Source: Flavitalea plasmicola
GTDB taxonomy: Bacteria > Bacteroidota > Bacteroidia > Chitinophagales > Chitinophagaceae
Direction: 5' to 3'
Assembly (NCBI RefSeq): GCF_030546645.1
Contig: NZ_JAUOTO010000009.1
Location: 62,001 to 126,000 of the forward strand
Length of the DNA: 64,000 nt
The position numbers and the translations under genes are program-made. Every line of letters begins with the position of its first letter. Position 1 is the stretch's first letter. The notes under the pieces are model-generated. The model was given only the letters and a program-made list of their open reading frames with translations. It searched no databases and was not told the origin of the DNA. Positions 1 to 64,000 of this stretch are shown piece after piece.

Positions 1-167
1 ATACTGTCATGTTGTTTGGAAAGATCCAGCTGTCCTACAAGGGATGGCCCCTGTATTATTTTGGTTCGGACAGTTTGAAACGCGGCAATACCAAGGGCGT
101 TAGTGTGCCCACTCCGGGTTTCTGGCCTTATGTCAATGCCAGTACAGTAGTGGCACCACAGCCATAG
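1..167 (+). CDS. C-terminal end of secreted Yx(FWY)xxD-repeat lipoprotein (COG4315-like), partial
   Basis: The open frame enters from the left edge (codons begin at base 3) and stops with TAG at 165-167, so about 54 residues are visible. They contain the stretch PLYYFGSDS, which fits the Y-x-(FWY)-x-x-D signature of the COG4315 / Lipoprotein_15 family of secreted repeat proteins, followed by a Thr-Lys-Gly-Val segment and a Phe-Trp-Pro end typical of the last repeat. The role of this family is largely unknown. Some members lie next to redox proteins, and here a diheme cytochrome c gene is convergent just downstream. The start and signal peptide are outside the window. The family call rests on one motif and the C-terminal layout. 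Confidence 0.55.
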   Translation, partial: TVMLFGKIQLSYKGWPLYYFGSDSLKRGNTKGVSVPTPGFWPYVNASTVVAPQP

Positions 168-187
168 GGTTTCTTTCTTTTTTAAGG

Positions 188-220
188 TAAAGCCTGCTTA
201 CTTTGTTTGGGCAGGCTTTA
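188..220. terminator. 10-bp stem-loop between convergent genes, possible bidirectional terminator
   Basis: TAAAGCCTGC at 188-197 is the exact reverse complement of GCAGGCTTTA at 211-220, with a 13-base loop. It lies between the stop of the left partial gene and the end of the cytochrome gene, and includes the last codons of the latter. No T-run follows on either strand, so it is not a textbook intrinsic terminator. Confidence 0.4.
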
Positions 221-1115
221 CTGTCTTCAGGTAATTATAAATTGCCGTCAGCTCCTCATCGGTCATCCGGCCATACGAACCCCAGGGCATAGGACTTCCG
301 GGGATCAACCTGCCTTTCCGGAAACGGGCGATGAAATCCTGTCTGGTCCATTTATAGATCCTGCTACTGGGATCGGGAGTGAGGTTGGGAGTTATAAACC
401 CTTCTATGTTGCCACCTCCTGCAAGCGGTTCGCCGATGTAGGCGCCCGTCATGTCCCTTTTGGTATGACAGCCGCTGCATTCCGCCAGATTGAGCACCAT
501 ATAGCGTCCATAAGCCGCAGTAGTATCGTGTTTCACGGCGGCGGGCGGCGGTTCCGAAGGCCCTACGGGCTTTACCAAAAAAGCTTTTACCACATTGCCC
601 ATCAGGTTGGGCGCATGCTCCGGAACTTCGTTGTGAACAGGTCGCTGGGAGCGGAGGTAGGAGATGATGGCCGTCAGGTCTTCATCACTGGTGTTGTGAA
701 ATGGCATGAAGTCGTAGACCACCGTCCCGTCGGGATGAACGCCATAGCGCAGGGCGCGGGCTATTTCCCCATCCGTGTATTTGCCAATGCCTGTCTCATT
801 ATCCGGGGTGATATTCTTTGAATAGATCTTTCCTAATGGCAGATTGAAACAGTTCCCTCCGATGAGAGAGACTTCCTGTCCGAGGGCGATGAGCGAATCG
901 GCATTTGCCTTTTGATGGCAATCGATGCAATGGGCCGAGCTGTATACGAGATGCTTCCCCCTGGCGATGACTACGCTGTCAGACGAAGCATGAATGTCAG
1001 GATAGGGGGCGTCGAAATGCAGGTGCTGGCGGGATGCGACGGTGACGGTGAGACCGGCGATGATCAGCAGCAATACGATGCCAGTCCATTTGGCGATTTT
1101 TTTTACTCTTTGCAT
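198..1115 (-). CDS. Membrane-anchored diheme cytochrome c
   Basis: A 305-residue protein with an uncleaved-looking N-terminal membrane segment (about residues 10-28) and two cytochrome c domains. The heme-binding CxxCH motifs are CIDCH at 63-67 and CSGCH at 213-217. Met137 (in DFMPFH) and Met276 (in SPMPWG) are the likely sixth ligands. The repeated endings DEDLTAIISYL and DEELTAIYNYL are the usual last helix of each domain. This layout matches electron-carrier cytochromes of the alcohol/aldose dehydrogenase subunit type, acting in the periplasm. No partner dehydrogenase is visible. The neighbour upstream on the same strand is a hemerythrin-like protein 81 bp away. The ATG at 1115 is the start. 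Confidence 0.88.
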   Translation of the reverse strand: MQRVKKIAKWTGIVLLLIIAGLTVTVASRQHLHFDAPYPDIHASSDSVVIARGKHLVYSSAHCIDCHQKANADSLIALGQEVSLIGGNCFNLPLGKIYSKNITPDNETGIGKYTDGEIARALRYGVHPDGTVVYDFMPFHNTSDEDLTAIISYLRSQRPVHNEVPEHAPNLMGNVVKAFLVKPVGPSEPPPAAVKHDTTAAYGRYMVLNLAECSGCHTKRDMTGAYIGEPLAGGGNIEGFITPNLTPDPSSRIYKWTRQDFIARFRKGRLIPGSPMPWGSYGRMTDEELTAIYNYLKTVKPAQTK

Positions 1116-1196
1116 AATAGGGGCAAGGTAGGCGCGGCGATCCGGCCGGACAATGCGCCCGTGAATGGACTGTCATAATTATAGGATGAAACGGGG

Positions 1197-1898
1197 TCAG
1201 TTCAGCTTACCCGTGGCGTCCATCCGGCTGCGGACCTCGGATTCCAGCTTCAGCGCTTTTGGGATCAGCACCTCTTCCTCGATGAGGGCATGCACGTGCA
1301 GGTCCTGTTCGAAGGTCTCCAGCTGAGTGAGCAGGATGCGATAGAGGGATTCATTGGTGGAGGGTGGCTGGTAGAGGCGAATGGCCTCGCGTATGTCTTT
1401 CAGCTCGTCTTCCGTATCGTGGTGATCTTTGAGGAATTCTGCGATGGAGTAACGCTGGCCTGCCATGACGTATTCGGAAAAGTGATAAGGGGCCAGGTTG
1501 GCATTGTTCAATTTAACGATATAGGGCAGCAGCAGTTTTTCTTCTTCGTTGATGTGGGTGGTGAGGTCCTGGCAATACCTGTGAAAGAACGTCTGCAGGA
1601 TCATCAGGATGGGGTGATTGGACTCATAATGCCCTGAGAGGAGGAGGATGCTCTGGGCTATTTCGGGCAGCTTCTTCTGTAAATAAAAGGAATGGGTCCG
1701 CTGAATGTAGTCCACGATCAGTCCGATGCGATAGGGTTCGAAGTCAGCGGCGCTGAAAGTCTTTTCTTCGAAGGAACGGAGCAGGGCCGTAATAAATTCA
1801 TTGTCGACCCCAGGATGAAGGGGTTGATGGGCTTGGGGTAATGGGTCGAGCAGGTAGCGTTGCATTACCTGGGAGAATATATAATTATTTTCGGGCAC
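1197..1898 (-). CDS. Hemerythrin-like di-iron protein (ScdA/YtfE-type iron-sulfur repair family)
   Basis: A 233-residue, mostly helical cytoplasmic protein. Candidate iron ligands are His69 (QRTHSF), His115 and Glu119 (THINEEE), His159/160 and Glu164 (DHHDTEDE), and His203 with Glu207-209 (HVHALIEEE). This spacing fits the two-lobed hemerythrin fold of the RIC proteins (ScdA/YtfE) that repair iron-sulfur clusters after nitrosative or oxidative damage. The short N-terminal ScdA_N domain is not obvious. The frame opens with GTG at 1898; an in-frame ATG twelve codons in (position 1865) is an alternative start. Upstream lies a 340-bp region with G-runs and strong potential stems (see 1899-2237), which may be its leader. 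Confidence 0.78.
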   Translation of the reverse strand: MPENNYIFSQVMQRYLLDPLPQAHQPLHPGVDNEFITALLRSFEEKTFSAADFEPYRIGLIVDYIQRTHSFYLQKKLPEIAQSILLLSGHYESNHPILMILQTFFHRYCQDLTTHINEEEKLLLPYIVKLNNANLAPYHFSEYVMAGQRYSIAEFLKDHHDTEDELKDIREAIRLYQPPSTNESLYRILLTQLETFEQDLHVHALIEEEVLIPKALKLESEVRSRMDATGKLN

Positions 1899-1950
1899 TT
1901 GGTTTTTCGGCTTTTTGAGTTTTGAAGGACTCTAAGGTACGAAAAGTTTT

Positions 1951-1985
1951 GTTTTTAGGGTTTTTAGGGTTTTTGGGTTTTGGGT
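1951..1985 (+). repeat. Degenerate tandem repeat with four GGG runs (G-quadruplex-capable)
   Basis: The unit GTTTTTAGG occurs twice in tandem, then continues as GTTTTTGGG and TTTTGGGT. The GGG runs are at 1958-1960, 1967-1969, 1975-1977 and 1982-1984, with spacers of 6, 5 and 4 bases, which satisfies the usual G3N1-7 quadruplex pattern on the plus strand. It begins about 50 bp upstream of the hemerythrin-like gene's start. Confidence 0.7.
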
Positions 1986-2002
1986 CTTTTGCTTTGTCGG
2001 CA

Positions 2003-2151
2003 GCTATATGGCCTTCCGCCGCTGTACTTTCGGTACCATTCGGCATTTGTTCCTTGTTGTGCATGAAATGCTATGGGGCATTGGTGGCTGAATGCTCTGA
2101 CCGAAAGGTAAGGCGGACTTCAGGCATATAGCGCCGACTGGGTTCTCCGCC
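2003..2151 (-). other. Candidate structured leader RNA upstream of the hemerythrin-like gene
   Basis: The plus-strand arms are GCTATATG at 2003-2010 with CATATAGC at 2125-2132 (8 bp perfect), CC at 2012-2013 with GG at 2123-2124, CCGCC at 2016-2020 with GGCGG at 2112-2116, and TTTCGG at 2028-2033 with CCGAAA at 2101-2106. Inside the loop CATTC (2037-2041) can pair with GAATG (2090-2094), and GCATTT (2043-2048) with AAATGC (2066-2071). GGCGGA at 2112-2117 can instead pair with TCCGCC at 2146-2151, giving two mutually exclusive folds. The strand is assigned because the only gene it could precede is on the minus strand. A mobile-element remnant is the alternative reading. Confidence 0.35.
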
Positions 2152-2206
2152 TGTATTTAATGCCTTTTCTTTTGCGGGGGTGGGGATGTGTTAGGTGTTT
2201 GTAGGT

Positions 2207-2232
2207 TGCCCGGGCGATGGCTCGCCCGGGCA
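2207..2232 (-). terminator. Perfect 11-bp GC-rich stem-loop after the DoxX-like gene
   Basis: TGCCCGGGCGA (2207-2217) and TCGCCCGGGCA (2222-2232) are exact reverse complements around a 4-base loop. The hairpin begins 5 bp after the stop of the DoxX-like gene (minus strand). No T-run follows, so a role in termination or 3'-end protection is likely but not proved. Confidence 0.45.
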
Positions 2233-2237
2233 TGAGA

Positions 2238-2654
2238 TTATGCGGGTAAGTATTGATTGGGTTCCTGGGGTAGGGCTTGGGGTTTGGATTTGGATTGGGC
2301 GAGCTTGTTATAGGAGACGTATGAGATGACCAGCATGGCCAGGAGGACCAGGGGCAGAACGATGTTGGGTGAAAAACCGCCGACGACCCAGGTAGCTACT
2401 GTGGCCGAGATAAAATTGATGCCGAAGCCGGCATAGGCCCATTCCTTATAACGGCGAGGCACCATGGGAAGGATGAGGACAATGCCTCCCAATACTTTAA
2501 AGACTGTCAGCTCGACCCTGAAATAATCGGGGAATCCCAGACGGCGGATGCCGTCGATCGCCAGCTGCGTATTGGAGGTCAGGGCGGGGATGAGGGAATC
2601 AAAGGCAAAGATGATACCTGTGAAAATCCAGTAGATGATCTTGTTGCGTCGCAT
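2238..2654 (-). CDS. DoxX-like family membrane protein
   Basis: A 138-residue protein with four predicted membrane segments (about 7-24, 50-64, 70-92 and 96-114). The N-terminal helix and the segment FKVLGGIVLILP are typical of DoxX-like (DoxX_2) proteins, small inner-membrane proteins of uncertain function that are often linked to redox or stress genes. It lies 34 bp downstream of the VOC gene on the same strand, so the two probably form a transcription unit. The C-terminal tail after residue 120 is polar and rich in Gln, Pro and Lys, so probably cytoplasmic. The ATG at 2654 is the start. Confidence 0.8.
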   Translation of the reverse strand: MRRNKIIYWIFTGIIFAFDSLIPALTSNTQLAIDGIRRLGFPDYFRVELTVFKVLGGIVLILPMVPRRYKEWAYAGFGINFISATVATWVVGGFSPNIVLPLVLLAMLVISYVSYNKLAQSKSKPQALPQEPNQYLPA

Positions 2655-2688
2655 AATTGGTTGATTTTATGTGTTATTTAATTTTTGA

Positions 2689-3096
2689 CTAATTTCTTGC
2701 GTAATGAAAGAGCCAGTTTATACCGTACTTATCGGTGAGCTCGCCATAAGTGGCGCCCCAGAAGCTTTGGTGGAGGGGCATTTTTACCTTACCGCCCATG
2801 GCCAGCTTGTCGAAGAAGGTATTGATCTCTTCGTTGCTGCTGCACCGCAGGCAAAGGGAGACGGCATTGCCCTTTTCCAGCTTTTTACCCATCATATCCG
2901 ACCCCAGGAGCATGAGTCCGTCGCGGGAGAGGATGCTATGCATGATATTGGCATCTTCGCTGGCCGGCAACCGGGCGGCCATAGGGGATTCCGCTACCCG
3001 CTGGAGGGTGAGGTCGCCACCCAGGCATTCCTGGTAAAATGTCATGGCTTCCCGGCACTGGCCATTGAAATTCAAGTAGGCGTGGATCTGTGTCAT
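2689..3096 (-). CDS. VOC family protein, PhnB-like (glyoxalase/dioxygenase fold)
   Basis: A 135-residue single-chain protein with the PhnB-type opening HAYLNFNGQCREAMTFYQ and the core LGGDLTLQRV, followed near the end by FWGATYGELTDKYGINW, characteristic of the PhnB branch (formerly labelled 3-demethylubiquinone-9 3-methyltransferase). These proteins have the vicinal-oxygen-chelate fold, but the substrate is unknown for most members. It heads the likely VOC-DoxX operon and is divergent from a GlxA-type regulator 144 bp away, a common arrangement where the regulator controls the pair. The ATG at 3096 is the start. Confidence 0.85.
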   Translation of the reverse strand: MTQIHAYLNFNGQCREAMTFYQECLGGDLTLQRVAESPMAARLPASEDANIMHSILSRDGLMLLGSDMMGKKLEKGNAVSLCLRCSSNEEINTFFDKLAMGGKVKMPLHQSFWGATYGELTDKYGINWLFHYARN

Positions 3097-3182
3097 ATCC
3101 TGGCTTTATCTGGTGATTTTGATACAACAAAGCTATTGCCGCAAAGCCAGATTGAAAGTATGGTAATACGTCAATCCGGGGG

Positions 3183-3214
3183 GTTGTTTACGACAGGGCT
3201 TCCCCTTATCTTTA
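3183..3214 (+). promoter_or_regulatory. Candidate Bacteroidota-type promoter for the GlxA-like regulator
   Basis: GTTG at 3183-3186, a 20-bp spacer and TATCTTTA at 3207-3214 approximate the TTTG / TAnnTTTG consensus, one mismatch in each box. The box ends 26 bp before the start codon at 3241. Confidence 0.3.
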
Positions 3215-3240
3215 CAGGGAATCACACAACCTAGCACTAT

Positions 3241-4218
3241 ATGAAAAATGTCGCCATCCTTGTTCCTGAAACTGCTGTGATCGAAGCGGTAGCCGATCCC
3301 CGCTATTTATTCACGGCCGTCAACGAATTTTTAAAGAGCGCCGGAAAAGACCCTTTATTCAGGGTGCAGCTGGTTGGACTGAACAAAGAAGTAAAAGTTA
3401 CGGAAGGCATCTTCTCCATTCATGTGGACACGGTGCTGGGCGCTGCGGCAAAGCCTGATCTGATCATCATACCGGCAGTGAGCGGTGACCTGGGAAGGGC
3501 CATCAAGCTGAACCAGGAATTTGTACCGTGGATCGTCGAACAATATAAGGCGGGAGCCGAAGTGGCAAGCCTCTGCCTGGGGGCTTTTATCCTGGCCAGC
3601 ACGGGGCTGCTGAATGGCAAGACCTGTTCCACGCACTGGCTATTCGCGAATGAGTTCCAGGAGATGTTCCCCGAAGTGGACCTTACCGCATCCAGGGTAG
3701 TGACGGACAATGACCGGATCTATACCAGCGGCGGCGCCAATTCTTACTGGAACCTGCTGTTGCACCTCGTCGAGAAATATACCAATCGTGAGCTGGCCAT
3801 CCTGGCGTCCAAATTCTTTGTGTTGGACATCGACAAGATGAGCCAATCGCCCTTCAGCATATTCAAAGGCCAGAAGATCCACAATGATCCGGATATCGTC
3901 AAGGTACAGGAATTCATCGAAACCAATTACCAGGACAAGATCACCATTGACATGCTGAGCGAGAAATTCGCCATCAGCCGTCGTACATTCGAAAGAAGGT
4001 TCAAGCGGGCGACGAACAATACGGTGCTGGAATATATGCAGCGCCTGAAAATAGAGGCTGCCAAGCGGCAGCTGGAGACGGGCCGCAAGACTGTCAATGA
4101 AGTGATGTATGACGTAGGCTACTCCAATATCAAGGCTTTCCGGGATGTCTTTAAGAAGATCACTTCCATGTCGCCCGTGGATTACCGGAACAAATACAAT
4201 AAGCAATCTCTCAACTAA
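3241..4218 (+). CDS. GlxA family transcriptional regulator (DJ-1/PfpI domain + AraC HTH)
   Basis: A 325-residue regulator. Residues 1-190 form a DJ-1/PfpI-like class I amidotransferase fold with the nucleophile-elbow cysteine at 112 (ASLCLGAF). Residues about 215-320 are an AraC-type double helix-turn-helix (FAISRRTFERRFKRAT, then VMYDVGYSNIKAFRDVFKK). Family members are DNA-binding activators, and the DJ-1 domain is thought to sense a small molecule rather than catalyse. It is divergent from the VOC-DoxX pair, its most likely target. It converges on the EamA transporter gene with only 6 bp between the stops. Confidence 0.92.
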   Translation: MKNVAILVPETAVIEAVADPRYLFTAVNEFLKSAGKDPLFRVQLVGLNKEVKVTEGIFSIHVDTVLGAAAKPDLIIIPAVSGDLGRAIKLNQEFVPWIVEQYKAGAEVASLCLGAFILASTGLLNGKTCSTHWLFANEFQEMFPEVDLTASRVVTDNDRIYTSGGANSYWNLLLHLVEKYTNRELAILASKFFVLDIDKMSQSPFSIFKGQKIHNDPDIVKVQEFIETNYQDKITIDMLSEKFAISRRTFERRFKRATNNTVLEYMQRLKIEAAKRQLETGRKTVNEVMYDVGYSNIKAFRDVFKKITSMSPVDYRNKYNKQSLN

Positions 4219-4224
4219 CCTGCA

Positions 4225-5139
4225 TCATAAGGCAGAAGTCTTCTTCATTGCGGTGAGCACTACGCCTGCCAGGACCATGACGAGGGCTGCGATCTGCATG
4301 GGGGCGATCTGTTCTTTGGCAATGAGGCAACCAATGACGACGGCCACTACGGGGTTGACATAGGTATGCGTGCTTACGATGGCAGGGGGCCTTACTTTTA
4401 TCAACCAGGAGAATGCTATGAAGGCCACCAGGGAGCCCATCACCACCAGGAAGGCCAGCGCACCCCAGGTCGTTGTGGGGATCTCCGACGGAGAGAAGGA
4501 ACCCCATTCGCCCTGCGACAAGGCAATAACGCAACAGGCAATGGCAGCTGCCAGATGTTGCACGGCGGCATCGGCCACGCCGGAGCTGTGACTTACCTGA
4601 TGCCTCCTGGCATATAAGGTCCCGGAAACCCAGAATACCGAACTCAGCAGCACCAGTACCGTTCCCTTTATCGTTTCCATCACGCCGCCCATTGCGGTAC
4701 CCGTGGCTGCGGTAAAACGCGAGAACATAAAGATCCCGGTAAAACCCAGCAGCAATCCCGTGAGCATCCATTTATCAGAGAAATTTGTTCTCCAGCTTTT
4801 TTTGTCCATCAGTAAAAAAAGCAGTGGCTCCGTGGCGATGATCACGGCCGCGTGCCCTGAATTTATATACTGTTCCCCGATGACCACAAAACCTGCACCG
4901 CCACCCAGCATCAGCAGCCCGCTGATGGCAAGCACTTTCAGCTGACCGCCTTTCGGAAAGGATAGTCTTCTGACAAAGCACCAAACAAGCAATATGACAG
5001 CGGCCGCGGTATACCGCAGCGTGGAGAGGACGAAAGGTTTCATGCCTTGCAGGCCGAAGAGATTAGCCAGGTAGGTAGTACCCCAGATGAAATAGATGGC
5101 TATAAAAGCCAGGATAATGAGGATCTTTTTCGTGTTCAT
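4225..5139 (-). CDS. DMT superfamily transporter (EamA domain protein)
   Basis: A 304-residue inner-membrane protein with about ten membrane segments in two EamA repeats (roughly 5-145 and 160-295). The opening IYFIWGTTYLANLFGLQGMKP and the second-repeat motif TYVNPVVAVVIGCLIAKEQI are hallmarks of YdcZ/RhaT/YedA-like drug-metabolite exporters. The substrate is unknown; family members export amino acids, purines or other metabolites. It is divergent from a MocR-type regulator across 78 bp carrying a repeat-rich operator, so that regulator very probably controls it. The ATG at 5139 is the start. Confidence 0.9.
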   Translation of the reverse strand: MNTKKILIILAFIAIYFIWGTTYLANLFGLQGMKPFVLSTLRYTAAAVILLVWCFVRRLSFPKGGQLKVLAISGLLMLGGGAGFVVIGEQYINSGHAAVIIATEPLLFLLMDKKSWRTNFSDKWMLTGLLLGFTGIFMFSRFTAATGTAMGGVMETIKGTVLVLLSSVFWVSGTLYARRHQVSHSSGVADAAVQHLAAAIACCVIALSQGEWGSFSPSEIPTTTWGALAFLVVMGSLVAFIAFSWLIKVRPPAIVSTHTYVNPVVAVVIGCLIAKEQIAPMQIAALVMVLAGVVLTAMKKTSAL

Positions 5140-5172
5140 ATTGCTTGGTTTTTATCAAATGTATCCCCTCAT

Positions 5173-5216
5173 TGGACTATCTTTATAGTCCAGATTATTC
5201 AAATAAAGTAGTCCAG
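5173..5216. promoter_or_regulatory. Inverted plus direct repeat operator between EamA transporter and MocR regulator
   Basis: TGGACTAT (5173-5180) and ATAGTCCA (5185-5192) form a perfect 8-bp inverted repeat with a 4-base spacer. TAGTCCAG at 5186-5193 recurs directly at 5209-5216, exactly 23 bp downstream and touching the ATG at 5218. An inverted repeat combined with a third direct copy is known for MocR/PdxR-type operators. Control of both divergent genes is inferred. Confidence 0.6.
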
Positions 5217-5217
5217 C

Positions 5218-6690
5218 ATGACGCCGATCAACCGTTTGCTTACCATTGACAAGGACCTTGCCGTGCCTGTATATCTCCAGATTGCCAACGGCATTGTAGG
5301 TATCATCAAGCAGGGTGTTCTGAAGCCGGGCATGGCGCTGCCACCCAGCCGGAGCCTTTCCGGCGCATTGGGCATTCACCGTAAGACAGTATTGGCGGCT
5401 TATGACGAGCTGCTGGCGCAGGATTGGGTGGAGTCCTTTGAACGGAAAGGATTGTATGTCTCGGAAAACCTGCCTGAGATCAAGCCGCGGCAGATGGCGG
5501 CTTCGAAGGCTGGTTATGTTTACCCTGAAAGGACGGCATTCCCTGTGCGTGAGAAAAAATTCCAGTATGCCGGGACCTATACACCTGTCCGGGAGAGGCT
5601 GGTCTTCAACGACGGATTTCCCGACACACGCCTGGCTCCTGTGGACCTGCTGATACGGGAATACCGGCGATTTGCCCATTACAAGTTCACGGCGAAGTAT
5701 TTATCCTACGGTCCCGAGCAGGGTTCGGAAAATCTAAGGACAGCGCTTTCTAAATTTTTGAACGAGACCCGTGGCCTGCAGGTATCGCCCGAGCAATTAC
5801 TCATAACGAAGGGGGTACAGATGGCACTTTATCTCACAAGCCAGGTGCTGCTGGAATGGGGAGATCATGTAATAGTGGGAGAACCGGGATATGTGGGCGC
5901 CACCCAGGTGTTGGAAAATGCCGGGGCCCGGGTGAATTTCGTACCTGTGGATGAGGGAGGCATCGTTGTCGATGCTGTGGAAGAGCTTTGCCGCCGGAAA
6001 AAAATAAGGTTGCTGTACCTCATTCCCCATCATCATAATCCAACCACGGTCACACTTACGCCAGCGCGGAGAATGCAGTTGCTGGAACTGGCTATGAAAT
6101 ATCAATTTGCCGTCCTGGAAGATGATTATGATTTTGACTTTCAGTATTCCACGAGCCCTATTTTGCCTTTGTCCAGCATAGATCATTATGGCAATGTGAT
6201 CTATGTAGGTTCCTTCTGCAAGACAATTGCACCGGCCATTCGTATCGGCTTTATGGTGGCGCCGGCGAACCTGATCCGGGAAGCCACGTGCCTTCGCCGG
6301 CTTGTGGACAGGCAGGGCGAACAACTGCTGGAGGAGGCTATTGCCAATCTGCTAAAACATGGGGATATCGGCCGGCATCTGAAAAAGGCCAACAAGATAT
6401 ACCACGCGCGACGGGACCTGCTTTGTTCTATGCTGCAGGATGAGCTGGCAGGCAAGATACGGTTTACTGTGCCGGATGGAGGATTTGCCGTATGGGCTCA
6501 ATATACGGGAAGGACCACGGCGAGGGCTGTGGCGGAACAGGCGCGGCGGATGGGGCTGTATGTTAGTACAGGGGAGGAGTATTATCATACTCCTCCACCC
6601 CGGCCCAATGCCGTACGATTGGGGTTTGCTTCCATGAATGAAAAGGAGATGGAAGAGGCTGTGGGAATATTGAAGAAGGCGATCGGGTAG
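5218..6690 (+). CDS. MocR/PdxR family regulator (GntR wHTH + aminotransferase domain)
   Basis: A 490-residue protein. Residues 12-82 are a GntR-type winged helix (LPPSRSLSGALGIHRKTVLAAY is the recognition region). Residues about 125-485 form a class I aminotransferase-like domain, with Lys335 in GSFCKTIAPAIRIG as the pyridoxal-phosphate lysine and HHHNPTT plus EDDYDFDF as cofactor-contacting motifs. Members use PLP, or a PLP adduct of an effector amine, to control transcription, usually of a divergent gene. The divergent EamA-type exporter is the likely target, and the repeat touching the start codon suggests autoregulation. The stop lies 1 bp from the convergent M14 peptidase stop. Confidence 0.93.
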   Translation: MTPINRLLTIDKDLAVPVYLQIANGIVGIIKQGVLKPGMALPPSRSLSGALGIHRKTVLAAYDELLAQDWVESFERKGLYVSENLPEIKPRQMAASKAGYVYPERTAFPVREKKFQYAGTYTPVRERLVFNDGFPDTRLAPVDLLIREYRRFAHYKFTAKYLSYGPEQGSENLRTALSKFLNETRGLQVSPEQLLITKGVQMALYLTSQVLLEWGDHVIVGEPGYVGATQVLENAGARVNFVPVDEGGIVVDAVEELCRRKKIRLLYLIPHHHNPTTVTLTPARRMQLLELAMKYQFAVLEDDYDFDFQYSTSPILPLSSIDHYGNVIYVGSFCKTIAPAIRIGFMVAPANLIREATCLRRLVDRQGEQLLEEAIANLLKHGDIGRHLKKANKIYHARRDLLCSMLQDELAGKIRFTVPDGGFAVWAQYTGRTTARAVAEQARRMGLYVSTGEEYYHTPPPRPNAVRLGFASMNEKEMEEAVGILKKAIG

Positions 6691-6691
6691 T

Positions 6692-9478
6692 TTATTGCGG
6701 ATCAGCAGGGACATACATCTCATTGAATAGAAATTTAAATGCCCCGTGCGTCTGGGCCCGGAAAGTGATCTCGGGACCGAAGGCGTACAGCTTCCCTTTG
6801 CCGACAGTAGCTACGAAAGCGGCTATGCCATTGCGCAGGTAGGCCTGGCCCCAGGCCCAGCCGCTGCGCAGGGGTTTGTCGGTGGCGAACCAGGCGATGG
6901 GGCGTATCTGGCCGGAAGTATAGGCAGCCGGTGAGATGTTGAAGACCGGGCTTTGTTCGAAATAGATATCGGCTTTGCCGCTCATGCCCCATGCTGCCGG
7001 CTGGGTGGAATCCACGCTGACCTGCAGCACGCTGCCGGGGACATAGAATTTTTCTCCGGGCAATTTCCTTTCTTTTCCTCCCACTAATTCGGTGAGTGCG
7101 TCCTGGACCGGCAGACCGAGGTGATAAGCCAGGTTGGTGCTGGCGCCGATGGTGACGATGTTGCCGCCTTCTTCCAGGAATTTTCTCAGACGTGGAATAG
7201 ACTTGTCCGCGGTGATGCGACCCAGGTGGGAGCGGTATTCTTCGGGAATGTCTTCCGGCTTGGGCTGACGGCCGCCAAAGCGGCCGCGGCCGGGCATGGT
7301 GGCGCCGGGGGTGGGCAGGGGCGGAATGGCACCCGATACAAAAATGATCAGGTCGAATCTGGCATGGAGGTCGACGCTGTCTATGTCTTTAGGATAAATG
7401 ACCTCTACGGGAAAATGGTATTGCTCTGCGATCCAGCGGATCCAGCCGGAGGGCAGGGAGCCGCCGTAGGTATCCCAAAGGGCTATACGCGCGGGCCGGA
7501 TGGGGCTGAGGGATGCGGGGTTGGGGGCTTGAGCGAGGAGAGAGGCTTCGGCGCCTGTGGAGGCGATGGAGGCGGTGAGGGCTGCTATTGCATGGGGGGT
7601 ATTGGGAATGTAAAAGGAACCCGGGAGGGCAGTGGCGGCATCCGTCACACGATGGACACCGATGCCCTGTTTGAGCAGGTCGTTGGCTACTGTAAATGAT
7701 TGGTTGGCCCTTGCGTCAAGGATGAAACCGCCGGAAGGCGCTGCCGCCGTGAATGTCTTTTTCGGATGCTGCTCTTCTCCATAGGGGATGCGGCGGAAGG
7801 GGCCGTCGAATGGATCCAGGATGCGCTGGAACTTTATTCCCATCTGGTAAGCCAGGGTCCAGCCGGCTGCGTCATAGGGAGGGATGGGAGGACCACCCGG
7901 GTATTGGAAGTCGTTGGGATGGTCCTGCGGTTCGAACATATCCAGAATGTGCGGGCGGAAAGCCTGGTCGGTCTTAATGATCCAGGAGCCCTTTTTATAG
8001 GAGGCGCCGGAGACCGAGAAGTCATCCGTAGCCTGATAGACGACGATGCCTGTGTTGATGAGTGCGTTGATAAAACGGATGGCTGTAGCGTTGTCGGGCT
8101 GATCGGGAATGATGTAACCGCGGGCATCGCGCAGGGCGGGATCTTTCAGGATACTATCATAGTATTTGACGGGAATGGCATTGGAGTCTTCGGGCTCGCC
8201 GGCGGCGGAATCGGCACGGGGCGACCTTCTCTCACGGGGCGCATCCCTATACAGCTGCTCAATGGCGGCGATGCGTTTAGGCGAAAGGGTCCAGTAGTCT
8301 TTTTGTCCCCGTTGGATGGAGTTGAGGCCCATCCTGTACATGTTGTACAACAGCTCGTCCCTGTAGCGGACAGCGTAGTCCAGCACGGCATAGTTCAGTG
8401 AAACGGAATAATCGATGGATTGCCTGAAATGCCAGGGTTGCGGGGTAATGGGATTGGGAGTGGCGCTGTTGGGGATCAGCCGCTGGGGGATCAGGGGCAC
8501 TGTAGCCGGCGTGGGGCTGCCGATGATCTCTGTCAAAAGTCCGATCATGTTATGGAAGTAGGTAGTAGTACGGAGGCCGCCGTTGTACCAGGTGGAAAAG
8601 ACGGAACCCGAGCGCTGGGTATAGCCCGGCTTGCCTTCTACGTTAAGGCGATTGTTCATGGCGGCGCCTACCGCGTCGATGCTGGTGAGGATCAGCGGGT
8701 CGAAAACGTAGTTAAAAGGATCGCGATAAGGAGGGCCTGCCAGTACGGAGCCGGCGGGACCTGTCTGGTGGTGATTATACATGATCTGGGGCAGCCATTC
8801 GATGAAGAGCTGGCGACCTATGTTCTGTGTCTCTTTCAGGTTCAGCATGAAGAAGTCGCGGTTATTGTCATGACCTGCATATTTTTCATACAAGCGGGGA
8901 ACATTCTCCAACGATCTTTTTTCAGGCACGGGATTGCGCATATACCAGGAGGATACCAACTCCTGTCCGTCGGGGTTGTCATGTGTAAGGAGGATGATCA
9001 CATTGTCCAGGATCTGCAGGGTTTCCGGGTCTTTACGGCTGATGAGCTGCCAGGCCGTCTCGATCAGCTGGTGGGTGCCTACTGTTTCGGTGGCGTGAAG
9101 GCCGCCATCGATCCATACTACTGCCTTGCCTTTGGCTGCCAGCGCATGGGCCTGTTCGTCAGTAAGGCCTTCGGCATGGGCCAACTGCTGAGAGACCGTC
9201 TTGTAGCGGTCCAGATCCCGGATATTTTTAGGAGATGAAACGATGAGCATGAGCTGTGTCCGGCCTTCTTCGGTCTTGCCGATCTCTACCAGGCGGACCC
9301 GATCCGACGCGGCTGCCAGCTTGCGGAAATAAGCTTCCGTTTGGGTGTAGGTGGCCAATTGATAATCGTCACCGATGTTGAAGCCGAAATGTTGTTTGGG
9401 CGCAGGAATATGCTGGGCGTGCAGGGCATGGATATTGTAAAAGAAAATGATGGCCATTGCGGCGGCGAGCTTTCTCAT
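6692..9478 (-). CDS. Secreted M14 family zinc carboxypeptidase-like protein
   Basis: A 928-residue exported protein (signal peptide about 1-21, cleaved after ALHAQ). The N-terminal half is an M14 metallopeptidase domain with zinc ligands His128 and Glu131 in GGLHATET and His235/236 in MYNHHQTG, the usual H-x-x-E...H arrangement. DGGLHATET and HDNPDGQE resemble the large M14 proteins common in Bacteroidota. The C-terminal part (about 640-920) looks like a GATase1-type (ThuA-like) domain often fused to such peptidases. It probably acts in the periplasm on peptides or modified amino acids. It is monocistronic, with convergent and divergent neighbours. The ATG at 9478 is the start. Confidence 0.88.
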   Translation of the reverse strand: MRKLAAAMAIIFFYNIHALHAQHIPAPKQHFGFNIGDDYQLATYTQTEAYFRKLAAASDRVRLVEIGKTEEGRTQLMLIVSSPKNIRDLDRYKTVSQQLAHAEGLTDEQAHALAAKGKAVVWIDGGLHATETVGTHQLIETAWQLISRKDPETLQILDNVIILLTHDNPDGQELVSSWYMRNPVPEKRSLENVPRLYEKYAGHDNNRDFFMLNLKETQNIGRQLFIEWLPQIMYNHHQTGPAGSVLAGPPYRDPFNYVFDPLILTSIDAVGAAMNNRLNVEGKPGYTQRSGSVFSTWYNGGLRTTTYFHNMIGLLTEIIGSPTPATVPLIPQRLIPNSATPNPITPQPWHFRQSIDYSVSLNYAVLDYAVRYRDELLYNMYRMGLNSIQRGQKDYWTLSPKRIAAIEQLYRDAPRERRSPRADSAAGEPEDSNAIPVKYYDSILKDPALRDARGYIIPDQPDNATAIRFINALINTGIVVYQATDDFSVSGASYKKGSWIIKTDQAFRPHILDMFEPQDHPNDFQYPGGPPIPPYDAAGWTLAYQMGIKFQRILDPFDGPFRRIPYGEEQHPKKTFTAAAPSGGFILDARANQSFTVANDLLKQGIGVHRVTDAATALPGSFYIPNTPHAIAALTASIASTGAEASLLAQAPNPASLSPIRPARIALWDTYGGSLPSGWIRWIAEQYHFPVEVIYPKDIDSVDLHARFDLIIFVSGAIPPLPTPGATMPGRGRFGGRQPKPEDIPEEYRSHLGRITADKSIPRLRKFLEEGGNIVTIGASTNLAYHLGLPVQDALTELVGGKERKLPGEKFYVPGSVLQVSVDSTQPAAWGMSGKADIYFEQSPVFNISPAAYTSGQIRPIAWFATDKPLRSGWAWGQAYLRNGIAAFVATVGKGKLYAFGPEITFRAQTHGAFKFLFNEMYVPADPQ

Positions 9479-9682
9479 GTACAGGCGTTTGTGCGTTCAG
9501 ACGAATTTATCCAATAAATATGGGGGCGTGCGAAAAAATACACCAACGGGCGAATGAAAAATAGGTGTTTATATGTAATTTTTCTAAAAAAACGACCCTT
9601 CTTTGATAAGGCAGAAATCTTAGAAGAGATTATGCGTTACTATACAATTGGTTAAGTGCTTATTTCAACGCCATTGACAGGT

Positions 9683-12310
9683 ATGAGAACTTTTTTTAAT
9701 GGATTGTCCGGAATTCAACGGAAGATAACGTGGCTATTGCTTTTCTCCATAGCATCCCTCTGCCTGGTGGGGTGGCTGATCTTTTCCAACAAGGCGAACA
9801 TGAAGAACGAGAGGTACTGGATCGACCATACCTATTCCGTGATCGAGCAGATCGAGCGGATAGACAGTGAGATGGCGGAGGGTGAGGCTTATTCTCTTCA
9901 GTATAGTATCAGTGGTGCGGACACTTTAAAGGCGCGCATGGCGGAGTCCCATGGACTGTTGGAGCAATATCTCACCCGGCTGGAGGAGCTAACGGAAGAC
10001 AATGTGCTTCAGCGGACCTATCTGCGGGAGCTGTCGGGCTATACGCACCAGCTGGGGATATTTGTGGATAGTATTGTTTATCTCGGGACGGCGGTGATAG
10101 ACCGGCCAAGTGCGGGTATGAAGGCCGCGGCCATGATCCACCGGATGAAAGGGGCATTGCGTTCCATGATGCGGGAAGAGCGAAACCTGCTTACCCAGCG
10201 GCAGGCGGCCAGACAGAGCAATGAGCGAGGGAGCACCTATATGCTCATTACGGGTTCGGCGCTGGCTTTTCTGTTCATCGTAGTCATCCTCCTTCAACTG
10301 AACAGGGATATTGTTCTGCGAAAAAATGCGGAAAAGAATCTTCTCCAAAGTGAATTAAAATACCGGATGCTCATCGAGAATGCCGGCGCCGTGATCTACT
10401 CCACGAATGAAGAAGGGTATATTACGTTTGTCAGCGCCAAGGCGATGGAGCTGACGGGCTATTCCGCGGAGGCGCTGCAGGGTAAGCATTTCTCGATGCT
10501 GATAGATCCTGCCAGCCTGCGGGAGGTCAGGAAGCATTATTTCAATCAGCTGAAAAGTGGTGTCCGGGAAACCTCTTTCAGCTTCCGTATACTTACACGT
10601 GATAAGGAGATAAAGTGGGTGGAGCAATTTGCCGTGCTTTTGCTGCGGCGGGGAAAACCCGCTGGCTTTCAGTGTATCGTCAGGGATATTTCCGAAACGC
10701 ATCGTATGAAGGAGGAACTGGAGAGGTCGAGGGCGCATTACCAGCAGCAATTGATCGCGGCCACGAGGGAGGCGCAGGCGGCCAAAGGGATGCAGGAGCA
10801 GTTCCTTGCCAATATGAGCCATGAGATCCGAACGCCGATGAATGGCATACAGGGGATGACCAACCTATTACGTGAGACCGTTCTTACAGAAGGGCAGAAA
10901 GAATTCGTCGACATTATCAAACTATCTGCGGACAATTTGCTGGTGATCATCAACGATATCCTGGATTTCTCCAAGATCAAAGCGGGTAAGCTTGCCATCG
11001 AGAAAATAGATTTCAGGCTGAAAGATGTACTGGAGAATGTGAAAGCGATCTTTATCCACCGGGTGAAGAAAAAGGGATTGGCTTTTCACCTGTCGACAGA
11101 TGCACGGCTCCCTCATTTAATGAAAGGGGACCCTTACCGGCTGAACCAGGTATTGATCAATCTTATCGGCAATGCCATTAAATTTACGGAGCGAGGCGCC
11201 GTCACTTTGAAAGTCGACTTACAGCAACGAACGGCCGAGCATGCCGAGCTGCTGTTTACGGTGATGGATACCGGCATTGGTATCCCGGCTGAGCGGCTGC
11301 CGGAGATCTTCGACAATTTCTCCCAGGCGGGCCTCGATATATCACGGAAGTATGGCGGCACCGGATTGGGGCTGGCTATCAGCAAGCAGTTGGTGCAATT
11401 ACAGGGTGGAAATATTCAAGTCGAAAGTGAAGCGGGGAAGGGATCTGTCTTTAGTTTTTCCCTCTCCTATGGTAATAGTGAGCGGGAGGAGACGGCGAGC
11501 GGGCGGGCAGCGACGGCCATGACTGATCACAGCCAGTTATTGACGGGCCGGCGATTCCTGGTGGCGGAAGATAATGTAGTGAACCAGAAACTGGTGGAAT
11601 ATGTGCTGACAAAGGCCGGGGGCATCGTTCAGCTGGCCAACGACGGCAGGGAAGCCGTGGACCTGTTGCTGCAGGACAATGGTTATGATCTCGTCATCAT
11701 GGACCTGCAGATGCCAGTCATGGATGGCTATGGGGCGACAAAGCTCATTCGGGATGAGCTGAAGCTGCAGATCCCGATCATTGCCATGACGGCTACGGCC
11801 CTGGTAGGCGAGCAGGTACGCTGCCTGGATGCGGGGGTGGACGAGTATATGACCAAACCTTTTGATTTTAAAGAACTATACAAAAAGATCGCCGGGCTGC
11901 TGGATGGGCGCAGTGCGCTGCCTTTGTTCCAGGATGCGGGAGCGATGGCGGATGAATTGCCGGCGTATGACCTGAGCCTGCTACGGCAGATGGATGACCG
12001 GCATTATCTATGGGACCGGCTTAATGCCTTTATAAGTGAATCTCCCGGAAGGATAGCTGAAATGCGGGGGGCTGCTCTCGGCGGCGAGCACGAGCAGGTG
12101 GTCTACCGTGCCGGCAGAATGAAAAGAAGCGCCCGTGTGCTGCAAGCGCATGTCCTGCATAGCCTGTTGGCGCAGATAGAAGTTCAAAGCAGGGAGGGGG
12201 ACGAGGTGGCGGGGCTGGTGCAAATGGTGCAGGACGTATATGAGGGGATGGAGCCGCTGCTGAAGGAGGAAATAGAGCGGATAGGATTTGTACTGAGTCC
12301 GGAGGAGTAG
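9683..12310 (+). CDS. Hybrid sensor histidine kinase (periplasmic 4-helix sensor, PAS, HisKA, HATPase, REC, degenerate HPt)
   Basis: The frame opens with GTG at 9656, but the ATG at 9683 precedes the first membrane helix directly and is preferred (875 residues). Order: membrane helix about 11-37, CHASE3-like helical sensor, second membrane helix near 190-207, PAS (230-335), HisKA with phospho-acceptor His380 (NMSHEIRTPMNG), HATPase (about 485-595), REC with Asp674 (IMDLQMPVMDG), and a C-terminal HPt-like helical domain. In that last domain the HPt His of the H-x-L-K-G pattern is replaced by Gly811 (AGRMKRSA), so it should not accept phosphate. No regulator partner is adjacent except the next two-component pair. 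Confidence 0.9.
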   Translation: MRTFFNGLSGIQRKITWLLLFSIASLCLVGWLIFSNKANMKNERYWIDHTYSVIEQIERIDSEMAEGEAYSLQYSISGADTLKARMAESHGLLEQYLTRLEELTEDNVLQRTYLRELSGYTHQLGIFVDSIVYLGTAVIDRPSAGMKAAAMIHRMKGALRSMMREERNLLTQRQAARQSNERGSTYMLITGSALAFLFIVVILLQLNRDIVLRKNAEKNLLQSELKYRMLIENAGAVIYSTNEEGYITFVSAKAMELTGYSAEALQGKHFSMLIDPASLREVRKHYFNQLKSGVRETSFSFRILTRDKEIKWVEQFAVLLLRRGKPAGFQCIVRDISETHRMKEELERSRAHYQQQLIAATREAQAAKGMQEQFLANMSHEIRTPMNGIQGMTNLLRETVLTEGQKEFVDIIKLSADNLLVIINDILDFSKIKAGKLAIEKIDFRLKDVLENVKAIFIHRVKKKGLAFHLSTDARLPHLMKGDPYRLNQVLINLIGNAIKFTERGAVTLKVDLQQRTAEHAELLFTVMDTGIGIPAERLPEIFDNFSQAGLDISRKYGGTGLGLAISKQLVQLQGGNIQVESEAGKGSVFSFSLSYGNSEREETASGRAATAMTDHSQLLTGRRFLVAEDNVVNQKLVEYVLTKAGGIVQLANDGREAVDLLLQDNGYDLVIMDLQMPVMDGYGATKLIRDELKLQIPIIAMTATALVGEQVRCLDAGVDEYMTKPFDFKELYKKIAGLLDGRSALPLFQDAGAMADELPAYDLSLLRQMDDRHYLWDRLNAFISESPGRIAEMRGAALGGEHEQVVYRAGRMKRSARVLQAHVLHSLLAQIEVQSREGDEVAGLVQMVQDVYEGMEPLLKEEIERIGFVLSPEE

Positions 12311-12311
12311 G

Positions 12312-12323
12312 ATTGATATCAAT
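12312..12323. promoter_or_regulatory. 12-bp perfect palindrome upstream of TPR kinase
   Basis: ATTGATATCAAT is its own reverse complement. It sits 31 bp before the TPR kinase start, 4 bp ahead of a weak -7-like TATCTTCA at 12328-12335. A regulatory role is only suggested by position. Confidence 0.25.
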
Positions 12324-12353
12324 TTAGTATCTTCATGGCAAGGGCCTTACAAC

Positions 12354-14450
12354 ATGAGCCAATATCGCCTCTTGCCGGGGCTTTTGACCGGCCTATCCCT
12401 TTTACTCCTTTCCGCCGTCGTCGCCCAGTCCGACCGGACCTCACAGCGCCATCACGGCACTGAAAGGGCCCATATTGTCCAGGATCCCGCGCATGTGTCT
12501 GCCTTACTGGAGGAAGCCGACAGGCTTAAAGAACTTTCCAAACTCGATTCCGCCGCGTTGCTGTGCCGGCAGGCATTGCAGCTGAGCCTTTTCCTGAAGG
12601 ACAGTTTTCTTATTGCCAGGTCTTACTATGGGTTGGGACAATGGGCCCTTGCCGCCAATCGGAAGGAGGAAGCCCTGGCCTATCTTCAGCGGTCACTATC
12701 GGTGCGGTGGGAAAAAGAGCAGTCTTCCCATACAGCGAGGGTTTATAACGACATGGGATACCTGTACGGTAATAAGGGTGAATTGGATAAGCAGCGGGAG
12801 TGGTATTTGAAGGCGATGCGTATCTACGACAGGATCAATGATGCTGACGGTATGGCAGAAACGCTCAGCAATCTCTCCGGCAGCAGCCTGGAGCTGGGCA
12901 ATAAGCAGGAAGCTATCCAGTATGCGACCCAGGCGCTGCGGATCCGGGAGAGGGGTCAGGATAAGGATATACTTGCCTTGTCTTATAACAATCTTTCGCA
13001 GATCTATCTTCAGATGGACAGTATGGACCAGGCTATGCGCCTTCAGCGGGAGGGGCTGAGGTATGCGGAACTCAGCGGATCGAAGAGGAGGCTGGCGCAA
13101 AGCTACACGGGTATGTCCCTCATGTTGAACCGGAGGGGGAAGAATGAGGAGTCATTCGAGTATGAGAAAAAGGCCATCCGGCTTTGCCGTGAGACGGGGG
13201 ATTCCGGTATGCTGGCCCACCGCTGTATAGCTGCTGCGGTACTGTCCGGGACCTTGAAGGATTCGGTGGGAGCGGAGGGTTATTTTGACGAGGGGGTTAA
13301 GATCTCATTGGCCATCGACGATAAGAGCAATCTCAGGGACCTATATTATTACCGGACCGTTTTTTATAAGGAGCGGAAGGATTTTTACCGGGCGTATGAA
13401 AGCCTGAAGAAGTATTATGCTTATAAGGATAGTATGCTGCATGCGGAGACGGCGCGCAACATAGCGGAGATCCAGGCGCGGTATGAGACGGAGAAGAAGG
13501 ATAAGGCTATTGGGGAATTGAAGGCTAATGAGCGTATCCATCAGCTGGAGATAGAGAAGCAGGACAATGAGATCAGTTTGTTGTCGCAATCGGGGGAGCT
13601 GCAGAGTACCCGGATCGCGCAGCAGGAGGTGGAGCTGGATAAAAGTGAATTGCAGGCAAAGAGCAAGGAGCAGGAATTGCAGCTGGCGCGGGCGGAAAAG
13701 GAGCTGAAAGAGCGGCAATTGCAGCAGCAAAAGCAGACAAGGAATATCCTTATTGGAAGCGTTGTCCTGCTTGCACTGATCGCCGCGGGAATATTCAATC
13801 GCTGGCAGCTGAAGAAGAAGCTGCAACAACAGGCGGCGTTGCTGGAGATGCGTAATCTTATTGCCCGTGACCTCCATGACGAGCTGGGGTCTACGCTTAC
13901 CAGCATTCACATCCTTTCGCAGGTGAGCCGTAACCACCTGGAAAAGGACCAGTCCGGGGCCTATTCCCTGCTGGAGAAGATCACGGAGCAGTCCCGTCAG
14001 ATGCAGCAGAGCATGAGCGATATCGTGTGGGCTATCAGGAGTGACAATGACAAGATCGAGAATATGATGGTGCGGATGCGCGAATATCTTGCCCAGACGT
14101 TGGAGGCCAGGGAGATCGCTATCCGATTTGAAGCCGCGGAAGAGCTGCTGGGCCATTCCTTTTCCATGCAGCAGCGGAAGGAGATCTTCCTTATTTTCAA
14201 GGAAGCGGTGAACAATGCAGCCAAGTATTCCCATTGTACTTTAATGGAAGTGTCTTTCCGGCTCTGCAATGCCCGGATCCTGCTGGAGGTGAAGGACAAC
14301 GGGGTGGGTTTTGAGCCGGATAAGCCGCGGAGCACCAATGGCCTGAACAATATGCGTGTGCGGTCGGCTTCCCTGGATGGCCGCTGCCATATCCAGGCGT
14401 CGCCGGGGCGGGGGACTACCGTACTGTTGGACCTGCCGGCGGCTACATGA
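12354..14450 (+). CDS. TPR-domain sensor histidine kinase (NarX/LiaS-type HisKA_3)
   Basis: A 698-residue membrane kinase: signal peptide (about 1-24), five to seven TPR repeats (about 65-345) in the periplasm, a long coiled coil (about 365-460), one membrane helix (464-482), then a short cytoplasmic kinase. The dimerisation motif is RDLHDELGSTL with phospho-acceptor His508, followed by an HATPase domain with the N-box EAVNNAAKYS and DNGVGFE. Kinases of this build pair with LuxR/NarL-type regulators, and the very next gene (46 bp downstream) is one. The stop codon lies inside a 16-bp palindrome that probably serves as operator for the regulator gene. The periplasmic TPR domain suggests the signal is a protein or peptide. 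Confidence 0.92.
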   Translation: MSQYRLLPGLLTGLSLLLLSAVVAQSDRTSQRHHGTERAHIVQDPAHVSALLEEADRLKELSKLDSAALLCRQALQLSLFLKDSFLIARSYYGLGQWALAANRKEEALAYLQRSLSVRWEKEQSSHTARVYNDMGYLYGNKGELDKQREWYLKAMRIYDRINDADGMAETLSNLSGSSLELGNKQEAIQYATQALRIRERGQDKDILALSYNNLSQIYLQMDSMDQAMRLQREGLRYAELSGSKRRLAQSYTGMSLMLNRRGKNEESFEYEKKAIRLCRETGDSGMLAHRCIAAAVLSGTLKDSVGAEGYFDEGVKISLAIDDKSNLRDLYYYRTVFYKERKDFYRAYESLKKYYAYKDSMLHAETARNIAEIQARYETEKKDKAIGELKANERIHQLEIEKQDNEISLLSQSGELQSTRIAQQEVELDKSELQAKSKEQELQLARAEKELKERQLQQQKQTRNILIGSVVLLALIAAGIFNRWQLKKKLQQQAALLEMRNLIARDLHDELGSTLTSIHILSQVSRNHLEKDQSGAYSLLEKITEQSRQMQQSMSDIVWAIRSDNDKIENMMVRMREYLAQTLEAREIAIRFEAAEELLGHSFSMQQRKEIFLIFKEAVNNAAKYSHCTLMEVSFRLCNARILLEVKDNGVGFEPDKPRSTNGLNNMRVRSASLDGRCHIQASPGRGTTVLLDLPAAT

Positions 14451-14489
14451 TGATGTAGGACGGAAGAAGGATGGGGGGACGTAAATTGA
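14443..14489 (+). promoter_or_regulatory. Palindromic operator and -7 box for the LuxR-type regulator gene
   Basis: CTACATGATGATGTAG (14443-14458; arms CTACAT/ATGTAG) is followed after 23 bp by the -7-like TAAATTGA at 14482-14489 and the regulator's ATG at 14497. The same 16-mer with the same 23-bp gap precedes the downstream secreted-protein operon. The position matches a class II activator site replacing the -33 element. Confidence 0.6.
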
Positions 14490-14496
14490 GAAGTAT

Positions 14497-15144
14497 ATGC
14501 CTGTAAGAATATTAATGTATGATGATCATGAAGCGCTGAGGCAGAGCATGGAGACTTTGATCCGTGAGGAGCCTGACATGGAGATGATCGCCGCTATGTC
14601 CAATGCGGAGACGGTGGAGACGGATATCCGGGAGCTGAAGCCGGATGTGGTGCTGATGGATATCGATATGCCTGCCGTGAATGGGGTATCGGCTGTGAAG
14701 CGGATCCGGCAGATGGATGCGGTCCTGCCTGTTATCATGCTGACCGTGTTTGATGACAATGAGAATATCTTTAATGCCGTGTGTGCGGGAGCTTCGGGCT
14801 ATATCCTGAAGCGATGTGCTACGGAAGAGATCCCTTCCGCCATCAGGAATGTCCTTAGCGGGGGGGCTCCTATGACGGGCACGGTAGCCCGTAAGATCCT
14901 GCAGATGGTGCCGGCGGCCAAGGGTCCGGATACGGAAAATGTGGACCTTTCACAACGGGAGGTCCAGATCTTACAGTTGCTGGCCAGGGGGTTCAGCTAT
15001 AAGATGATCGCCGTGGAAATAAAAATAAGCATGGACACTGTACGCTTTCATATCAAGAATATCTACGATAAGCTTCACGTACATTCCGCCCCGGAAGCAG
15101 TGTCCAAGGGATTGAAGGGAAAGCTGATAAGCCTTTTGTTCTAA
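14497..15144 (+). CDS. NarL/FixJ (LuxR-type) response regulator
   Basis: A 215-residue regulator. The receiver domain (1-120) has the acidic pair at Asp9/Asp10, the phospho-acceptor Asp55 (LMDIDMPAVNG), Thr83 and Lys105. The GerE/LuxR helix-turn-helix (about 148-212) has the recognition region YKMIAVEIKISMDTVRFHI. It is the cognate partner of the TPR kinase immediately upstream. Identical palindromes before its own gene and before the downstream four-gene operon suggest that it activates both. Confidence 0.95.
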   Translation: MPVRILMYDDHEALRQSMETLIREEPDMEMIAAMSNAETVETDIRELKPDVVLMDIDMPAVNGVSAVKRIRQMDAVLPVIMLTVFDDNENIFNAVCAGASGYILKRCATEEIPSAIRNVLSGGAPMTGTVARKILQMVPAAKGPDTENVDLSQREVQILQLLARGFSYKMIAVEIKISMDTVRFHIKNIYDKLHVHSAPEAVSKGLKGKLISLLF

Positions 15145-15161
15145 GGGAGTTGGATAGATGC

Positions 15162-15208
15162 CTACATGATGATGTAGTTGCAGTGGGCAGCCTGAAAGGG
15201 TACTTTCG
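15162..15208 (+). promoter_or_regulatory. Palindromic operator and -7 box for the secreted-protein operon
   Basis: CTACATGATGATGTAG at 15162-15177 is an exact second copy of the 14443-14458 palindrome. The -7-like TACTTTCG at 15201-15208 (one mismatch to TAnnTTTG) again begins 23 bp after the palindrome, and the ATG follows at 15215. There is no separate -33 TTTG, as expected when an activator occupies that site. Confidence 0.62.
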
Positions 15209-15214
15209 GGTATT

Positions 15215-16609
15215 ATGAAACAATATATCTTCCTCCTATGTGTAAGCGCCGCCTTGTATATGAATACAAAGGCACAGACGCCTTTTAAGCCGGTCGCTCC
15301 AAATGCTGCAAAGCCGGTGTCCGGCGTCGCTATGAAGCCGGCGAACTCCACCGCCAGCAGTACAAAGACCATCGTCTCTCCCCGATTGTTGACGGCTGTT
15401 CAGAAACAGGTGGTCTTAAAAAATCCGCCAACGATGGCACCTGGGGCTGAGCATAGCATCAGCGACGTGACACCTGCTGAAGGCACGCGGGGTACCTATA
15501 TCACCATCAGCGGACAGCATTTTGGGAACGCTACTTCGGATATTGTAGTAAAGGTGAATGGCGTGGCGGCCATCGTTACGGGTATGTCCGACAACCAGAT
15601 CCTGGCCATCGTGCCGGATAAGGCGGGCACGGGGCCTATCTCCGTAGCTGTAAAAGGTAAATGGTCCTCCGGCGCTGGGTTTATCTATGATTGGAATGCC
15701 GGCATGTCCTTTGTCGCGGGTGTCGGGCAGAACTCTCCCGGCTATGCGGATGGAACGGGAAATGCCGCCAAGTTCAACCATCCAACGGGTCTGGCCCGCG
15801 ATGCGATTGGCAATATCTATATAGCGGATTGTGAGAACAACCGTATCCGCAAGATGAACAATTTCGGGCAGGTGACGACCGTCGCGGGCAGCGGCGCTGT
15901 GGGTTTTGCCGATGGGACGGGCACGGGGGCGATGTTTCATCATCCGTATTCGGTGGCTGTCGATCACTCCGGCAATGTATATGTCGCCGACCTGGATAAC
16001 TATCGGATCAGGAGGATCACACCGGCTGGTGTGGTAACCACTTTTGCGGGCAATGCGACGCAACGTGCTGTGGATGGGATAGGGACCGCTGCCGGTTTTA
16101 GCTCTCTGTATGGCGGCATATGCGTCGATGGTTCGGACAATGTCTATGTAGGTGACGGCGGTTGGATCAGAAAGATCACGCCCACGGGTGTGGTAACCAC
16201 CATTGCAAGAGGTTTTAACGGCATTGTGGCAATGATCTGCAGAAATAATATGCTCTATGTCGCTGATGGAAGCACCATCAGTAAGGTGGGGCTTTCGGGC
16301 GGCGTGTATCCCATCGCCGGCAACAATAAATTATATTCCAACGTGGACGGCTATGGAGATGCTGTGGGATTTGTCGGTATCGTAGGAATGGCCATGGATG
16401 CCTCCGGCGTCATTTACATCACGGAGGAAAATGCTGACGATTATCCGCCTGTCCATGTACGCAGGGTCAATACGGATGGGTTTGTCCAGACCCTCGGGGG
16501 TGTCGGCCTTGGCACGGGGATGCTGGCGGGCTCTGTCGGAGATGCCACCAATACCTTCTACCAGGCCGACAAGACATGGAATTGCATACGTAAAGTAACC
16601 ATACAATGA
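15215..16609 (+). CDS. Exported IPT/TIG-domain NHL-repeat protein
   Basis: A 464-residue exported protein (signal peptide about 1-21, ending TKAQ). After a low-complexity linker (about 22-70, rich in Ala, Thr, Ser) comes an IPT/TIG immunoglobulin-like domain (about 76-158; VTPAEGTRGTYITISGQHFG). The rest is an NHL beta-propeller (about 165-460) with repeats such as GLARDAIGNIYIADCENNRI and VAVDHSGNVYVADLDNYRI. Such propellers are binding platforms, and no catalytic site is apparent. It opens a run of four exported proteins, overlaps the next gene by 4 bp (ATGA), and has the LuxR-type palindrome upstream. Confidence 0.9.
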   Translation: MKQYIFLLCVSAALYMNTKAQTPFKPVAPNAAKPVSGVAMKPANSTASSTKTIVSPRLLTAVQKQVVLKNPPTMAPGAEHSISDVTPAEGTRGTYITISGQHFGNATSDIVVKVNGVAAIVTGMSDNQILAIVPDKAGTGPISVAVKGKWSSGAGFIYDWNAGMSFVAGVGQNSPGYADGTGNAAKFNHPTGLARDAIGNIYIADCENNRIRKMNNFGQVTTVAGSGAVGFADGTGTGAMFHHPYSVAVDHSGNVYVADLDNYRIRRITPAGVVTTFAGNATQRAVDGIGTAAGFSSLYGGICVDGSDNVYVGDGGWIRKITPTGVVTTIARGFNGIVAMICRNNMLYVADGSTISKVGLSGGVYPIAGNNKLYSNVDGYGDAVGFVGIVGMAMDASGVIYITEENADDYPPVHVRRVNTDGFVQTLGGVGLGTGMLAGSVGDATNTFYQADKTWNCIRKVTIQ

Positions 16610-17160
16610 GAACTATCATCTTTTTTCTGTTGATGGGCGTAGGGTATATAGCCTGTGCCCAAACCCTGCCGCCCAGGCTGTCGGGAAAGCCGCAGCCGGT
16701 GGGTCCGAATATCCGTTACTACAGGCCGCCGGATCTGGAGGTCACGAGTTTTAGTGTGAAAAGTATCGTCAAGGATGTGAATCGGGGGGCTTTCGTGGTG
16801 ACGGTGAGCGTGGGAGTACGCAACATCGGGGAACTGCCTTCGAACGTGCTGACGACGCTGAAGTGCTTTTACGCTGACGCATCGGGAACATATAAGCCGC
16901 CTGCCAATCTTCCTCCGGCTGCGAATGACCATGGGTCGATGGCGCCGTGGACCTATTGTGCAGCGGAACCCAAGCTACCGATCGTAAAAGGCGGGCAAAG
17001 CTGGGGCGGGGACCTGACGTTCGAGGTGTTGATCAGCGATGTGCGGGGGGGTGACAAGTTCTACCTGATCCTGCTGGCGGATTTTTATAATAATTCAAAG
17101 GAGTCGAACGAGCGTAATAATTATTCGACACCGGTGCTGGTGACTCCTCCTAATCATTAA
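16606..17160 (+). CDS. Exported CARDB-like (Ig-fold) domain protein
   Basis: A 184-residue exported protein: signal peptide about 1-18 (cleavage after ACAQ), Pro-rich spacer, then one Ig-like fold (about 42-180). VTSFSVKSIVKDVNRG, VSVGVRNIGE and the closing ADFYNNSKESNERNNYS are typical of CARDB (cell-adhesion-related) domains. Its start overlaps the stop of the TIG-NHL gene (ATGA), so the two are translationally coupled. It is probably an adhesive or structural accessory in the envelope or outside the cell. No enzymatic motif is seen. Confidence 0.75.
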   Translation: MRTIIFFLLMGVGYIACAQTLPPRLSGKPQPVGPNIRYYRPPDLEVTSFSVKSIVKDVNRGAFVVTVSVGVRNIGELPSNVLTTLKCFYADASGTYKPPANLPPAANDHGSMAPWTYCAAEPKLPIVKGGQSWGGDLTFEVLISDVRGGDKFYLILLADFYNNSKESNERNNYSTPVLVTPPNH

Positions 17161-17169
17161 ACTTTTTTT

Positions 17170-18492
17170 ATGAAATGTTTTATTCTTGGGTTATTGGTTT
17201 TTTTAAGCGCTTTGTGCGGGCAAGGACAGACATTGGGGGAAAGGGCGAAGGGGACGGCCAAGCAGAAAGTCGGAGATAAGATGGATCAGGGTATTAGTGG
17301 TGGGATAGATTCGAGTGTGAGTAAGGCCGGGAGGGCGATCGGGAATTTATTTAAGAAGAAGCCGAAGAAGGTGGATGAGAATAGCGGGGCCGGGAGCGCC
17401 AGTGGGGCTACGGCAGGTAGTACCATGTCGGGAGTGAGAGAGGGAAATGGAGATGCTATGCCGGGCGGGCCGGTGGTTTCGGGGGGAGCGTATGGAGATT
17501 TTGTGCCGGGCGCGAATGTCCTTTTCGAAGAGCATTTTGAGAAGGACGCCTTGTTGGATTTTCCGGCGCAATGGAATACCAATGGCAGCGGTAAGGTGGT
17601 GAATATCGAAGGGCAGCGGGGAAAGTGGCTGGACATAGCGCATAATTCCGTTGTCAATCCTGTGCTGAACAAGGCTTTGCCGGAGAACTGCACGATCGGA
17701 TTTGACCTTTTTCTGCAGGCGCAGGGGGATCAGCTGACGCCTTATATTCAGTTCGGACTTACTTCCGTGTCGGACATTTTGAAAGACGATATAGCCTATA
17801 AGGATAAATTCTTTGTGGGTATCAACCGATACCGTGAGAACGACGGACATAGCCTGGAGTATGGGTTGAAGGATGTGGTAGGCAATAAGAACGATTTTCC
17901 CCTGCCCTCCTACGCCAACAGGGTGCTGCATATCGATATGGCCATCAACAAGACGCGGATACGCGTGTATGCGGACCAGGTGAAGCTGATAGATCTGCCC
18001 AGGGCATTGACCCCTGGCATGCGGAATAATTTTTATTTATCCAGCGTGTATATGGTGCCTGCTCCCCAGGTGGATGTGCTGGTGGGCAATATCCGGATCG
18101 CTTCGGCGGAGACGGATGCCCGGAGCCTGCTGGTGAAACAATTATTGGAAGATGGCAAGGCGGTGACCAATGATATTTTATTCGATGTCAACAGTGATGT
18201 GATCAAGCCGTCGTCGTATGCTGTTATCGACCAGTTGGGGGATGCGCTAGCGAAGAACCCTTCTGTGCGGGTGCTGATCGTGGGTCATACGGACAGCGAT
18301 GGCGCGGCCGCGCATAATCTGGATCTGTCGAAACGGAGGGCTGCCGCCGTGAAGAATTATATCATGACCCATTTTTCCATCGAGGATGCCCGATTGCAGT
18401 CGGATGGAAAGGGAGCTACGCAGCCCGTGGCTGCCAATACGTCGGATGCGGGGAAGGCTAAGAACAGGAGAGTGGAATTTGTCAAGCTGTAA
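17170..18492 (+). CDS. OmpA family outer-membrane/periplasmic protein
   Basis: A 440-residue exported protein (signal peptide about 1-19). Residues 20-115 are low-complexity, rich in Gly, Ser, Lys. Residues about 118-305 look like a concanavalin/LamG-type beta-sandwich (FEEHFEKDALLDFPAQWNTN near its start). The C-terminus (about 325-440) is an OmpA domain with ILFDVNSDVIKPSSY and GHTDSDGAAAHNLDLSKRRA, which binds peptidoglycan diaminopimelate. It is third in the four-gene operon and could anchor the other exported proteins to the cell wall. It starts 9 bp after the CARDB-like gene. Confidence 0.88.
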   Translation: MKCFILGLLVFLSALCGQGQTLGERAKGTAKQKVGDKMDQGISGGIDSSVSKAGRAIGNLFKKKPKKVDENSGAGSASGATAGSTMSGVREGNGDAMPGGPVVSGGAYGDFVPGANVLFEEHFEKDALLDFPAQWNTNGSGKVVNIEGQRGKWLDIAHNSVVNPVLNKALPENCTIGFDLFLQAQGDQLTPYIQFGLTSVSDILKDDIAYKDKFFVGINRYRENDGHSLEYGLKDVVGNKNDFPLPSYANRVLHIDMAINKTRIRVYADQVKLIDLPRALTPGMRNNFYLSSVYMVPAPQVDVLVGNIRIASAETDARSLLVKQLLEDGKAVTNDILFDVNSDVIKPSSYAVIDQLGDALAKNPSVRVLIVGHTDSDGAAAHNLDLSKRRAAAVKNYIMTHFSIEDARLQSDGKGATQPVAANTSDAGKAKNRRVEFVKL

Positions 18493-18504
18493 ATAAATTA
18501 TGAA

Positions 18505-19731
18505 ATGATGAGACGTCTATTGATAGGATGTTGCTTTTTGTTCAGTATTTGGAGCGATCTATATGCACAGAACCCGCCTCCCCGGCGGGATACGATACAT
18601 TTTGCCCAGTGGAGGCAGGAGATCACCAGAGCGCCTGTGCTCACGGGAGGAAGCCAGCCCATCATTATCGTGCCGAACGGGCAGCCTTATTGTTTCGATA
18701 AGCAGCTGTACCTGAAGATGAAGGTGGGCCGTATGGATGCGGAACAAAGCATTTACCTGGACACGCATAATGGGCTGACAGGGATACTGCCTCCTTCTTC
18801 CCATGGCGGCGCTGTACTGGAGATCATGCCTGAACTGGAAAATTTCACCTTTACGGTGATGAGCCTGAAGGGGAATGTGTACATGTACAAGAACCAAAAA
18901 AGCAAGAATGGCATCGACCATTGGGTACATACGGGCAATACACAGAATTTCCTGTATCAATCGCCTACGGCAACGCGACCCGCGGGAGCAGATATGATGC
19001 GGAAGTCGGAGATGCGTGCCTATTGCGACAACAAGATCAATGCCAGGGCTTACCGGTATGATGGCAGTGTCAATACCTTTTTTATTTATGGCGACAGATT
19101 CCCGGACAAGCTACATCCCCTGAAATTCCTGGGCGCTTTCGGCGTCGGGTATATGTATTGCGAAGAAGGGCTTTACCTGATCATGGAGATGAATTTCGGG
19201 GCCAACTATGTCCGGATAGGGTCAATGGAAAATGTACATAACTGCTTTAATCCGGCTCCTTTCAAGGTGCAGGAGGATGCGTTCATTGCCAAGCAACATC
19301 AGGAGATACAGGAGGAACAGGCGGACGTGGCCCGTAAACAGGAACAGGTGACGGGAGAATGCAGGGCGGAGAAACAGGCGATCGTCGATTTTAAAAGAGC
19401 GTTGAACCAGAAGCATGAGGAGCTGGTGCGCAAGAGCCAGCAAGGCAACCTTTACCACGATAGCGCGGCACAGCGGGCGATGATCAATATGATGGACCCG
19501 CTGGATCAGGTGCGGGAGAGCATTTTAAATATAAAGCTCAATATCTGCATGTCGCACAGGCATGGGGGAAATGCTGTCAGCTGCCTGAGGGAACAGCTGA
19601 GCGCTCTACAGGATGCGGAGACCAGGATGATGGCGCTGGATCAGCAATATGCCACTCAGCCGGCGATCGCAAGTGCGAAGAAGGGAAAAATTTGGTGGGA
19701 CCTGCAGAATACATTGCCGATCTGTAATTAA
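18505..19731 (+). CDS. Exported protein of unknown function, C-terminal coiled coil
   Basis: I do not recognise the family. The 408-residue product has a signal peptide (about 1-21, ending DLYAQ), an N-terminal region to about 255 predicted as mostly beta, and a helical part (about 258-325, many Glu, Gln, Lys) likely to form a coiled coil. Six cysteines (59, 175, 215, 245, 288, 345) in the first 350 residues are many for an exported Bacteroidota protein and could form disulphides. It begins 12 bp after the OmpA-like gene and is probably last in the same operon. Its stop overlaps the convergent GNAT gene's stop by 4 bp. Confidence 0.8.
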   Translation: MMRRLLIGCCFLFSIWSDLYAQNPPPRRDTIHFAQWRQEITRAPVLTGGSQPIIIVPNGQPYCFDKQLYLKMKVGRMDAEQSIYLDTHNGLTGILPPSSHGGAVLEIMPELENFTFTVMSLKGNVYMYKNQKSKNGIDHWVHTGNTQNFLYQSPTATRPAGADMMRKSEMRAYCDNKINARAYRYDGSVNTFFIYGDRFPDKLHPLKFLGAFGVGYMYCEEGLYLIMEMNFGANYVRIGSMENVHNCFNPAPFKVQEDAFIAKQHQEIQEEQADVARKQEQVTGECRAEKQAIVDFKRALNQKHEELVRKSQQGNLYHDSAAQRAMINMMDPLDQVRESILNIKLNICMSHRHGGNAVSCLREQLSALQDAETRMMALDQQYATQPAIASAKKGKIWWDLQNTLPICN

Positions 19732-20165
19732 AGGGGCAGGACGGCAGTGATCTCCGTATCGTCGATGTGGGCGCCCATCTTTTGATAGAACCCGATGGCA
19801 TTGTCATTCCAGCGGGAGACGAGCCAGCGGACAGACCTGCAATTATTTTCTTTAGCATGCCCGATGACCGTGTCGAGGAGCTGGCGGCCTATACCGTATT
19901 TTCGGTGAGTGTCTTTTACGTAGAGATCGTCCAGGTAGATAGCGCGGCCTGTCCAGGAGTAGTAAGCGAAGAACCAGGTGGCGAAGCCGATGATCTGGCC
20001 GTCCGCGACGGCGACGAAGCATTTAAAATGTTCTTCGTCAGCTGTGAGCTGTTGGAGGGTGATATGTAGTTTTTCGGGTGTTTTTTGGAAGAGGGAGAAT
20101 TCCCTGAAGAGGTTGAAGACGGAGGGAAAGTCTTCTTTTGCGGCTGGTCTGATAACGATGTTCAT
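19728..20165 (-). CDS. GNAT family N-acetyltransferase
   Basis: A 145-residue single-domain acetyltransferase. The acetyl-CoA pyrophosphate loop is HRKYGIGRQL (about 94-103, the R-x-x-G-x-G/A pattern), preceded by the beta-4 strand AIYLDDLYVKD and followed by NDNAIGFYQKMGAH, the usual last motif. The sequence is closest in style to the diamine acetyltransferase / phosphinothricin-type branch, but the substrate cannot be told. It is a cytoplasmic single gene. The ATG at 20165 is the start. Confidence 0.9.
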   Translation of the reverse strand: MNIVIRPAAKEDFPSVFNLFREFSLFQKTPEKLHITLQQLTADEEHFKCFVAVADGQIIGFATWFFAYYSWTGRAIYLDDLYVKDTHRKYGIGRQLLDTVIGHAKENNCRSVRWLVSRWNDNAIGFYQKMGAHIDDTEITAVLPL

Positions 20166-20227
20166 GGTTCTTCAAAGAAACAAAATTATTTTCGGATCGC
20201 CTTGCCTTCGCTCTTGCCGGATGCTAA

Positions 20228-20620
20228 ATGTTTGGTATTTTCGGTAAAGCGATCATTGCTACACTCATGTACATACCTGACCTCACACATTGGAAGGTCG
20301 TCCGGCAGGTGATGCAGGACCTCAATTTTCCTGCGACGGAAGAGTCGACCAGTTATGGAACTCCTGCATTTAAAGTGAAGAAAAAACTCCTGCTCCGGCT
20401 GAAAGAGGACGGAGAGACCATCATGATCCATTCTGATGACCGGGATGTCTGGCTTGAGAATGACCCGGATGTATTCTTCTTTACCGAGCACTATCGTAAC
20501 TATCCCGCCGTCCTGGTACGACTGAAAAAGATCGGGAAAAAGAAGCTACGGGTGCTGATCATGGAATGTTGGAAGGAAATAGCGCCATCAAAGCTCCTCG
20601 AGCAATGGAAATTAAAATGA
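20228..20620 (+). CDS. MmcQ/YjbR family protein
   Basis: A 130-residue cytoplasmic protein. TSYGTPAFKVKKKLLLRLKEDGETIMIH and the following DVWLENDPDVFFFTEHYRNYPAVLVRL match the CyaY-like fold of MmcQ/YjbR proteins, described as DNA-binding but with poorly known roles. The ATG at 20228 adds a hydrophobic 13-residue stretch not typical of the family. The in-frame ATG at 20267 (MYIPDLTHW) is a good alternative start. It is divergent from the GNAT gene by 62 bp. Confidence 0.82.
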   Translation: MFGIFGKAIIATLMYIPDLTHWKVVRQVMQDLNFPATEESTSYGTPAFKVKKKLLLRLKEDGETIMIHSDDRDVWLENDPDVFFFTEHYRNYPAVLVRLKKIGKKKLRVLIMECWKEIAPSKLLEQWKLK

Positions 20621-20633
20621 CAGATCCTGTATT

Positions 20634-21476
20634 TCAATGACCTGCGATAGTTTTTAACTTCTCCGGATCGACGACATTATCGATCTGGGTTATTTGGTTG
20701 CCGTCGGGGGAGATGCTGAATACCTGGCAATTGATCAGCTTGTCCCTGAGATAGTACAGGAGTGCCGGCTGGTGATTGATCATGGTGGGAACGATGGATG
20801 CATTTCGCATGAACCGTTGATGAACCAATAGCAGGAGCTCGGACACGCCTTTTTGGCCGAAGGTGAGTTTGCTGATCACTTTGATCTTACCGCCGCCGTC
20901 AGCCGAGTATTTGATGTCTTCAGTGAGCAGTCCTTCGAGGGATTGGATATCCCGGGCGCGGATGGCGCCGATGAATTTTTCCAGGAGGTCGGTGGGAAAG
21001 GGCGCTGGCTGCTGTCTGCGGATGGGTTGGGAGGTGTCGAGCTTCGTCTTTGCCCGGCTCAGGAGCTTGCGGGAACTTTCCACGGTCCCGGAAAGCAATT
21101 CGGCTATCTCCTCATGAGAATAGCCGAACCCTTCCTTCAGGATGAATACTGCCCTTTCTTTCGGGTTTAACTGCTCCATCAGTACCATCAGGGAATAGGA
21201 GACGATGTCGCTGAGATGGAGATCTGTATCTGCCTGTTCCGTGGCGATGGGTTCGGGGAGCCAGACGTCATCGCGGACTATCTTCTTCTTGCTTTTTTTG
21301 ATATTGATGGATTGGTTGATGACCGAGCGGATGAGATAGTTCTTCTCGTTCTCAACCCCTTCCCTTGGCGAGGCGAGGTATTTGTACAGGACCTCCTGCA
21401 CGGCATCTTTTGCATCGTCGGAGGAACCGAGGATGTTGTATGCGTAGGGGAAGAGGATGGATTGATAGTCTTTCAT
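20634..21476 (-). CDS. ECF41-type RNA polymerase sigma factor with SnoaL-like C-terminal domain
   Basis: The frame can open at TTG 21485, but the ATG at 21476 (MKDYQSILFPYAYNILGSS) is preferred, giving 280 residues. Sigma-70 region 2 is about 5-70 and region 4 about 95-150 (LNPKERAVFILKEGFGYSHEEIAELL). A SnoaL-like domain (about 165-275) contains DGGGK at 193-197, the motif noted in ECF41 sigma factors. ECF41 members lack a classical anti-sigma factor, and the C-terminal domain adjusts activity. The gene lies 21 bp downstream of a carboxymuconolactone decarboxylase-like gene, the conserved neighbour of this group. I could not find the reported TGTCACA-type promoter upstream. Confidence 0.9.
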   Translation of the reverse strand: MKDYQSILFPYAYNILGSSDDAKDAVQEVLYKYLASPREGVENEKNYLIRSVINQSINIKKSKKKIVRDDVWLPEPIATEQADTDLHLSDIVSYSLMVLMEQLNPKERAVFILKEGFGYSHEEIAELLSGTVESSRKLLSRAKTKLDTSQPIRRQQPAPFPTDLLEKFIGAIRARDIQSLEGLLTEDIKYSADGGGKIKVISKLTFGQKGVSELLLLVHQRFMRNASIVPTMINHQPALLYYLRDKLINCQVFSISPDGNQITQIDNVVDPEKLKTIAGH

Positions 21477-21497
21477 GTCCGACAAAAATATATGATT

Positions 21498-21950
21498 TCA
21501 GAACTGGCCTACCTGGTAATTTCCGGGGGTGCTGCGGAATGCTTTATTGATCCGGTTCCAGCTGTTGATCTGGGCGACGGCGAGGGTGAGGTCCGCTATC
21601 TCGGCCATGGAGAAGAATGGTTTGAGGCCATCGAATATGGCGTCGTCAGCGTCTGCATGCAGGGTCAATGATTCGGCATAGGCCAGGACGGCTCTTTCCT
21701 TATCGGTGAAATAGGGACATTCTTTCCATGCGGGCAGTGTATGGAGGCGTAACTCGGATTCGCCCATGTGGATGGCGTCTTTATGGTGCATGTCCAGGCA
21801 ATAGCCGCAGCCATTGATCTGGGAGACCCTATGCTGCATGAGGACCAGCAATTTGGGATCCAGGGTGGATCTTTTTAAATAGGATTCTGTCTTGAACATG
21901 CCGTCGACCAATCCTTTCGGTGCTTCCTGTAAAGCGATTCTCTGTGTCAT
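21498..21950 (-). CDS. Carboxymuconolactone decarboxylase / AhpD-like protein
   Basis: A 150-residue helical protein with the AhpD-type redox motif CGYCLDMH (Cys48, Cys51, His55), preceded by QHRVSQINGCG. Proteins of this subgroup (peroxidase-related, alkylhydroperoxidase D core) reduce peroxides or other oxidants through the CxxC pair. It is the upstream gene of a two-gene unit with the ECF41-type sigma factor (21 bp apart), the genomic hallmark of that sigma group, and is probably a target of the sigma factor. It is cytoplasmic. The ATG at 21950 is the start. Confidence 0.92.
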   Translation of the reverse strand: MTQRIALQEAPKGLVDGMFKTESYLKRSTLDPKLLVLMQHRVSQINGCGYCLDMHHKDAIHMGESELRLHTLPAWKECPYFTDKERAVLAYAESLTLHADADDAIFDGLKPFFSMAEIADLTLAVAQINSWNRINKAFRSTPGNYQVGQF

Positions 21951-22214
21951 TTCTATTGTTTTTTAATGGTTTGTGATGTTTTATGGGTAGAAGACAAAGC
22001 AGCGGGACAAAACGTGACCGGAAAGCGGAGAAATGTAGCGGCGGCGGTGTCGTAATTTGTGCAGTGACGGATGAAAAAGTACTTTCTAAGTAGTTTTAGC
22101 GTAGTCCGGAATTTGGATGCGTCTGATCTTTTCGGCAATTTCGTCCGACCTGTCTTCCTGCCAACGTACTATTTCCAACCTATAATTTAAATCTTATACT
22201 AAAAACGGTTTACT

Positions 22215-23444
22215 ATGAAAAGAGCAACCACAATGAGCATGCTTACCGGCATCGGACTGGTAGTTTCGATGCTTGTATTATCTATTGGCTGTAAAAAAGA
22301 TGTGAAGCCCACTGCACAGGCGGGGCAGGAGACCGCTACCACTTCCCGGGCGGTGACTTATACCCTGGTGTGGGCAGACGAGTTTGATGGCGCCGGCGTC
22401 AACACTTCCAACTGGAACGTCATTACCGGCAACCCGGGGGTCAACAATGAGAAAGAGTATTATCAACCGGCGAATGCTACGGTGACGGGCGGGAACCTGG
22501 TGATCACGGCAAGGCAGCAGAGCGTGGGTGGGCAGCCTTATACTTCGGCGAAGCTGGAGACGTATGGCAAGTTTTCCACGACCTATGGACGCATTGAAGC
22601 ACGGATCAAGCTGCCGATGGTGCAGGGAACCTGGCCGGCCTTCTGGATGCTGGGCAATAGCATCAATACGGGGGCGGGATGGCCTACCTGCGGGGAGATC
22701 GACATCATGGAGCATGTCAACACTTCCAATACTATTTTGGGGACTATGCATTGGAACGGCGGCAGCGGGCATGTACAATATGGCAGCAGCACGAACACGA
22801 CTCCCGGGGATTATCATATTTATGCGGTGGAATGGGATGCCGGCAGCATCCGGTGGTATGTCGACAATACGCTGTATGTGACCGGGAATATTGCCAACAA
22901 TATCAATAATACCGGGGCGTTCCACAATCCTTTCTTTATCATCCTTAACCTGGCTATCGGCGGGGATCTGCCCGGCAATACCATCGACAATGGCGCATTG
23001 CCCACGACTATGATGGTGGATTATGTGCGGGTGTATGATATCAACAATTCGGGTGGATCGGGTGCTCCTATTGGTCAGACGATCACCCTGAAGGGAAACA
23101 ACGGTTTATATGTGAGCAGCGAGAACGGGACACAGGCGATGAACTGCAACCGTGCTACCGCGCAGGGATGGGAACAGTTCCTTGTGGTGGATGCCGGCGG
23201 GGGTAAGGTGTCGCTGCAAAGTATGGGTAAGTATGTGAGCAGTGAGAACGGGGCGCAGGCTATGACATGCAATCGTGCGACGGTGCAGGGGTGGGAGCAG
23301 TTTACCTGGATCAATAATGCGGATGGGACGATCTCGCTGCAGGGGAATAATGGGATGTTTGTCAGCAGTGAGAATGGAACGCAGGCGATGACGTGTACCC
23401 GGGCGACGGCGCAGGCGTGGGAGAGTTTCCGCGTGAATCAATAA
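22215..23444 (+). CDS. Glycoside hydrolase family 16 lipoprotein with fascin-like beta-trefoil domain
   Basis: A 409-residue lipoprotein (lipobox LSIGC, Cys26, then Lys-Lys). Residues about 48-275 are a GH16 beta-jelly-roll with the catalytic motif GEIDIME (nucleophile Glu161, Asp163, acid/base Glu166), pointing to beta-1,3- or mixed-linkage glucanase (laminarinase) activity. Residues about 288-409 hold three near-identical units, each starting Y/FVSSENGTQAM and ending RATxQxWExF, at 299-322, 340-363 and 382-405. They form a fascin-like beta-trefoil, probably for carbohydrate binding. The anchor suggests outer-membrane surface display. It is a single gene. The LytS/LytTR pair follows on the same strand. 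Confidence 0.93.
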   Translation: MKRATTMSMLTGIGLVVSMLVLSIGCKKDVKPTAQAGQETATTSRAVTYTLVWADEFDGAGVNTSNWNVITGNPGVNNEKEYYQPANATVTGGNLVITARQQSVGGQPYTSAKLETYGKFSTTYGRIEARIKLPMVQGTWPAFWMLGNSINTGAGWPTCGEIDIMEHVNTSNTILGTMHWNGGSGHVQYGSSTNTTPGDYHIYAVEWDAGSIRWYVDNTLYVTGNIANNINNTGAFHNPFFIILNLAIGGDLPGNTIDNGALPTTMMVDYVRVYDINNSGGSGAPIGQTITLKGNNGLYVSSENGTQAMNCNRATAQGWEQFLVVDAGGGKVSLQSMGKYVSSENGAQAMTCNRATVQGWEQFTWINNADGTISLQGNNGMFVSSENGTQAMTCTRATAQAWESFRVNQ

Positions 23445-23524
23445 GGTTGATGGGGTGTCGACACAAATGAGGGGTCTGTCTACACATGGTGGTGTTTGGC
23501 GGATTTGGCTGTAACTTAGATGTT

Positions 23525-24532
23525 ATGCCCGTATTCAAAGTATCCCTGTTTATGCCTGCGGTTCACGTGGTGATATGGGCGATCCTATTGGCCATACCCG
23601 CTTTTATCTTTCACAATGCGCCAGGTGGCTCCGGAGTGCCTGGCGCATTTTTCTTTTTTACCAACCTGTATCATGTAGGGCTGTTTTATGTAAATACGTT
23701 TTTCCTTTACCCGCGGCTGATGACGAGACGGCGGTGGCCCTTGTACCTTCTTTCTTTGGTTCTTATATTGGCGGGCTCCTATTACGGGAAGCTCTCCATT
23801 ATGCAGGTGTGGGCACCGGATATCGCTGTTACTCCTTTTATACGCCGGCTGTTGTTCTTTCCACCCGTTGCTTTTTTGATGGCTTCTTTTGTCTATAGCC
23901 TGGTGAGGGACCGTATACGGCTGGACAGGATAGAAAAAGAGAGAAGGGCTGAGCGGCTTGCGGCCGAGGTGAAGTTCTTACGGCAGCAGATCAGTCCTCA
24001 TTTCCTGTTCAACATGATGACCAATATGGTGTCTTTGGCAAGGCAGGGGTCGCCATTGCTGGAGCCTTCTCTTATCAAGCTTTCCGAGCTGCTGCGCTAT
24101 TCCCTGTATGAATCGGGGGATGGAAAGATCCTTCTTTCCAGCGAGGTGGCATTGGTGAGAAATTTTGTAGACCTGCAGCAGCTGCGTTTTGGAGAGGATG
24201 TGGAAATTCGAATGGATATGCCCGATCCCGGGACGGGGGCAGTGATCGAGCCGATGTTGCTGATCCCTTTTGTGGAAAATGCTTTTAAGCATGGCATCGG
24301 GATGGTGAAGCATGCTTTTATCCATGTTGAATTGAGGTGGGAGGGGAGCGAGCTTTATTTTATGGTCAGCAATAATTATAACAAAGATAGCCTGGTGAAA
24401 GATAAAAGTCCCGGCATCGGGCTGGCCAATACGCGCAGCCGGCTGGAACTTTTATATCCCGGTCGTCATAAGTTGCGTATTACGGATAAGGACGAAATTT
24501 ACACGGTGGAATTAAATCTTGTGCTGTCATGA
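23525..24532 (+). CDS. LytS/YehU-type sensor histidine kinase
   Basis: The ATG at 23525 (MPVFKVSLF) gives 335 residues; an upstream in-frame ATG at 23486 would add 13 residues with no family support. Four membrane segments fill residues 1-130, with no large sensor domain. The His_kinase domain (about 145-225) has QQISPHFLFNMMTN with the phospho-acceptor His, and the HATPase region has PFVENAFKHG and GIGLANTRSRLELLYP. This is the standard Bacteroidota partner of a LytTR regulator, and the next gene overlaps its stop by 4 bp. The signal is unknown. Confidence 0.93.
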   Translation: MPVFKVSLFMPAVHVVIWAILLAIPAFIFHNAPGGSGVPGAFFFFTNLYHVGLFYVNTFFLYPRLMTRRRWPLYLLSLVLILAGSYYGKLSIMQVWAPDIAVTPFIRRLLFFPPVAFLMASFVYSLVRDRIRLDRIEKERRAERLAAEVKFLRQQISPHFLFNMMTNMVSLARQGSPLLEPSLIKLSELLRYSLYESGDGKILLSSEVALVRNFVDLQQLRFGEDVEIRMDMPDPGTGAVIEPMLLIPFVENAFKHGIGMVKHAFIHVELRWEGSELYFMVSNNYNKDSLVKDKSPGIGLANTRSRLELLYPGRHKLRITDKDEIYTVELNLVLS

Positions 24533-25221
24533 TGAATTGCATTGCCGTCGATGATGAGAAGCTGGTGCTGGACCTGTTGGTCGACAATATTCAGCGGGTG
24601 CCATTTCTGCGATGTGTAGCGAGGTGCCGGAATGCGCTGGAAGCGGCTGAGGTCCTTCATAGGCACAGTGTGGACCTTATATTCTTAGATATACAGATGC
24701 CGGGGCTGAGCGGACTTCAGTTCCTGGCATCCCTGCCCACTCCGCCCATGGTGATCTTTGTAACGGCCTACCAGGAGCATGCGGTGGAGGGGTTTAACCT
24801 GCATGCAGTGGATTATCTGCTAAAGCCTGTGTCTTTTGAAAGGTTTTTGAAAGCGTGTAACCGGGCGCAGGAACTTTTTAACCTGAAGGCGGGGGCGGGG
24901 GAGCAGCCGGATTATTTCTTTGTGTATGTGGAGTACAACCTGGAGAAGATACATATTCCTTCCATTCTGTATATCGAAGGGATGAAAGACTATGTGAAAG
25001 TGTATATGGAAGGCAGCGCCCGACCCTTGATCACGAAAATGAGCATGAAGGCAATGGAGGAAAAGCTGGCGGGAAGGCGGTTTGCCCGTATTCACCGAAG
25101 CTATATCGTGCATGCCGATAAAGTGTCGTCTATCCGGCGGGACCTGGTAGTGGTGGGAAAAGCTGAACTGCCCCTAAGCGAAAATTACCGGGGCAACCTG
25201 AGCGCATTATTGCGGTTTTGA
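24529..25221 (+). CDS. LytTR family response regulator
   Basis: A 230-residue regulator. The receiver domain (1-118) has acidic residues Asp8/Asp9 and the phospho-acceptor Asp54 (IFLDIQMPGLSG). The LytTR DNA-binding domain (about 132-228) includes ILYIEGMKDYVKVYM and FARIHRSYIVHADKVS. The start overlaps the upstream kinase stop (ATGA), so the pair is coupled. LytTR regulators bind beta-strand-recognised direct repeats. The target is unknown; the GH16 gene next door is a possibility only. The 3' end overlaps the convergent membrane-protein gene by 15 bp. Confidence 0.95.
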   Translation: MMNCIAVDDEKLVLDLLVDNIQRVPFLRCVARCRNALEAAEVLHRHSVDLIFLDIQMPGLSGLQFLASLPTPPMVIFVTAYQEHAVEGFNLHAVDYLLKPVSFERFLKACNRAQELFNLKAGAGEQPDYFFVYVEYNLEKIHIPSILYIEGMKDYVKVYMEGSARPLITKMSMKAMEEKLAGRRFARIHRSYIVHADKVSSIRRDLVVVGKAELPLSENYRGNLSALLRF

Positions 25222-25875
25222 CCGGGGGAGGCAGGCTCCTGCGACGATGAGCCAGACCATGGCGGGAAAGCGGGCCAGGGGAAGCAGGAAGGACAGCTGC
25301 GGCAGGATCATGCTGAGTGTGGACAGTTCGGCAAGGGCGGCAATGACAATGCCAGCGATGGCCCAGCCATTGGGCAGGAGCTTTAGCAACAGGCATGGCA
25401 CGGCGATGCCTGCTATCAATAGCCCAAGGGCGGCTGTATGTGCTGCGCCGCCAGCAACGAAGCCCAGGAGCTGCAGGCTTCTCATGGTGTCAAAAGTATT
25501 TGCTGCCCCTGGTTGGGAAAGCACCCAGCTGACGAGCCCTGAGAATGCAAGGAAGGTCGAGGCGGCTATGCCGCCTGCCAGGGCGATGTGCGGGCCGGTG
25601 GCGGTGATCCCCAGAAAGCGGAGCCGGCTGGTGAGAGATGCGGTAAGGATCGCCAATGCGATGGCCGATCCCAACTGAAGGAAGCCGCTCAGTTTGACTA
25701 CATTTGGAAAGGTTAGAAAGTACTGCTGGGAGAGCCAGGGGTTGCCATAAGGCATGGGTATGGGCGCGTTATGCGTCAATATACGGGAAAGGACGATGCT
25801 GCTCAGGAAGAGCAGGGTAAAGATCCCGGCTACGCCGGCCGGGGGCGGGCCTTTATGGGTGGATATAGCTGCCAT
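25207..25875 (-). CDS. Multi-pass membrane protein of unknown function
   Basis: I do not recognise the family. The 222-residue protein has six to seven hydrophobic segments (about 15-33, 60-82, 93-116, 130-152, 154-170, 173-190 and 195-215), short loops and a basic C-terminal end (PRSKPQ). It is rich in Ala, Gly and Leu, with no catalytic motif. It converges on the LytTR regulator gene with a 15-bp overlap and is followed upstream by a DUF2059 gene on the same strand, 77 bp apart. The ATG at 25875 is the start. Confidence 0.7.
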   Translation of the reverse strand: MAAISTHKGPPPAGVAGIFTLLFLSSIVLSRILTHNAPIPMPYGNPWLSQQYFLTFPNVVKLSGFLQLGSAIALAILTASLTSRLRFLGITATGPHIALAGGIAASTFLAFSGLVSWVLSQPGAANTFDTMRSLQLLGFVAGGAAHTAALGLLIAGIAVPCLLLKLLPNGWAIAGIVIAALAELSTLSMILPQLSFLLPLARFPAMVWLIVAGACLPRSKPQ

Positions 25876-25952
25876 GCGTTTTTGAAGTAAGTTAGTTTAC
25901 GCAAGGCGGCATGGGGGTAAAGAATCGACAGGACAGGAAGATGCGTCGACGG

Positions 25953-26417
25953 TCATCCTTCCTTTATATATCCTTTTTGCTGCAATTTCAGGAACACTTT
26001 TTTAGCCAGCTCCTGGCCCCAGTCCTGGCCTATCTGCATGGACTCCTGCATGACGACGGGTAATTTGGCAAGGACTTTCTGGCCGAGGGGAGAGGTGTAA
26101 AAAACGATCATGCCTTCGATCTCTTCGGCGGTGAAATTGCGATCGTACACGGGGATGACCATGTTCACCAGATCTTCCGGTCTTATTTCTTTCATGAAGT
26201 CGCTCCAAAATGAGGAGTCTACGTTGGTGTAATGGCTTTTGAAATTCGTGATCATCGATTCCATCACCTGTATGCCCAATTTGCCGGAGCCGGTGAGCGT
26301 CAGCATCCTCCTGATGTTCTTTATTTTAGGCGTTTCGATCGTGGAGACGGTGGTCTCCTGCGCGGAGAGAAGGTATGATGATAATAATAATGTGATGCAA
26401 AGCAGGACTCTGGACAT
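25953..26417 (-). CDS. Exported DUF2059 domain protein
   Basis: The ATG at 26417 (MSRVLLCITLLLSSYLLSAQ) gives 154 residues with a clear signal peptide, so it is preferred over a GTG further upstream. The body (about 40-150) matches DUF2059: RRMLTLTGSGKLGIQVM, then MVIPVYDRNFTAEEIEGMIVFY and SPLGQKVLAKLPVV. These small helical proteins are periplasmic with unknown function. It is divergent from the amidase-P450 pair by 80 bp. Confidence 0.87.
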   Translation of the reverse strand: MSRVLLCITLLLSSYLLSAQETTVSTIETPKIKNIRRMLTLTGSGKLGIQVMESMITNFKSHYTNVDSSFWSDFMKEIRPEDLVNMVIPVYDRNFTAEEIEGMIVFYTSPLGQKVLAKLPVVMQESMQIGQDWGQELAKKVFLKLQQKGYIKEG

Positions 26418-26497
26418 TTTTATGGATTTTAGACTACTTAAAAACGCAGCGGTGAGGTGCTTATTATTTATGTATATTCGAAAAAACACCTATTCCC

Positions 26498-28075
26498 ATG
26501 CGTCGACGCGATTTTCTCAAAAATGGGTCAATCTCGGGGCTTTCCCTGATGGCATTGCTGAATGAGGGGCCCCGTGCATTTGTCTTTAAGGAAGCTACGA
26601 TCGATCAGCTGCAGGCTTTCATGGCTTCGGGGAAATACACTTCCCGGGCGCTGACCGAGGCTTATTTACAATGGAGCGGAGAGACAGATAAGAGCGGGCC
26701 GATGCTTCACGCCGTGCTGGAGTTCAATCCGGATGCACTTGCTATTGCGGACCAGCTGGATAAGGAGCGAAAGGCGGGCAAGGTGCGGGGGCCTTTGCAT
26801 GGAATACCCATATTGGTAAAGGATAATATCGATACGGGAGATAAGATGATGACGACGGCGGGATCGTTGGCTTTATTGGGACATAGGGCGAAGGAGGATG
26901 CATTTATTGTCAAAAAGCTTCGGGAGGCGGGGGCTGTCCTGCTGGGCAAGACCAATCTCAGCGAATGGGCTAATTTCCGGAGCAGCAGGAGTACCAGTGG
27001 TTGGAGCAGCAGGGGTGGCCAGACGAAGAACCCCTATGTGCTTGACCGTAATCCTTCCGGGTCCAGTGCCGGGTCCGGGGCCGCAGTGGCGGCCAACTTG
27101 TGCGCCATTGCCATCGGGACGGAGACGGATGGCTCGATTGTAAGCCCTTCTTCCAATAATGGTATTGTAGGGATCAAGCCTACGGTAGGCCTTTGGAGCC
27201 GGAGCGGGATCATTCCTATCTCTGCCACGCAGGATACGGCGGGGCCGATGGCGCGTACGGTGAAGGATGCGGCTATATTGCTGGGTGCGCTGGCCGGTGT
27301 CGATGAGAACGATCCTGTGACGAAGCAAAGTATGGGGCGGACGGAGCGGGACTACACGAGGTATTGTTTGGCGGATGGATTGAAAAAGAAAAAGATCGGG
27401 ATTGAAAAGTCCCAATTAAAGGGGCACGAAGGGGTGGTGGCCCTGTATCAGCAGGCGATAGCCGTGATGAAGCAGCAGGGAGCGGAGATCGTGGAGGTGG
27501 AGCTACTGGCTCCTATCAAGGAGCTGGGTTCTACGGAGTTCACTGTATTACAATACGAGTTCAAGGATGGATTGAATAAATACCTGGCGGGCGCCGGTGT
27601 GGAAGGTATCCGTTCGCTGGCCGACGTGATCGATTTTAATCGTAAGCATGAGGCGAAGGCCATGCCCTATTTCAAACAGGAGACGCTGGAGAGCAGCGAG
27701 GCAAAAGGCGGCCTTGACAGCAAGGAGTATATAGACGCGCTGGCCAGCTCTACCAGTGCGCGCAAGATCATCGATGATCTCATGATGAAAAATCAGCTGG
27801 ATGCGCTGGTAGGCGTCACCAGCGGCCCTGCCATTTGTACCGACCTGGTGCTGGGTGGCTATGGGTCCGGTTTTTCCTTTTCGTCTCCTGCCGCGAAGGC
27901 GGGTTATCCGCATATCACTGTCCCCATGGGGGCGGTGCAGGGATTGCCTGTCGGATTGTCTTTTGTGGGCGGGGCTTACCAGGAAGGTGCGTTGCTGACG
28001 GTGGCGTACAGCTACGAGCAGGCCAGCAGGAAAAGGATGGCGCCGGAATTCAAAGCTACCTTATTGCCTGTATGA
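26498..28075 (+). CDS. Exported amidase signature family hydrolase
   Basis: A 525-residue protein. The N-terminus MRRRDFLKNGSISGLSLMAL looks like a Tat-type signal. The amidase-signature core has the Ser-Ser-Lys triad: Lys108 (PILVKDNIDTG), cis-Ser near 189/190 (NPSGSSAGSGAAVAAN) and nucleophile Ser213 (GTETDGSIVSPS), plus QDTAGPMART. These enzymes hydrolyse amides in the manner of peptide amidase or GatA. The substrate is unknown, and a folded periplasmic enzyme is inferred from the signal. Its stop overlaps the start of a cytochrome P450 (ATGA), so the two are expressed together. Confidence 0.92.
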   Translation: MRRRDFLKNGSISGLSLMALLNEGPRAFVFKEATIDQLQAFMASGKYTSRALTEAYLQWSGETDKSGPMLHAVLEFNPDALAIADQLDKERKAGKVRGPLHGIPILVKDNIDTGDKMMTTAGSLALLGHRAKEDAFIVKKLREAGAVLLGKTNLSEWANFRSSRSTSGWSSRGGQTKNPYVLDRNPSGSSAGSGAAVAANLCAIAIGTETDGSIVSPSSNNGIVGIKPTVGLWSRSGIIPISATQDTAGPMARTVKDAAILLGALAGVDENDPVTKQSMGRTERDYTRYCLADGLKKKKIGIEKSQLKGHEGVVALYQQAIAVMKQQGAEIVEVELLAPIKELGSTEFTVLQYEFKDGLNKYLAGAGVEGIRSLADVIDFNRKHEAKAMPYFKQETLESSEAKGGLDSKEYIDALASSTSARKIIDDLMMKNQLDALVGVTSGPAICTDLVLGGYGSGFSFSSPAAKAGYPHITVPMGAVQGLPVGLSFVGGAYQEGALLTVAYSYEQASRKRMAPEFKATLLPV

Positions 28076-29412
28076 AAATCTATAACGAGCAATATAAGAT
28101 CCCGGATGGGTATTCCACTATCACGCTTATTCTTCGAAGCTTCCGGTATTTCCGCCGCAATACTGTCAATGCCATCCGGCTGAACATGGAAAAGTTCGGG
28201 GATGCGTACTCTGTTATCTTTCCGGGTAAGAAACTGGTCATCATTACCCAGGACCTTGCTTTTATCCAGTATGTCTTAAGGGACAATCATACCAACTACT
28301 GTAAATCGGAGTTCACCACCGGGAAGGTGGGGCGTATGTTTGGAAAGGGACTGCTTTTTTCCAACGGCAATTACTGGCTGCAGCAAAGAAGGTTAATACA
28401 GCCGGGCTTCCATGCAAAGCGGCTGCAGGGGCTGTACTCGATCATGGTGGAGACGATTGAAAAGACCATCGCCGACTGGCCTACGGGAGAAGGGATCGAC
28501 GTATATCCGCTGATCTACCAACTGGCATTTAAGATCATCCTCCGAAGTCTATTCGATATTGGTCTCTCGCCGGAGACGATGCAGGAGATGAGTTTTCTTT
28601 TTAACAAGCTGCAGGATTTTGTGGTGAAGGATGTGAATCGTCCGCTGCGTAAGCTCACGTATTTCATCAGCCGGCAGGACAAGATCAACCTGCGGCGGAG
28701 GGAGCGGATGCGGGAGATCGTACGGAACATCATTGCTGAGCGGAGAAATGACGCGGGTGAGCATAATGATCTGCTGGACATGCTGCTTGGCGCCCGGTAC
28801 GAGGATACGGGAGCGTCCATGTCGGAGGAGCAGATCATCGACGAGGTGCTGGTGTTGCTGCTGGCGGGTCATGAAACCACGGCCAATACCTTGTCCTGGC
28901 TGCTGTCGCAGGTGTCCGGTAAGCCGGACGTCCTTGCAAGATTGAAAGAGATCTCGGAAAGTATTCCTGCTCATGACAGTATACGGAACGATTATATCAA
29001 TGCTGTCATCAATGAATCGATGCGGCTGCGACCTGCTGCCTTCATGACGGACAGGGTAGCTATCATGGATGATCGTTATGGGCCGTGGGTCTACCCCAAG
29101 GGAGCCGTCGTGCTGCCTTTCTTTTATGGCCTGCACCGGCATAAGGACCATTGGCAGGATGCCGAAGCATTCCTGCCAGAGCGATTTATCGACGAGGCCG
29201 GGAAGCTGCGTAAGATGCCTGCTTTCTTTCCCTTTGGAGCGGGGCCCCGGCTTTGTATCGGCAATAATTTCGCTATGGCAGAAATGTGCTTATTTGTCCA
29301 TGCTTTCTTTCGGGCGTTTACCATCGCTGCTACGGGTCAGACGCCCGTCATGCTGCCGCTGATCACACTGCGCCCCGACAAGGTGGTGCTGCAAGTGCAG
29401 CGCAAAGGCTGA
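28072..29412 (+). CDS. Cytochrome P450
   Basis: The ATG at 28072, overlapping the amidase stop, gives 446 residues. Motifs are in order: I-helix AGHETTA (265-271), ExxR at Glu315-Arg318 (INESMRLRP), PERF near 369, and the heme-binding loop FGAGPRLCIGN with the cysteine ligand Cys395. There is no N-terminal membrane anchor, so it is a soluble bacterial P450 needing separate ferredoxin/reductase partners, none of which are in the window. It resembles the CYP110/CYP102-like fatty-acid-hydroxylase branch, but the substrate cannot be fixed. Translational coupling to an amidase is unusual and hints at a shared substrate. Confidence 0.94.
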   Translation: MKIYNEQYKIPDGYSTITLILRSFRYFRRNTVNAIRLNMEKFGDAYSVIFPGKKLVIITQDLAFIQYVLRDNHTNYCKSEFTTGKVGRMFGKGLLFSNGNYWLQQRRLIQPGFHAKRLQGLYSIMVETIEKTIADWPTGEGIDVYPLIYQLAFKIILRSLFDIGLSPETMQEMSFLFNKLQDFVVKDVNRPLRKLTYFISRQDKINLRRRERMREIVRNIIAERRNDAGEHNDLLDMLLGARYEDTGASMSEEQIIDEVLVLLLAGHETTANTLSWLLSQVSGKPDVLARLKEISESIPAHDSIRNDYINAVINESMRLRPAAFMTDRVAIMDDRYGPWVYPKGAVVLPFFYGLHRHKDHWQDAEAFLPERFIDEAGKLRKMPAFFPFGAGPRLCIGNNFAMAEMCLFVHAFFRAFTIAATGQTPVMLPLITLRPDKVVLQVQRKG

Positions 29413-29421
29413 ACTTCTTAC

Positions 29422-30948
29422 TTATTTTGACGTGTCCTGGATAAATGCCGCCACATCTTTCTTAAATGCCACCAGCGAAGGCAGATGGATATACATCATA
29501 TGCCCGGCCGGGTAATATTTCATCGTGACGTTGGCGCGGATCTTTTTTTCCAGGCCCATGTGGTCAAAAGTGTATTCGGTCCCGAAGAAGGGGGTGGCCA
29601 GGTCGTAATACCCGTTGAGCACCAGGATCTTCAGGTTGGGATTTTTGCTCATGATGCCGGCCAGGTCCACGCTGGTATTGGGCATGACAGGGAAGCCGTC
29701 CCCCCCATTGGCGGCGTGATGCCAGTCCCATTTAAAGCCTTCTGCCCCATAGGCTGATACGTGATAGGAGTAGTTCTTGTTAACCTTTAGCTCCGTGTAA
29801 TAATAGTTCATGAAAGCAGCGATATAGGGCGGGCTGATCTGCGTGCTTTGCGGGTCGTCATTGGAGAACTGGCTCAGCAGGTCCTGGTTAATGCCTTTGT
29901 AGCGGGCGTCCAGGCGGCCTACCATCTGGTGTTCGTCGCGGAGCAGCTCCTGCGTGAAAGCGGGCTCGGAGACGCGGAGGTTGGCCTTGGTCCAATAGTC
30001 CTTGCTAATTCCTGTATAGCCGGAGAGCTTAGCGGCTATTTGTCCTTTTTCCGCATCGGTGAGGGCGTCGCCTTTCTGGAGGGCTGTGGCATATTCTCCC
30101 TGTGAGAAGCTCCGTACTTCTTTCAGGAAGGCTTCCAGGTCGGCGGGTTTGCTGGCCAGCTTGTTGTGAAAATAAGCCACGGCTGCATAAGTAGGTATGT
30201 AGAGCACATGGGAGATATCATCCTGGAAGGTCAGGGTATGGATGTCCAGGACGGAGGAGACCAGGACTACGCCATTGAGCTGTAATCCCAGGTTGTCCTG
30301 GAGATAGCTGGCGATGCCGGCGGATCGGGTGGTGCCATAGCTTTCTCCCAGCAGGTATTTGGGAGAGTTCCATCTGTCATTCTCCTTTATATATTGTGAG
30401 ATGAACTGGCTAACGGACTTAATGTCCTGGTCGACGCCCCAGAAGTCTTTGTTGGTGGCTTTGCCGATGGGGTGGCTCAGTCCCGTGCCGATGGGGTCGA
30501 CCATGACCAGGTCTGTAACGTCGATGATGGAATGATCGTTGTCTTCCAGCTTATAGGGTGGGGGAGGCGTGAAGGTGGGATCATTGATGGCGATGCGGCG
30601 GGGTCCGAGCGCGCCCAGGTGCAGCCACATGGAAGAAGAGCCGGGGCCGCCATTGTATGCGAAGGTCAGGGGGCGATGAGATACGTCGGGTTCGCCGTCC
30701 TTGATATAGGCGGTGTAGCCGAACAAGGCGATGGATTCATCTTTTTCGTTCTTCAGGAGGAGGGTCCCTGCCACGGCTGTATAGGTAATGGGTTTGCCGT
30801 CTATTTTTATCGTGTGTTTGGTTATAGACTTGTCAGGTTTGGTTATGATGCTGGTATCCTGTGGGGGAATGGGCGCCGGTTGTGCTTTTGCGGTCAGGGT
30901 GGCTAATAGGATGGCGATGGCCAACACGATTGTGATGGGTTTTCTCAT
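29422..30948 (-). CDS. Exported S10 family serine carboxypeptidase-like protein
   Basis: A 508-residue exported protein (signal peptide about 1-22, ending TAKAQ). It has the S10 features: NGGPGSSSMWLHLGALGP near 99-116 (oxyanion region), the nucleophile Ser203 in LLGESYGTTR, an Asp in LNGYYDLATPFF, and the final His in YYPAGHMMYIH. This alpha/beta-hydrolase peptidase removes C-terminal residues from peptides, probably in the periplasm. It converges on the P450 gene 9 bp away. The ATG at 30948 is the start. Confidence 0.92.
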   Translation of the reverse strand: MRKPITIVLAIAILLATLTAKAQPAPIPPQDTSIITKPDKSITKHTIKIDGKPITYTAVAGTLLLKNEKDESIALFGYTAYIKDGEPDVSHRPLTFAYNGGPGSSSMWLHLGALGPRRIAINDPTFTPPPPYKLEDNDHSIIDVTDLVMVDPIGTGLSHPIGKATNKDFWGVDQDIKSVSQFISQYIKENDRWNSPKYLLGESYGTTRSAGIASYLQDNLGLQLNGVVLVSSVLDIHTLTFQDDISHVLYIPTYAAVAYFHNKLASKPADLEAFLKEVRSFSQGEYATALQKGDALTDAEKGQIAAKLSGYTGISKDYWTKANLRVSEPAFTQELLRDEHQMVGRLDARYKGINQDLLSQFSNDDPQSTQISPPYIAAFMNYYYTELKVNKNYSYHVSAYGAEGFKWDWHHAANGGDGFPVMPNTSVDLAGIMSKNPNLKILVLNGYYDLATPFFGTEYTFDHMGLEKKIRANVTMKYYPAGHMMYIHLPSLVAFKKDVAAFIQDTSK

Positions 30949-31062
30949 ATGCTGTTTTTTTATGAATTTAGGTCTTTAAGGTAGTTTTTTCCGGGATAGG
31001 AATAAGGGGGCGATGGGATGAACGGCGGAAAATGAGTACATTTAACGGAATAATCCGCATTT

Positions 31063-31467
31063 ATGGGCGCAAAAGTACTGATGATCGAACATGATCCGGA
31101 CGACCGGAAGCTTACGGAGGAAACTTTTCGGGCCGAAGGGATGATAGGTGACATTCAATTCATCTATGGAGTCGAATTGTCGGCTTACCTGGAGGATCCT
31201 GCTAACCGGCCGCCCATGATCCTACTGAGCATGAATGCGCAACCCTACAATGGGATGGACCTGATCCGGAAGATCAGGGATACGGAAGGGTATCAACGGG
31301 TGCCTGTGATCGTGCTGAGCGAAAGCGCCTCGCCCGACGATGTGGCGTCGAGCTATTCGGCGGGCGCTACCAGCTTTATATTAAAGCCTGCCAGCTATAG
31401 TGATGCTTTATTCAAGATGAGATCATTTATCAACTACTGGTTCCGTACGGTGGAACTACCTGCTTAA
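31063..31467 (+). CDS. Single-domain receiver protein lacking the phospho-acceptor Asp
   Basis: A 134-residue stand-alone receiver-like domain. The fold is clear: VLMIEHDPDDRKLTEETF at the start, VPVIVLSESA for the beta-4 Ser/Thr, and SFILKPAS with the conserved Lys. Where the phospho-acceptor Asp should be, the sequence is MILLSMNAQP, so Ser56 replaces it. It should therefore not be phosphorylated in the normal way and may act as a protein-binding pseudo-receiver. No kinase is adjacent. It overlaps the convergent esterase gene by 12 bp. Confidence 0.88.
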   Translation: MGAKVLMIEHDPDDRKLTEETFRAEGMIGDIQFIYGVELSAYLEDPANRPPMILLSMNAQPYNGMDLIRKIRDTEGYQRVPVIVLSESASPDDVASSYSAGATSFILKPASYSDALFKMRSFINYWFRTVELPA

Positions 31468-32751
31468 CTTCTCCATTTTTTGCCGGGTGCCGGGTTCTTC
31501 ACGCAGGGTGAGCGCTTTCTGGTAACATTTTATGGCGCTGTCTTTTTGTTGTTCTGCCGCCAGCAAATCGCCCATGGAATCATACACATTGAAGCTGTTG
31601 GGATAATTCTCTATGTTGAGCTGGAAGTAGTAAGCGGCCCTGTCGAACTGGCGGCTGCCCATTAAATTATATCCCATATTATTGACGAGGGTCTCGGGCG
31701 GCAATACCTTGTAGCCCATATAGCGGCTGATGACCTTAAAGTGGGTGGTCAGCAGGGAGTCCTGTGTCCAGGTGGGCTGGAAGAATTCCGGGAAGGGAAA
31801 GGGAAGGGAATAATAGTTGAAAGTGAACCGAAGGGCATCGTATTCCGCGGGGAGGGGAAGGGAGCCGTGATCGCATTCGGGGTAGTATTTCCAGGAGAAG
31901 CGGAAGGGGGCCGGGCCGGCGGGTGGGAGGTTTTCAGGGATGGGAGGTTGACCAGAGAAAGGTTTGAACGGATAAGGTGGCTGGGGATAGGCTGCCGCCA
32001 GGGTGTTCCGCAGGGAAAAGATGGATGACATGTGGCGGGCGAACTCATTATTGGAGTCGGATCGGATAGCGATGGTGTCCAGCCCCGGAGGGGTATTGTT
32101 GGCTATGGCGAGGAATAAGGACCTGCCGGAGAATTTATTTTCCTGCAGGATGTCTTTTGCCTGTCGTAATAATTTTTGGTCGTCCCACGTCATACTAGGG
32201 TCGGTGGCAATGTACGCATTGAACAGGGCGGTGTGGTGGAGGAAGGCGTTGACGACGGTGAGTCCGCCCAGGGAGTGGCCCATGAATATCTTATAGGGGG
32301 CGGTGCGGTAGATGGAGTCGATATGGGGCATGAGCTCGTTACTGATGAAGGAGAGGAATTTTTCGCCGCCGCCGGTGCGGCTGAGAGCGGCGCTGTCCAT
32401 CCGGGGTTGACGGGTGGGGCGTGTGGGGGTGAGATCGCGCACGCGATCCGTATTGGGGATGGCAACGATGATGAGCTCCGGGAAGTCCAGGGGGCCTCTG
32501 GCTTCGCTGAGGAGCTGGATCATGGAACAAACCGAAGCGAAGTGGGTGTCGCCGTCCAGCAGATAGAGCACCGGATAGCGGCGGGGATAGAACCAGGTGT
32601 CGCCATAGCCGGAGGGAAGGTAGATATGTATGCGCCGGGGTTCGCCCAGGGTCTTCGAGTAGACGGTGTCGGTCTTGCCCAGGGTGATAGGTTGGGCATG
32701 TGTGTGGATGGAGAGGAGGATCGTTAAGACGGATAGGTATATGCGGTTCAT
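31456..32751 (-). CDS. Exported esterase (IroE/BesA-like fold) with C-terminal TPR
   Basis: A 431-residue exported protein (signal peptide about 1-19, ending HTHAQ). Residues 25-320 form an alpha/beta-hydrolase of the Esterase D / IroE type: RRYPVLYLLDGD, nucleophile Ser160 in MGHSLGGLTV, and His295 in PECDHGSLP. Residues about 350-428 hold one or two TPR units (FDRAAYYFQLNIENYPNS). Enzymes of this fold often cleave tri-ester siderophores. Its upstream neighbour on the same strand is a ferrisiderophore-type receptor (109 bp away), which supports iron release. General acyl hydrolysis is the alternative. Confidence 0.85.
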   Translation of the reverse strand: MNRIYLSVLTILLSIHTHAQPITLGKTDTVYSKTLGEPRRIHIYLPSGYGDTWFYPRRYPVLYLLDGDTHFASVCSMIQLLSEARGPLDFPELIIVAIPNTDRVRDLTPTRPTRQPRMDSAALSRTGGGEKFLSFISNELMPHIDSIYRTAPYKIFMGHSLGGLTVVNAFLHHTALFNAYIATDPSMTWDDQKLLRQAKDILQENKFSGRSLFLAIANNTPPGLDTIAIRSDSNNEFARHMSSIFSLRNTLAAAYPQPPYPFKPFSGQPPIPENLPPAGPAPFRFSWKYYPECDHGSLPLPAEYDALRFTFNYYSLPFPFPEFFQPTWTQDSLLTTHFKVISRYMGYKVLPPETLVNNMGYNLMGSRQFDRAAYYFQLNIENYPNSFNVYDSMGDLLAAEQQKDSAIKCYQKALTLREEPGTRQKMEKLSR

Positions 32752-32860
32752 CTTGCTGAATTTTCAACAAGATTAAGTTATGTGGGAAGGGTTTTTTTTC
32801 AAATGTGATGAATTAATGGAGATATGTGATGGATCGGAAGATCCCGGGTGATCATCCGCA

Positions 32861-35206
32861 TTAGAGTTTTAAGCTGATGGAGGCGGAGATCCGGGTGGGG
32901 TTTTGGGGCGCCAGCCGGAATGACCAATATTTTTCGTTGGTGAGGTTGTCTACTTTGATCCCCAGGCGATAGCCGGGCTGATCGTAGAAGATGGTCGCGT
33001 CCAGTACGGTATAGGAAGGGATGGTAAAGACCTGCGTCGTCGTGTTGGTCTGGAAGGAGGAGCTGCCGTAATTGGCGCCCAGACCGAAGCCCAGACCTTT
33101 GGCTTTACCATTCATCAGGTGGTAGCTGGCCCAGATGTTGAGGAGGTTGGCAGGACCTGCGGCGGCGGGGCGCAGGCCTTGCACCGTCTTATTGGCTTTG
33201 GTGAATTTGCTGTCGTTGTAGGTGTAGCCTGCTACCAGGTTGAATCCGGCAAAGGGATTGGCGATGATCTCTGTTTCTATGCCTTTGCTGAGCTGGGTAC
33301 CATCCTGGATGGAATAGCCGGCGTGATCGGGATCGTCGCGCGTGACATTGCTGACGTCGATGTTGTAATAGCTGATGGTGCTGCTGAGGCGGTGGTTGAA
33401 GACGTCCAGCTTGATGCCTGTTTCCCATTGGTTGGCCTGCTGGGGCTTGAAAGAAACGCCGTTGAAATCTGTTCCCCCTGTATTGCTGAACCCGTTCATA
33501 TAGTTACCGAAAAGGGAGATCTTGTCCTTGACCACTTCGTATACGATGCCCAATTTAGGAGAGAGGGCGTTTTGGGTGAAGGCGCCCGCCGTGGAGTCGG
33601 AGGCGGGATAGTAAGTGCCTTTGTCTTCGAAGCGATCCGCCCGCAGGCTGAGCATGATATTGAGCTGCGGGGTGATGTTCAGGACGTCTGAGACATAGGC
33701 GCCGTAGGTATTTTGATTGGTCTTGTAAATGGAATATACGGCGCTTGCCGCCAGAGAGTCTACTTTGGAGGTATTGAAATTATTATAGGCGGCGCCCGGG
33801 TGCCGGAAGTTGATGACGGGCATATTGATGGTGGGGGTAGTACGGTCGCTTTTCTGGTTATAGTAGTCCAGGCCGATCACGATGCGATTGCGCAGACCGG
33901 CGATGTGCATATCGCCTATGAAATTTTGCTGGATCTCGGTGCCATTGTAGGGGAAATTTTCTTTCTGAACGCTTTGCTGGAGGGTGCTGTCCGACTTGCC
34001 GATGAGTTGGGAGACGTAGCCTTCTGTCGTAGAGAAGGTGCGGGTATAGTTGGTTTGGGATTTCCATATGGAAGACAGCTGGTAGTTGATCTGGCCGAAC
34101 ACGTTCAGCTGGCGGGTGGTGTAGTCGAGGGTATTGTTCGTAAAAGAGCGTTTGTAGTCCATGCCAAGGTCCCTGATGTTCGTCACCTTGCCAGACTTTG
34201 CAGGAGTGAAGCGGATGGGCGAAGTGGCGTTGAAAGTGGAAGCTTCGATATCGAGGAGGAAAGTGAGCCTGTCGTTGGCTTTGAACACAAAGCTGGGCGC
34301 CAGCAATAGGTTGCGGGTGAAGCCAGCGTCCTGGAAGCTATTTTCCGTGTGAAGGGCCCCGTTTACCCGGAAGAGAACTGTTTTAGCGTCATTGAGGGGG
34401 CGATTGACGTCGAAAGTCAGGCGATTGAGGTCGAAGCTGGCGCCCGTGTAGCTGATCTCCGTACGGGATGTTTCCAGGGGCTTTTTAGTGACACGGTTGA
34501 AAAGTCCGCCGAAGGAGATCATGCTGCTGTTGAAGAGGGTGCCGGATGGGCCTTTGATCGCTTCGAGCCTTTCCAGGTTGGCGGGATCGATGTTGGTGTA
34601 TACGAAACCCGAGATGCTGTTGCGGATAAGGTTGGCCGTGGTGAAGCCCCGGGCCAGGAGGGAGCTCCTGCCCTGGTTGTATACCAATGGCACGCCGGCG
34701 CCCGGTACGTTCTTGAAGATGCTGTTATAGTCGGTGATCACCTGCTCGCGCATGATCTCTTTTGTGACGACGGAGTAGACCTGGGGATTTTCGATATTCT
34801 TCAAGGGCATACGGGCGACATCGTCCGTCTCTTTCTTGTTGAATTTATTATGACCTGTGGTGACCGTCACCTCATCCAATTGCTGTTCGGAGACCTGGAG
34901 CCGCAGGGAGAGGGTGGTGGTCTTATTTTCTTCGACGGTGACCTGTTGGTGGACGGGGGCGTGGCCTACCAGGGATATGTTCAGCTCGTAGGTGCCCGGG
35001 GCCAGATGGCTAAAAGTGAACTGGCCCTTATCGTCTGTCAGGGCAGCTTTTGTTTTAATATGAACGGAGACGTCCTGGGCGGGCTTGCCGTCGCTGGTGG
35101 TGACGGTGCCCGTGATGGCGCCGGTGTGGTTTTCGGGGGGAGTGGGTTGGGATAAGCAGTTGAGGGATAATATTATTAAGAGAACGAACTGTAATATATG
35201 CTTCAT
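32861..35206 (-). CDS. TonB-dependent ferrisiderophore-type receptor
   Basis: A 781-residue outer-membrane protein: signal peptide about 1-19, a CarboxypepD_reg-like domain (about 28-108, GAITGTVTTSDGKPAQDVSV), then a plug (about 125-245) with GVPLVYNQGRSSLLARGF and LERLEAIKGPSGTLF, typical of FhuA-like siderophore receptors. The 22-strand barrel follows, with KLGIVYEVVKDKISLFGNY and a C-terminal ISASISLKL. It is not a SusC-type protein, since there is no VVVVGYG box and no SusD partner. Together with the downstream esterase it suggests ferric-siderophore capture. A Fur-type site was not identified. The ATG at 35206 is the start. Confidence 0.93.
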   Translation of the reverse strand: MKHILQFVLLIILSLNCLSQPTPPENHTGAITGTVTTSDGKPAQDVSVHIKTKAALTDDKGQFTFSHLAPGTYELNISLVGHAPVHQQVTVEENKTTTLSLRLQVSEQQLDEVTVTTGHNKFNKKETDDVARMPLKNIENPQVYSVVTKEIMREQVITDYNSIFKNVPGAGVPLVYNQGRSSLLARGFTTANLIRNSISGFVYTNIDPANLERLEAIKGPSGTLFNSSMISFGGLFNRVTKKPLETSRTEISYTGASFDLNRLTFDVNRPLNDAKTVLFRVNGALHTENSFQDAGFTRNLLLAPSFVFKANDRLTFLLDIEASTFNATSPIRFTPAKSGKVTNIRDLGMDYKRSFTNNTLDYTTRQLNVFGQINYQLSSIWKSQTNYTRTFSTTEGYVSQLIGKSDSTLQQSVQKENFPYNGTEIQQNFIGDMHIAGLRNRIVIGLDYYNQKSDRTTPTINMPVINFRHPGAAYNNFNTSKVDSLAASAVYSIYKTNQNTYGAYVSDVLNITPQLNIMLSLRADRFEDKGTYYPASDSTAGAFTQNALSPKLGIVYEVVKDKISLFGNYMNGFSNTGGTDFNGVSFKPQQANQWETGIKLDVFNHRLSSTISYYNIDVSNVTRDDPDHAGYSIQDGTQLSKGIETEIIANPFAGFNLVAGYTYNDSKFTKANKTVQGLRPAAAGPANLLNIWASYHLMNGKAKGLGFGLGANYGSSSFQTNTTTQVFTIPSYTVLDATIFYDQPGYRLGIKVDNLTNEKYWSFRLAPQNPTRISASISLKL

Positions 35207-35293
35207 CCGGCGAAATTAAGCCGTGAAGAGCGCGGGGGTAGGCCGGATCGGGAAAAGCGGTTACGAAAAAGGGAAGAATCAGGCTCGGCCGCT

Positions 35294-35785
35294 CTACTGC
35301 AATTCTTCGAACTGGCCAGTCTGCCTGTTTTTCCGGACGTTGTCCCAGGTGAAATAGCGGCCGTTCATGGCGACGTAGACGCCGTGGGGGAGGATCTGGG
35401 CGAAGGCGAGGGCGCCGCCCAGGTTGAAGAACCCGTCGGAGCTGCCGAATTTATAGGGGATCATGGCGCCTGTGAGGACGATGGTCTTGTCTTTTACTTT
35501 TTCGGCCAGGACGCGGGCGGTGACCGACATGGTGTCGGTGCCGTGGGTGATGATGATCTTGTCTTCCTGGGAAGCGCGGCATTGATGAGCGATGAGCTCA
35601 CGGTCTTCGTCCGTCATGTGGAGGCTGTCGATCATCATGAGGGTCCTGACGGTCACGTCGAGGGTGCTGCGGGCGCGATTGAGCATTTCGGGCAGGTGGG
35701 TCTCCTTGAAGAAGAGCTCGCCTGTGAGCTCGTTGTATTCTTTGTCGAAGGTGCCGCCAGTGACGAATATACGGATGGAGATCAT
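35294..35785 (-). CDS. Short asparaginase-domain protein (N-terminal domain only)
   Basis: A 163-residue protein equal to the N-terminal domain of L-asparaginase. It keeps both catalytic signatures, TGGTFDKEY with Thr12 and THGTDTM with Thr83-Asp84, plus Lys100 before VLTGAM. Normal asparaginases have about 330 residues, and the C-terminal domain that completes the dimer is absent. The reading frame is intact with a proper stop, so it looks like the known stand-alone asparaginase-domain family rather than a fresh truncation. Activity is uncertain. A structured-RNA-like element lies upstream, before the Gfo/Idh gene end. Confidence 0.85.
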   Translation of the reverse strand: MISIRIFVTGGTFDKEYNELTGELFFKETHLPEMLNRARSTLDVTVRTLMMIDSLHMTDEDRELIAHQCRASQEDKIIITHGTDTMSVTARVLAEKVKDKTIVLTGAMIPYKFGSSDGFFNLGGALAFAQILPHGVYVAMNGRYFTWDNVRKNRQTGQFEELQ

Positions 35786-35830
35786 GGGGGGAAATTTTGG
35801 GCGAAGATATGGATTTATGCGAAAGGGATA

Positions 35831-35887
35831 GAAGCGGTAGCCCGGAACCGAGGTTACGAGGTGAGGACTATAGCGGATAGCCCGGCC
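35831..35887 (+). ncRNA. Probable Flavo-1-type conserved structured RNA element
   Basis: The intergenic stretch contains AGCGGTAGCCCGG at 35833-35845, a GAGG-rich middle (ACCGAGGTTACGAGGTGAGG) and TATAGCGGATAGCCCGG at 35869-35885. The pattern AGCCC-G...GAGG...TATAGCGGA-AGC-CGG is what I recall from Flavo-1 motifs in Bacteroidota intergenic regions (Weinberg-type comparative-genomics RNA). The strand is given as the one on which the motif reads. The function of Flavo-1 is unknown. The identification is from memory of the pattern. Confidence 0.5.
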
Positions 35888-35900
35888 CGAAGGGTTCGCC

Positions 35901-36968
35901 CTATAATGTGATCCGTCGCCCTTCTTTCGCTGACTGGCTGGCGGCCGCGAGGATCCTCACCACTATCAGATTGTTCGGCAGGGATGAAAGGTCGTTGCCG
36001 GGGTCCAGCTTGCCGCTGAGGACATCGGAGAGATAGGGGATATTATCGCGATAGGCTGCGGGGGTGACGGGGACGCTGTCATAGCCTTGCTTCATCCGTT
36101 GTTGCAGATGGTTACCGTCCAGCGCATGGAGGTAGCCGTTGACGCCGAAAACTTCGAGGTCTTTTATGCCATAGGGCCAGTTCCAGGAGGCTTCTATGAT
36201 GCCTGTTGCATCGGGATATTCCAGCAGGATGGTGGCGTCGTCATCTACTTTTGGGTAGATGGAGGGTTTGATATGGTGGGTGATGGCGGTGACGGAGATG
36301 GGAGGTTTGCCCTGCATGAGCCAGACCATGAGGTTGGCGCCGTAGCAGCCGAAGTCACGGATGGCGCCCCCTCCATTCATTACGGGGTCTGTCAGCCAGT
36401 GGAGGAAATCCTTAGAGCAGCCGATCTCCTGGGGGCCCTGGTGGCCGTCGTGTACGATCATCTTTCGGATGTCGCCGATGGCGTGCTGGCTGTTGACCAT
36501 GACGTTGACCTGTTGGTTGGTGTTGTACCAGGTGGTTTCGTAATTGGTGAGGACATGGATATGATATTGTTTTGCGAGGGCGGAGATGCGGTCAGCATCT
36601 TTGACGGTGGTGGCCAGCGGTTTTTCCACCATGACGGAGATGCCTTTAGGCGCGCAAAGCTCGACTACGCCCAGGTGTTCCGAGATGGCGTTGTAGGCCA
36701 GTACGGCGTCGGGGTGGATATGTTCCAGCAGGGTGGAGAGGCTGGGATAGAATAAGGAGTCGGGAAGGCCGTAGCGTTGTTTGTACCGTTGGATCAGCTG
36801 CTGATCCCGTTCTGCGATGCCTGCGATGATGACCTCTCCTCTTTTGAACTGGTTCATGATGTTGTGCACGTGGTCGTGCGTGAGGCCGGCGACGCCTACC
36901 TTCAGGATCTTTTGGGCAGAGGAAGCAAATGTCGCCAGCAGGAGGAAGAAGAGGGCAATGGTGCGCAT
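35901..36968 (-). CDS. Exported Gfo/Idh/MocA family oxidoreductase
   Basis: A 355-residue protein with a cleavable signal peptide (about 1-18, ending ASSAQ). The Rossmann part has KVGVAGLTHDHVHNI in place of the usual GxGxxG, and the family motif VEKPLATT (about 113-120) is present. The C-terminal part has GGGAIRDFGCYGANLMVWL, a variant of GGGxxxDxGxHxxD. Exported members carry a tightly bound NAD(P) and act on sugars, for example as 3-keto-glycoside or GH109-type enzymes. It lies 112 bp downstream of susD on the same strand, suggesting a periplasmic step for the imported glycan. The ATG at 36968 is the start. Confidence 0.87.
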   Translation of the reverse strand: MRTIALFFLLLATFASSAQKILKVGVAGLTHDHVHNIMNQFKRGEVIIAGIAERDQQLIQRYKQRYGLPDSLFYPSLSTLLEHIHPDAVLAYNAISEHLGVVELCAPKGISVMVEKPLATTVKDADRISALAKQYHIHVLTNYETTWYNTNQQVNVMVNSQHAIGDIRKMIVHDGHQGPQEIGCSKDFLHWLTDPVMNGGGAIRDFGCYGANLMVWLMQGKPPISVTAITHHIKPSIYPKVDDDATILLEYPDATGIIEASWNWPYGIKDLEVFGVNGYLHALDGNHLQQRMKQGYDSVPVTPAAYRDNIPYLSDVLSGKLDPGNDLSSLPNNLIVVRILAAASQSAKEGRRITL

Positions 36969-37080
36969 GGTGTTGACAATTATGTATGCCGAAAGTATGA
37001 ATAATTCCGGCTGGAATTGTGCATGCGGGCGCAGGCTAAGTTTTTATTTAGCTGCAAAAGTTTTTGCAATAGTGGAGGGT

Positions 37081-38550
37081 TTAGTTGAAACCCGGATTTT
37101 GAATAAGATGTTTGTTTACCTGTACTTCTGATTGTGGAATGGGGAACAGGAGATGGTTGTCGTCGATGGCAATGTTCAGGGCGGCCATCTTCTGCTTGAA
37201 ACGTCCCAACCGGATGAGGTCCCATCGTCTTTCCCCTTCGACACACAGTTCCCTTGCCCTGTCGGCCACCAGGCTATCCACGAATGCGTCGCTTGTCGGC
37301 GTATTGGTCAGATCCAACTGTTGCGTGGGATCTGTCAGGCCGGCTCTTGCCCTCACTTTATTCACGCCGTTGAATTTGCCGGGGTCGGTGGGGTCGATGT
37401 TATTCATTGCTTCCGACTGCATCAGGTAGACATCCGCCAGTCGGAGGACGATCCAGTTGACCCGGGAGTTATTACTTTGGGGTGTCCACAGGCTATCCCT
37501 GTATTTATAAAAGAAAGGGGTTGTGGACTGTATTGCTCCGCTGGTGATGCTCCTGGCCTTGTTGGCTATGTTCCAGTTCCTCCGGATGGAGTCGGCGGTG
37601 GAATACCCGTTGTTGAAGAAGGTGTTCTGGCAAAAGAAAGAGGCGGAGCCACCCAGGGCGGTGGGGGTGAACATTCTCAGGGTGATATTCCCGGTGGCGG
37701 GTGGCAATGCGAACTGGACACAGAAAATGTGCTCGGGTCCGTATTTTTTGGCGCAGTCGAAGATATCCTGATAATTGGGCAACAGGCTATAATAAGGGTA
37801 GCCAATGACCTTGTTGCATTCTGCCAGGGCATTCTGGTTGTCGGATGGATCGGCGAATGCCGTGGCGGCCCTTGTAAGGTATACTCTGGCCAGCATGGCG
37901 GAGGCGGCGCCGGTGGAGACGAGACCTTTGTTACCGGAAGCGATCTTATTCTCGGCCAGACAATTGGCTTCTGCGAATTGCAGATCGCTGATGATCTGCT
38001 GGTAAACTTTGGACGCGGGCGACCGGTGGGGATATAACAATGTGTCCGTGCTTCCCACGATCGGCCGGGTGACCAGGGGCAGATCGCCAAAGCTGCGCAC
38101 CAGGTCGAAGTAGGCCATTGCGCGTAAGAAGTAAGCGTTGCCCAGGATATTGTTCTGAGCGGCCACATCCATTTTTATACCGGGGACGTGGGCAATGACG
38201 TCGTTGGCGCCTTTGATCATTTTATAGCTGCTGTTCCACCAGTTGGCGATCTCGCCGTTGGTGGAGGTATAATTGTTCTGATACAGCGTGGTCCTGTCGC
38301 TGTTGCCTCCTGAGGGGTAAAGAAGGTCTGCGGAGTTTTCCGAGATGATCCAAACCGTCCTGCCATAATAGGTCTGGGCTTCGAGGCCGCTGAACACGCC
38401 GTTGAGCGCGGCTGTTGCGTCGGCGGCCGTTTGATAAAAATTGTCGGGGGTCAGGAAGCTTTGGGGTTTTTCGTCCAGAAATTTTTTGCAGGAGCCGCAT
38501 AACAGGAGAAAACCGAGGATATATATTAAATTAATCTTTTGCATTGTCAT
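37081..38550 (-). CDS. SusD/RagB family glycan-binding lipoprotein (first pair)
   Basis: A 489-residue outer-membrane lipoprotein (lipobox LLCGSC, Cys21, then Lys-Lys). Residues 25-200 are the SusD_RagB N-terminal part (FLDEKPQSFLTPDNFYQTAADATAALNGVFSGL region), with TPR-like helices. The C-terminal part ends RRWDLIRLGRF and LLFPIPQSEVQVNKHLIQNPGF, the usual SusD tail. It binds glycan at the cell surface as lid of the SusC pore. It starts 6 bp downstream of its susC partner. Next on the strand is the exported Gfo/Idh/MocA gene, with no hydrolase in this branch. Confidence 0.95.
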   Translation of the reverse strand: MTMQKINLIYILGFLLLCGSCKKFLDEKPQSFLTPDNFYQTAADATAALNGVFSGLEAQTYYGRTVWIISENSADLLYPSGGNSDRTTLYQNNYTSTNGEIANWWNSSYKMIKGANDVIAHVPGIKMDVAAQNNILGNAYFLRAMAYFDLVRSFGDLPLVTRPIVGSTDTLLYPHRSPASKVYQQIISDLQFAEANCLAENKIASGNKGLVSTGAASAMLARVYLTRAATAFADPSDNQNALAECNKVIGYPYYSLLPNYQDIFDCAKKYGPEHIFCVQFALPPATGNITLRMFTPTALGGSASFFCQNTFFNNGYSTADSIRRNWNIANKARSITSGAIQSTTPFFYKYRDSLWTPQSNNSRVNWIVLRLADVYLMQSEAMNNIDPTDPGKFNGVNKVRARAGLTDPTQQLDLTNTPTSDAFVDSLVADRARELCVEGERRWDLIRLGRFKQKMAALNIAIDDNHLLFPIPQSEVQVNKHLIQNPGFN

Positions 38551-38556
38551 TAATAT

Positions 38557-41500
38557 TTAAAATGTCATTTTAATGCCCGCGATGAAAGTCCTTGCGGGAG
38601 GATAGGGATTCAGGTCGATGCCGGCGCTGAGATTATCCATTCCATAGGAGCTCACTTCCGGATTGTATCCGGAATATCCGGTGATGGTATATAGATTCTG
38701 CACGGTGAAATAGATCAGGGAGCTTTTGAAGACATGGGTTATTTTCGGAAGCGGAGCATTATAGGACAGGGTTACCGTCTGGATGCGGAGGTAGCTTCCT
38801 TTTTCGATGAAATTGTCAACCACGCCCAAGCCTTTCAGCATGCTGCTGTTGACGCGCGGTATGGTATTGCTGGCGTTGGTGGCGCTCCAGGCATTGGTTA
38901 CTTCCACAAAGGGATTATTGGTGCCGCCCGTAGTATGGGAGTATTTTGTCACGTTGAGGATATCGTTGCCGTATACGCCTTGCAGGAAGACGGATATATT
39001 GAAGCGACCCAGGCTGAAGTCGTTGGTCATGCCATAGATGAATTTCGGCTGGGCGTGACCTACGATGGTCTTGTCGGCTCCTGTGATGGTGCTGTCGTGC
39101 CTGAGGTCAGCGATGATGGGGTCACCTGGGACCAGTTTGTCCTTCATCCCGCTTTTAGCGATCTGATCCTTGCTTTGCCAGATGCCTTTGAACTTATATC
39201 CGTAGAAAGCGCCTATCGGCTGTCCTACGATGAGTATGGCAGGCGCCAGTCCGTTGGTCAGTATATAGGGGCCTGTCTTGCCGACCAGAACGCTGTCCGT
39301 ACCATTCAGATTCAGCACTTTGTTCCTGTTGGCGGCATAATTAAGCGTGGTAGACCATTTGAACCTTGGTCCGTCCATATTCCGCGATGTGATGGACAGC
39401 TCGAATCCCTGGTTGCGTACCTTTCCTGCATTGAGCAGGATGCTGGCGTAGCCGGACGACTGGGGGATGGCTACGTTCAGGAGCAGATTGCTGGTGGTCT
39501 TGTAATAATAATCGGCGGTGAGGGTGACGCGGTTGCTCCACAGGCTCAGGTCGACGCCTGCGTCTGCTGCTGCGGTGCTTTCCCAGTGCAAGTTGGGGTT
39601 TGCGATGTTATTGGGGGTGATGCCCACTGCTCTTACAGGGGTGGACCCCAGGGCGTAGCCATTGGTGGTATACTGGGAAAGGGACTGATAGGAGCCGATC
39701 TCCTGGTTGCCTGTTACGCCATAGCTGGTGCGGAGCTTAAGATCGCTGATCGCCCTGATGTCCTTGATAAAGCTTTCATCCGACATGCGCCATGCAAAAG
39801 CGCCGGAAGGGAAATAGCCCCATTTGTGGGATGTTCCGAAACGGGAGGACCCGTCCGCGCGCATGGTGAAAGTGAAGAGATATTTTTCTTTCAGCCTGTA
39901 ATTGATCCGTCCGAAATAAGAGGCGAGGGTATTCAAGGTGCCGGAATTGGTGGGTGTCTGCACGTTGCCTCCGATGGCCAGGTTGTTCGACCCCAGGGAG
40001 TTGGTGAAATAATTGGTGCTGGAAGAGCTGTATGCGCTGGTGTCGAAGGCCTGGAGGCTAAATCCTCCTACGATATCGACGGCGTGGCTCTCATTGAATT
40101 TCCTGCTATAGGTGAGGGTATTTTCATTCAGCCAGCTGTAGCGATTGCTGGTACCTGCGTATCCTGAACCTGTGGTTTGTGCGCCCAGATAGGTGGTGGT
40201 GGGGATGTACCTCTTTTCCGTGCTGCTGCTGTAGTCGACCCCGATGCTGGATCTCAGGCGCAGGCCGGGAATGATCTCATATTCTCCGAAAACGTTGACC
40301 AGGCCTCTGAAAATGCCAATCCTGTCATTGGCCAGAACGATGCCGGCAACGGGATTGCCGATGACGGACACGTAGGGCAGGGGTTGATTCTGGTAAGTAT
40401 ATGCGCCGGTGCTGTCGCGGAGGGAGGTGGCCGGGCTCATGGCCAGCGCAGCGCCGGCTGCGCCATAGCCTACGTCTGTTTTGGTGACATCTATCAACTG
40501 GGAGGTATATGCGAGCTGGGAACTAAAGCCCACTTTTAATTTATCGCTGATCCTCTTGTCGAGGTTCATCCGGATGGTGCCTCGCTGGAAGCCTGTGTTC
40601 CGCATGATGCCGTCCTGCGAAAAATAGTTAAAGCTCAAATAGTAGCGAGTGTCGCTGTTGCCGCCCGTGAAGCCCAGCTGGTAATTCTGAATGGGAGCGA
40701 CCCTGTACAGGGCATCCTGCCAGTCCGTGCCGGACCCCAGGCTGTTGATCTGATCTGCCGTGTATGGCAGGGGCAGGGCGGAAGCGGGGTTTAGAGCATT
40801 GTTTTGCTGCTGGAGGGTGTCGAGATAAATGCCGAATTGTTTAGCGTTCATCATCTTCAGCTTTTTTGCTACTTTCTGGATCCCGTTGTAGCCATCTACG
40901 GTGACACTATTTTGTCCGGCGGAACCTTTTTTAGTGGTGACCAGGATAACGCCATTGGCGCCCCGGCTGCCATAGATGGCGGTAGCGGAGGCATCTTTCA
41001 GCACTTCTATGGATTGGATATCACCCGGGTTGATGGAGTTGAGATCACCGGCGCCGGCAAAACCGTCGATGACGTACAATGGTTCATTGCCAGAGTTGAT
41101 GGAATTGGTTCCCCGTATGCGGATGGAGGTAACGCTGCCGGGCTGGCCATCCGTCTGGGTAAACTGTAAGCCACTGACACGGCCCTGGAGCATCTGGTCG
41201 GCCCTGATGACGGGGGTTTTGTCGAGATCTTTGGCGTTGACGGAAGCGACGGAGCCCGTGAGGTCCCTTTTACGGGCTGTCCCGTATCCCACCACCACCA
41301 CGTCATTGAGGCCCTGCACTTTTTCGGTGAGCGCGACTGTGATGGGGTCAGCGCCCGTGACACTCACTTCTTTCGATTCGAACCCTATGTAGGAGAAAAC
41401 AAGGATCACCGTGCCTTGTGACTGGACGGACAAGGCGAAGTTCCCTTCTGCATCGGTGGCCGTCGCGAGCTGGGTACCCTTCGCCTGCACTGTGACTCCT

Positions 41501-41610
41501 GCTAAGGGGGCATTAGCGGCAGACGACACTTTTCCTGTAATTTTTCTTGTTTGAGCCTTAACCAGTATGCAAAGAAATAATGCAAGGATGGCAAATAGCA
41601 ATCTTTTCAT
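38557..41610 (-). CDS. SusC/RagA family TonB-linked outer-membrane transporter (first pair)
   Basis: A 1017-residue outer-membrane protein: signal peptide (about 1-19), carboxypeptidase-regulatory-like domain (about 23-95), the SusC signature VVVVGYGTARKRDLTGSVAS (about 105-124), plug with VLKDASATAIYGSRGANGVI, and a C-terminal barrel ending AGIKMTF. It imports oligosaccharides bound by SusD using TonB energy. It is divergent from the HTCS gene across about 185 bp. That spacer does not contain the C-run repeats found before the second susC, so it may answer to a different regulator. Confidence 0.96.
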   Translation of the reverse strand: MKRLLFAILALFLCILVKAQTRKITGKVSSAANAPLAGVTVQAKGTQLATATDAEGNFALSVQSQGTVILVFSYIGFESKEVSVTGADPITVALTEKVQGLNDVVVVGYGTARKRDLTGSVASVNAKDLDKTPVIRADQMLQGRVSGLQFTQTDGQPGSVTSIRIRGTNSINSGNEPLYVIDGFAGAGDLNSINPGDIQSIEVLKDASATAIYGSRGANGVILVTTKKGSAGQNSVTVDGYNGIQKVAKKLKMMNAKQFGIYLDTLQQQNNALNPASALPLPYTADQINSLGSGTDWQDALYRVAPIQNYQLGFTGGNSDTRYYLSFNYFSQDGIMRNTGFQRGTIRMNLDKRISDKLKVGFSSQLAYTSQLIDVTKTDVGYGAAGAALAMSPATSLRDSTGAYTYQNQPLPYVSVIGNPVAGIVLANDRIGIFRGLVNVFGEYEIIPGLRLRSSIGVDYSSSTEKRYIPTTTYLGAQTTGSGYAGTSNRYSWLNENTLTYSRKFNESHAVDIVGGFSLQAFDTSAYSSSSTNYFTNSLGSNNLAIGGNVQTPTNSGTLNTLASYFGRINYRLKEKYLFTFTMRADGSSRFGTSHKWGYFPSGAFAWRMSDESFIKDIRAISDLKLRTSYGVTGNQEIGSYQSLSQYTTNGYALGSTPVRAVGITPNNIANPNLHWESTAAADAGVDLSLWSNRVTLTADYYYKTTSNLLLNVAIPQSSGYASILLNAGKVRNQGFELSITSRNMDGPRFKWSTTLNYAANRNKVLNLNGTDSVLVGKTGPYILTNGLAPAILIVGQPIGAFYGYKFKGIWQSKDQIAKSGMKDKLVPGDPIIADLRHDSTITGADKTIVGHAQPKFIYGMTNDFSLGRFNISVFLQGVYGNDILNVTKYSHTTGGTNNPFVEVTNAWSATNASNTIPRVNSSMLKGLGVVDNFIEKGSYLRIQTVTLSYNAPLPKITHVFKSSLIYFTVQNLYTITGYSGYNPEVSSYGMDNLSAGIDLNPYPPARTFIAGIKMTF

Positions 41611-41795
41611 TTAGCAGTAATTATTAATTGATTTGGACATTCGGCATTTTGCGCGCCGCTAAAATTATTTAATCGCCCCTGGCGCGTGATGGGCCTTTTT
41701 GGGATTTTACTCAGCTATCTTGGCATGTTTTGGGCGATTTGTTAATAGAAAGGTGCTTATTTAACAGATATAATGCTTTTGCTATAGATTTGGGC

Positions 41796-44700
41796 ATGGG
41801 TAATAAGCGTAATATGAGATCTCTATATGCTTTTTGTTTTTTGCTCTACTTTTCTACGCAGGCTGTTACTGCCGGAGAATTACCGGTGAGGTATCTTGGA
41901 ATAGAGCAAGGGCTTTCCAATAATTCAGTTATCAGTATCTGTCAGGATCATAATGGCTTTTTATGGATCGGTACCTACGATGGGCTAAACCGATATGATG
42001 GATATGCTTTTAAAGTATTCCATAATGTGATCGGGGATACCAATTCGCTTGCCATCAATAATATTTACGCTATAGAAGAGGACAAGAGCCGTAATATCTG
42101 GGTGGGGGGGCAAGAGGGCTTAAGCGTATACAATGTGCTCACGGCAAAATTCTCCAAAGTACGATATGCTTCTTTATCAGGGACATTGGAAGGTCTCCAC
42201 GATAATGTTCACCAGGTGAAGGCGGTCCGCTCCAACTGTATATTCGTGGCTACCCAGCACAATGGGCTGCTGCTGTTTGAAAATGGCGCTGCTAATGGCC
42301 TGCAGGTCCCTTTAGAGGGTCAGCTTTCCGGAAAGTATGACGTCACCGGGCTCGAAGAGGGGCCTGATCATCGCATTTGGGTATTTGTACAACATGAGGG
42401 GTTATTCAGCTATAACCCCGTGCAAAAAAAGCTTTATAAGGCCAACAGCAGCATTCAGCAGGTGAATTGCCTGAAAACCGATGGTAAAGGAAGGCTTTGG
42501 CTGGCAAATGATGCCGGGGTTTTTTTATATGATCCCGGGTCAAACAGTTATTCCGGCAATTTTATGCCTTTTAAAGCGAAGGTGGTAACCTTGTGCCCGG
42601 ATAAGAAGGGGGTCTTATGGATAGGTTCGGACGGGGCTGGATTGTGGACCCTGCCGGATAGCGCTCCTTTTGCAAGGCCGTTGACGAGAGGCGATGGAAA
42701 ACCGCTGATAAACAGCAATTCCGCCTTTACCATTTATGAAGACGCGGAAGAACGCAAATGGATCGGCACTTTAAGGGGCGGCATCAACATAATCGACCCC
42801 GTTGCCTTACCCTTTGGAAAAGCGGTCTATGAGCCAACCTCCGGAGGTAACTTAGTAGATAATTTCATACTCTCATTTTGTGAAGATGCGAAAGGCAATG
42901 TTTGGGTCGGTACTGACGGGGCCGGGTTAAGGTATTGGGACCGGGTGAAGAACAGCTATCGTTGTTTCAGGCATTCCCCGTCGGAACCGAAGAGCGTCAG
43001 CAGTGACTTTATCACCAGTATAACCAAGGATTATAAGGGAGATCTATGGGTGTCAACCTGGTTTGGAGGGGTTAACAGGTTTAATAAGGCAACAGGCACC
43101 TTTGAAAGGTACAATTGTTTTAACCCGGCGACCAAGGCAGAAGAAAATAATGTCTGGGTTGTTTTCGAAGATTCACAAAAAACGCTTTGGGCCAGCGCTA
43201 CCAATGAGGGTTGTCTGTATTATTTTGACAGGGCCCTGAACCGGTTTGTTCTATTCGACCAGGGGCTTACCAATCTTCAATGCATGGCTGAAGACAGTGA
43301 AGGTAATCTTTGGGGGGGCAATTATACCACCCTTATCAGGATCGATCGAAACCATCGAAACCATACCTTTTATAACCTGGGGTATCCGGTCCGTTGCATT
43401 CATGAGGATAGGGATAAGCATCTATGGGTCGGCACCCTGGGCGGGGGACTTTTCCTTTTCAATCGTCAGAACGGGCAGTCGGCCCAGTATACGACAACAG
43501 ATGGGCTGCCCAGCAATATGCTATTGCGGTTCCTGGAAGATGGAAGCGGGAATTTATGGATCAGCACCTTCAATGGGCTGGCAAAGTTCAATCTAAAAAC
43601 ACGGACTTTCAGGAACTTTACACAATCCGACGGGTTGCAAAGCAACCAGTTCGGCTTTAATGCGGCTGCGGCTTTGAGCACAGGGGAGTTCCTTTTCGGC
43701 GGTATTAAGGGTTTCAATTATTTTTTCCCCGACAGCATCCGTAATAACGCAAAAACACCCAAAGTTTTCCTGGATAGGATCAATATAGACAATAAACCTG
43801 TGGAGGCAGACACTTCCTATGTTTCAGGCCGTGACATGGAAAAGATAACAGAGATCACGGTGCCCTATGCCAAGTCGATCCTTTCCATGGATTTTGTCGC
43901 ACTCACTTTCACCGGGGTGGATAAAATAAAATATGCTTATTACCTGGATGGATGGGACAAAAGCTGGAATTATGTCACTACTGCCAGAACCGCCAATTAC
44001 TCCAGGCTGGCGGCCGGCAGCTATGATCTTAAAGTTAAGATCTCCGGTCCGGATGGTAAGTGGAGCAATGCGGAACAACTGCTGAGGATCATCGTTCTGC
44101 CCCCCTGGTATCAAACCTGGTGGGCGTACTTGCTTTATGCCATGGTATTTGCCGGGTCTATTTATTTGTACATTCAGTATGCGCGCAGGCAGGAGCGGTT
44201 GAAGTTCGAGATCAAGCTTGCCCAGCTTGAAAGTGAAAAAGAGAAGAACCTTTCTGAAAGGAAGCTGTCTTTTTTTACCCATATATCCCATGAATTCAGG
44301 TCGCCCCTGACGCTGATCATAGACCCGCTGAAAAAGGCGATGAGACAAACGGGCGGCGGCTTGCCCATGGAAGACCTGGCCGTTGCGCACCGGAATGCCC
44401 GGCGCCTGTTAAGCCTTGTGGATCAGCTGCTGTTGTTCAGAAAAGCCGATAGCGGCGGAGATGTATTGAAGATATCTGCTATCGATATCGTGGCTTTATG
44501 CGACGAAGTATATCAATGTTTTACCCAGCAGGCGGCCTCCAGGGAGATCAGCTACCGGTTTACCGCTTCAATGGGATCGATGCTCATACAGGGTGATTAT
44601 GAAAAAATTGAAATAGCCCTTTTCAACATCCTCTCCAATGCTTTTAAGTTTACACCTCCAGGGGGAAGCATTGACTTTCGTTTGACGGAGACCGGAGAGC

Positions 44701-45875
44701 GCGTTTGTATTGAAATCAGCGACACGGGATGTGGGATCCCCGAGAACGATCTGGAAAAGGTGTTCGATAAATTCCAGCAGGTGCACGCCAATAATAAAGG
44801 TAAAGCAGGGTTCGGGATCGGTCTTTTCCTGGTAAAGCATTTTATCGAACGTCATAAGGGTACTGTCAGCTGTAAGAGCGTACCGGGGGAGGGAGCAGTC
44901 TTTACTATTTGCCTGTTGAAGCAAATCCCGGAGCTAGGGGAAGCTTACGTCATGGAAGGTCCGGGAGCAAAATTTGAACTTTTAGAAGAATTGATGGAAG
45001 AACAGGGGCGTGTTGCGGATGAAACTCCCGGGGTTCCCAGCAAGGGCAAAACGGTGGAAGAAGTGGTGACAGAAAAAAAATCCATCTTATTGATCGACGA
45101 CCATGCGGAGATCCGGCAGTATTTATACCGGCTTTTTTCGTCCCAATACCTGCTATATACGGCTGATAATGGCGTGGAGGGATTCCAGCTGGCGGAGGAA
45201 CATATTCCCGATCTTATTATCAGCGATATTAATATGGCCGGAATGGATGGCATCGAGCTATGTACCAAGATCAAGCAGTCCGAATTTCTGGGCCATATAC
45301 CCGTGATCCTGCTTACGGCCGCCACGACATCGGAAACCAAGCTAAAGGGGATCGAAGGCGGAGCCGATGATTATTTTACCAAGCCTTTCGACAGCGAGCA
45401 TCTGATGGCGAGGGTGGAAGCGGTGCTTAAGAACAGGAATGTGCTGCAGCGGTATTTCCTGGACAGTATCACGCTAAAGGAAAGCACGGTCAAGGTGCCA
45501 AAGGAATACCAGGACTTCCTGAGAAAATGCATCGCTGTAATTGAGGAAAATATTGATAATGAGGAGTTTACCATGAAGAAGTTCTCCAAGGCCATGGGTA
45601 TGAGCCATTCGCGGCTCAACCAGAAGGTCAAGGCGATCTCCGGGCAGCGGTTGAACGCTTTTATCCGATCTATCAGGCTTAGGAGGGCCGCTGTGCTGAT
45701 GCTGACGGAAAATGTAAATGTCAGCCAGGCTGCTTTCCAGGTTGGCATCAGTGATTCCCGGTATTTCAGAGAGCAGTTTGTGGGCATCTTTGGCATAACC
45801 CCTTCCGAATACATCAAAAAATACCGGCAATCTTTTAACCAGCAATTAAATAGTATCCGGGAGGTGGAGGAATGA
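41796..45875 (+). CDS. Hybrid two-component system regulator (HTCS) of a glycan locus
   Basis: Frame opening at TTG 41730 is unlikely; ATG at 41796 (or 41814) gives about 1359 residues with a signal peptide. Order: two seven-bladed Reg_prop beta-propellers (about 30-690, blades such as DHNGFLWIGTYDGLNRYDG), a Y_Y_Y domain (about 725-805), one membrane helix, HisKA with His832 (THISHEFRSPLTL), HATPase, receiver with Asp1144 (ISDINMAGMDG, Ala in place of the usual Pro) and a C-terminal AraC helix-turn-helix. HTCS proteins sense an oligosaccharide in the periplasm and activate the adjacent susC. The second SusC/D operon is the likely target, through direct repeats at 45927-45960. Confidence 0.96.
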   Translation: MGNKRNMRSLYAFCFLLYFSTQAVTAGELPVRYLGIEQGLSNNSVISICQDHNGFLWIGTYDGLNRYDGYAFKVFHNVIGDTNSLAINNIYAIEEDKSRNIWVGGQEGLSVYNVLTAKFSKVRYASLSGTLEGLHDNVHQVKAVRSNCIFVATQHNGLLLFENGAANGLQVPLEGQLSGKYDVTGLEEGPDHRIWVFVQHEGLFSYNPVQKKLYKANSSIQQVNCLKTDGKGRLWLANDAGVFLYDPGSNSYSGNFMPFKAKVVTLCPDKKGVLWIGSDGAGLWTLPDSAPFARPLTRGDGKPLINSNSAFTIYEDAEERKWIGTLRGGINIIDPVALPFGKAVYEPTSGGNLVDNFILSFCEDAKGNVWVGTDGAGLRYWDRVKNSYRCFRHSPSEPKSVSSDFITSITKDYKGDLWVSTWFGGVNRFNKATGTFERYNCFNPATKAEENNVWVVFEDSQKTLWASATNEGCLYYFDRALNRFVLFDQGLTNLQCMAEDSEGNLWGGNYTTLIRIDRNHRNHTFYNLGYPVRCIHEDRDKHLWVGTLGGGLFLFNRQNGQSAQYTTTDGLPSNMLLRFLEDGSGNLWISTFNGLAKFNLKTRTFRNFTQSDGLQSNQFGFNAAAALSTGEFLFGGIKGFNYFFPDSIRNNAKTPKVFLDRINIDNKPVEADTSYVSGRDMEKITEITVPYAKSILSMDFVALTFTGVDKIKYAYYLDGWDKSWNYVTTARTANYSRLAAGSYDLKVKISGPDGKWSNAEQLLRIIVLPPWYQTWWAYLLYAMVFAGSIYLYIQYARRQERLKFEIKLAQLESEKEKNLSERKLSFFTHISHEFRSPLTLIIDPLKKAMRQTGGGLPMEDLAVAHRNARRLLSLVDQLLLFRKADSGGDVLKISAIDIVALCDEVYQCFTQQAASREISYRFTASMGSMLIQGDYEKIEIALFNILSNAFKFTPPGGSIDFRLTETGERVCIEISDTGCGIPENDLEKVFDKFQQVHANNKGKAGFGIGLFLVKHFIERHKGTVSCKSVPGEGAVFTICLLKQIPELGEAYVMEGPGAKFELLEELMEEQGRVADETPGVPSKGKTVEEVVTEKKSILLIDDHAEIRQYLYRLFSSQYLLYTADNGVEGFQLAEEHIPDLIISDINMAGMDGIELCTKIKQSEFLGHIPVILLTAATTSETKLKGIEGGADDYFTKPFDSEHLMARVEAVLKNRNVLQRYFLDSITLKESTVKVPKEYQDFLRKCIAVIEENIDNEEFTMKKFSKAMGMSHSRLNQKVKAISGQRLNAFIRSIRLRRAAVLMLTENVNVSQAAFQVGISDSRYFREQFVGIFGITPSEYIKKYRQSFNQQLNSIREVEE

Positions 45876-45926
45876 TCCTTCGCTAAAATCTGCTCAAAAA
45901 AGGGGGGAATTTTCAATTTCTGCGCA

Positions 45927-45988
45927 TTTTACCCCCCATTCCTGTGTGTTTTGTCCCCCCTCAACCCTGTTTGGGCTGAGTACTTTGC
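45927..45988 (+). promoter_or_regulatory. C-run direct repeats and -7 box upstream of second susC (likely HTCS site)
   Basis: TTTTACCCCCC (45927-45937) and TTTTGTCCCCCC (45949-45960) are direct repeats whose C-runs start 23 bp apart. Twenty bp after the second repeat lies TACTTTGC (45981-45988), a -7-like box, and the susC ATG follows at 46046. Direct repeats of about two helical turns beside the -33 position suit AraC-type activators such as the adjacent HTCS. A G-run at 45902-45907 could also pair with the first C-run. Confidence 0.55.
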
Positions 45989-46045
45989 ATACAGTTAAGA
46001 CCTGCTATAGAATTAATTTACTAAAACTAAACGACGCTTGTCATT

Positions 46046-49000
46046 ATGAAGAGTCTATTGTTTTCGGCTGTAAACACAGCCAGGAATTCTTTTGTCTCCC
46101 TTCGGGCTGGGCGAAGAATGGTATCGATCTGCATCCTGCTGTTTTGTGCCTCGGCCACGCTGTGGGCCCAGCAGGTGATCACAGGAAAAGTAAGCGCAGG
46201 CGGCGCTCCTCTCCCGGATGTAACCGTTTCTGTGGACGGTGGAAAAAATTCAACCAGAACAAACGATGCAGGGACTTTTACCATCAGTGTGCCTGCCAAT
46301 TCCATCCTCCTGTTCACTCATATAGGATATGCCCCTAAAAAGGTGGCTGTTCCCAAAAATGGGAATATGGAAGTGCAATTGGAAACGGCGAGTGAAGGCC
46401 TGAGCGACGTGGTAGTAGTGGGATATGGTACGGTGAGGAAGGCGGATCTGATCAGTTCGGTGGGTTCCATCTCCGGAAAAGAGCTGACGACCTTTAAAGA
46501 TCCCAACGCCGCAAATTCCCTTCAGGGCGAAGTGCCAGGCGTCCGCGTGCTCGCCGGTTCAAACGGCCCGGGCGCGCAACCTAATATATATATCAGGGGC
46601 GTGTATACCATCCAGGGATCCAGTCAGCCTCTTTTGATCGTTGACGGAGTTCCCATCCAAAGCGGATATTTTAATTCCATCAATCCGGCAGACATTGAAA
46701 GGATGGACGTGTTGAAAGATGCATCCGCTGCGGCTATCTATGGGGCGCAGGCCGCCAGTGGGGTCATTGTGATCACCACGAAAAAAGGCAAGGCCGGTCA
46801 AAGTAATCTGAATGTCACGGTGAATTACCAGTCCCAGGCAGTTAAGAAGCCTTTTACGATGGCAGGTTCCGCGGAATGGCTGAGATTCCAACGGCTGTCC
46901 AATCCCAGTTTTACCATTACGGAGACGCCTGTCAATCAATATGATACTACCAAGTCATCAGATTGGTGGAAGGCCGTGATCAACCCTCATAGTCCCACTA
47001 CGAATGTAGGGATCAGCTATACGGGCGGGTCTGAAAAATCGCAGTATGCCATGAGCTTGTCTTATACTGATGCGCATGCCAACACCAAGGTGGGTGATTG
47101 GAAAAGGATCACCGCCCGATTTACCGGCGACTTTAAGATCAACGAATGGCTGAAGTTCGGAGGATCTATTGCCCCACGGTATGAAACCTGGATCAACACA
47201 CCGGTGGACTTTTTAGGGCTGCTGGGCACGGACCCTATAACGAGCCCCTTCATTAATCCGAATTTGCAGCATATCCCCGCTTCCGCAAATCCTTCGCTGT
47301 ACGATGCACAATGGAGCGCTTATGGAACACCTTATGGGGGGCCGGGGAATGGAACGCCTCCTCCCAATTATGTGTTTGGCATGAACCTGGCCACCTTGAG
47401 CCCCAATCAACTATATGGGATCCAATCCAGTTCATTCATGGAAATCCAACCCATTAAGAACCTGACCTTCCGCACCACTGTCGGAGCCAATGTGGATAAT
47501 ACCACCAGTAATTTTTTCACACCCAGGTATTATCTGAACCCGAATAGTTATAGTGCGTTGACCAAGGCGGGGACGGGATTCGACACCAAATACAATTGGG
47601 TGGTGAGCAATGTGCTGACCTATAAGCTGAATGTGGCGGAAAAGCATCATATCACGGCGCTTGTCGGTCAGGAAGCTGCGGAACAAAAGGAATATTATGG
47701 CAGCAGTCAGAAAGTTTCCGCTGATAGTTCCAATGGCAACAATCCCCTGTTCGCCTATGCCGATTACCTCAATATGGATCTGACCAATCCTGCCGTGCTG
47801 GCTGCTTTCGGAATTGGGCCCGATGGAAGTTCCAGCCCTAAGGGGGGAATCAACAATGCCTACTGGGTAAAAAGATCTGCTTATTTCGGTCGTGTGGAAT
47901 ACAATTATGACGGCAAATATTATTTAACGGCCAACGCAAGAAGGGATGGCAACTCCAAATTCCCGCCGGGCAACCAATATGCCTTCTTCCCGTCTGTTTC
48001 AGTTGGATGGCGCCTGTCTGGCGAAGATTTTATGAAAAGCTTTGGCTGGATGAATAATCTTATGCTTAAAGCGAGGTGGGGTAAAAGAGGCAATGCCGAT
48101 GCGATCACCCGGAGCACCTGGTACAGCCTGGTATCCACGGGCGCCACCTATCCATTCGCGGGGCAGATGGCGTACGGAACCGTACCCACGCAGATAGGGA
48201 ACCCGAATCTGAAATGGGAGACTGACCTGGATCGTGGAGCGGGATTGGATGGAACGCTGTTCAATAACAAGCTGAACTTCGAATTTGAATACTTCGACAA
48301 TAAGTCCAGCGGCGCCATTCTGACGCTGCCGTCCATTCCTTTGAGTGCGGGACAGCCTAATTTGCCAACGGCCAACGTGGCCAGTATCGGGAACAGGGGC
48401 TGGGAATTTTCAACCAGCTATATCATTTCCCTGCCGAATGAGCTAAGGATCATCCCCAGGATCTCCCTGAGCCATGTGAAATCCACTTATCTGAGCCTGG
48501 GTGGTGTTCAGGGCCTGGATGTGGGGGTACAGGATGGCTACCGGGAACAGGAGAGATTCGGAATGTCCTTTACGAGAATGTATACCAAAGGCGGGGTCGG
48601 AGCTTTTTACGGCTATAAAGTGGCGGGCATATTCAAGTCACAGGCCGACATCAATGCGTATACCGATAAGAATGGCAATATGATCCAGCCATTGGCTAAG
48701 CCGGGAGATTTCAAATACGTTGACGTAAACGGAGATGGTACCATCAATACGGCAGGTGACCGCACTTTTTTGGGTGATCCGTATCCGAAGCTGAATATGG
48801 ATTTTTCGATCAAGGCTGATTTTAAGGGATTCGATCTGCTGGCGGAAATGTATGGTTCATATGGGCAAAAGGTAGCGAATACTACGAAACGCTACCTGAT
48901 CACCGGCGACCGTGCATCCAACGTAATTGCCGGCAGCTATGACAAGATCTGGAGGGCTGACAATACCAGTGCAGTCAATCCCAATCCTGCCACGGGGAAC

Positions 49001-49267
49001 AATTATAATTTCTCCAGCTGGTATGTGGAATCCGGGAGCTTTACCAGGATCCGGAATATTCAATTGGGATATACTTTTCCTTTCCTGAAAGTGAACGGCA
49101 TCAAGAGTGTTCGCGTCTATGTGGGAGCGCAGAACCTGGCCACCATTACCAAATACAAAGGCTTTAATCCCGAAGTGCAATCCGACAGCCAGCAGTACCA
49201 GGGGGTTGACAGAGGGCAATACCCGGTGCCCAAATCATTCAATGCTGGTGTAAGCCTGGGATTATAA
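46046..49267 (+). CDS. SusC/RagA family TonB-linked outer-membrane transporter (second pair)
   Basis: A 1073-residue outer-membrane protein: an extended N-terminus with the signal peptide core at about 26-40, a carboxypeptidase-regulatory-like domain (about 45-115), the SusC signature VVVVGYGTVRKADLISSVGS (about 122-141), plug with DVLKDASAAAIYGAQAASGV, and a barrel ending FNAGVSLGL. It forms the import pore for oligosaccharides captured by the following SusD. It lies 170 bp after the HTCS gene on the same strand and is the first gene of a SusCD-GH30-CRTAC1 run with gaps of 2-23 bp. ATG at 46118 (MVSICILLF) is an alternative start. Confidence 0.96.
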   Translation: MKSLLFSAVNTARNSFVSLRAGRRMVSICILLFCASATLWAQQVITGKVSAGGAPLPDVTVSVDGGKNSTRTNDAGTFTISVPANSILLFTHIGYAPKKVAVPKNGNMEVQLETASEGLSDVVVVGYGTVRKADLISSVGSISGKELTTFKDPNAANSLQGEVPGVRVLAGSNGPGAQPNIYIRGVYTIQGSSQPLLIVDGVPIQSGYFNSINPADIERMDVLKDASAAAIYGAQAASGVIVITTKKGKAGQSNLNVTVNYQSQAVKKPFTMAGSAEWLRFQRLSNPSFTITETPVNQYDTTKSSDWWKAVINPHSPTTNVGISYTGGSEKSQYAMSLSYTDAHANTKVGDWKRITARFTGDFKINEWLKFGGSIAPRYETWINTPVDFLGLLGTDPITSPFINPNLQHIPASANPSLYDAQWSAYGTPYGGPGNGTPPPNYVFGMNLATLSPNQLYGIQSSSFMEIQPIKNLTFRTTVGANVDNTTSNFFTPRYYLNPNSYSALTKAGTGFDTKYNWVVSNVLTYKLNVAEKHHITALVGQEAAEQKEYYGSSQKVSADSSNGNNPLFAYADYLNMDLTNPAVLAAFGIGPDGSSSPKGGINNAYWVKRSAYFGRVEYNYDGKYYLTANARRDGNSKFPPGNQYAFFPSVSVGWRLSGEDFMKSFGWMNNLMLKARWGKRGNADAITRSTWYSLVSTGATYPFAGQMAYGTVPTQIGNPNLKWETDLDRGAGLDGTLFNNKLNFEFEYFDNKSSGAILTLPSIPLSAGQPNLPTANVASIGNRGWEFSTSYIISLPNELRIIPRISLSHVKSTYLSLGGVQGLDVGVQDGYREQERFGMSFTRMYTKGGVGAFYGYKVAGIFKSQADINAYTDKNGNMIQPLAKPGDFKYVDVNGDGTINTAGDRTFLGDPYPKLNMDFSIKADFKGFDLLAEMYGSYGQKVANTTKRYLITGDRASNVIAGSYDKIWRADNTSAVNPNPATGNNYNFSSWYVESGSFTRIRNIQLGYTFPFLKVNGIKSVRVYVGAQNLATITKYKGFNPEVQSDSQQYQGVDRGQYPVPKSFNAGVSLGL

Positions 49268-49290
49268 TTCTCACCTATAACATTGTAATT

Positions 49291-50886
49291 ATGAAAAATA
49301 TTAAGATCATACTGGTTTGTTTTTTTTCAGGCGCCTTCATGCTATCTTCCTGCAAGAAGAGTTTCACGGATATCCCTTACTACGGGCTACAAACTGTTGA
49401 GAATACTGCCGTGTTTCAAACACCCGCGGGTTGTATCAACTATGTGACGGGTTGTTATTCCGCCATCAACCAAAATGACTGGTGGCAGACCATGTGGTAC
49501 CGGCTCAATTTGGAAACAGCCACTGATAACGGCTGGCTGGGAAACCTCGGGGGATTCAGCAATGCGGCGGGCTACCGTGAAGTTGGCAGTCTGGAAAGCA
49601 TCACTCCTACTTCAGGTGATGTTAACAACCTCTATCAATTTAGCTATTTGGGGATCGGACAGTGTAATTTCGGGATCGCCAATTTGTCCAAATCGACTAT
49701 TGACGCCACATTGAAAACCCGTTTGCTGGCCGAAATGCGGTTTTTGAGAGGGTTCTTTTATATGGACCTGGCAAAGAATTTTGGCGGGGTGCCGCTGTAT
49801 ACGGAAAATACCAAGCAAAGCGAGATCCCGCTGGCAAGGGCTTCCGTTGACCAGGTGTGGGCGTTCATCAACGCCGATCTTGAATTTGCGGCAGCCAACC
49901 TGCCTCAACGTAAGAATTATACCAGTCCTGAGGATATGGCAAGGGCGAGTAAGGGCGCGGCCCTGGCTTACCTGGCCTATGCGAATTTATGGGCCGGTCA
50001 TTACGATTCTACGGTCCTGGCGGCAAGTCAATTAATGGGTTTGAATGAATACCAGCTCGAACCCAATTACGGGGATATTTTCAAAGCTGCTTATTACAAT
50101 GGGCAGGAGTCGATCTTCGAGATCGGCGCGAACAACCTGATCGGCAATGTGAATGCTGTAGTTGCGGGAAGCGGCGCCGATGGGGGCTGGGGCTGGCATG
50201 TGCCCAGCAGCAACCTGGAGGATGCTTTTTTAAATGAAAGCGATAGTATCCGAAGGGTGAATACCATCATAAAAAATGGACAGCCTGTTGCGGGAGACCC
50301 TCAGGTGACCAGCTGGAATGGCAATCCCAGTGGGAATACTTCGGCCAGGAACTGGAGAAAGTACTATATTCCGCTGGCGGACCGTAGCCCCGCCAATCAG
50401 GGGTATAGCAACCGCTGGCAGCCCAAACCTTATATATTTATGCGCCTGGCGAACCTGATGCTCATCTACGCTGAAGCGGCCGCCCGGCAAGGGGATGCCG
50501 CAACGGCCAGCGGATTGCTCAACCAGGTGAGGGCGCGCGTAAATCTAACGCCTAAGACTGGCCTGTCCGGGGATGCGTTGGTCAACGCTATTATCCTGGA
50601 GAAAAGACTGGAACTGGCAGGGGAATATGCGGATGTGAGATGGGATGATCTGCATAGGGTAAAAGTGAATGGAACGACGTTGATGTCCTCCATGTTTGGA
50701 ACCAACGGCACTTATGTGCAATGGCTGCAGACAAATACAGACCCGTATGACAGCAGGACCAATATTGCTGAAGTGACTGCCAATAAAGGGAAGCTTTATA
50801 AGCCGGGAACCAATGACCTCTTTCCTATTCCACAGCAGGAAATTCAGGCAGGCGGCGGCGTCATTAAGCAAAACCCGGGTTATTAG
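49291..50886 (+). CDS. SusD/RagB family glycan-binding lipoprotein (second pair)
   Basis: A 531-residue outer-membrane lipoprotein (lipobox FMLSSC, Cys21). The sequence has the SusD plan: helical N-terminal region with LLAEMRFLRGFFYMDLAKNFG and VPLYTE, and the C-terminal RPYIFMRLANLMLIYAEAA-like segment followed by LFPIPQQEIQAGGGVIKQNPGY. It binds glycan above the SusC pore. It is 23 bp after susC and 23 bp before the GH30 gene, in one operon. Its sequence is clearly different from the first SusD, so the two pairs probably bind different glycans or chain lengths. Confidence 0.95.
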   Translation: MKNIKIILVCFFSGAFMLSSCKKSFTDIPYYGLQTVENTAVFQTPAGCINYVTGCYSAINQNDWWQTMWYRLNLETATDNGWLGNLGGFSNAAGYREVGSLESITPTSGDVNNLYQFSYLGIGQCNFGIANLSKSTIDATLKTRLLAEMRFLRGFFYMDLAKNFGGVPLYTENTKQSEIPLARASVDQVWAFINADLEFAAANLPQRKNYTSPEDMARASKGAALAYLAYANLWAGHYDSTVLAASQLMGLNEYQLEPNYGDIFKAAYYNGQESIFEIGANNLIGNVNAVVAGSGADGGWGWHVPSSNLEDAFLNESDSIRRVNTIIKNGQPVAGDPQVTSWNGNPSGNTSARNWRKYYIPLADRSPANQGYSNRWQPKPYIFMRLANLMLIYAEAAARQGDAATASGLLNQVRARVNLTPKTGLSGDALVNAIILEKRLELAGEYADVRWDDLHRVKVNGTTLMSSMFGTNGTYVQWLQTNTDPYDSRTNIAEVTANKGKLYKPGTNDLFPIPQQEIQAGGGVIKQNPGY

Positions 50887-50909
50887 CGGAGCTACTCAAT
50901 GAAAACGAA

Positions 50910-52562
50910 ATGAACCGATCTCAACCGGCTATGGTAAATATTTTGTTTGCAATTCTATCTTTGGCGCTTAGTTGCAAGAAAGGATCTTCCTCTTCTTCTT
51001 TTCCGCCAACGGATCCCTGCCTATTCAACGGCGTAGACACCTGCCAGCAAAAGGCAACGCTGCAAGTGAACGTGACGGCAACGCATCAAACCATTCACAG
51101 TTTTGGCGCGTCCGATGCGTGGTCGTCGAAGTTCGTGGGTAACTGGGCTGATCTTTCGAAGAAAAACCAGATAGCCGATTATCTATTTAGCATGGATGTG
51201 GATCCAAGCGGCAACCCAAAGGGCATTGGGTTGTCGCTTTGGCGATTTAATATCGGGGCCGGAAGCTCCGAGCAGGGAGACACCAGTGGCATAGCGGACG
51301 AATACAGGCGGGAGGAGTGTTTTCAAAACCCGGATGGCACCTACAACTGGAATAAGCAGCAAGGCCAGCAATGGTTCATGAATGCAGCCAAACAAAGGGG
51401 TGTAAAGTATCTGCTGGGTTTTGCGGCTTCTCCTCCCGTCACTATGACCATTAATGCGAGAGCTTATGGCACCGGCACGGCCCAATTCAACCTCAGCGCT
51501 TCCAGGTTTCAGGACTATGCTGATTTTCTCGTCCAGGTATGTAAGCATTTTCAGGGAACCAGTACACCGCTGGATTATATAAGTCCTGTCAATGAGCCGC
51601 AATGGAATTGGGGGCCTTCCAACAACCAGGAGGGGACGGCGGCATCCAATACAGATATTGCGAGCCTGGTGAAGGTCCTGGGGCCCGATCTGCAGACGAA
51701 TGGGGTAAACACCCATGTTGTTACCGGTGAGGCCGGGCAAGTGACCTTTCTGAACGCTGCCACGTCAGATAACCGGGGTGACCAGATCAGCCAATGGTTT
51801 AATCCTTCCAGTTCCAACTATATCGGCAACATCCCTAATGTCGACAATACCATTTCTTACCATAGTTATTTTACCACCTGCCCGGACAATACGTTGGTGC
51901 AGGACCGTCAGGCGGTGCATACCAGCGCAGTGAACACCAGCTCCTCTCTCCAATTGTGGATGACGGAATTTGGGGTCCTGGGCGATATCTGCGGATCTTT
52001 AAACGGCTATCCGAGAAATACGAACATCGATTACGGGCTTTATGTGGCAAAGGTGATCCATAACGACCTGGCTGTTGCCAATACGTCATCCTGGCAATGG
52101 TGGCTGGGTATTAATCCTTATAATTACAGTGATGGACTGGTGTATATCAATGGCCCATCGGGTACGACGGATCCGCAGCTGTCCAAGACCGATGGCCTGG
52201 TGTCCGACAGCAAACAACTATGGTGCATGGGTAATTATTCGAGATTCGTCAGGCCCGGAATGATCAGAGTAGATGCCGTCCTGAACAATCAAACTGATCC
52301 GGCGTACGCGGCAGGCGATATCATGGTATCGGCGTATATCGACCCTGTTGGAAAAACACTGGCTATTGTCATTGTAAATACCCGGACAACTTCTTCTGTT
52401 ATATCTTTGGGAGGATTGGGCGCTTCTGTCAACCTGACTGGCAGTGATTTTACGGCATATGTGACCAGCAGTACCAAGAACCTGAAGAAGTCCAGTATGG
52501 CGGCTAACAATATTCAGTTGGATCCGAGAAGCGTCACCACATTGACGGCAAACTACCATTAG
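50910..52562 (+). CDS. Glycoside hydrolase family 30 lipoprotein
   Basis: A 550-residue lipoprotein (lipobox LALSC, Cys22). The (beta/alpha)8 domain (about 55-445) has the acid/base Glu229 in SPVNEPQW and the nucleophile Glu353 in LWMTEFG. WRFNIGAGS at about 111-119 is a GH30 hallmark. The C-terminal part (about 450-550) is the usual small beta-domain (MVSAYIDPVGKTLAIVIVNT). GH30 covers endo-beta-1,6-galactanase, beta-1,6-glucanase and xylanases; the subfamily cannot be fixed by eye. Placement between SusD and a GH35 beta-galactosidase favours a beta-1,6-galactan-type substrate at the cell surface. Confidence 0.93.
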   Translation: MNRSQPAMVNILFAILSLALSCKKGSSSSSFPPTDPCLFNGVDTCQQKATLQVNVTATHQTIHSFGASDAWSSKFVGNWADLSKKNQIADYLFSMDVDPSGNPKGIGLSLWRFNIGAGSSEQGDTSGIADEYRREECFQNPDGTYNWNKQQGQQWFMNAAKQRGVKYLLGFAASPPVTMTINARAYGTGTAQFNLSASRFQDYADFLVQVCKHFQGTSTPLDYISPVNEPQWNWGPSNNQEGTAASNTDIASLVKVLGPDLQTNGVNTHVVTGEAGQVTFLNAATSDNRGDQISQWFNPSSSNYIGNIPNVDNTISYHSYFTTCPDNTLVQDRQAVHTSAVNTSSSLQLWMTEFGVLGDICGSLNGYPRNTNIDYGLYVAKVIHNDLAVANTSSWQWWLGINPYNYSDGLVYINGPSGTTDPQLSKTDGLVSDSKQLWCMGNYSRFVRPGMIRVDAVLNNQTDPAYAAGDIMVSAYIDPVGKTLAIVIVNTRTTSSVISLGGLGASVNLTGSDFTAYVTSSTKNLKKSSMAANNIQLDPRSVTTLTANYH

Positions 52563-52564
52563 AT

Positions 52565-55500
52565 TTGAGCGCAGGTGGCCAAAATATAAACAGATCATTC
52601 CTGCCATGGCTGCTGCTGTGTCAGGTGCTGGCCATGTCCTGCAAAGAGCATAACAGCGCGGTCACCCTCTTCAGCAAGCTGGATGCCGGAACTTCCGGCA
52701 TCCATTTTAGTAATACGGTCACTGAAAACGACTCTGTCAACCTGGTGGTTGACGAATATGCCTATATGGGCAGTGGCGTTGGAGTAGGGGACTTTAACAA
52801 CGACGGCCTGCCGGATCTTTTTTTCGGGGCATCGCAGGGCAGTAGCGGGCTGTATCTGAACCTGGGGAATCATCACTTCCGGGATATCACCCAAAGTGCC
52901 GGCCTTGAAACGACCAGCTGGTGCACGGGAATCAGTGTAGTGGATATTAACAATGACGGGTATGCGGATATTTATGTCTGCGTATCCGGCAATGTGCCAG
53001 GCGAGAGAAGAAAGAACCTGCTTTTCATCAATCAACACAACCTTACTTTTACGGAAAACGCTTCGGAATATGGACTGGCTGATACGGGCTATTCCACACA
53101 AGCGGCGTTCTTCGATTTTGACAAGGACGGGCGGCTGGATATGTATCTCGTCAATCACGAGCTGCATCCTGCGGTTTCGCAAAATGATATTGTCAGGCCC
53201 GACAATAGTGGTCTTTCCATCAGATCGGACAAGCTGTATAAAAACATGGGGATCCTTGCGGGCACCAACCATCCTTATTTTAAAGATGTTTCGTCGTCTG
53301 CCGGCATCAAAGACGATGGGTATGGGCTTGGCGTAGCCATCAGCGATCTTAATGGAGATGGCTGGCCGGATATATATGTCACCAATGATTATATCAGCAA
53401 TGATCTTTTGTGGTTGAATAACAGGAATGGGACCTTTACCAATGTCATTGCCGAATCGCTGGGACATCAGGGCTATAGCAGCATGGGAGTGGACGCGGCC
53501 GATATCAACAATGACGGCCTTCCTGATATTGCCACTTTGGACATGATGCCTGAAGATAATTACCGGAAGAAGATGATGTTCAGCTTCATGAACTACGGGC
53601 GTTATGAAACGGAAAGGAGGGCGGGCTACCAGCCGGAATTCATGAGAAATATGCTTCAGCTAAACCGGGGAGTACGCAAAAAAGCTGATACGGCCATGCC
53701 CTATTTCAGCGAGATCGGTCAGCTGGCAGGAATGAGCGAGACAGATTGGAGCTGGAGCGTTCTGTTGGTTGATCTCGACAACGACGGCTACAAGGATATC
53801 AGTATTACCAATGGAATAGGGCGGGACCTGATCAATTCGGATTTTATCAATTACCGGTCGGAAACTTATGGGACGATGGATAAGCAGGCGCGGGATCGAT
53901 TGCTAAGGGGCGAGCTGGATAATATGGGAAAGATAGCTTTGCGCAATTATTATTTCCACAACAACGGCGATGGCAGTTTTTCCAACCAATCGGAATTTTC
54001 CGGGATCAATGAAAAAACCATCTCCAACGGGGCGGCTTATGTGGACCTGGATAATGACGGGGACCTGGATCTTGTAGTCAATAATATCGACCAGGAAGCA
54101 TCTATCTATATCAATAACAGCCGGGGGGGCGGGGATACTTCCAGTCATTTCATAAATTTTATACTGCGGGGAGACAACCTGAACAGGGAGGGGTTTGGAG
54201 CGAAGATACAGTTCTGGCAACGTGATCTTGTGCAGACGGTGGAGCAATATCCTGTCAGGGGGTATGCCTCTTCCGTAGATACAAGGGTCCATTTCGGACT
54301 TGGCAAAAGCCGCCGGGCCGACTCCGTCGTCGTCACCTGGGCAAATGGGAAGCAGCAGTGTTTGAAAAATCCCCCGATAGATACGACCCTGGTGCTCAAC
54401 GAAAATGAGGCGGTGATCAACCATTCCGGAGATGCCCCTTTGTCTTCCCTATTTATAGATATAACTGATTCACTCCAGGTGTATTTTAAGCACCAGGAAA
54501 GTTTCTTCAATGATTTTGCCTTTAACCCTTTGCTTCCGCAAAAATTTTCACAGGCTGGTCCCTTTATCAGTACGGGTGATATGAATGGGGATGGTCTCGC
54601 CGATTTTTTTATTGGCGGCGCTTTTTCGCAGTCCGGGGAGGTTTGTTTGCAGCAAAAGAATGGGTCCTTTCAGCACAAAGCATTGGTGAAGGGCCCGAAA
54701 TACGAGGAGGATATGCAGAGCATACTGGTGGATGTCGACGGAGATCATGATCCCGATCTGATCGTTGCAGGCGGAAGTACCGAATTCGATAAAGGCTCAC
54801 CGTACCATACGCCCAGGCTTTACCTCAACGACGGCAAGGGCATTTTTACTTTGAGCCGGCAGGCTTTTCCGCCATCCATCAATACGATGGCGCAAAGCAT
54901 CAGCTATACAGGCGGAGGGCGCACGCCTTTGCATGTGTTCATTGGCGGGAGGGTATCGCTGGAGTATCCTTATTCGCCTAAAAGTTTTTTGCTGGAGTAT
55001 CGCAATGGCGTATTCGTGGATATAACCCAGGAGGTATGTCCAGTTTTATCCGAGGCGGGAATGGTAACTGCATCTGTTTGGGCGGACGTTGACGGGGACG
55101 GGCAGCAGGAACTGATCATTGCCGGCGACTGGATGCCCATACGCGTTTTCAAAGCCGATGGGGGGAAGTTAAAGGAAGTGACCCATTCAATGGGTCTGGA
55201 AAATGATCATGGCATGTGGAAAAGCCTTGCGGTGGCGGACATGGATGGCGATGGCGATCTGGATATTGCGGCCGGCAACCTGGGAACCAACAACCCCTAC
55301 CATGTTTCGGCCGCGACCCCGATGCGTTTATTTGGTAAGGATTTCGAAGGGAATGGGCGGATCAATTTCGTGCTCTGTTATTATTTACCGGATGATGCCG
55401 GAAAGAATACCTTACAGCTGGGGATGAGCCTGGGACAGTTGACCCGGCAGATGCCTTCTTTTAAAAAACGGTATTTGAAAAATGCTGCTTTTGCGAAGGC

Positions 55501-55933
55501 TGATCTCAGCGAACTGTTCCCGGACACCAAGCTGAAGGACGCCATTCAGCTCAACTGTAATGAATTGCATACCTGCTGGTATGAGAACCAGGGAAATGGA
55601 TCTTTCCGGAAGCATATTTTGCCGGCGGAAGCCCAGTTTGCGCCTGTGAATGCGATACTTGTCCATGACCTGGACGGGGATGGCAATCCGGATCTGTTGC
55701 TGGCGGGGAATGAGTACCAGGCAGAGGTGATGAATGGCCGCTATGATGCTTCTTACGGCTTATTCCTGAAAGGAAATGGCGGGCGGGATTTTCTGCCTGT
55801 CGCCCATATAAACGATGGGATCTTCATAAAGGGGGATGTGAAAGACATGAAACTGATGAAAGATCGCAAAGGCAACGATTTGATCTTAGTGGGGATAAAT
55901 GATGGCCGGATGCGGATCTTCGGGCGTAGATGA
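52565..55933 (+). CDS. CRTAC1-like lipoprotein with VCBS/FG-GAP repeats and ASPIC/UnbV domain
   Basis: A 1122-residue lipoprotein (lipobox VLAMSC, Cys26). Starting at TTG 52565, 2 bp after the GH30 stop, is the only way to retain a full signal peptide, since the next ATG is at the lipobox itself. Residues about 60-520 hold many Asp-rich calcium-binding VCBS loops (DFNNDGLPDLFFG, DINNDGYADIYVC, DLDNDGDLDLVV). An ASPIC/UnbV-type domain (about 530-610) follows, then a second propeller (about 650-1115) with DMDGDGDLDIAAGN. Such proteins often sit at the end of Bacteroidota SusCD operons with unknown function. Surface carbohydrate or protein binding is inferred. Confidence 0.9.
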   Translation: MSAGGQNINRSFLPWLLLCQVLAMSCKEHNSAVTLFSKLDAGTSGIHFSNTVTENDSVNLVVDEYAYMGSGVGVGDFNNDGLPDLFFGASQGSSGLYLNLGNHHFRDITQSAGLETTSWCTGISVVDINNDGYADIYVCVSGNVPGERRKNLLFINQHNLTFTENASEYGLADTGYSTQAAFFDFDKDGRLDMYLVNHELHPAVSQNDIVRPDNSGLSIRSDKLYKNMGILAGTNHPYFKDVSSSAGIKDDGYGLGVAISDLNGDGWPDIYVTNDYISNDLLWLNNRNGTFTNVIAESLGHQGYSSMGVDAADINNDGLPDIATLDMMPEDNYRKKMMFSFMNYGRYETERRAGYQPEFMRNMLQLNRGVRKKADTAMPYFSEIGQLAGMSETDWSWSVLLVDLDNDGYKDISITNGIGRDLINSDFINYRSETYGTMDKQARDRLLRGELDNMGKIALRNYYFHNNGDGSFSNQSEFSGINEKTISNGAAYVDLDNDGDLDLVVNNIDQEASIYINNSRGGGDTSSHFINFILRGDNLNREGFGAKIQFWQRDLVQTVEQYPVRGYASSVDTRVHFGLGKSRRADSVVVTWANGKQQCLKNPPIDTTLVLNENEAVINHSGDAPLSSLFIDITDSLQVYFKHQESFFNDFAFNPLLPQKFSQAGPFISTGDMNGDGLADFFIGGAFSQSGEVCLQQKNGSFQHKALVKGPKYEEDMQSILVDVDGDHDPDLIVAGGSTEFDKGSPYHTPRLYLNDGKGIFTLSRQAFPPSINTMAQSISYTGGGRTPLHVFIGGRVSLEYPYSPKSFLLEYRNGVFVDITQEVCPVLSEAGMVTASVWADVDGDGQQELIIAGDWMPIRVFKADGGKLKEVTHSMGLENDHGMWKSLAVADMDGDGDLDIAAGNLGTNNPYHVSAATPMRLFGKDFEGNGRINFVLCYYLPDDAGKNTLQLGMSLGQLTRQMPSFKKRYLKNAAFAKADLSELFPDTKLKDAIQLNCNELHTCWYENQGNGSFRKHILPAEAQFAPVNAILVHDLDGDGNPDLLLAGNEYQAEVMNGRYDASYGLFLKGNGGRDFLPVAHINDGIFIKGDVKDMKLMKDRKGNDLILVGINDGRMRIFGRR

Positions 55934-56000
55934 TGTTTTTTCAGGAAGTCTTCACCCTTTTGTACCGGGAGGCTGTATAACTGTTACCTAACTTGGAATT

Positions 56001-57815
56001 ATGAAAATAAGGATCTATTACATGGTGTTGGGCATTTTGCTGACGATAAGTGTGCATGCGCAACATAGCTTTACGTTAAGTGATACGGCGTTTTTACTGG
56101 ATTCGAAGCCTTTTGTGATGATATCAGGGGAGATGCATTACCCACGGGTGCCGCGGGAGGCATGGCGGGCCCGAATGAAGATGGCAAAGGCGATGGGGTT
56201 GAATACCATCGGGACCTATGTGTTCTGGAATGTGCATGAGCCGCAGAAAGGGAAGTTCGATTTTGCCGGGAACAACGATGTGCGGGCGTTCGTGAAGATC
56301 GCGCAGGAGGAGGGGCTCTGGGTCATCCTTCGACCCAGTCCTTATGTTTGCGCCGAGTGGGAATTTGGCGGCTATCCTTACTGGCTGCAGAATGAGGAAG
56401 GGTTGATCGTGCGGAGCAAGGAGGTAAAATACCTGCGTGAATATGCAGCGTATATCAAGGAGGTGGGGCGGCAGCTGGCGCCATTGCAGGTGAACCATGG
56501 GGGTAATATCCTCATGGTGCAGATAGAGAATGAATACGGGTCGTATGGCTCGGACAAGGAGTATCTTGAAATCAATAAGAAGCTATTCATAGAGGCGGGT
56601 TTTGATGGATTGTTATATACCTGCGATCCGGCTCCGGATATTGCTGCCGGTCATTTACCGGGCTTGCTGCCGGCGGTGAATGGTGATGTTACGCCTTCGA
56701 AAGTACACCGGCTTATACAGGAAAATCATGGAGGGGTGGGGCCGTATTATGTAGCAGAGTGGTATCCCGCCTGGTTTGACTGGTGGGGGACGACGCATCA
56801 TACGGTGCCGGCGGAGCGATATGTGGGAAAGCTGGATTCCATATTGACGGCCGGCATATCGATCAATATGTATATGTTCCATGGAGGGACTACAAGGGGA
56901 TTTATGAATGGGGCGAATTACAATGACAAGAGTCCTTACGAGCCCCAGATCAGCAGCTATGATTATGATGCGCCGCTGGACGAAGCGGGAAATCCTACGG
57001 AGAAATTCATGAAATTCAGGGAGGTGATCGCCCGGCATTTGCCGGCGGGCGTTGTGCTGCCGGAGGTGCCGGAGGCGAAGGCGGCTGTTGCGGTGCCCTC
57101 TTTCGGGTTGGGCGAGGCGGGCAGGGTGTCGGATATGCTTCCCGCGCCCGTTCGGAATGGATCGCCATTGACATTCGAGGACCTGCACCAGGATTATGGA
57201 TTTGTGCTTTACCGGAGCAAGCTAACGGGTGGCCGTGCCGGAGTGCTGCGGCTGAAGGAGCTGCGGGATTATGCGGTGGTGATGGTGAATGGCGGTATCG
57301 TAGGGACGCTGGACAGAAGGCTTGCGCAGGATAGTTTGGCGTTGCAGTTGCCGGCGGGTGAGGTGCAGCTGGATATACTGGTGGAGAACCTTGGCCGTGT
57401 CAATTTTGGGCCTTATTTATTAAAGAACCGAAAAGGTATTACGGAGAAGGTGGCGTTCAACGGAGAGGAAGTGAAGGGCTGGGAAATGTATGGACTGCCG
57501 TTCAAGGAGGTGAAGGGAATGCGGTTGAAAAAAGGAGGAGATAGCGGTCATGCTCCGGTGATCCGTCGTGGCACGTTTGACCTGCCGGTGGTGGGGGACA
57601 CGTACCTGGATATGCGGCAATGGGGGAAGGGAGTGGTCTGGATCAACGGGCATAATGTAGGACGGTATTGGTCGGTGGGGCCGCAGCAAACGCTGTATGT
57701 GCCTGTGGAATGGCTGAAGGCAACCAGGAATGAAGTGGTCGTGCTGGAGCTGATAAAGCCGGAGCAGAAGGAATTGAAAGGCCTGGATAAGGCGGTGCTG
57801 AATGAAGTGAAATAA
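56001..57815 (+). CDS. Glycoside hydrolase family 35 beta-galactosidase
   Basis: A 604-residue exported enzyme (signal peptide about 1-21, ending SVHAQ). The GH35 domain (about 25-345) has the acid/base Glu178 in MVQIENEYGSYG and the nucleophile Glu253 in VAEWYPAWFDWWG, with YVFWNVHEPQKG upstream. C-terminal jelly-roll domains (about 390-600) include VWINGHNVGRYWSVGPQQTLYVP, the standard end. It removes terminal beta-galactosyl residues, probably in the periplasm. It is 67 bp after the CRTAC1-like gene, with its own -7-like box (TAACTTGG), but clearly belongs to the same glycan locus. An operator-like palindrome and a terminator follow. Confidence 0.94.
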   Translation: MKIRIYYMVLGILLTISVHAQHSFTLSDTAFLLDSKPFVMISGEMHYPRVPREAWRARMKMAKAMGLNTIGTYVFWNVHEPQKGKFDFAGNNDVRAFVKIAQEEGLWVILRPSPYVCAEWEFGGYPYWLQNEEGLIVRSKEVKYLREYAAYIKEVGRQLAPLQVNHGGNILMVQIENEYGSYGSDKEYLEINKKLFIEAGFDGLLYTCDPAPDIAAGHLPGLLPAVNGDVTPSKVHRLIQENHGGVGPYYVAEWYPAWFDWWGTTHHTVPAERYVGKLDSILTAGISINMYMFHGGTTRGFMNGANYNDKSPYEPQISSYDYDAPLDEAGNPTEKFMKFREVIARHLPAGVVLPEVPEAKAAVAVPSFGLGEAGRVSDMLPAPVRNGSPLTFEDLHQDYGFVLYRSKLTGGRAGVLRLKELRDYAVVMVNGGIVGTLDRRLAQDSLALQLPAGEVQLDILVENLGRVNFGPYLLKNRKGITEKVAFNGEEVKGWEMYGLPFKEVKGMRLKKGGDSGHAPVIRRGTFDLPVVGDTYLDMRQWGKGVVWINGHNVGRYWSVGPQQTLYVPVEWLKATRNEVVVLELIKPEQKELKGLDKAVLNEVK

Positions 57816-57823
57816 AAAATAGT

Positions 57824-57848
57824 GCAAACGTTTGTAACAAACGTTTGC
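57824..57848. promoter_or_regulatory. Double AAACGTTT palindrome (LacI-type operator or hairpin)
   Basis: GCAAACGTTTG (57824-57834) and CAAACGTTTGC (57838-57848) form a perfect 11-bp inverted repeat around TAA, and each arm itself contains the palindrome AAACGTTT with the central CG favoured by LacI-family regulators. It lies 8 bp after the GH35 stop and 5 bp before a terminator. No LacI-type gene is in the window. An RNA hairpin is the alternative reading. Confidence 0.45.
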
Positions 57849-57852
57849 GCCG

Positions 57853-57893
57853 GGAGGGGGCTATGCGTGCTGCGTGGTCCCCTCCTTTTTTTT
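57853..57893 (+). terminator. Intrinsic terminator after GH35 gene
   Basis: GGAGGGG (57853-57859) pairs with CCCCTCC (57879-57885) around a 19-base loop, followed directly by eight T residues (57886-57893). This is a classical Rho-independent terminator and ends the glycan operon. Confidence 0.8.
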
Positions 57894-57940
57894 AGGAAAG
57901 GAAGTGTCTACCTTGGTATAAACCTTTAAATTAAAAGTCC

Positions 57941-59488
57941 ATGAAAAAAATTGCCACCGGATGTATCATCCTCCTCACGCTCTTTTCCTGTAAAAAAGAA
58001 ATTTCCACAACGCCCAACAATGGAACTGTTCCCCGCACTGTAACCGAGATCGATTATTATGTCAATGGATCTTCCGGGAACGATGCAAATACCGGAACAT
58101 CTTCCGCCCATCCGTTGAAGACAATCCAGGCCGCCCTGAACAAAACAACGGAAGGTGGGTATTCCACCATCTACGTAGCCGGCGGAACGTACGGCGAGCG
58201 GCTGGTCTGGCCTCATTCCGGCGCTGACGAAGGCGAGCGGATCACACTTACCAACTACAATGGCGGGACGGTGATCCTGGACGGCTCGCTGACTACCGGC
58301 AGCACCCAGAATGCGATGATCGAAGTCAGCAGCAAGAGTTATCTGACCATCGAGAACATCAACATCGTCAACAATATCCGGAACGATGCTTACGGCATCT
58401 ATATCCACGGGTCGGGGACGTTTGTGGATGTGACGGATTGTAAGATCCACAACATCGGATGGACCACGGACTCCACTGCCGTGCCTACTTCCACACAGAA
58501 CGCCCATCCTTTCCTGCTGATAGGGAGCACGACGGCCAGCTACAATGAGGTCTATGTGGGCAGCAATGAGATCTACAGCTGCAACACCGGCTATAGTGAA
58601 GCTCTTACCATGAACGGGAATGTGGAGGTCTTCCTGATCGAGCTGAATACCGTACATCATATCCGGAATATCGGGATAGATGTAGCGGGGCATTATTCCT
58701 GGACGGGCGCACCGGCTGCCTCGAACTACGTGCGGGACGGCAATATAAAATACAACACGGTGTACAATTGCGTATCAAACGTGGCTACCAACGGGGGTAT
58801 TTATGCTGATGGCGCCTCCTATGTGAATATCGAAGGTAATATCTGCCACGATAATTATGCGGGTATCACCGTAGGATGCGAGAACAATGGCTTTACCGCC
58901 GAGCATATCAGGGTGTCCAGCAATTTTGTATACAACAACAAGGACGCGGGCATTATCATCGGATCGAACCAGGCCAGCAGCAAGGTGACCTATTCCTCTG
59001 TGAACAATAATACTTTCTTTAAGAATTTCACCAATGGCGGCTATGGAGGCGAGATCAGCATGCAGAATACGGACCACCTGAGCATCAGGAGCAATATCAT
59101 CCAGTCTGCCAGCAATGTCGTCGTCATCGCGCTGCTGGGATATACTTCGACGAACCTGTCGATGGACTACAACCGATATTATACCCTATCCGGCAGCAGC
59201 GGCACCATCACTTTTGACTGGGGTGGGATCAATGGGGGTGGCTATTACAGCTTAGCCACCTTTCAATCGGGGACGGGGCTCGATGCCAATTCCACGTATG
59301 GTACGCCTTCTTTCGTGAACAGTACGCTGGCTACGCTCAATTTGCATCTCACCAGCGGATCGGCGTGTGTCAATGCGGGATATCCTTCGTATGTGGTGGA
59401 CACCAATGACGACGAGACAGATGTCGATCAGCAGAACCGGGTGCAAAATAGCCGGATCGACATTGGGGCGGATGAGACGTCTTACTAG
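57941..59488 (+). CDS. Right-handed parallel beta-helix lipoprotein
   Basis: A 515-residue lipoprotein (lipobox LTLFSC, Cys17, then Lys-Lys). The opening DYYVNGSSGNDANTGTSSAHP followed by LKTIQAAL is the start of DUF1565/choice-of-anchor-Q-like beta-helix proteins. The body (about 60-510) has beta-helix turns such as YLTIENINIVNN, YVNIEGNICHDNYAGITVG and HLSIRSNIIQSASNVVV. It may be a polysaccharide lyase-like or glycan-binding protein; no catalytic residues can be assigned by eye. A terminator precedes it, and its own -7-like TACCTTGG is at 57909-57916, so it is separately transcribed. It is surface-exposed by inference. Confidence 0.85.
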   Translation: MKKIATGCIILLTLFSCKKEISTTPNNGTVPRTVTEIDYYVNGSSGNDANTGTSSAHPLKTIQAALNKTTEGGYSTIYVAGGTYGERLVWPHSGADEGERITLTNYNGGTVILDGSLTTGSTQNAMIEVSSKSYLTIENINIVNNIRNDAYGIYIHGSGTFVDVTDCKIHNIGWTTDSTAVPTSTQNAHPFLLIGSTTASYNEVYVGSNEIYSCNTGYSEALTMNGNVEVFLIELNTVHHIRNIGIDVAGHYSWTGAPAASNYVRDGNIKYNTVYNCVSNVATNGGIYADGASYVNIEGNICHDNYAGITVGCENNGFTAEHIRVSSNFVYNNKDAGIIIGSNQASSKVTYSSVNNNTFFKNFTNGGYGGEISMQNTDHLSIRSNIIQSASNVVVIALLGYTSTNLSMDYNRYYTLSGSSGTITFDWGGINGGGYYSLATFQSGTGLDANSTYGTPSFVNSTLATLNLHLTSGSACVNAGYPSYVVDTNDDETDVDQQNRVQNSRIDIGADETSY

Positions 59489-59527
59489 ATGAGGTGATGT
59501 TTGTATGAGGTGATGTTTGTATGAGGT
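59489..59527. repeat. 16-bp tandem repeat, 2.4 copies
   Basis: ATGAGGTGATGTTTGT occurs at 59489-59504 and 59505-59520, with a third partial copy ATGAGGT at 59521-59527. It fills most of the gap between the beta-helix gene stop and the convergent DeoR-type gene. Confidence 0.9.
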
Positions 59528-59556
59528 CGGCGGGGAGAGGGCGGCGGGCGTTCGCG

Positions 59557-60321
59557 TTATTCGGCAAGCATGACGCGGACGCCTTTTTCTTCCAGCAGGG
59601 CGATGGTGGAGGGGGAGGCTTTGTCGGTGACAATGTAGTGGGCCTGGTCGATGTTGCAGATCTTACCGAGTCCGCGGCGGTCGAATTTGGTGCAATCGGC
59701 GAGGATGACGACGGTCTGGGCCATCTGGATCATTTTTTGGTTGAGGCTGGCTTCGGTGATATTGGTGATAGTGAATCCGTAGTCGAGGTCGATGCCGTCC
59801 ACGCCCAGGAAGAGGACGCCGCAGGAGAGCTGGTCCAGGATCAATTCGGCGAAGGCGCCGGCGGCGGAGGAGGAGCTTTGGTGGATTAGTCCACCCAGCT
59901 GGAGGACTTCCACGTTGGGACGATTGCAAAGTTCCAGCGCCACTTTGAGGGCCGGGGTGATCACTACCAGGTGTTTGGCGGGATGAAGGGCGCGGGCCAG
60001 CTCGAAGACGGTGGTACCGGAGCCTATAATAATAGAATCATTTTGCCCGATGAGGGAGATGGCTGTGCGGGCGATGCGTTTTTTTTCTTCCGCGTTGATA
60101 AATTCTTTTTCGTTGATGGGTCTTTCGATGGCGTAGGGGTTATGGATGGAGCCGCCTCCCCGGGTGCGAAATAAGAGGTTCTTTTCTTCCAATAGTTTCA
60201 AATCCTTTCTGATGGTGACGCCGCTGACCTGCATTTCTTCGCTCAACTGAAGGATATTCACCTTACCTGACTCCTGCAATTTCTTTAATATGAACTCATG
60301 CCTTTCTGTGATGCTTTTCAT
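59557..60321 (-). CDS. DeoR/GlpR family transcriptional regulator
   Basis: A 254-residue repressor. Residues 1-60 are the DeoR helix-turn-helix (RHEFILKKLQESGKVNILQL and SGVTIRKDLKLLEEKNLLFRTRGGG). Residues about 75-235 are the DeoR C-terminal sensor domain of the phosphosugar-isomerase-like fold, with DSIIIGSGTTVFELARAL and LGVDGIDLDYGFTI. Members typically sense a phosphorylated sugar made by the locus they control. It is divergent from the MFS-dehydrogenase-FGGY kinase operon across 356 bp, so it very probably regulates it. The ATG at 60321 is the start. Confidence 0.93.
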   Translation of the reverse strand: MKSITERHEFILKKLQESGKVNILQLSEEMQVSGVTIRKDLKLLEEKNLLFRTRGGGSIHNPYAIERPINEKEFINAEEKKRIARTAISLIGQNDSIIIGSGTTVFELARALHPAKHLVVITPALKVALELCNRPNVEVLQLGGLIHQSSSSAAGAFAELILDQLSCGVLFLGVDGIDLDYGFTITNITEASLNQKMIQMAQTVVILADCTKFDRRGLGKICNIDQAHYIVTDKASPSTIALLEEKGVRVMLAE

Positions 60322-60677
60322 CCTATGCGATTGAATTTGGTTTCAAAAGTAAATATTTATTAAGCGAATTTTAAAATCCTTACGAAAACTTAACTTTAAA
60401 ATCTTGGATAAAAGGGCGGATCGGGGTATGGGGCTTTAAAAAGCTTTCAAATTATTTAAATTTGTTTGTTTTTGTTTAATTTTATTATATTTGGCTAGAA
60501 GAATTCTATTTCTCAAGCCAAACGATTGCCATAATGGAGCAGCTCATCTGCTATTTTCCTGTTGGGATACCTCCCTGACCTGCGTGCCAGGTAACAAAGA
60601 CTTTACAATTCCTTAAAATATGGTTTAATAATGTTGTATTTACTTTGCTTTTCACGAGCGAGGAGTTAAAAATATTT
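60322..60677. other. 356-bp divergent intergenic region with promoters and possible DeoR operators
   Basis: No gene is seen. The AT-rich left half carries TTTAAAATC direct repeats (60370-60378 and 60395-60403, 25 bp apart), which could be DeoR sites. It also has a minus-strand -7 box TACTTTTG (60344-60351) for the regulator and the plus-strand promoter at 60461-60493. The right half would be a leader of about 175 nt, with small hairpins (AGCAG/CTGCT near 60540-60555; ACCTG/CAGGT near 60580-60595) and a second -7-like TTACTTTG at 60640-60647. Confidence 0.5.
60461..60493 (+). promoter_or_regulatory. Bacteroidota-consensus promoter for the polyol operon
   Basis: TTTG at 60461-60464, a 21-bp spacer and TATATTTG at 60486-60493 match the TTTG / TAnnTTTG consensus exactly. 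Transcription would start near 60500, leaving a leader of about 175 nt before the MFS permease ATG. Confidence 0.6.
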
Positions 60678-61949
60678 ATGAATACTTCCTTTTTACACAG
60701 CGCAGGCATTCCAAAGCAGTTATTTTGGGGATATGCCGGTATTCTCATCTTTATGATGGGGGATGGTATGGAGCAGGGGTGGTTGAGTCCGTATCTGCTG
60801 GAACGGGGTATGCGTGTGCAGGCTTCAGCCACGTTGTTCACTGCGTATGGTGTTACGATTGCTGTCTCTTCTTGGTTTTCGGGGGTTTTAGCGGAGGGCT
60901 TTGGTGTGAAAAAGACCATGCTGGCCGGCCTGTTGTTGTACCTGGCGGGGACGGTGGGGTTCATCGGTTATGGCCTACCTCATCTTAATTTTCCTGTTTT
61001 GCTGCTGACCTATGGTTTGCGGGGGTTTGGCTATCCTCTTTTTGCCTATTCGTTCCTGGTATGGATCGCTTATGCTACATCCAGGGAACGGCTGGGTAGG
61101 GCGGTGGGTTGGTTCTGGTTTGTATTCACCGGGGGCCTTAATGTGCTGGGGGCTTTCTATTCCAGCTGGGCGATCGTTCATTTGGGTTATATAGGAACGT
61201 TATGGAGCGCCATTTTCTGGGTATTGATAGGCGCCTTTCTGGCGTTGGTTTTGAATAAGGCCCGGTGGGTGCCGCAGAGCAGGGGTGCTGCGGCGGGGAA
61301 GGTGCAGGAACTGATCAACGGGCTGACTATTTTGAAGAAAGAGCCTAAGGTGATGCTGGGGGGCATCGTTCGCATCATCAATACGACGGCTCAATTCGCG
61401 TTTCCCGTATTCCTGCCGACCTATATGGCCGCACATGGTCACTCTACCACGTCGTGGCTGCATATATGGGGGACTATTTTCACCAGCAATATTGCTTTCA
61501 ACCTGATCTTCGGCTTTGTTGGCGACAGGCTGGGCTGGAGGTCCACGATCATCTGGTTTGGCGGCATTGGGTGCGGGATCACTACTTTATTACTCTACTA
61601 TGTTCCACAAATAGCGCCGGGCAGCTTCTGGCCTGTCATGCTGGCGGGGATTGCCTGGGGTGCGTGTCTTGCCGGCTATGTGCCCCTATCGGCGCTGGTG
61701 CCTTCCCTGGTAAAGGAAGACAAGGGGTCGGCCATGGCTATCCTCAATTTGGGGGCCGGATTGCCTGTGTTCGTTGGCCCGGCGATCGTTGGAATATTCA
61801 TCGGCATCCTCGGCAGTGAAGGCGTGATCTGGGTGTTGTCCATCCTGTATTTTATCAGCGCTGTGCTTACGCGCATGATCAAACTGCCGGGAGAGCGAGG
61901 GGCGAGGGTGCTTGTGAACGGGGACGTTGTCCCTGAAACCAGTTATTAA
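60678..61949 (+). CDS. MFS polyol permease, RbtT/DalT/CsbX-like
   Basis: The ATG at 60678 (MNTSFLHSAGIPKQLFWGY) gives 423 residues with twelve membrane helices. IFMMGDGMEQGWLSPYLLERGM at the first helix-loop (two acidic residues in a GDGxExGWLSP frame) is the signature I associate with the ribitol/D-arabinitol permease group. FFWVFTGG-like and RLGRAVGWFW segments in the middle also fit. It takes up a polyol or related sugar alcohol/acid by proton symport. It is the first gene of an operon with a 2-hydroxyacid dehydrogenase (19 bp) and an FGGY kinase. The substrate is inferred. Confidence 0.83.
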   Translation: MNTSFLHSAGIPKQLFWGYAGILIFMMGDGMEQGWLSPYLLERGMRVQASATLFTAYGVTIAVSSWFSGVLAEGFGVKKTMLAGLLLYLAGTVGFIGYGLPHLNFPVLLLTYGLRGFGYPLFAYSFLVWIAYATSRERLGRAVGWFWFVFTGGLNVLGAFYSSWAIVHLGYIGTLWSAIFWVLIGAFLALVLNKARWVPQSRGAAAGKVQELINGLTILKKEPKVMLGGIVRIINTTAQFAFPVFLPTYMAAHGHSTTSWLHIWGTIFTSNIAFNLIFGFVGDRLGWRSTIIWFGGIGCGITTLLLYYVPQIAPGSFWPVMLAGIAWGACLAGYVPLSALVPSLVKEDKGSAMAILNLGAGLPVFVGPAIVGIFIGILGSEGVIWVLSILYFISAVLTRMIKLPGERGARVLVNGDVVPETSY

Positions 61950-61968
61950 CCTATAATTTATTTAATGC

Positions 61969-62973
61969 ATGAGGATATTAGTAACGGCGCCTTATCATGA
62001 ACAAGGGCTGCATGAATTGAGAACTTATTTTGGAGAGACTATCTATAGACCCTGGAAACAGAATGGAATGGCTTATAGCGAGCGGCAATTGCTGGATCTG
62101 CTTTATGAAACGGAGGCGGAAGCGTTGATCACCGAGCATGACCATGTCACGGAGAAGGTCATACAGGAGAATATGCATCTGCGATTTATCGGCGTATGCC
62201 GGGGTACGCCTTCCAATGTCGCGCTTGACATGGCTACCCGGAAAGGTATTCCTGTGTTTTATACCCCTGCGCGGAATGCGCAGGCTGTTGCGGAGATGTT
62301 TATTGCGAATACGATCACATTTTTGCGGCATATTCTTCCGGGTATCGACTGGCTGAAGAAACGGGGATGGAAAGAAGGCGCCCATACGGCTTACCTGCAA
62401 TGGAAAGGCAATGAGCTGGCGGGCAAAACCATCGGCCTGGTGGGCTTCGGGGCTATTGGCCAGCTGATAGCGCGTATGGTGGAGCATTATCCCTGCGCCA
62501 TACAATATTATGATCCTTATATCGGGGCGGAGCTTTTCCCGGCGTATAAAAAGACGACGCTGGAGGAACTATTCTCCACCAGTGATGTCATCTCCATCCA
62601 TCTTCCTGTTACGGAAGCCACCCGTGGGATGATCGACGGATCGCTGTTCAGGCTGATGAAAAACGAGGCGCTTTTTGTCAATACGGCGAGGGCGGTGGTG
62701 ATCAACCGGCAGGATCTTTATGAGGTATTGCAGCAGCAGCGTATACGGGGCGCCATCCTGGATGTGTTCGACAGCGAACCTCCCGACGAGCTGGACTATA
62801 AGATCATCGATCTTCCGAATACGCTGGCTACGCCGCATATTGCCGGCGCCACATTTGAAGTGGAGGACCACCATGTGCGGATCATGAACGAGGCGCTGCA
62901 CGACTGGTTTATCAACAAGAACCGGAAGGCTGACAGGCTGGCCAATAAAGAAATACTCACTGTCCAAATCTGA
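61969..62973 (+). CDS. D-isomer-specific 2-hydroxyacid dehydrogenase
   Basis: A 334-residue NAD(P)-dependent dehydrogenase of the SerA/PdxB type. The nucleotide loop is GLVGFGAIGQ with GFGAIG at 159-164. Catalytic residues are Arg241 (NTARAVV), Glu270 (FDSEPP) and His290 (ATPHIAGAT). VCRGTPSNVALD near 77-88 is the substrate-binding part. It oxidises or reduces a D-2-hydroxyacid; no additional serine-pathway gene is nearby, so a role in the sugar pathway of this operon is likely. It starts 19 bp after the permease and 3 bp before the kinase gene. Confidence 0.92.
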   Translation: MRILVTAPYHEQGLHELRTYFGETIYRPWKQNGMAYSERQLLDLLYETEAEALITEHDHVTEKVIQENMHLRFIGVCRGTPSNVALDMATRKGIPVFYTPARNAQAVAEMFIANTITFLRHILPGIDWLKKRGWKEGAHTAYLQWKGNELAGKTIGLVGFGAIGQLIARMVEHYPCAIQYYDPYIGAELFPAYKKTTLEELFSTSDVISIHLPVTEATRGMIDGSLFRLMKNEALFVNTARAVVINRQDLYEVLQQQRIRGAILDVFDSEPPDELDYKIIDLPNTLATPHIAGATFEVEDHHVRIMNEALHDWFINKNRKADRLANKEILTVQI

Positions 62974-62976
62974 CAT

Positions 62977-64000
62977 ATGGGAAAGAAAGAGGGATACATC
63001 GTCATCGACATTGGCACGGGCAATCTCCGTGTAGCGCTGGTGACGCCTGTGGGGGAAGTGGTTGGCGTGGGCCGGGAGGATATCGGCTATATACGGGATG
63101 TTTTGTACCCTGATGCGCTGTATTTCGATCCGGGCGTATTATGGCAACAGATCGTCCGGCTGACTACCGGCGTATTGCGGCAGGCTGCCGGATGGCATGT
63201 CAGCGCGGTGACGGCTACCAGCCAGCGGGAGGGCATCGTACTGGTGGATCATGCAGGTAAGGCGCTGATCGGATTACCGAATATCGATCACCGGGGCAGG
63301 GAGTGGGAGGACATGATTAAAGACAAACATAGGATGTACCGGGAGGCCGGTCGCCAACCCTCCTCCCTCTTTTCCGCGCTGAAGGTGGTGGGGATCCGGG
63401 AGAGAAGGGCGGCGTATTGGGAGCAGATGGCTTTCTTTCTCAGCATCAGCGATTGGGTGGAATATCAACTGAGCGGTGTTGCGAAATACGAGCATTCACA
63501 GGCTTCGGAGACCTTGTTATATGATGTGGCGCGCGGCGGCTGGAGTGCAGGGTTGGCGGAGGTGTTCGGCCTGGATGGGAGTAGTCTACCCGCGTTGATG
63601 GATTCGGGAACTGTGTTGGGCAAGGTCTTGTCTGCGCGGGCTTCGGAACTTATGCTGCCGGAGGGAACGCAGGTGGTTGCGGGCGGGGGTGATACGCAGC
63701 TGGCTATAAAAAGCACCCGGCCTTCCGTGGAAGACATTGTCATTGTGTCGGGGACAACCACACCTATCGTAAAATTAGTGGATCAATACGTCACCGATGA
63801 TCTGGAAAGGACCTGGACGAGCCGGGATATCGAAAAAGGGCAATTTGTTTTCGAAGCCAATGCCGGCGTGACGGGGCTCAATTACCAGCGACTGAAAGAA
63901 ATATTTTATCCCAATGAAGGCTATGAGGTGATCGAGGCGGAACTGGCGGCTAATCCATACTGCAACAGTGTGGCATCACTGGGCAGTCTTATCGCGGGAG
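62977..64000 (+). CDS. FGGY family carbohydrate kinase, LsrK-like, partial
   Basis: The ATG at 62977 follows the dehydrogenase stop by 3 bp. The frame is open to the window end (about 341 of an expected 500 or more residues). The ATPase-fold opening YIVIDIGTGNLRVAL, SQREGIVLVDHAGK, NIDHRG, SISDWVEYQLSG and GGGDTQLAI are visible. The pattern SxREGIxL...N-x-D-x-R...SDWxxYxLSG...GGGDxQL is the one I recall from E. coli LsrK (autoinducer-2 kinase), though xylulose/erythrulose-type FGGY kinases are close. It phosphorylates the product of the dehydrogenase or the imported compound. The C-terminal domain is not visible. Confidence 0.9.
   Translation, partial: MGKKEGYIVIDIGTGNLRVALVTPVGEVVGVGREDIGYIRDVLYPDALYFDPGVLWQQIVRLTTGVLRQAAGWHVSAVTATSQREGIVLVDHAGKALIGLPNIDHRGREWEDMIKDKHRMYREAGRQPSSLFSALKVVGIRERRAAYWEQMAFFLSISDWVEYQLSGVAKYEHSQASETLLYDVARGGWSAGLAEVFGLDGSSLPALMDSGTVLGKVLSARASELMLPEGTQVVAGGGDTQLAIKSTRPSVEDIVIVSGTTTPIVKLVDQYVTDDLERTWTSRDIEKGQFVFEANAGVTGLNYQRLKEIFYPNEGYEVIEAELAANPYCNSVASLGSLIAG

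Follow-up and report, generated by a model that had tools for sequence, protein, structure and literature searches.

Results

Two identical copies of a palindrome, CTACAT-N4-ATGTAG, flank the gene of a NarL-type response regulator (14497–15144). Sequence comparison makes it very probable that this palindrome is the operator through which the regulator would activate its own gene and a four-gene operon of exported proteins. The first-pass annotation had read the two sites as a regulon of the regulator. This reading gains support from conservation of the pair in orthologs, from unlinked targets, from co-occurrence of site and regulator, and from covariation between recognition helix and operator. 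Positions (Table 1) are those of the window, the 64-kb stretch of DNA that was analysed.

Table 1. Features of the kinase, regulator and operon locus
Feature	Position	Strand	Remarks
Sensor histidine kinase, 698 aa	12354..14450	+	TPR repeats, then HisKA_3 and HATPase_c
Palindrome 1, CTACAT-GATG-ATGTAG	14443..14458	.	predicted operator at the regulator gene promoter
-7-like box TAAATTGA	14482..14489	+	23-bp gap from palindrome 1
NarL-type response regulator, 215 aa	14497..15144	+	receiver and GerE helix-turn-helix
Recognition-helix codons DTVRFHIK	15034..15057	+	D180, R183 and F184 covary with operator letters
Palindrome 2, CTACAT-GATG-ATGTAG	15162..15177	.	predicted operator of the exported-protein operon
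TTG, candidate -33 element	15178..15180	+	directly adjoins palindrome 2; 20 bp to the TA of the -7 box
-7-like box TACTTTCG	15201..15208	+	23-bp gap from palindrome 2
Operon gene 1, exported TIG and NHL-repeat protein, 464 aa	15215..16609	+	NHL 1.8e-13, TIG 1.4e-12
Operon gene 2, 184 aa	16606..17160	+	no Pfam match; signal-peptide-like start (by reading); cluster cl4
Operon gene 3, OmpA-family protein, 440 aa	17170..18492	+	OmpA 4.2e-21; signal-peptide-like start (by reading)
Operon gene 4, 408 aa	18505..19731	+	no Pfam match; signal-peptide-like start (by reading)

The regulator and its neighbours

The regulator matches Response_reg (1.2e-25) and GerE (3.9e-18). Its phospho-acceptor aspartate is D55, within MDIDMP, and its acidic pair is D9-D10. 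VraR and NarL are the nearest solved sequences, and in the five inspected alignments with DNA-binding domains of known structure, VraR among them, the recognition helix is free of gaps. The HisKA_3-type kinase gene that adjoins the regulator gene (12354–14450; TPR_12 8.6e-21, HisKA_3 4.2e-11, HATPase_c 6.2e-10) encodes a putative partner kinase. Members of its cluster lie upstream of the regulator in loci L047, L048, L052–L059 and L064. No kinase homolog was found near the regulator in L049, L051, L131 or L134; the palindromes are still kept there.

In relatives the palindrome is followed by homologs of operon gene 3 (cluster cl2, seven members including that of the window), also at the unlinked loci L102 and L129. 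A gene 4 homolog follows the gene 3 homolog in L102, L129, L147 and L148, and an unlinked homolog of gene 1 (39%) in genome G261 is preceded by the palindrome (L133). Pfam searches on ten operon genes of relatives left five without a match, and a common function was not found.

The palindrome pair in the window and genome

A sequence check agreed that CTACATGATGATGTAG occurs identically at 14443–14458 and 15162–15177, as annotated at first pass, ending 38 and 37 bp short of the ATGs at 14497 and 15215. The first copy includes the kinase stop codon (TGA, 14448–14450). No third copy with up to three mismatches exists in the window. The four matches listed there are these two places counted once per strand; shuffles gave a mean of 0.41. 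Across the whole 8.73-Mb genome CTACATN4ATGTAG occurs twice, with about 0.5 expected by chance (arithmetic from the 12 fixed bases), and the pattern read backwards does not occur. Both sites flank the regulator, and the palindrome is not strewn through coding DNA. With up to two mismatches the same genome yields 185 matches, fewer than the 336 of the reversed control; mismatch search therefore shows no larger degenerate regulon. TACATN4ATGTA gives four matches against nine for its control. A TCACATN4ATGTGA site in this genome (L340) has no regulator match within its 3 kb.

Promoter geometry

The 23-bp spacing from palindrome to -7-like box, reported earlier as equal at the two promoters, is exact for both TAAATTGA and TACTTTCG, which are imperfect matches to the box. 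The earlier claim that neither promoter has a -33 element stands for palindrome 1, which has GAC at that place, and fails for promoter 2, where TTG abuts the palindrome. Seven of the 11 non-Dyadobacter orthologs also have TTG there (L047, L048, L050, L053–L056). Excerpts of PMC9723704 and PMC6847099 place the Bacteroidota -7 box at -12 to -5. Transcription of the regulator gene is predicted to start at about 14494, with a leader of 3 nt, and that of the operon at about 15213; the predicted palindrome centre is -43.5 in both promoters.

Among exact sites across all collected loci, 65 orientations read into a gene, and 41 of them have TAnnTTT[G/A] 22–24 bp after the palindrome; of the 55 other orientations, 2 do. 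The box is absent at that distance in 24 of the 65; the gene-reading class includes background sites and spurious orientations. Two loci of the aromatic class, L064 and L143, have the palindrome without the box at 22–24 bp. In class II-type geometry the operator abuts or overlaps the -33/-35 element at a constant distance from the -7/-10 box. From this geometry and the predicted centre we infer activation from a class II site.

Conservation in orthologs and sites elsewhere

Thirteen regulator orthologs, 67–80% identical, were compared. Allowing at most one mismatch, every non-Dyadobacter ortholog that could be tested has the palindrome: 10 of 10 upstream of the regulator and 11 of 11 behind it. 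L050 is covered on the downstream side only, and its downstream site is present. The pair is kept before the orthologous genes in 10 of the 13. Both positions are conserved across several genera, the four-base centre varies and the flanks are unrelated. The palindrome is absent at both positions in the two Dyadobacter ortholog loci (67%; 0 of 2). L011 has the helix core DTVRF of the window regulator, yet no site in its 3.6 kb.

An exact site occurs in 18 of 20 family genomes with an ortholog versus 58 of 374 without (Fisher p = 3e-12), and over the 20 ortholog-bearing genomes the exact sites add up to 43 and matches to the reversed control pattern to 20. The palindrome also precedes target genes located away from the regulator. 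In three genomes of genus g85, five of six unlinked sites precede genes with signal-peptide-like starts and have TAnnTTT[G/A] at 22–23 bp, and three of the six precede homologs of the window operon genes (L102, L129, L133). The same operator is found before the regulator and before target genes, also in trans, in orthologs and at unlinked loci. One site in G044 (L106) is promoter-like on the minus strand: it precedes a lipoprotein-like ORF, and TACATTTA follows the palindrome at 22 bp. G107, whose aromatic-helix regulator is L156, has seven exact sites, and a -7 box at 23 bp was present at two (L137, L138) of the five examined.

Four candidates were rejected as regulon sites. L103, L104, L105 and L108 are exact, unlinked and similar to background. 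L104 and L105 each lie inside a kdsC-like ORF, at its 3' end, which accounts for their conservation.

Recognition-helix covariation

Three residues of the recognition helix, D180, R183 and F184 in the window regulator, vary together with the letters of the operator. An aromatic residue at 184 goes with CTACAT, and Ser/Thr mostly with TCACAT. The DosR base contacts K179/K182/N183, as given in an excerpt of a review (PMC4082495), fall at the same positions, and K194/K197/N198 of a DegU model match their spacing (PMC9263151, in part). Helix-to-letter rules were fixed in writing before the test on 18 new sites outside the rule-setting loci. The rules predicted 127 of 160 letters (permuted mean 57%, maximum 72%, p = 0.0002), performing weakly at b2 (15/24), b3 (20/28) and b6 (16/28). 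Two named predictions failed: L016 (Glu + Tyr) lacks CTCCATN4ATGGAG, and two Dyadobacter genomes (Ser) lack an exact TCACATN4ATGTGA.

We consider it moderately likely that Bacteroidota NarL-type regulators have a common 6-4-6 operator directly before a TTG/TAnnTTTG promoter, read by a near-modular code. In this code, bases 1–2 of the half-site would depend on helix position 5 (F184; F/Y = CT, S/T/A = TC), base 3 on position 1 (D180; D/N = A, E/H = C, F = G), and bases 4–6 on position 4 (R183; R = CAT, N = CTA).

Discussion

In the proposed pathway a signal would reach the neighbouring TPR sensor kinase (step 1), which would phosphorylate the regulator (step 2). A regulator dimer would then bind the palindrome, one helix-turn-helix per 6-bp arm, and sit immediately upstream of the -33 position (step 3). 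As its position suggests, the bound dimer would activate, from TAnnTTTG-type promoters, its own gene, in positive autoregulation, and the four-gene operon (step 4). Judging by the predicted starts, the resulting mRNA would be near-leaderless.

The regulator might instead bind the palindromes as a repressor, in negative autoregulation released on signal. Many autoregulators are repressors, and sequence does not reveal the sign of the effect. However, the palindrome spans roughly -51 to -36, touching -33 but clear of the -7 box and the start, and the fixed 22–24 bp spacing is the geometry of an activator beside polymerase, not of a blocking repressor. We regard repression as unlikely. It is much less probable still that another transcription factor binds the palindrome and the regulator is merely its neighbour or target. 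Linkage by itself would be compatible with this, as would the 58 genomes that have an exact site and no close ortholog; but in at least five of those 58 a paralog with an aromatic helix is encoded next to a site (L140, L141, L143, L156, L314). Regulator and palindrome also persist together where the kinase is absent, and the arm letters track the regulator's recognition helix across clades.

As RNA, the palindrome could form a hairpin (6-bp arms, 4-nt loop) that terminates or attenuates transcription downstream of the kinase gene and of the regulator gene. Such a hairpin appears in predicted folds, and each copy of the palindrome is located at a stop codon or after one. The folding of the hairpin is nevertheless no better than that of shuffles (z = -1.32 and -0.75), no T run follows the palindrome, and there is no Rfam match in 14000–15700. 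The fixed distance to the -7 box and the palindromes at unlinked promoters also speak against it, and we find this explanation highly improbable. Chance repetition or a small local duplication has a negligible probability. A 16-mer repeat within 64 kb is not rare by itself, but the conserved pair refutes this origin, being kept with unrelated flanks in 10 of 13 orthologs (at most one mismatch; L050 half covered); moreover, the genome has just these two sites.

Activation by the regulator from the palindromes remains our preferred reading. Like the NarL/FixJ (LuxR-type) regulators VraR, LiaR, NarL, DosR and DegU, the window regulator consists of a receiver and a GerE helix-turn-helix. NarL sites are 7-2-7 and ComA sites 6-4-6. 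In the literature excerpts consulted, CTACAT-N4-ATGTAG with an abutting TTG/TAnnTTTG promoter is not mentioned. At many target sites, TTG-N20-TAnnTTT[G/A] behind the palindrome recalls the Bacteroidota housekeeping promoter (-33 TTTG / -7 TANNTTTG), whose -33 element is generally 'much less evident' (PMC6847099, in part). Unlike that promoter, here the TTG abuts the operator, as though the activator helped the -33 element or took its place.

The operator is another case of a known type; the covariation rules are the interesting part. As excerpted, the LacI-family recognition code (PMC2978694) follows the same logic, with autoregulated sites, helix residues set against operator bases, and convergent changes on the tree. 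That code concerns another family, with two residues and two bases, whereas here three helix positions of Bacteroidota NarL-type regulators are involved. Position-specific correlations for MerR, Rex and NrtR (PMC5045206, in part) are likewise statistical protein–DNA covariation; neither LuxR nor NarL occurs in the main text of that paper. In the portions of the open-licence PubMed Central literature covered, nothing was found on this operator or on helix rules for NarL-type regulators.

NarL-type regulators with uncharacterised operators are numerous in genomes of the family Chitinophagaceae. Here, independent sequence comparisons tie a predicted operator to a regulator and to defined exported-protein genes, and place it on the unusual promoter of the phylum. 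If the near-modular code is true, operators and regulons of many uncharacterised regulators would be predictable from protein sequence, and assigning regulators to genes in soil Bacteroidota would become a sequence look-up.

A palindrome pair in matching promoter positions

Two copies of CTACATGATGATGTAG, predicted operators with arms CTACAT-N4-ATGTAG, flank the NarL-type response regulator gene. The first-pass annotation had placed them at equal distances from promoter boxes, and this is borne out. The regulator starts 38 bp after copy 1 and the four-gene run 37 bp after copy 2, with TAnnTTTG-like -7 boxes (TAAATTGA and TACTTTCG) exactly 23 bp behind the respective palindromes. Its statement that no -33 element is present is wrong for site 2, where we find TTG-N20-TACTTTCG. 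All four genes of the run have signal-peptide-like starts by reading. A search of the whole 8.73 Mb genome finds CTACATN4ATGTAG only at these two places, and the same pattern read backwards (the reversed control) does not occur in it. Allowing up to two mismatches gives 185 genome matches against 336 for the control, so this search shows no broader regulon of degenerate sites.

The upstream TPR sensor kinase ends within copy 1: its stop codon, TGA, lies inside the palindrome, so the operator is the end of the kinase gene too. The same overlap is seen in relatives L047, L048, L053-L056 and L058; in L049 and L051 the kinase is missing and the palindrome is retained. The hybrid kinase upstream forms its own separate cluster in an 18-locus comparison.

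Features of the regulator neighborhood and of loci in relatives
Feature	Position	Strand	Description
Hybrid histidine kinase	9656-12310	+	CHASE3-PAS-HisKA-HATPase-receiver; directly 5' of TPR kinase
TPR sensor kinase	12354-14450	+	
Palindrome 1	14443-14458		
Predicted transcription start	~14494		
Response regulator	14497-15144	+	NarL-type, 215 aa
Palindrome 2	15162-15177		
Predicted transcription start	~15213		
Four-gene run	15215-19731	+	TIG-NHL, unknown, OmpA, unknown
ORF	22215-23444	+	Presumably secreted GH16-type glycoside hydrolase, read from translation
Two ORFs	23486-25221	+	Taken to be a LytTR-type kinase/regulator pair, read from translations
L055, operon gene (cluster cl11)	8383-10095		Niastella relative; palindrome-controlled operon
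L069, palindromes	5904-5919, 6773-6788		Pedobacter relative
L106, site and ORF	3844-4950	-	Outside genus g85

To characterize the promoter layout, exact palindromes were taken from 325 sequences of all loci gathered, with repeated contexts counted once. Orientations that lead within 20-160 nt into an ORF with an ATG start were compared with those that do not. TAnnTTT[G/A] begins 22-24 bp behind the palindrome in 41/65 gene-reading versus 2/55 other orientations, and TTG abuts it in 21/65 versus 5/55. With 11/12 letters allowed, the -7 box is present in 54/93 versus 4/81 and TTG in 29 versus 5. In 30 selected loci, from which L064, L143 and the majority of background sites were absent, the box count is 48/68 versus 3/50. 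Two flavobacterial studies place a TANNTTTG box at -12 to -5 (PMC6847099, PMC9723704). The predicted transcription starts follow from this, with both palindromes centered at -43.5. Class II activation by the regulator is therefore likely. Judged from sequence, mRNAs from the regulator promoters would have leaders just a few nucleotides long. Leaderless transcripts make up a minority in flavobacteria; one of these studies gives 5.5% for F. psychrophilum (PMC9723704).

The pair is conserved in orthologs

Close relatives of the regulator were sought in contigs from 84,980 species, which yielded 37 loci. In 13 of these (L047-L059, 67-80% identity) we read the DNA on both sides of the gene. Outside Dyadobacter both sites are kept. 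With at most one mismatch, the upstream palindrome is present in 10/10 orthologs with enough upstream sequence (exact in eight; one mismatch in L052 and L058; L050, with 26 upstream bases, falls outside this count). The downstream palindrome is present in 11/11, exact in eight and with one mismatch in L047, L048 and L052. The two Dyadobacter orthologs (L057, L059) have the palindrome at neither position. Identical copies could reflect a local duplication. The arms are kept in orthologs while the 4-base center varies (GATG, GATC, GATA, AATC, AATG, ATTC and others), and the flanking sequences are unrelated, which rules out duplication as the source of the pair.

Recognition helix residues covary with operator letters

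We aligned 81 regulators, a set that was not thinned, includes several genomes twice and has unequal locus lengths. A CTACAT palindrome (at least 11/12 letters) is found in the locus of 37/38 regulators with a D-T-[V/I]-R-[F/Y/H] helix, the exception being L011, and in two (L063, L142) of the other 43. Aromatic helices with another residue at position 1 or 4 (L016, L068, L071, L072) have no CTACAT palindrome in their loci. L140-L143 were chosen for their palindrome; what is new there is that three of the four have an aromatic helix next to it. In the Dyadobacter orthologs, at 67% identity, Ser replaces Phe at position 5 (F184 in the window regulator); their loci contain no CTACAT site.

A letter-blind scan was then made for any 6-4-6 palindrome near a regulator. 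The 161 loci fell to 137 when identical genes were dropped, and 126 had a readable helix. Sites with an abutting TTG or a -7 box at 21-24 were flagged, in 49/126 loci. In the left arm, an aromatic position 5 goes with CT (21/21) and Ser/Thr with TC (14/23). Position 1 pairs with base 3: Asp with A (34/34), Glu with C (4/4), His with C (4/4) and Phe with G (2/2). Position 4 pairs with bases 5-6: Arg with AT (34/36) and Asn with TA (6/8). Permutation gives p <= 0.002 for each of the three positions (18 representatives below 60% identity). These values describe training data, as a large part of the aromatic set was already known when the rule was drawn up.

Two other regulators have sites on both sides with TTG after each. 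L069 (helix FTVCNHIK) has TAGCTA-N4-TAGCTA, the layout of the window with different letters; L067, with the same helix, has one upstream TAGCTA palindrome with one mismatch. L253 (HTVDSHIR) has TCACGC-N4-GCGTGA.

The rules were set down before new loci were taken, 30 from one list and 80 selected places. From these 110, 13 without a readable helix and six at least 90% like a training regulator were removed, leaving 91, of which 18 had a flagged site. With both arms counted, 127/160 predicted letters were right; over 5000 permutations of the helices the mean was 57% and the highest value 72% (p 0.0002). By half-site base, b1 was correct in 24/24, b2 in 15/24, b3 in 20/28, b4 and b5 each in 26/28 and b6 in 16/28. 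Few of the 18 are aromatic and some are mutually related, so the test bears mainly on other classes. An aromatic position 5 was again paired with CTACAT in L314 (ATVQFHIR). His at this position gave CCGCAT rather than CT (L319, L337), L253 contradicts the position-1 rule, and L328 and L335 (STVRFHIK) have CTTCAA. Outside the rule set, position 5 Ala occurs with TCACAT and Asn with TGACAT. Two separate named predictions failed outright. CTCCATN4ATGGAG, predicted for L016 (ETVRYHVK), is absent from 2.8 kb even with two mismatches, and TCACATN4ATGTGA has no exact site genome-wide in either Dyadobacter genome. No flagged site is seen in 73/91 new and 77/126 old loci. The scan thus misses many regulators, whose site differs or which lack local autoregulation.

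Convergence was assessed on a tree of the 126 regulators built without helix residues, a rough one whose bootstrap had not settled. The aromatic label needs eight changes, at least three of them forced by well-supported branches. L156 (aromatic, CTACAT) falls among Ser/Thr regulators, some with TCACAT, on a moderately supported branch (91/78). L128, the sister of the window regulator's clade, combines Glu with TGCCAT, and one supported clade holds L208 (His) with TCCCTA versus L211 and L220 (Asn) with TCACTA.

The regulator matches DevR/DosR chain 3c3w from 3-200 to 2-199, and D180, R183 and F184 (positions 1, 4 and 5) would be DosR 179, 182 and 183 if no gap intervenes. A review names DosR Lys179, Lys182 and Asn183 as base-contacting (PMC4082495). 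A DegU model names K194, K197 and N198 (PMC9263151), with the spacing of the covarying window residues. The covariation thus falls on residues expected to read DNA.

A proposed regulon across the family

The family group of the window's genome includes Niastella- and Paraflavitalea-like genomes and is taken to be Chitinophagaceae. The regulator (match E <= 1e-70) occurs in 20/394 genomes of the family. The exact palindrome is present in 18/20 of these versus 58/374 others (Fisher one-sided p 3e-12), and exact sites summed over the 20 number 43 versus 20 for the reversed control. The remaining two, G211 (L116, regulator gene the same as L052) and G305 (L127), have one-mismatch sites. Because the reversed control is widespread in family genomes, some of the 58 are expected to hold a site by chance; in at least five (G226, G255, G292, G107, G064) an aromatic-helix paralog adjoins the site. 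G107 (L135-L139, L156) has seven exact sites versus one control, and an aromatic-helix regulator from another clade. These sites are perhaps a larger regulon; the -7 box lies at 23 bp in 2/5 examined of the seven. In G064 a CTACAT palindrome with a GTTT center, followed by TTG, lies just 3' of the L314 regulator; in its genus group G162, G232 and G281 have one exact site each and G320 none.

Predicted targets also lie in trans. In four g85 loci (L049, L051, L131, L134) the regulator has no kinase homolog close by and is followed by a small operon other than that of the window. Three g85 genomes hold six unlinked exact sites. Five (L102, L129, L130, L132, L133) precede signal-peptide-like genes with TAnnTTT[G/A] 22-23 bp after the palindrome; the sixth (L103) is not promoter-like. 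Three lie upstream of homologs of window operon genes: L102 (OmpA and 408-aa genes, 53% and 35%), L129 (408-aa gene, 38%, its OmpA-cluster gene most like that of L056) and L133 (TIG-NHL, 39%). Since these sites were located by palindrome alone, the gene-family match is independent evidence. In L106, outside g85, the second exact site of G044 is promoter-like too. TACATTTA follows it at 22 bp, with a lipoprotein-like ORF behind, and the regulator probably has another target there.

In relatives, recurring gene families combine into a mosaic operon, and L053-L056 and L144 have additional or imperfect sites within it. Pfam, run on ten operon genes of relatives, finds TIG/NHL (L133), DUF3108-like (L053) and thiol-activated-cytolysin (L055) domains, with weak OmpA (L055) and collagen (L130) matches and no match for five. 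The L055 gene matches Thiol_cytolysin at 8e-27, a match that all four operon genes of the window lack.

Ortholog conservation, co-occurrence and targets in trans support the proposed LuxR-type regulon, as read from sequence, for the palindromes around the regulator. The more interesting claim is the family-wide set of helix-to-operator reading rules; these have support but are not complete, and two named predictions failed. The operator belongs to a known kind of regulator site, of which this member is new.
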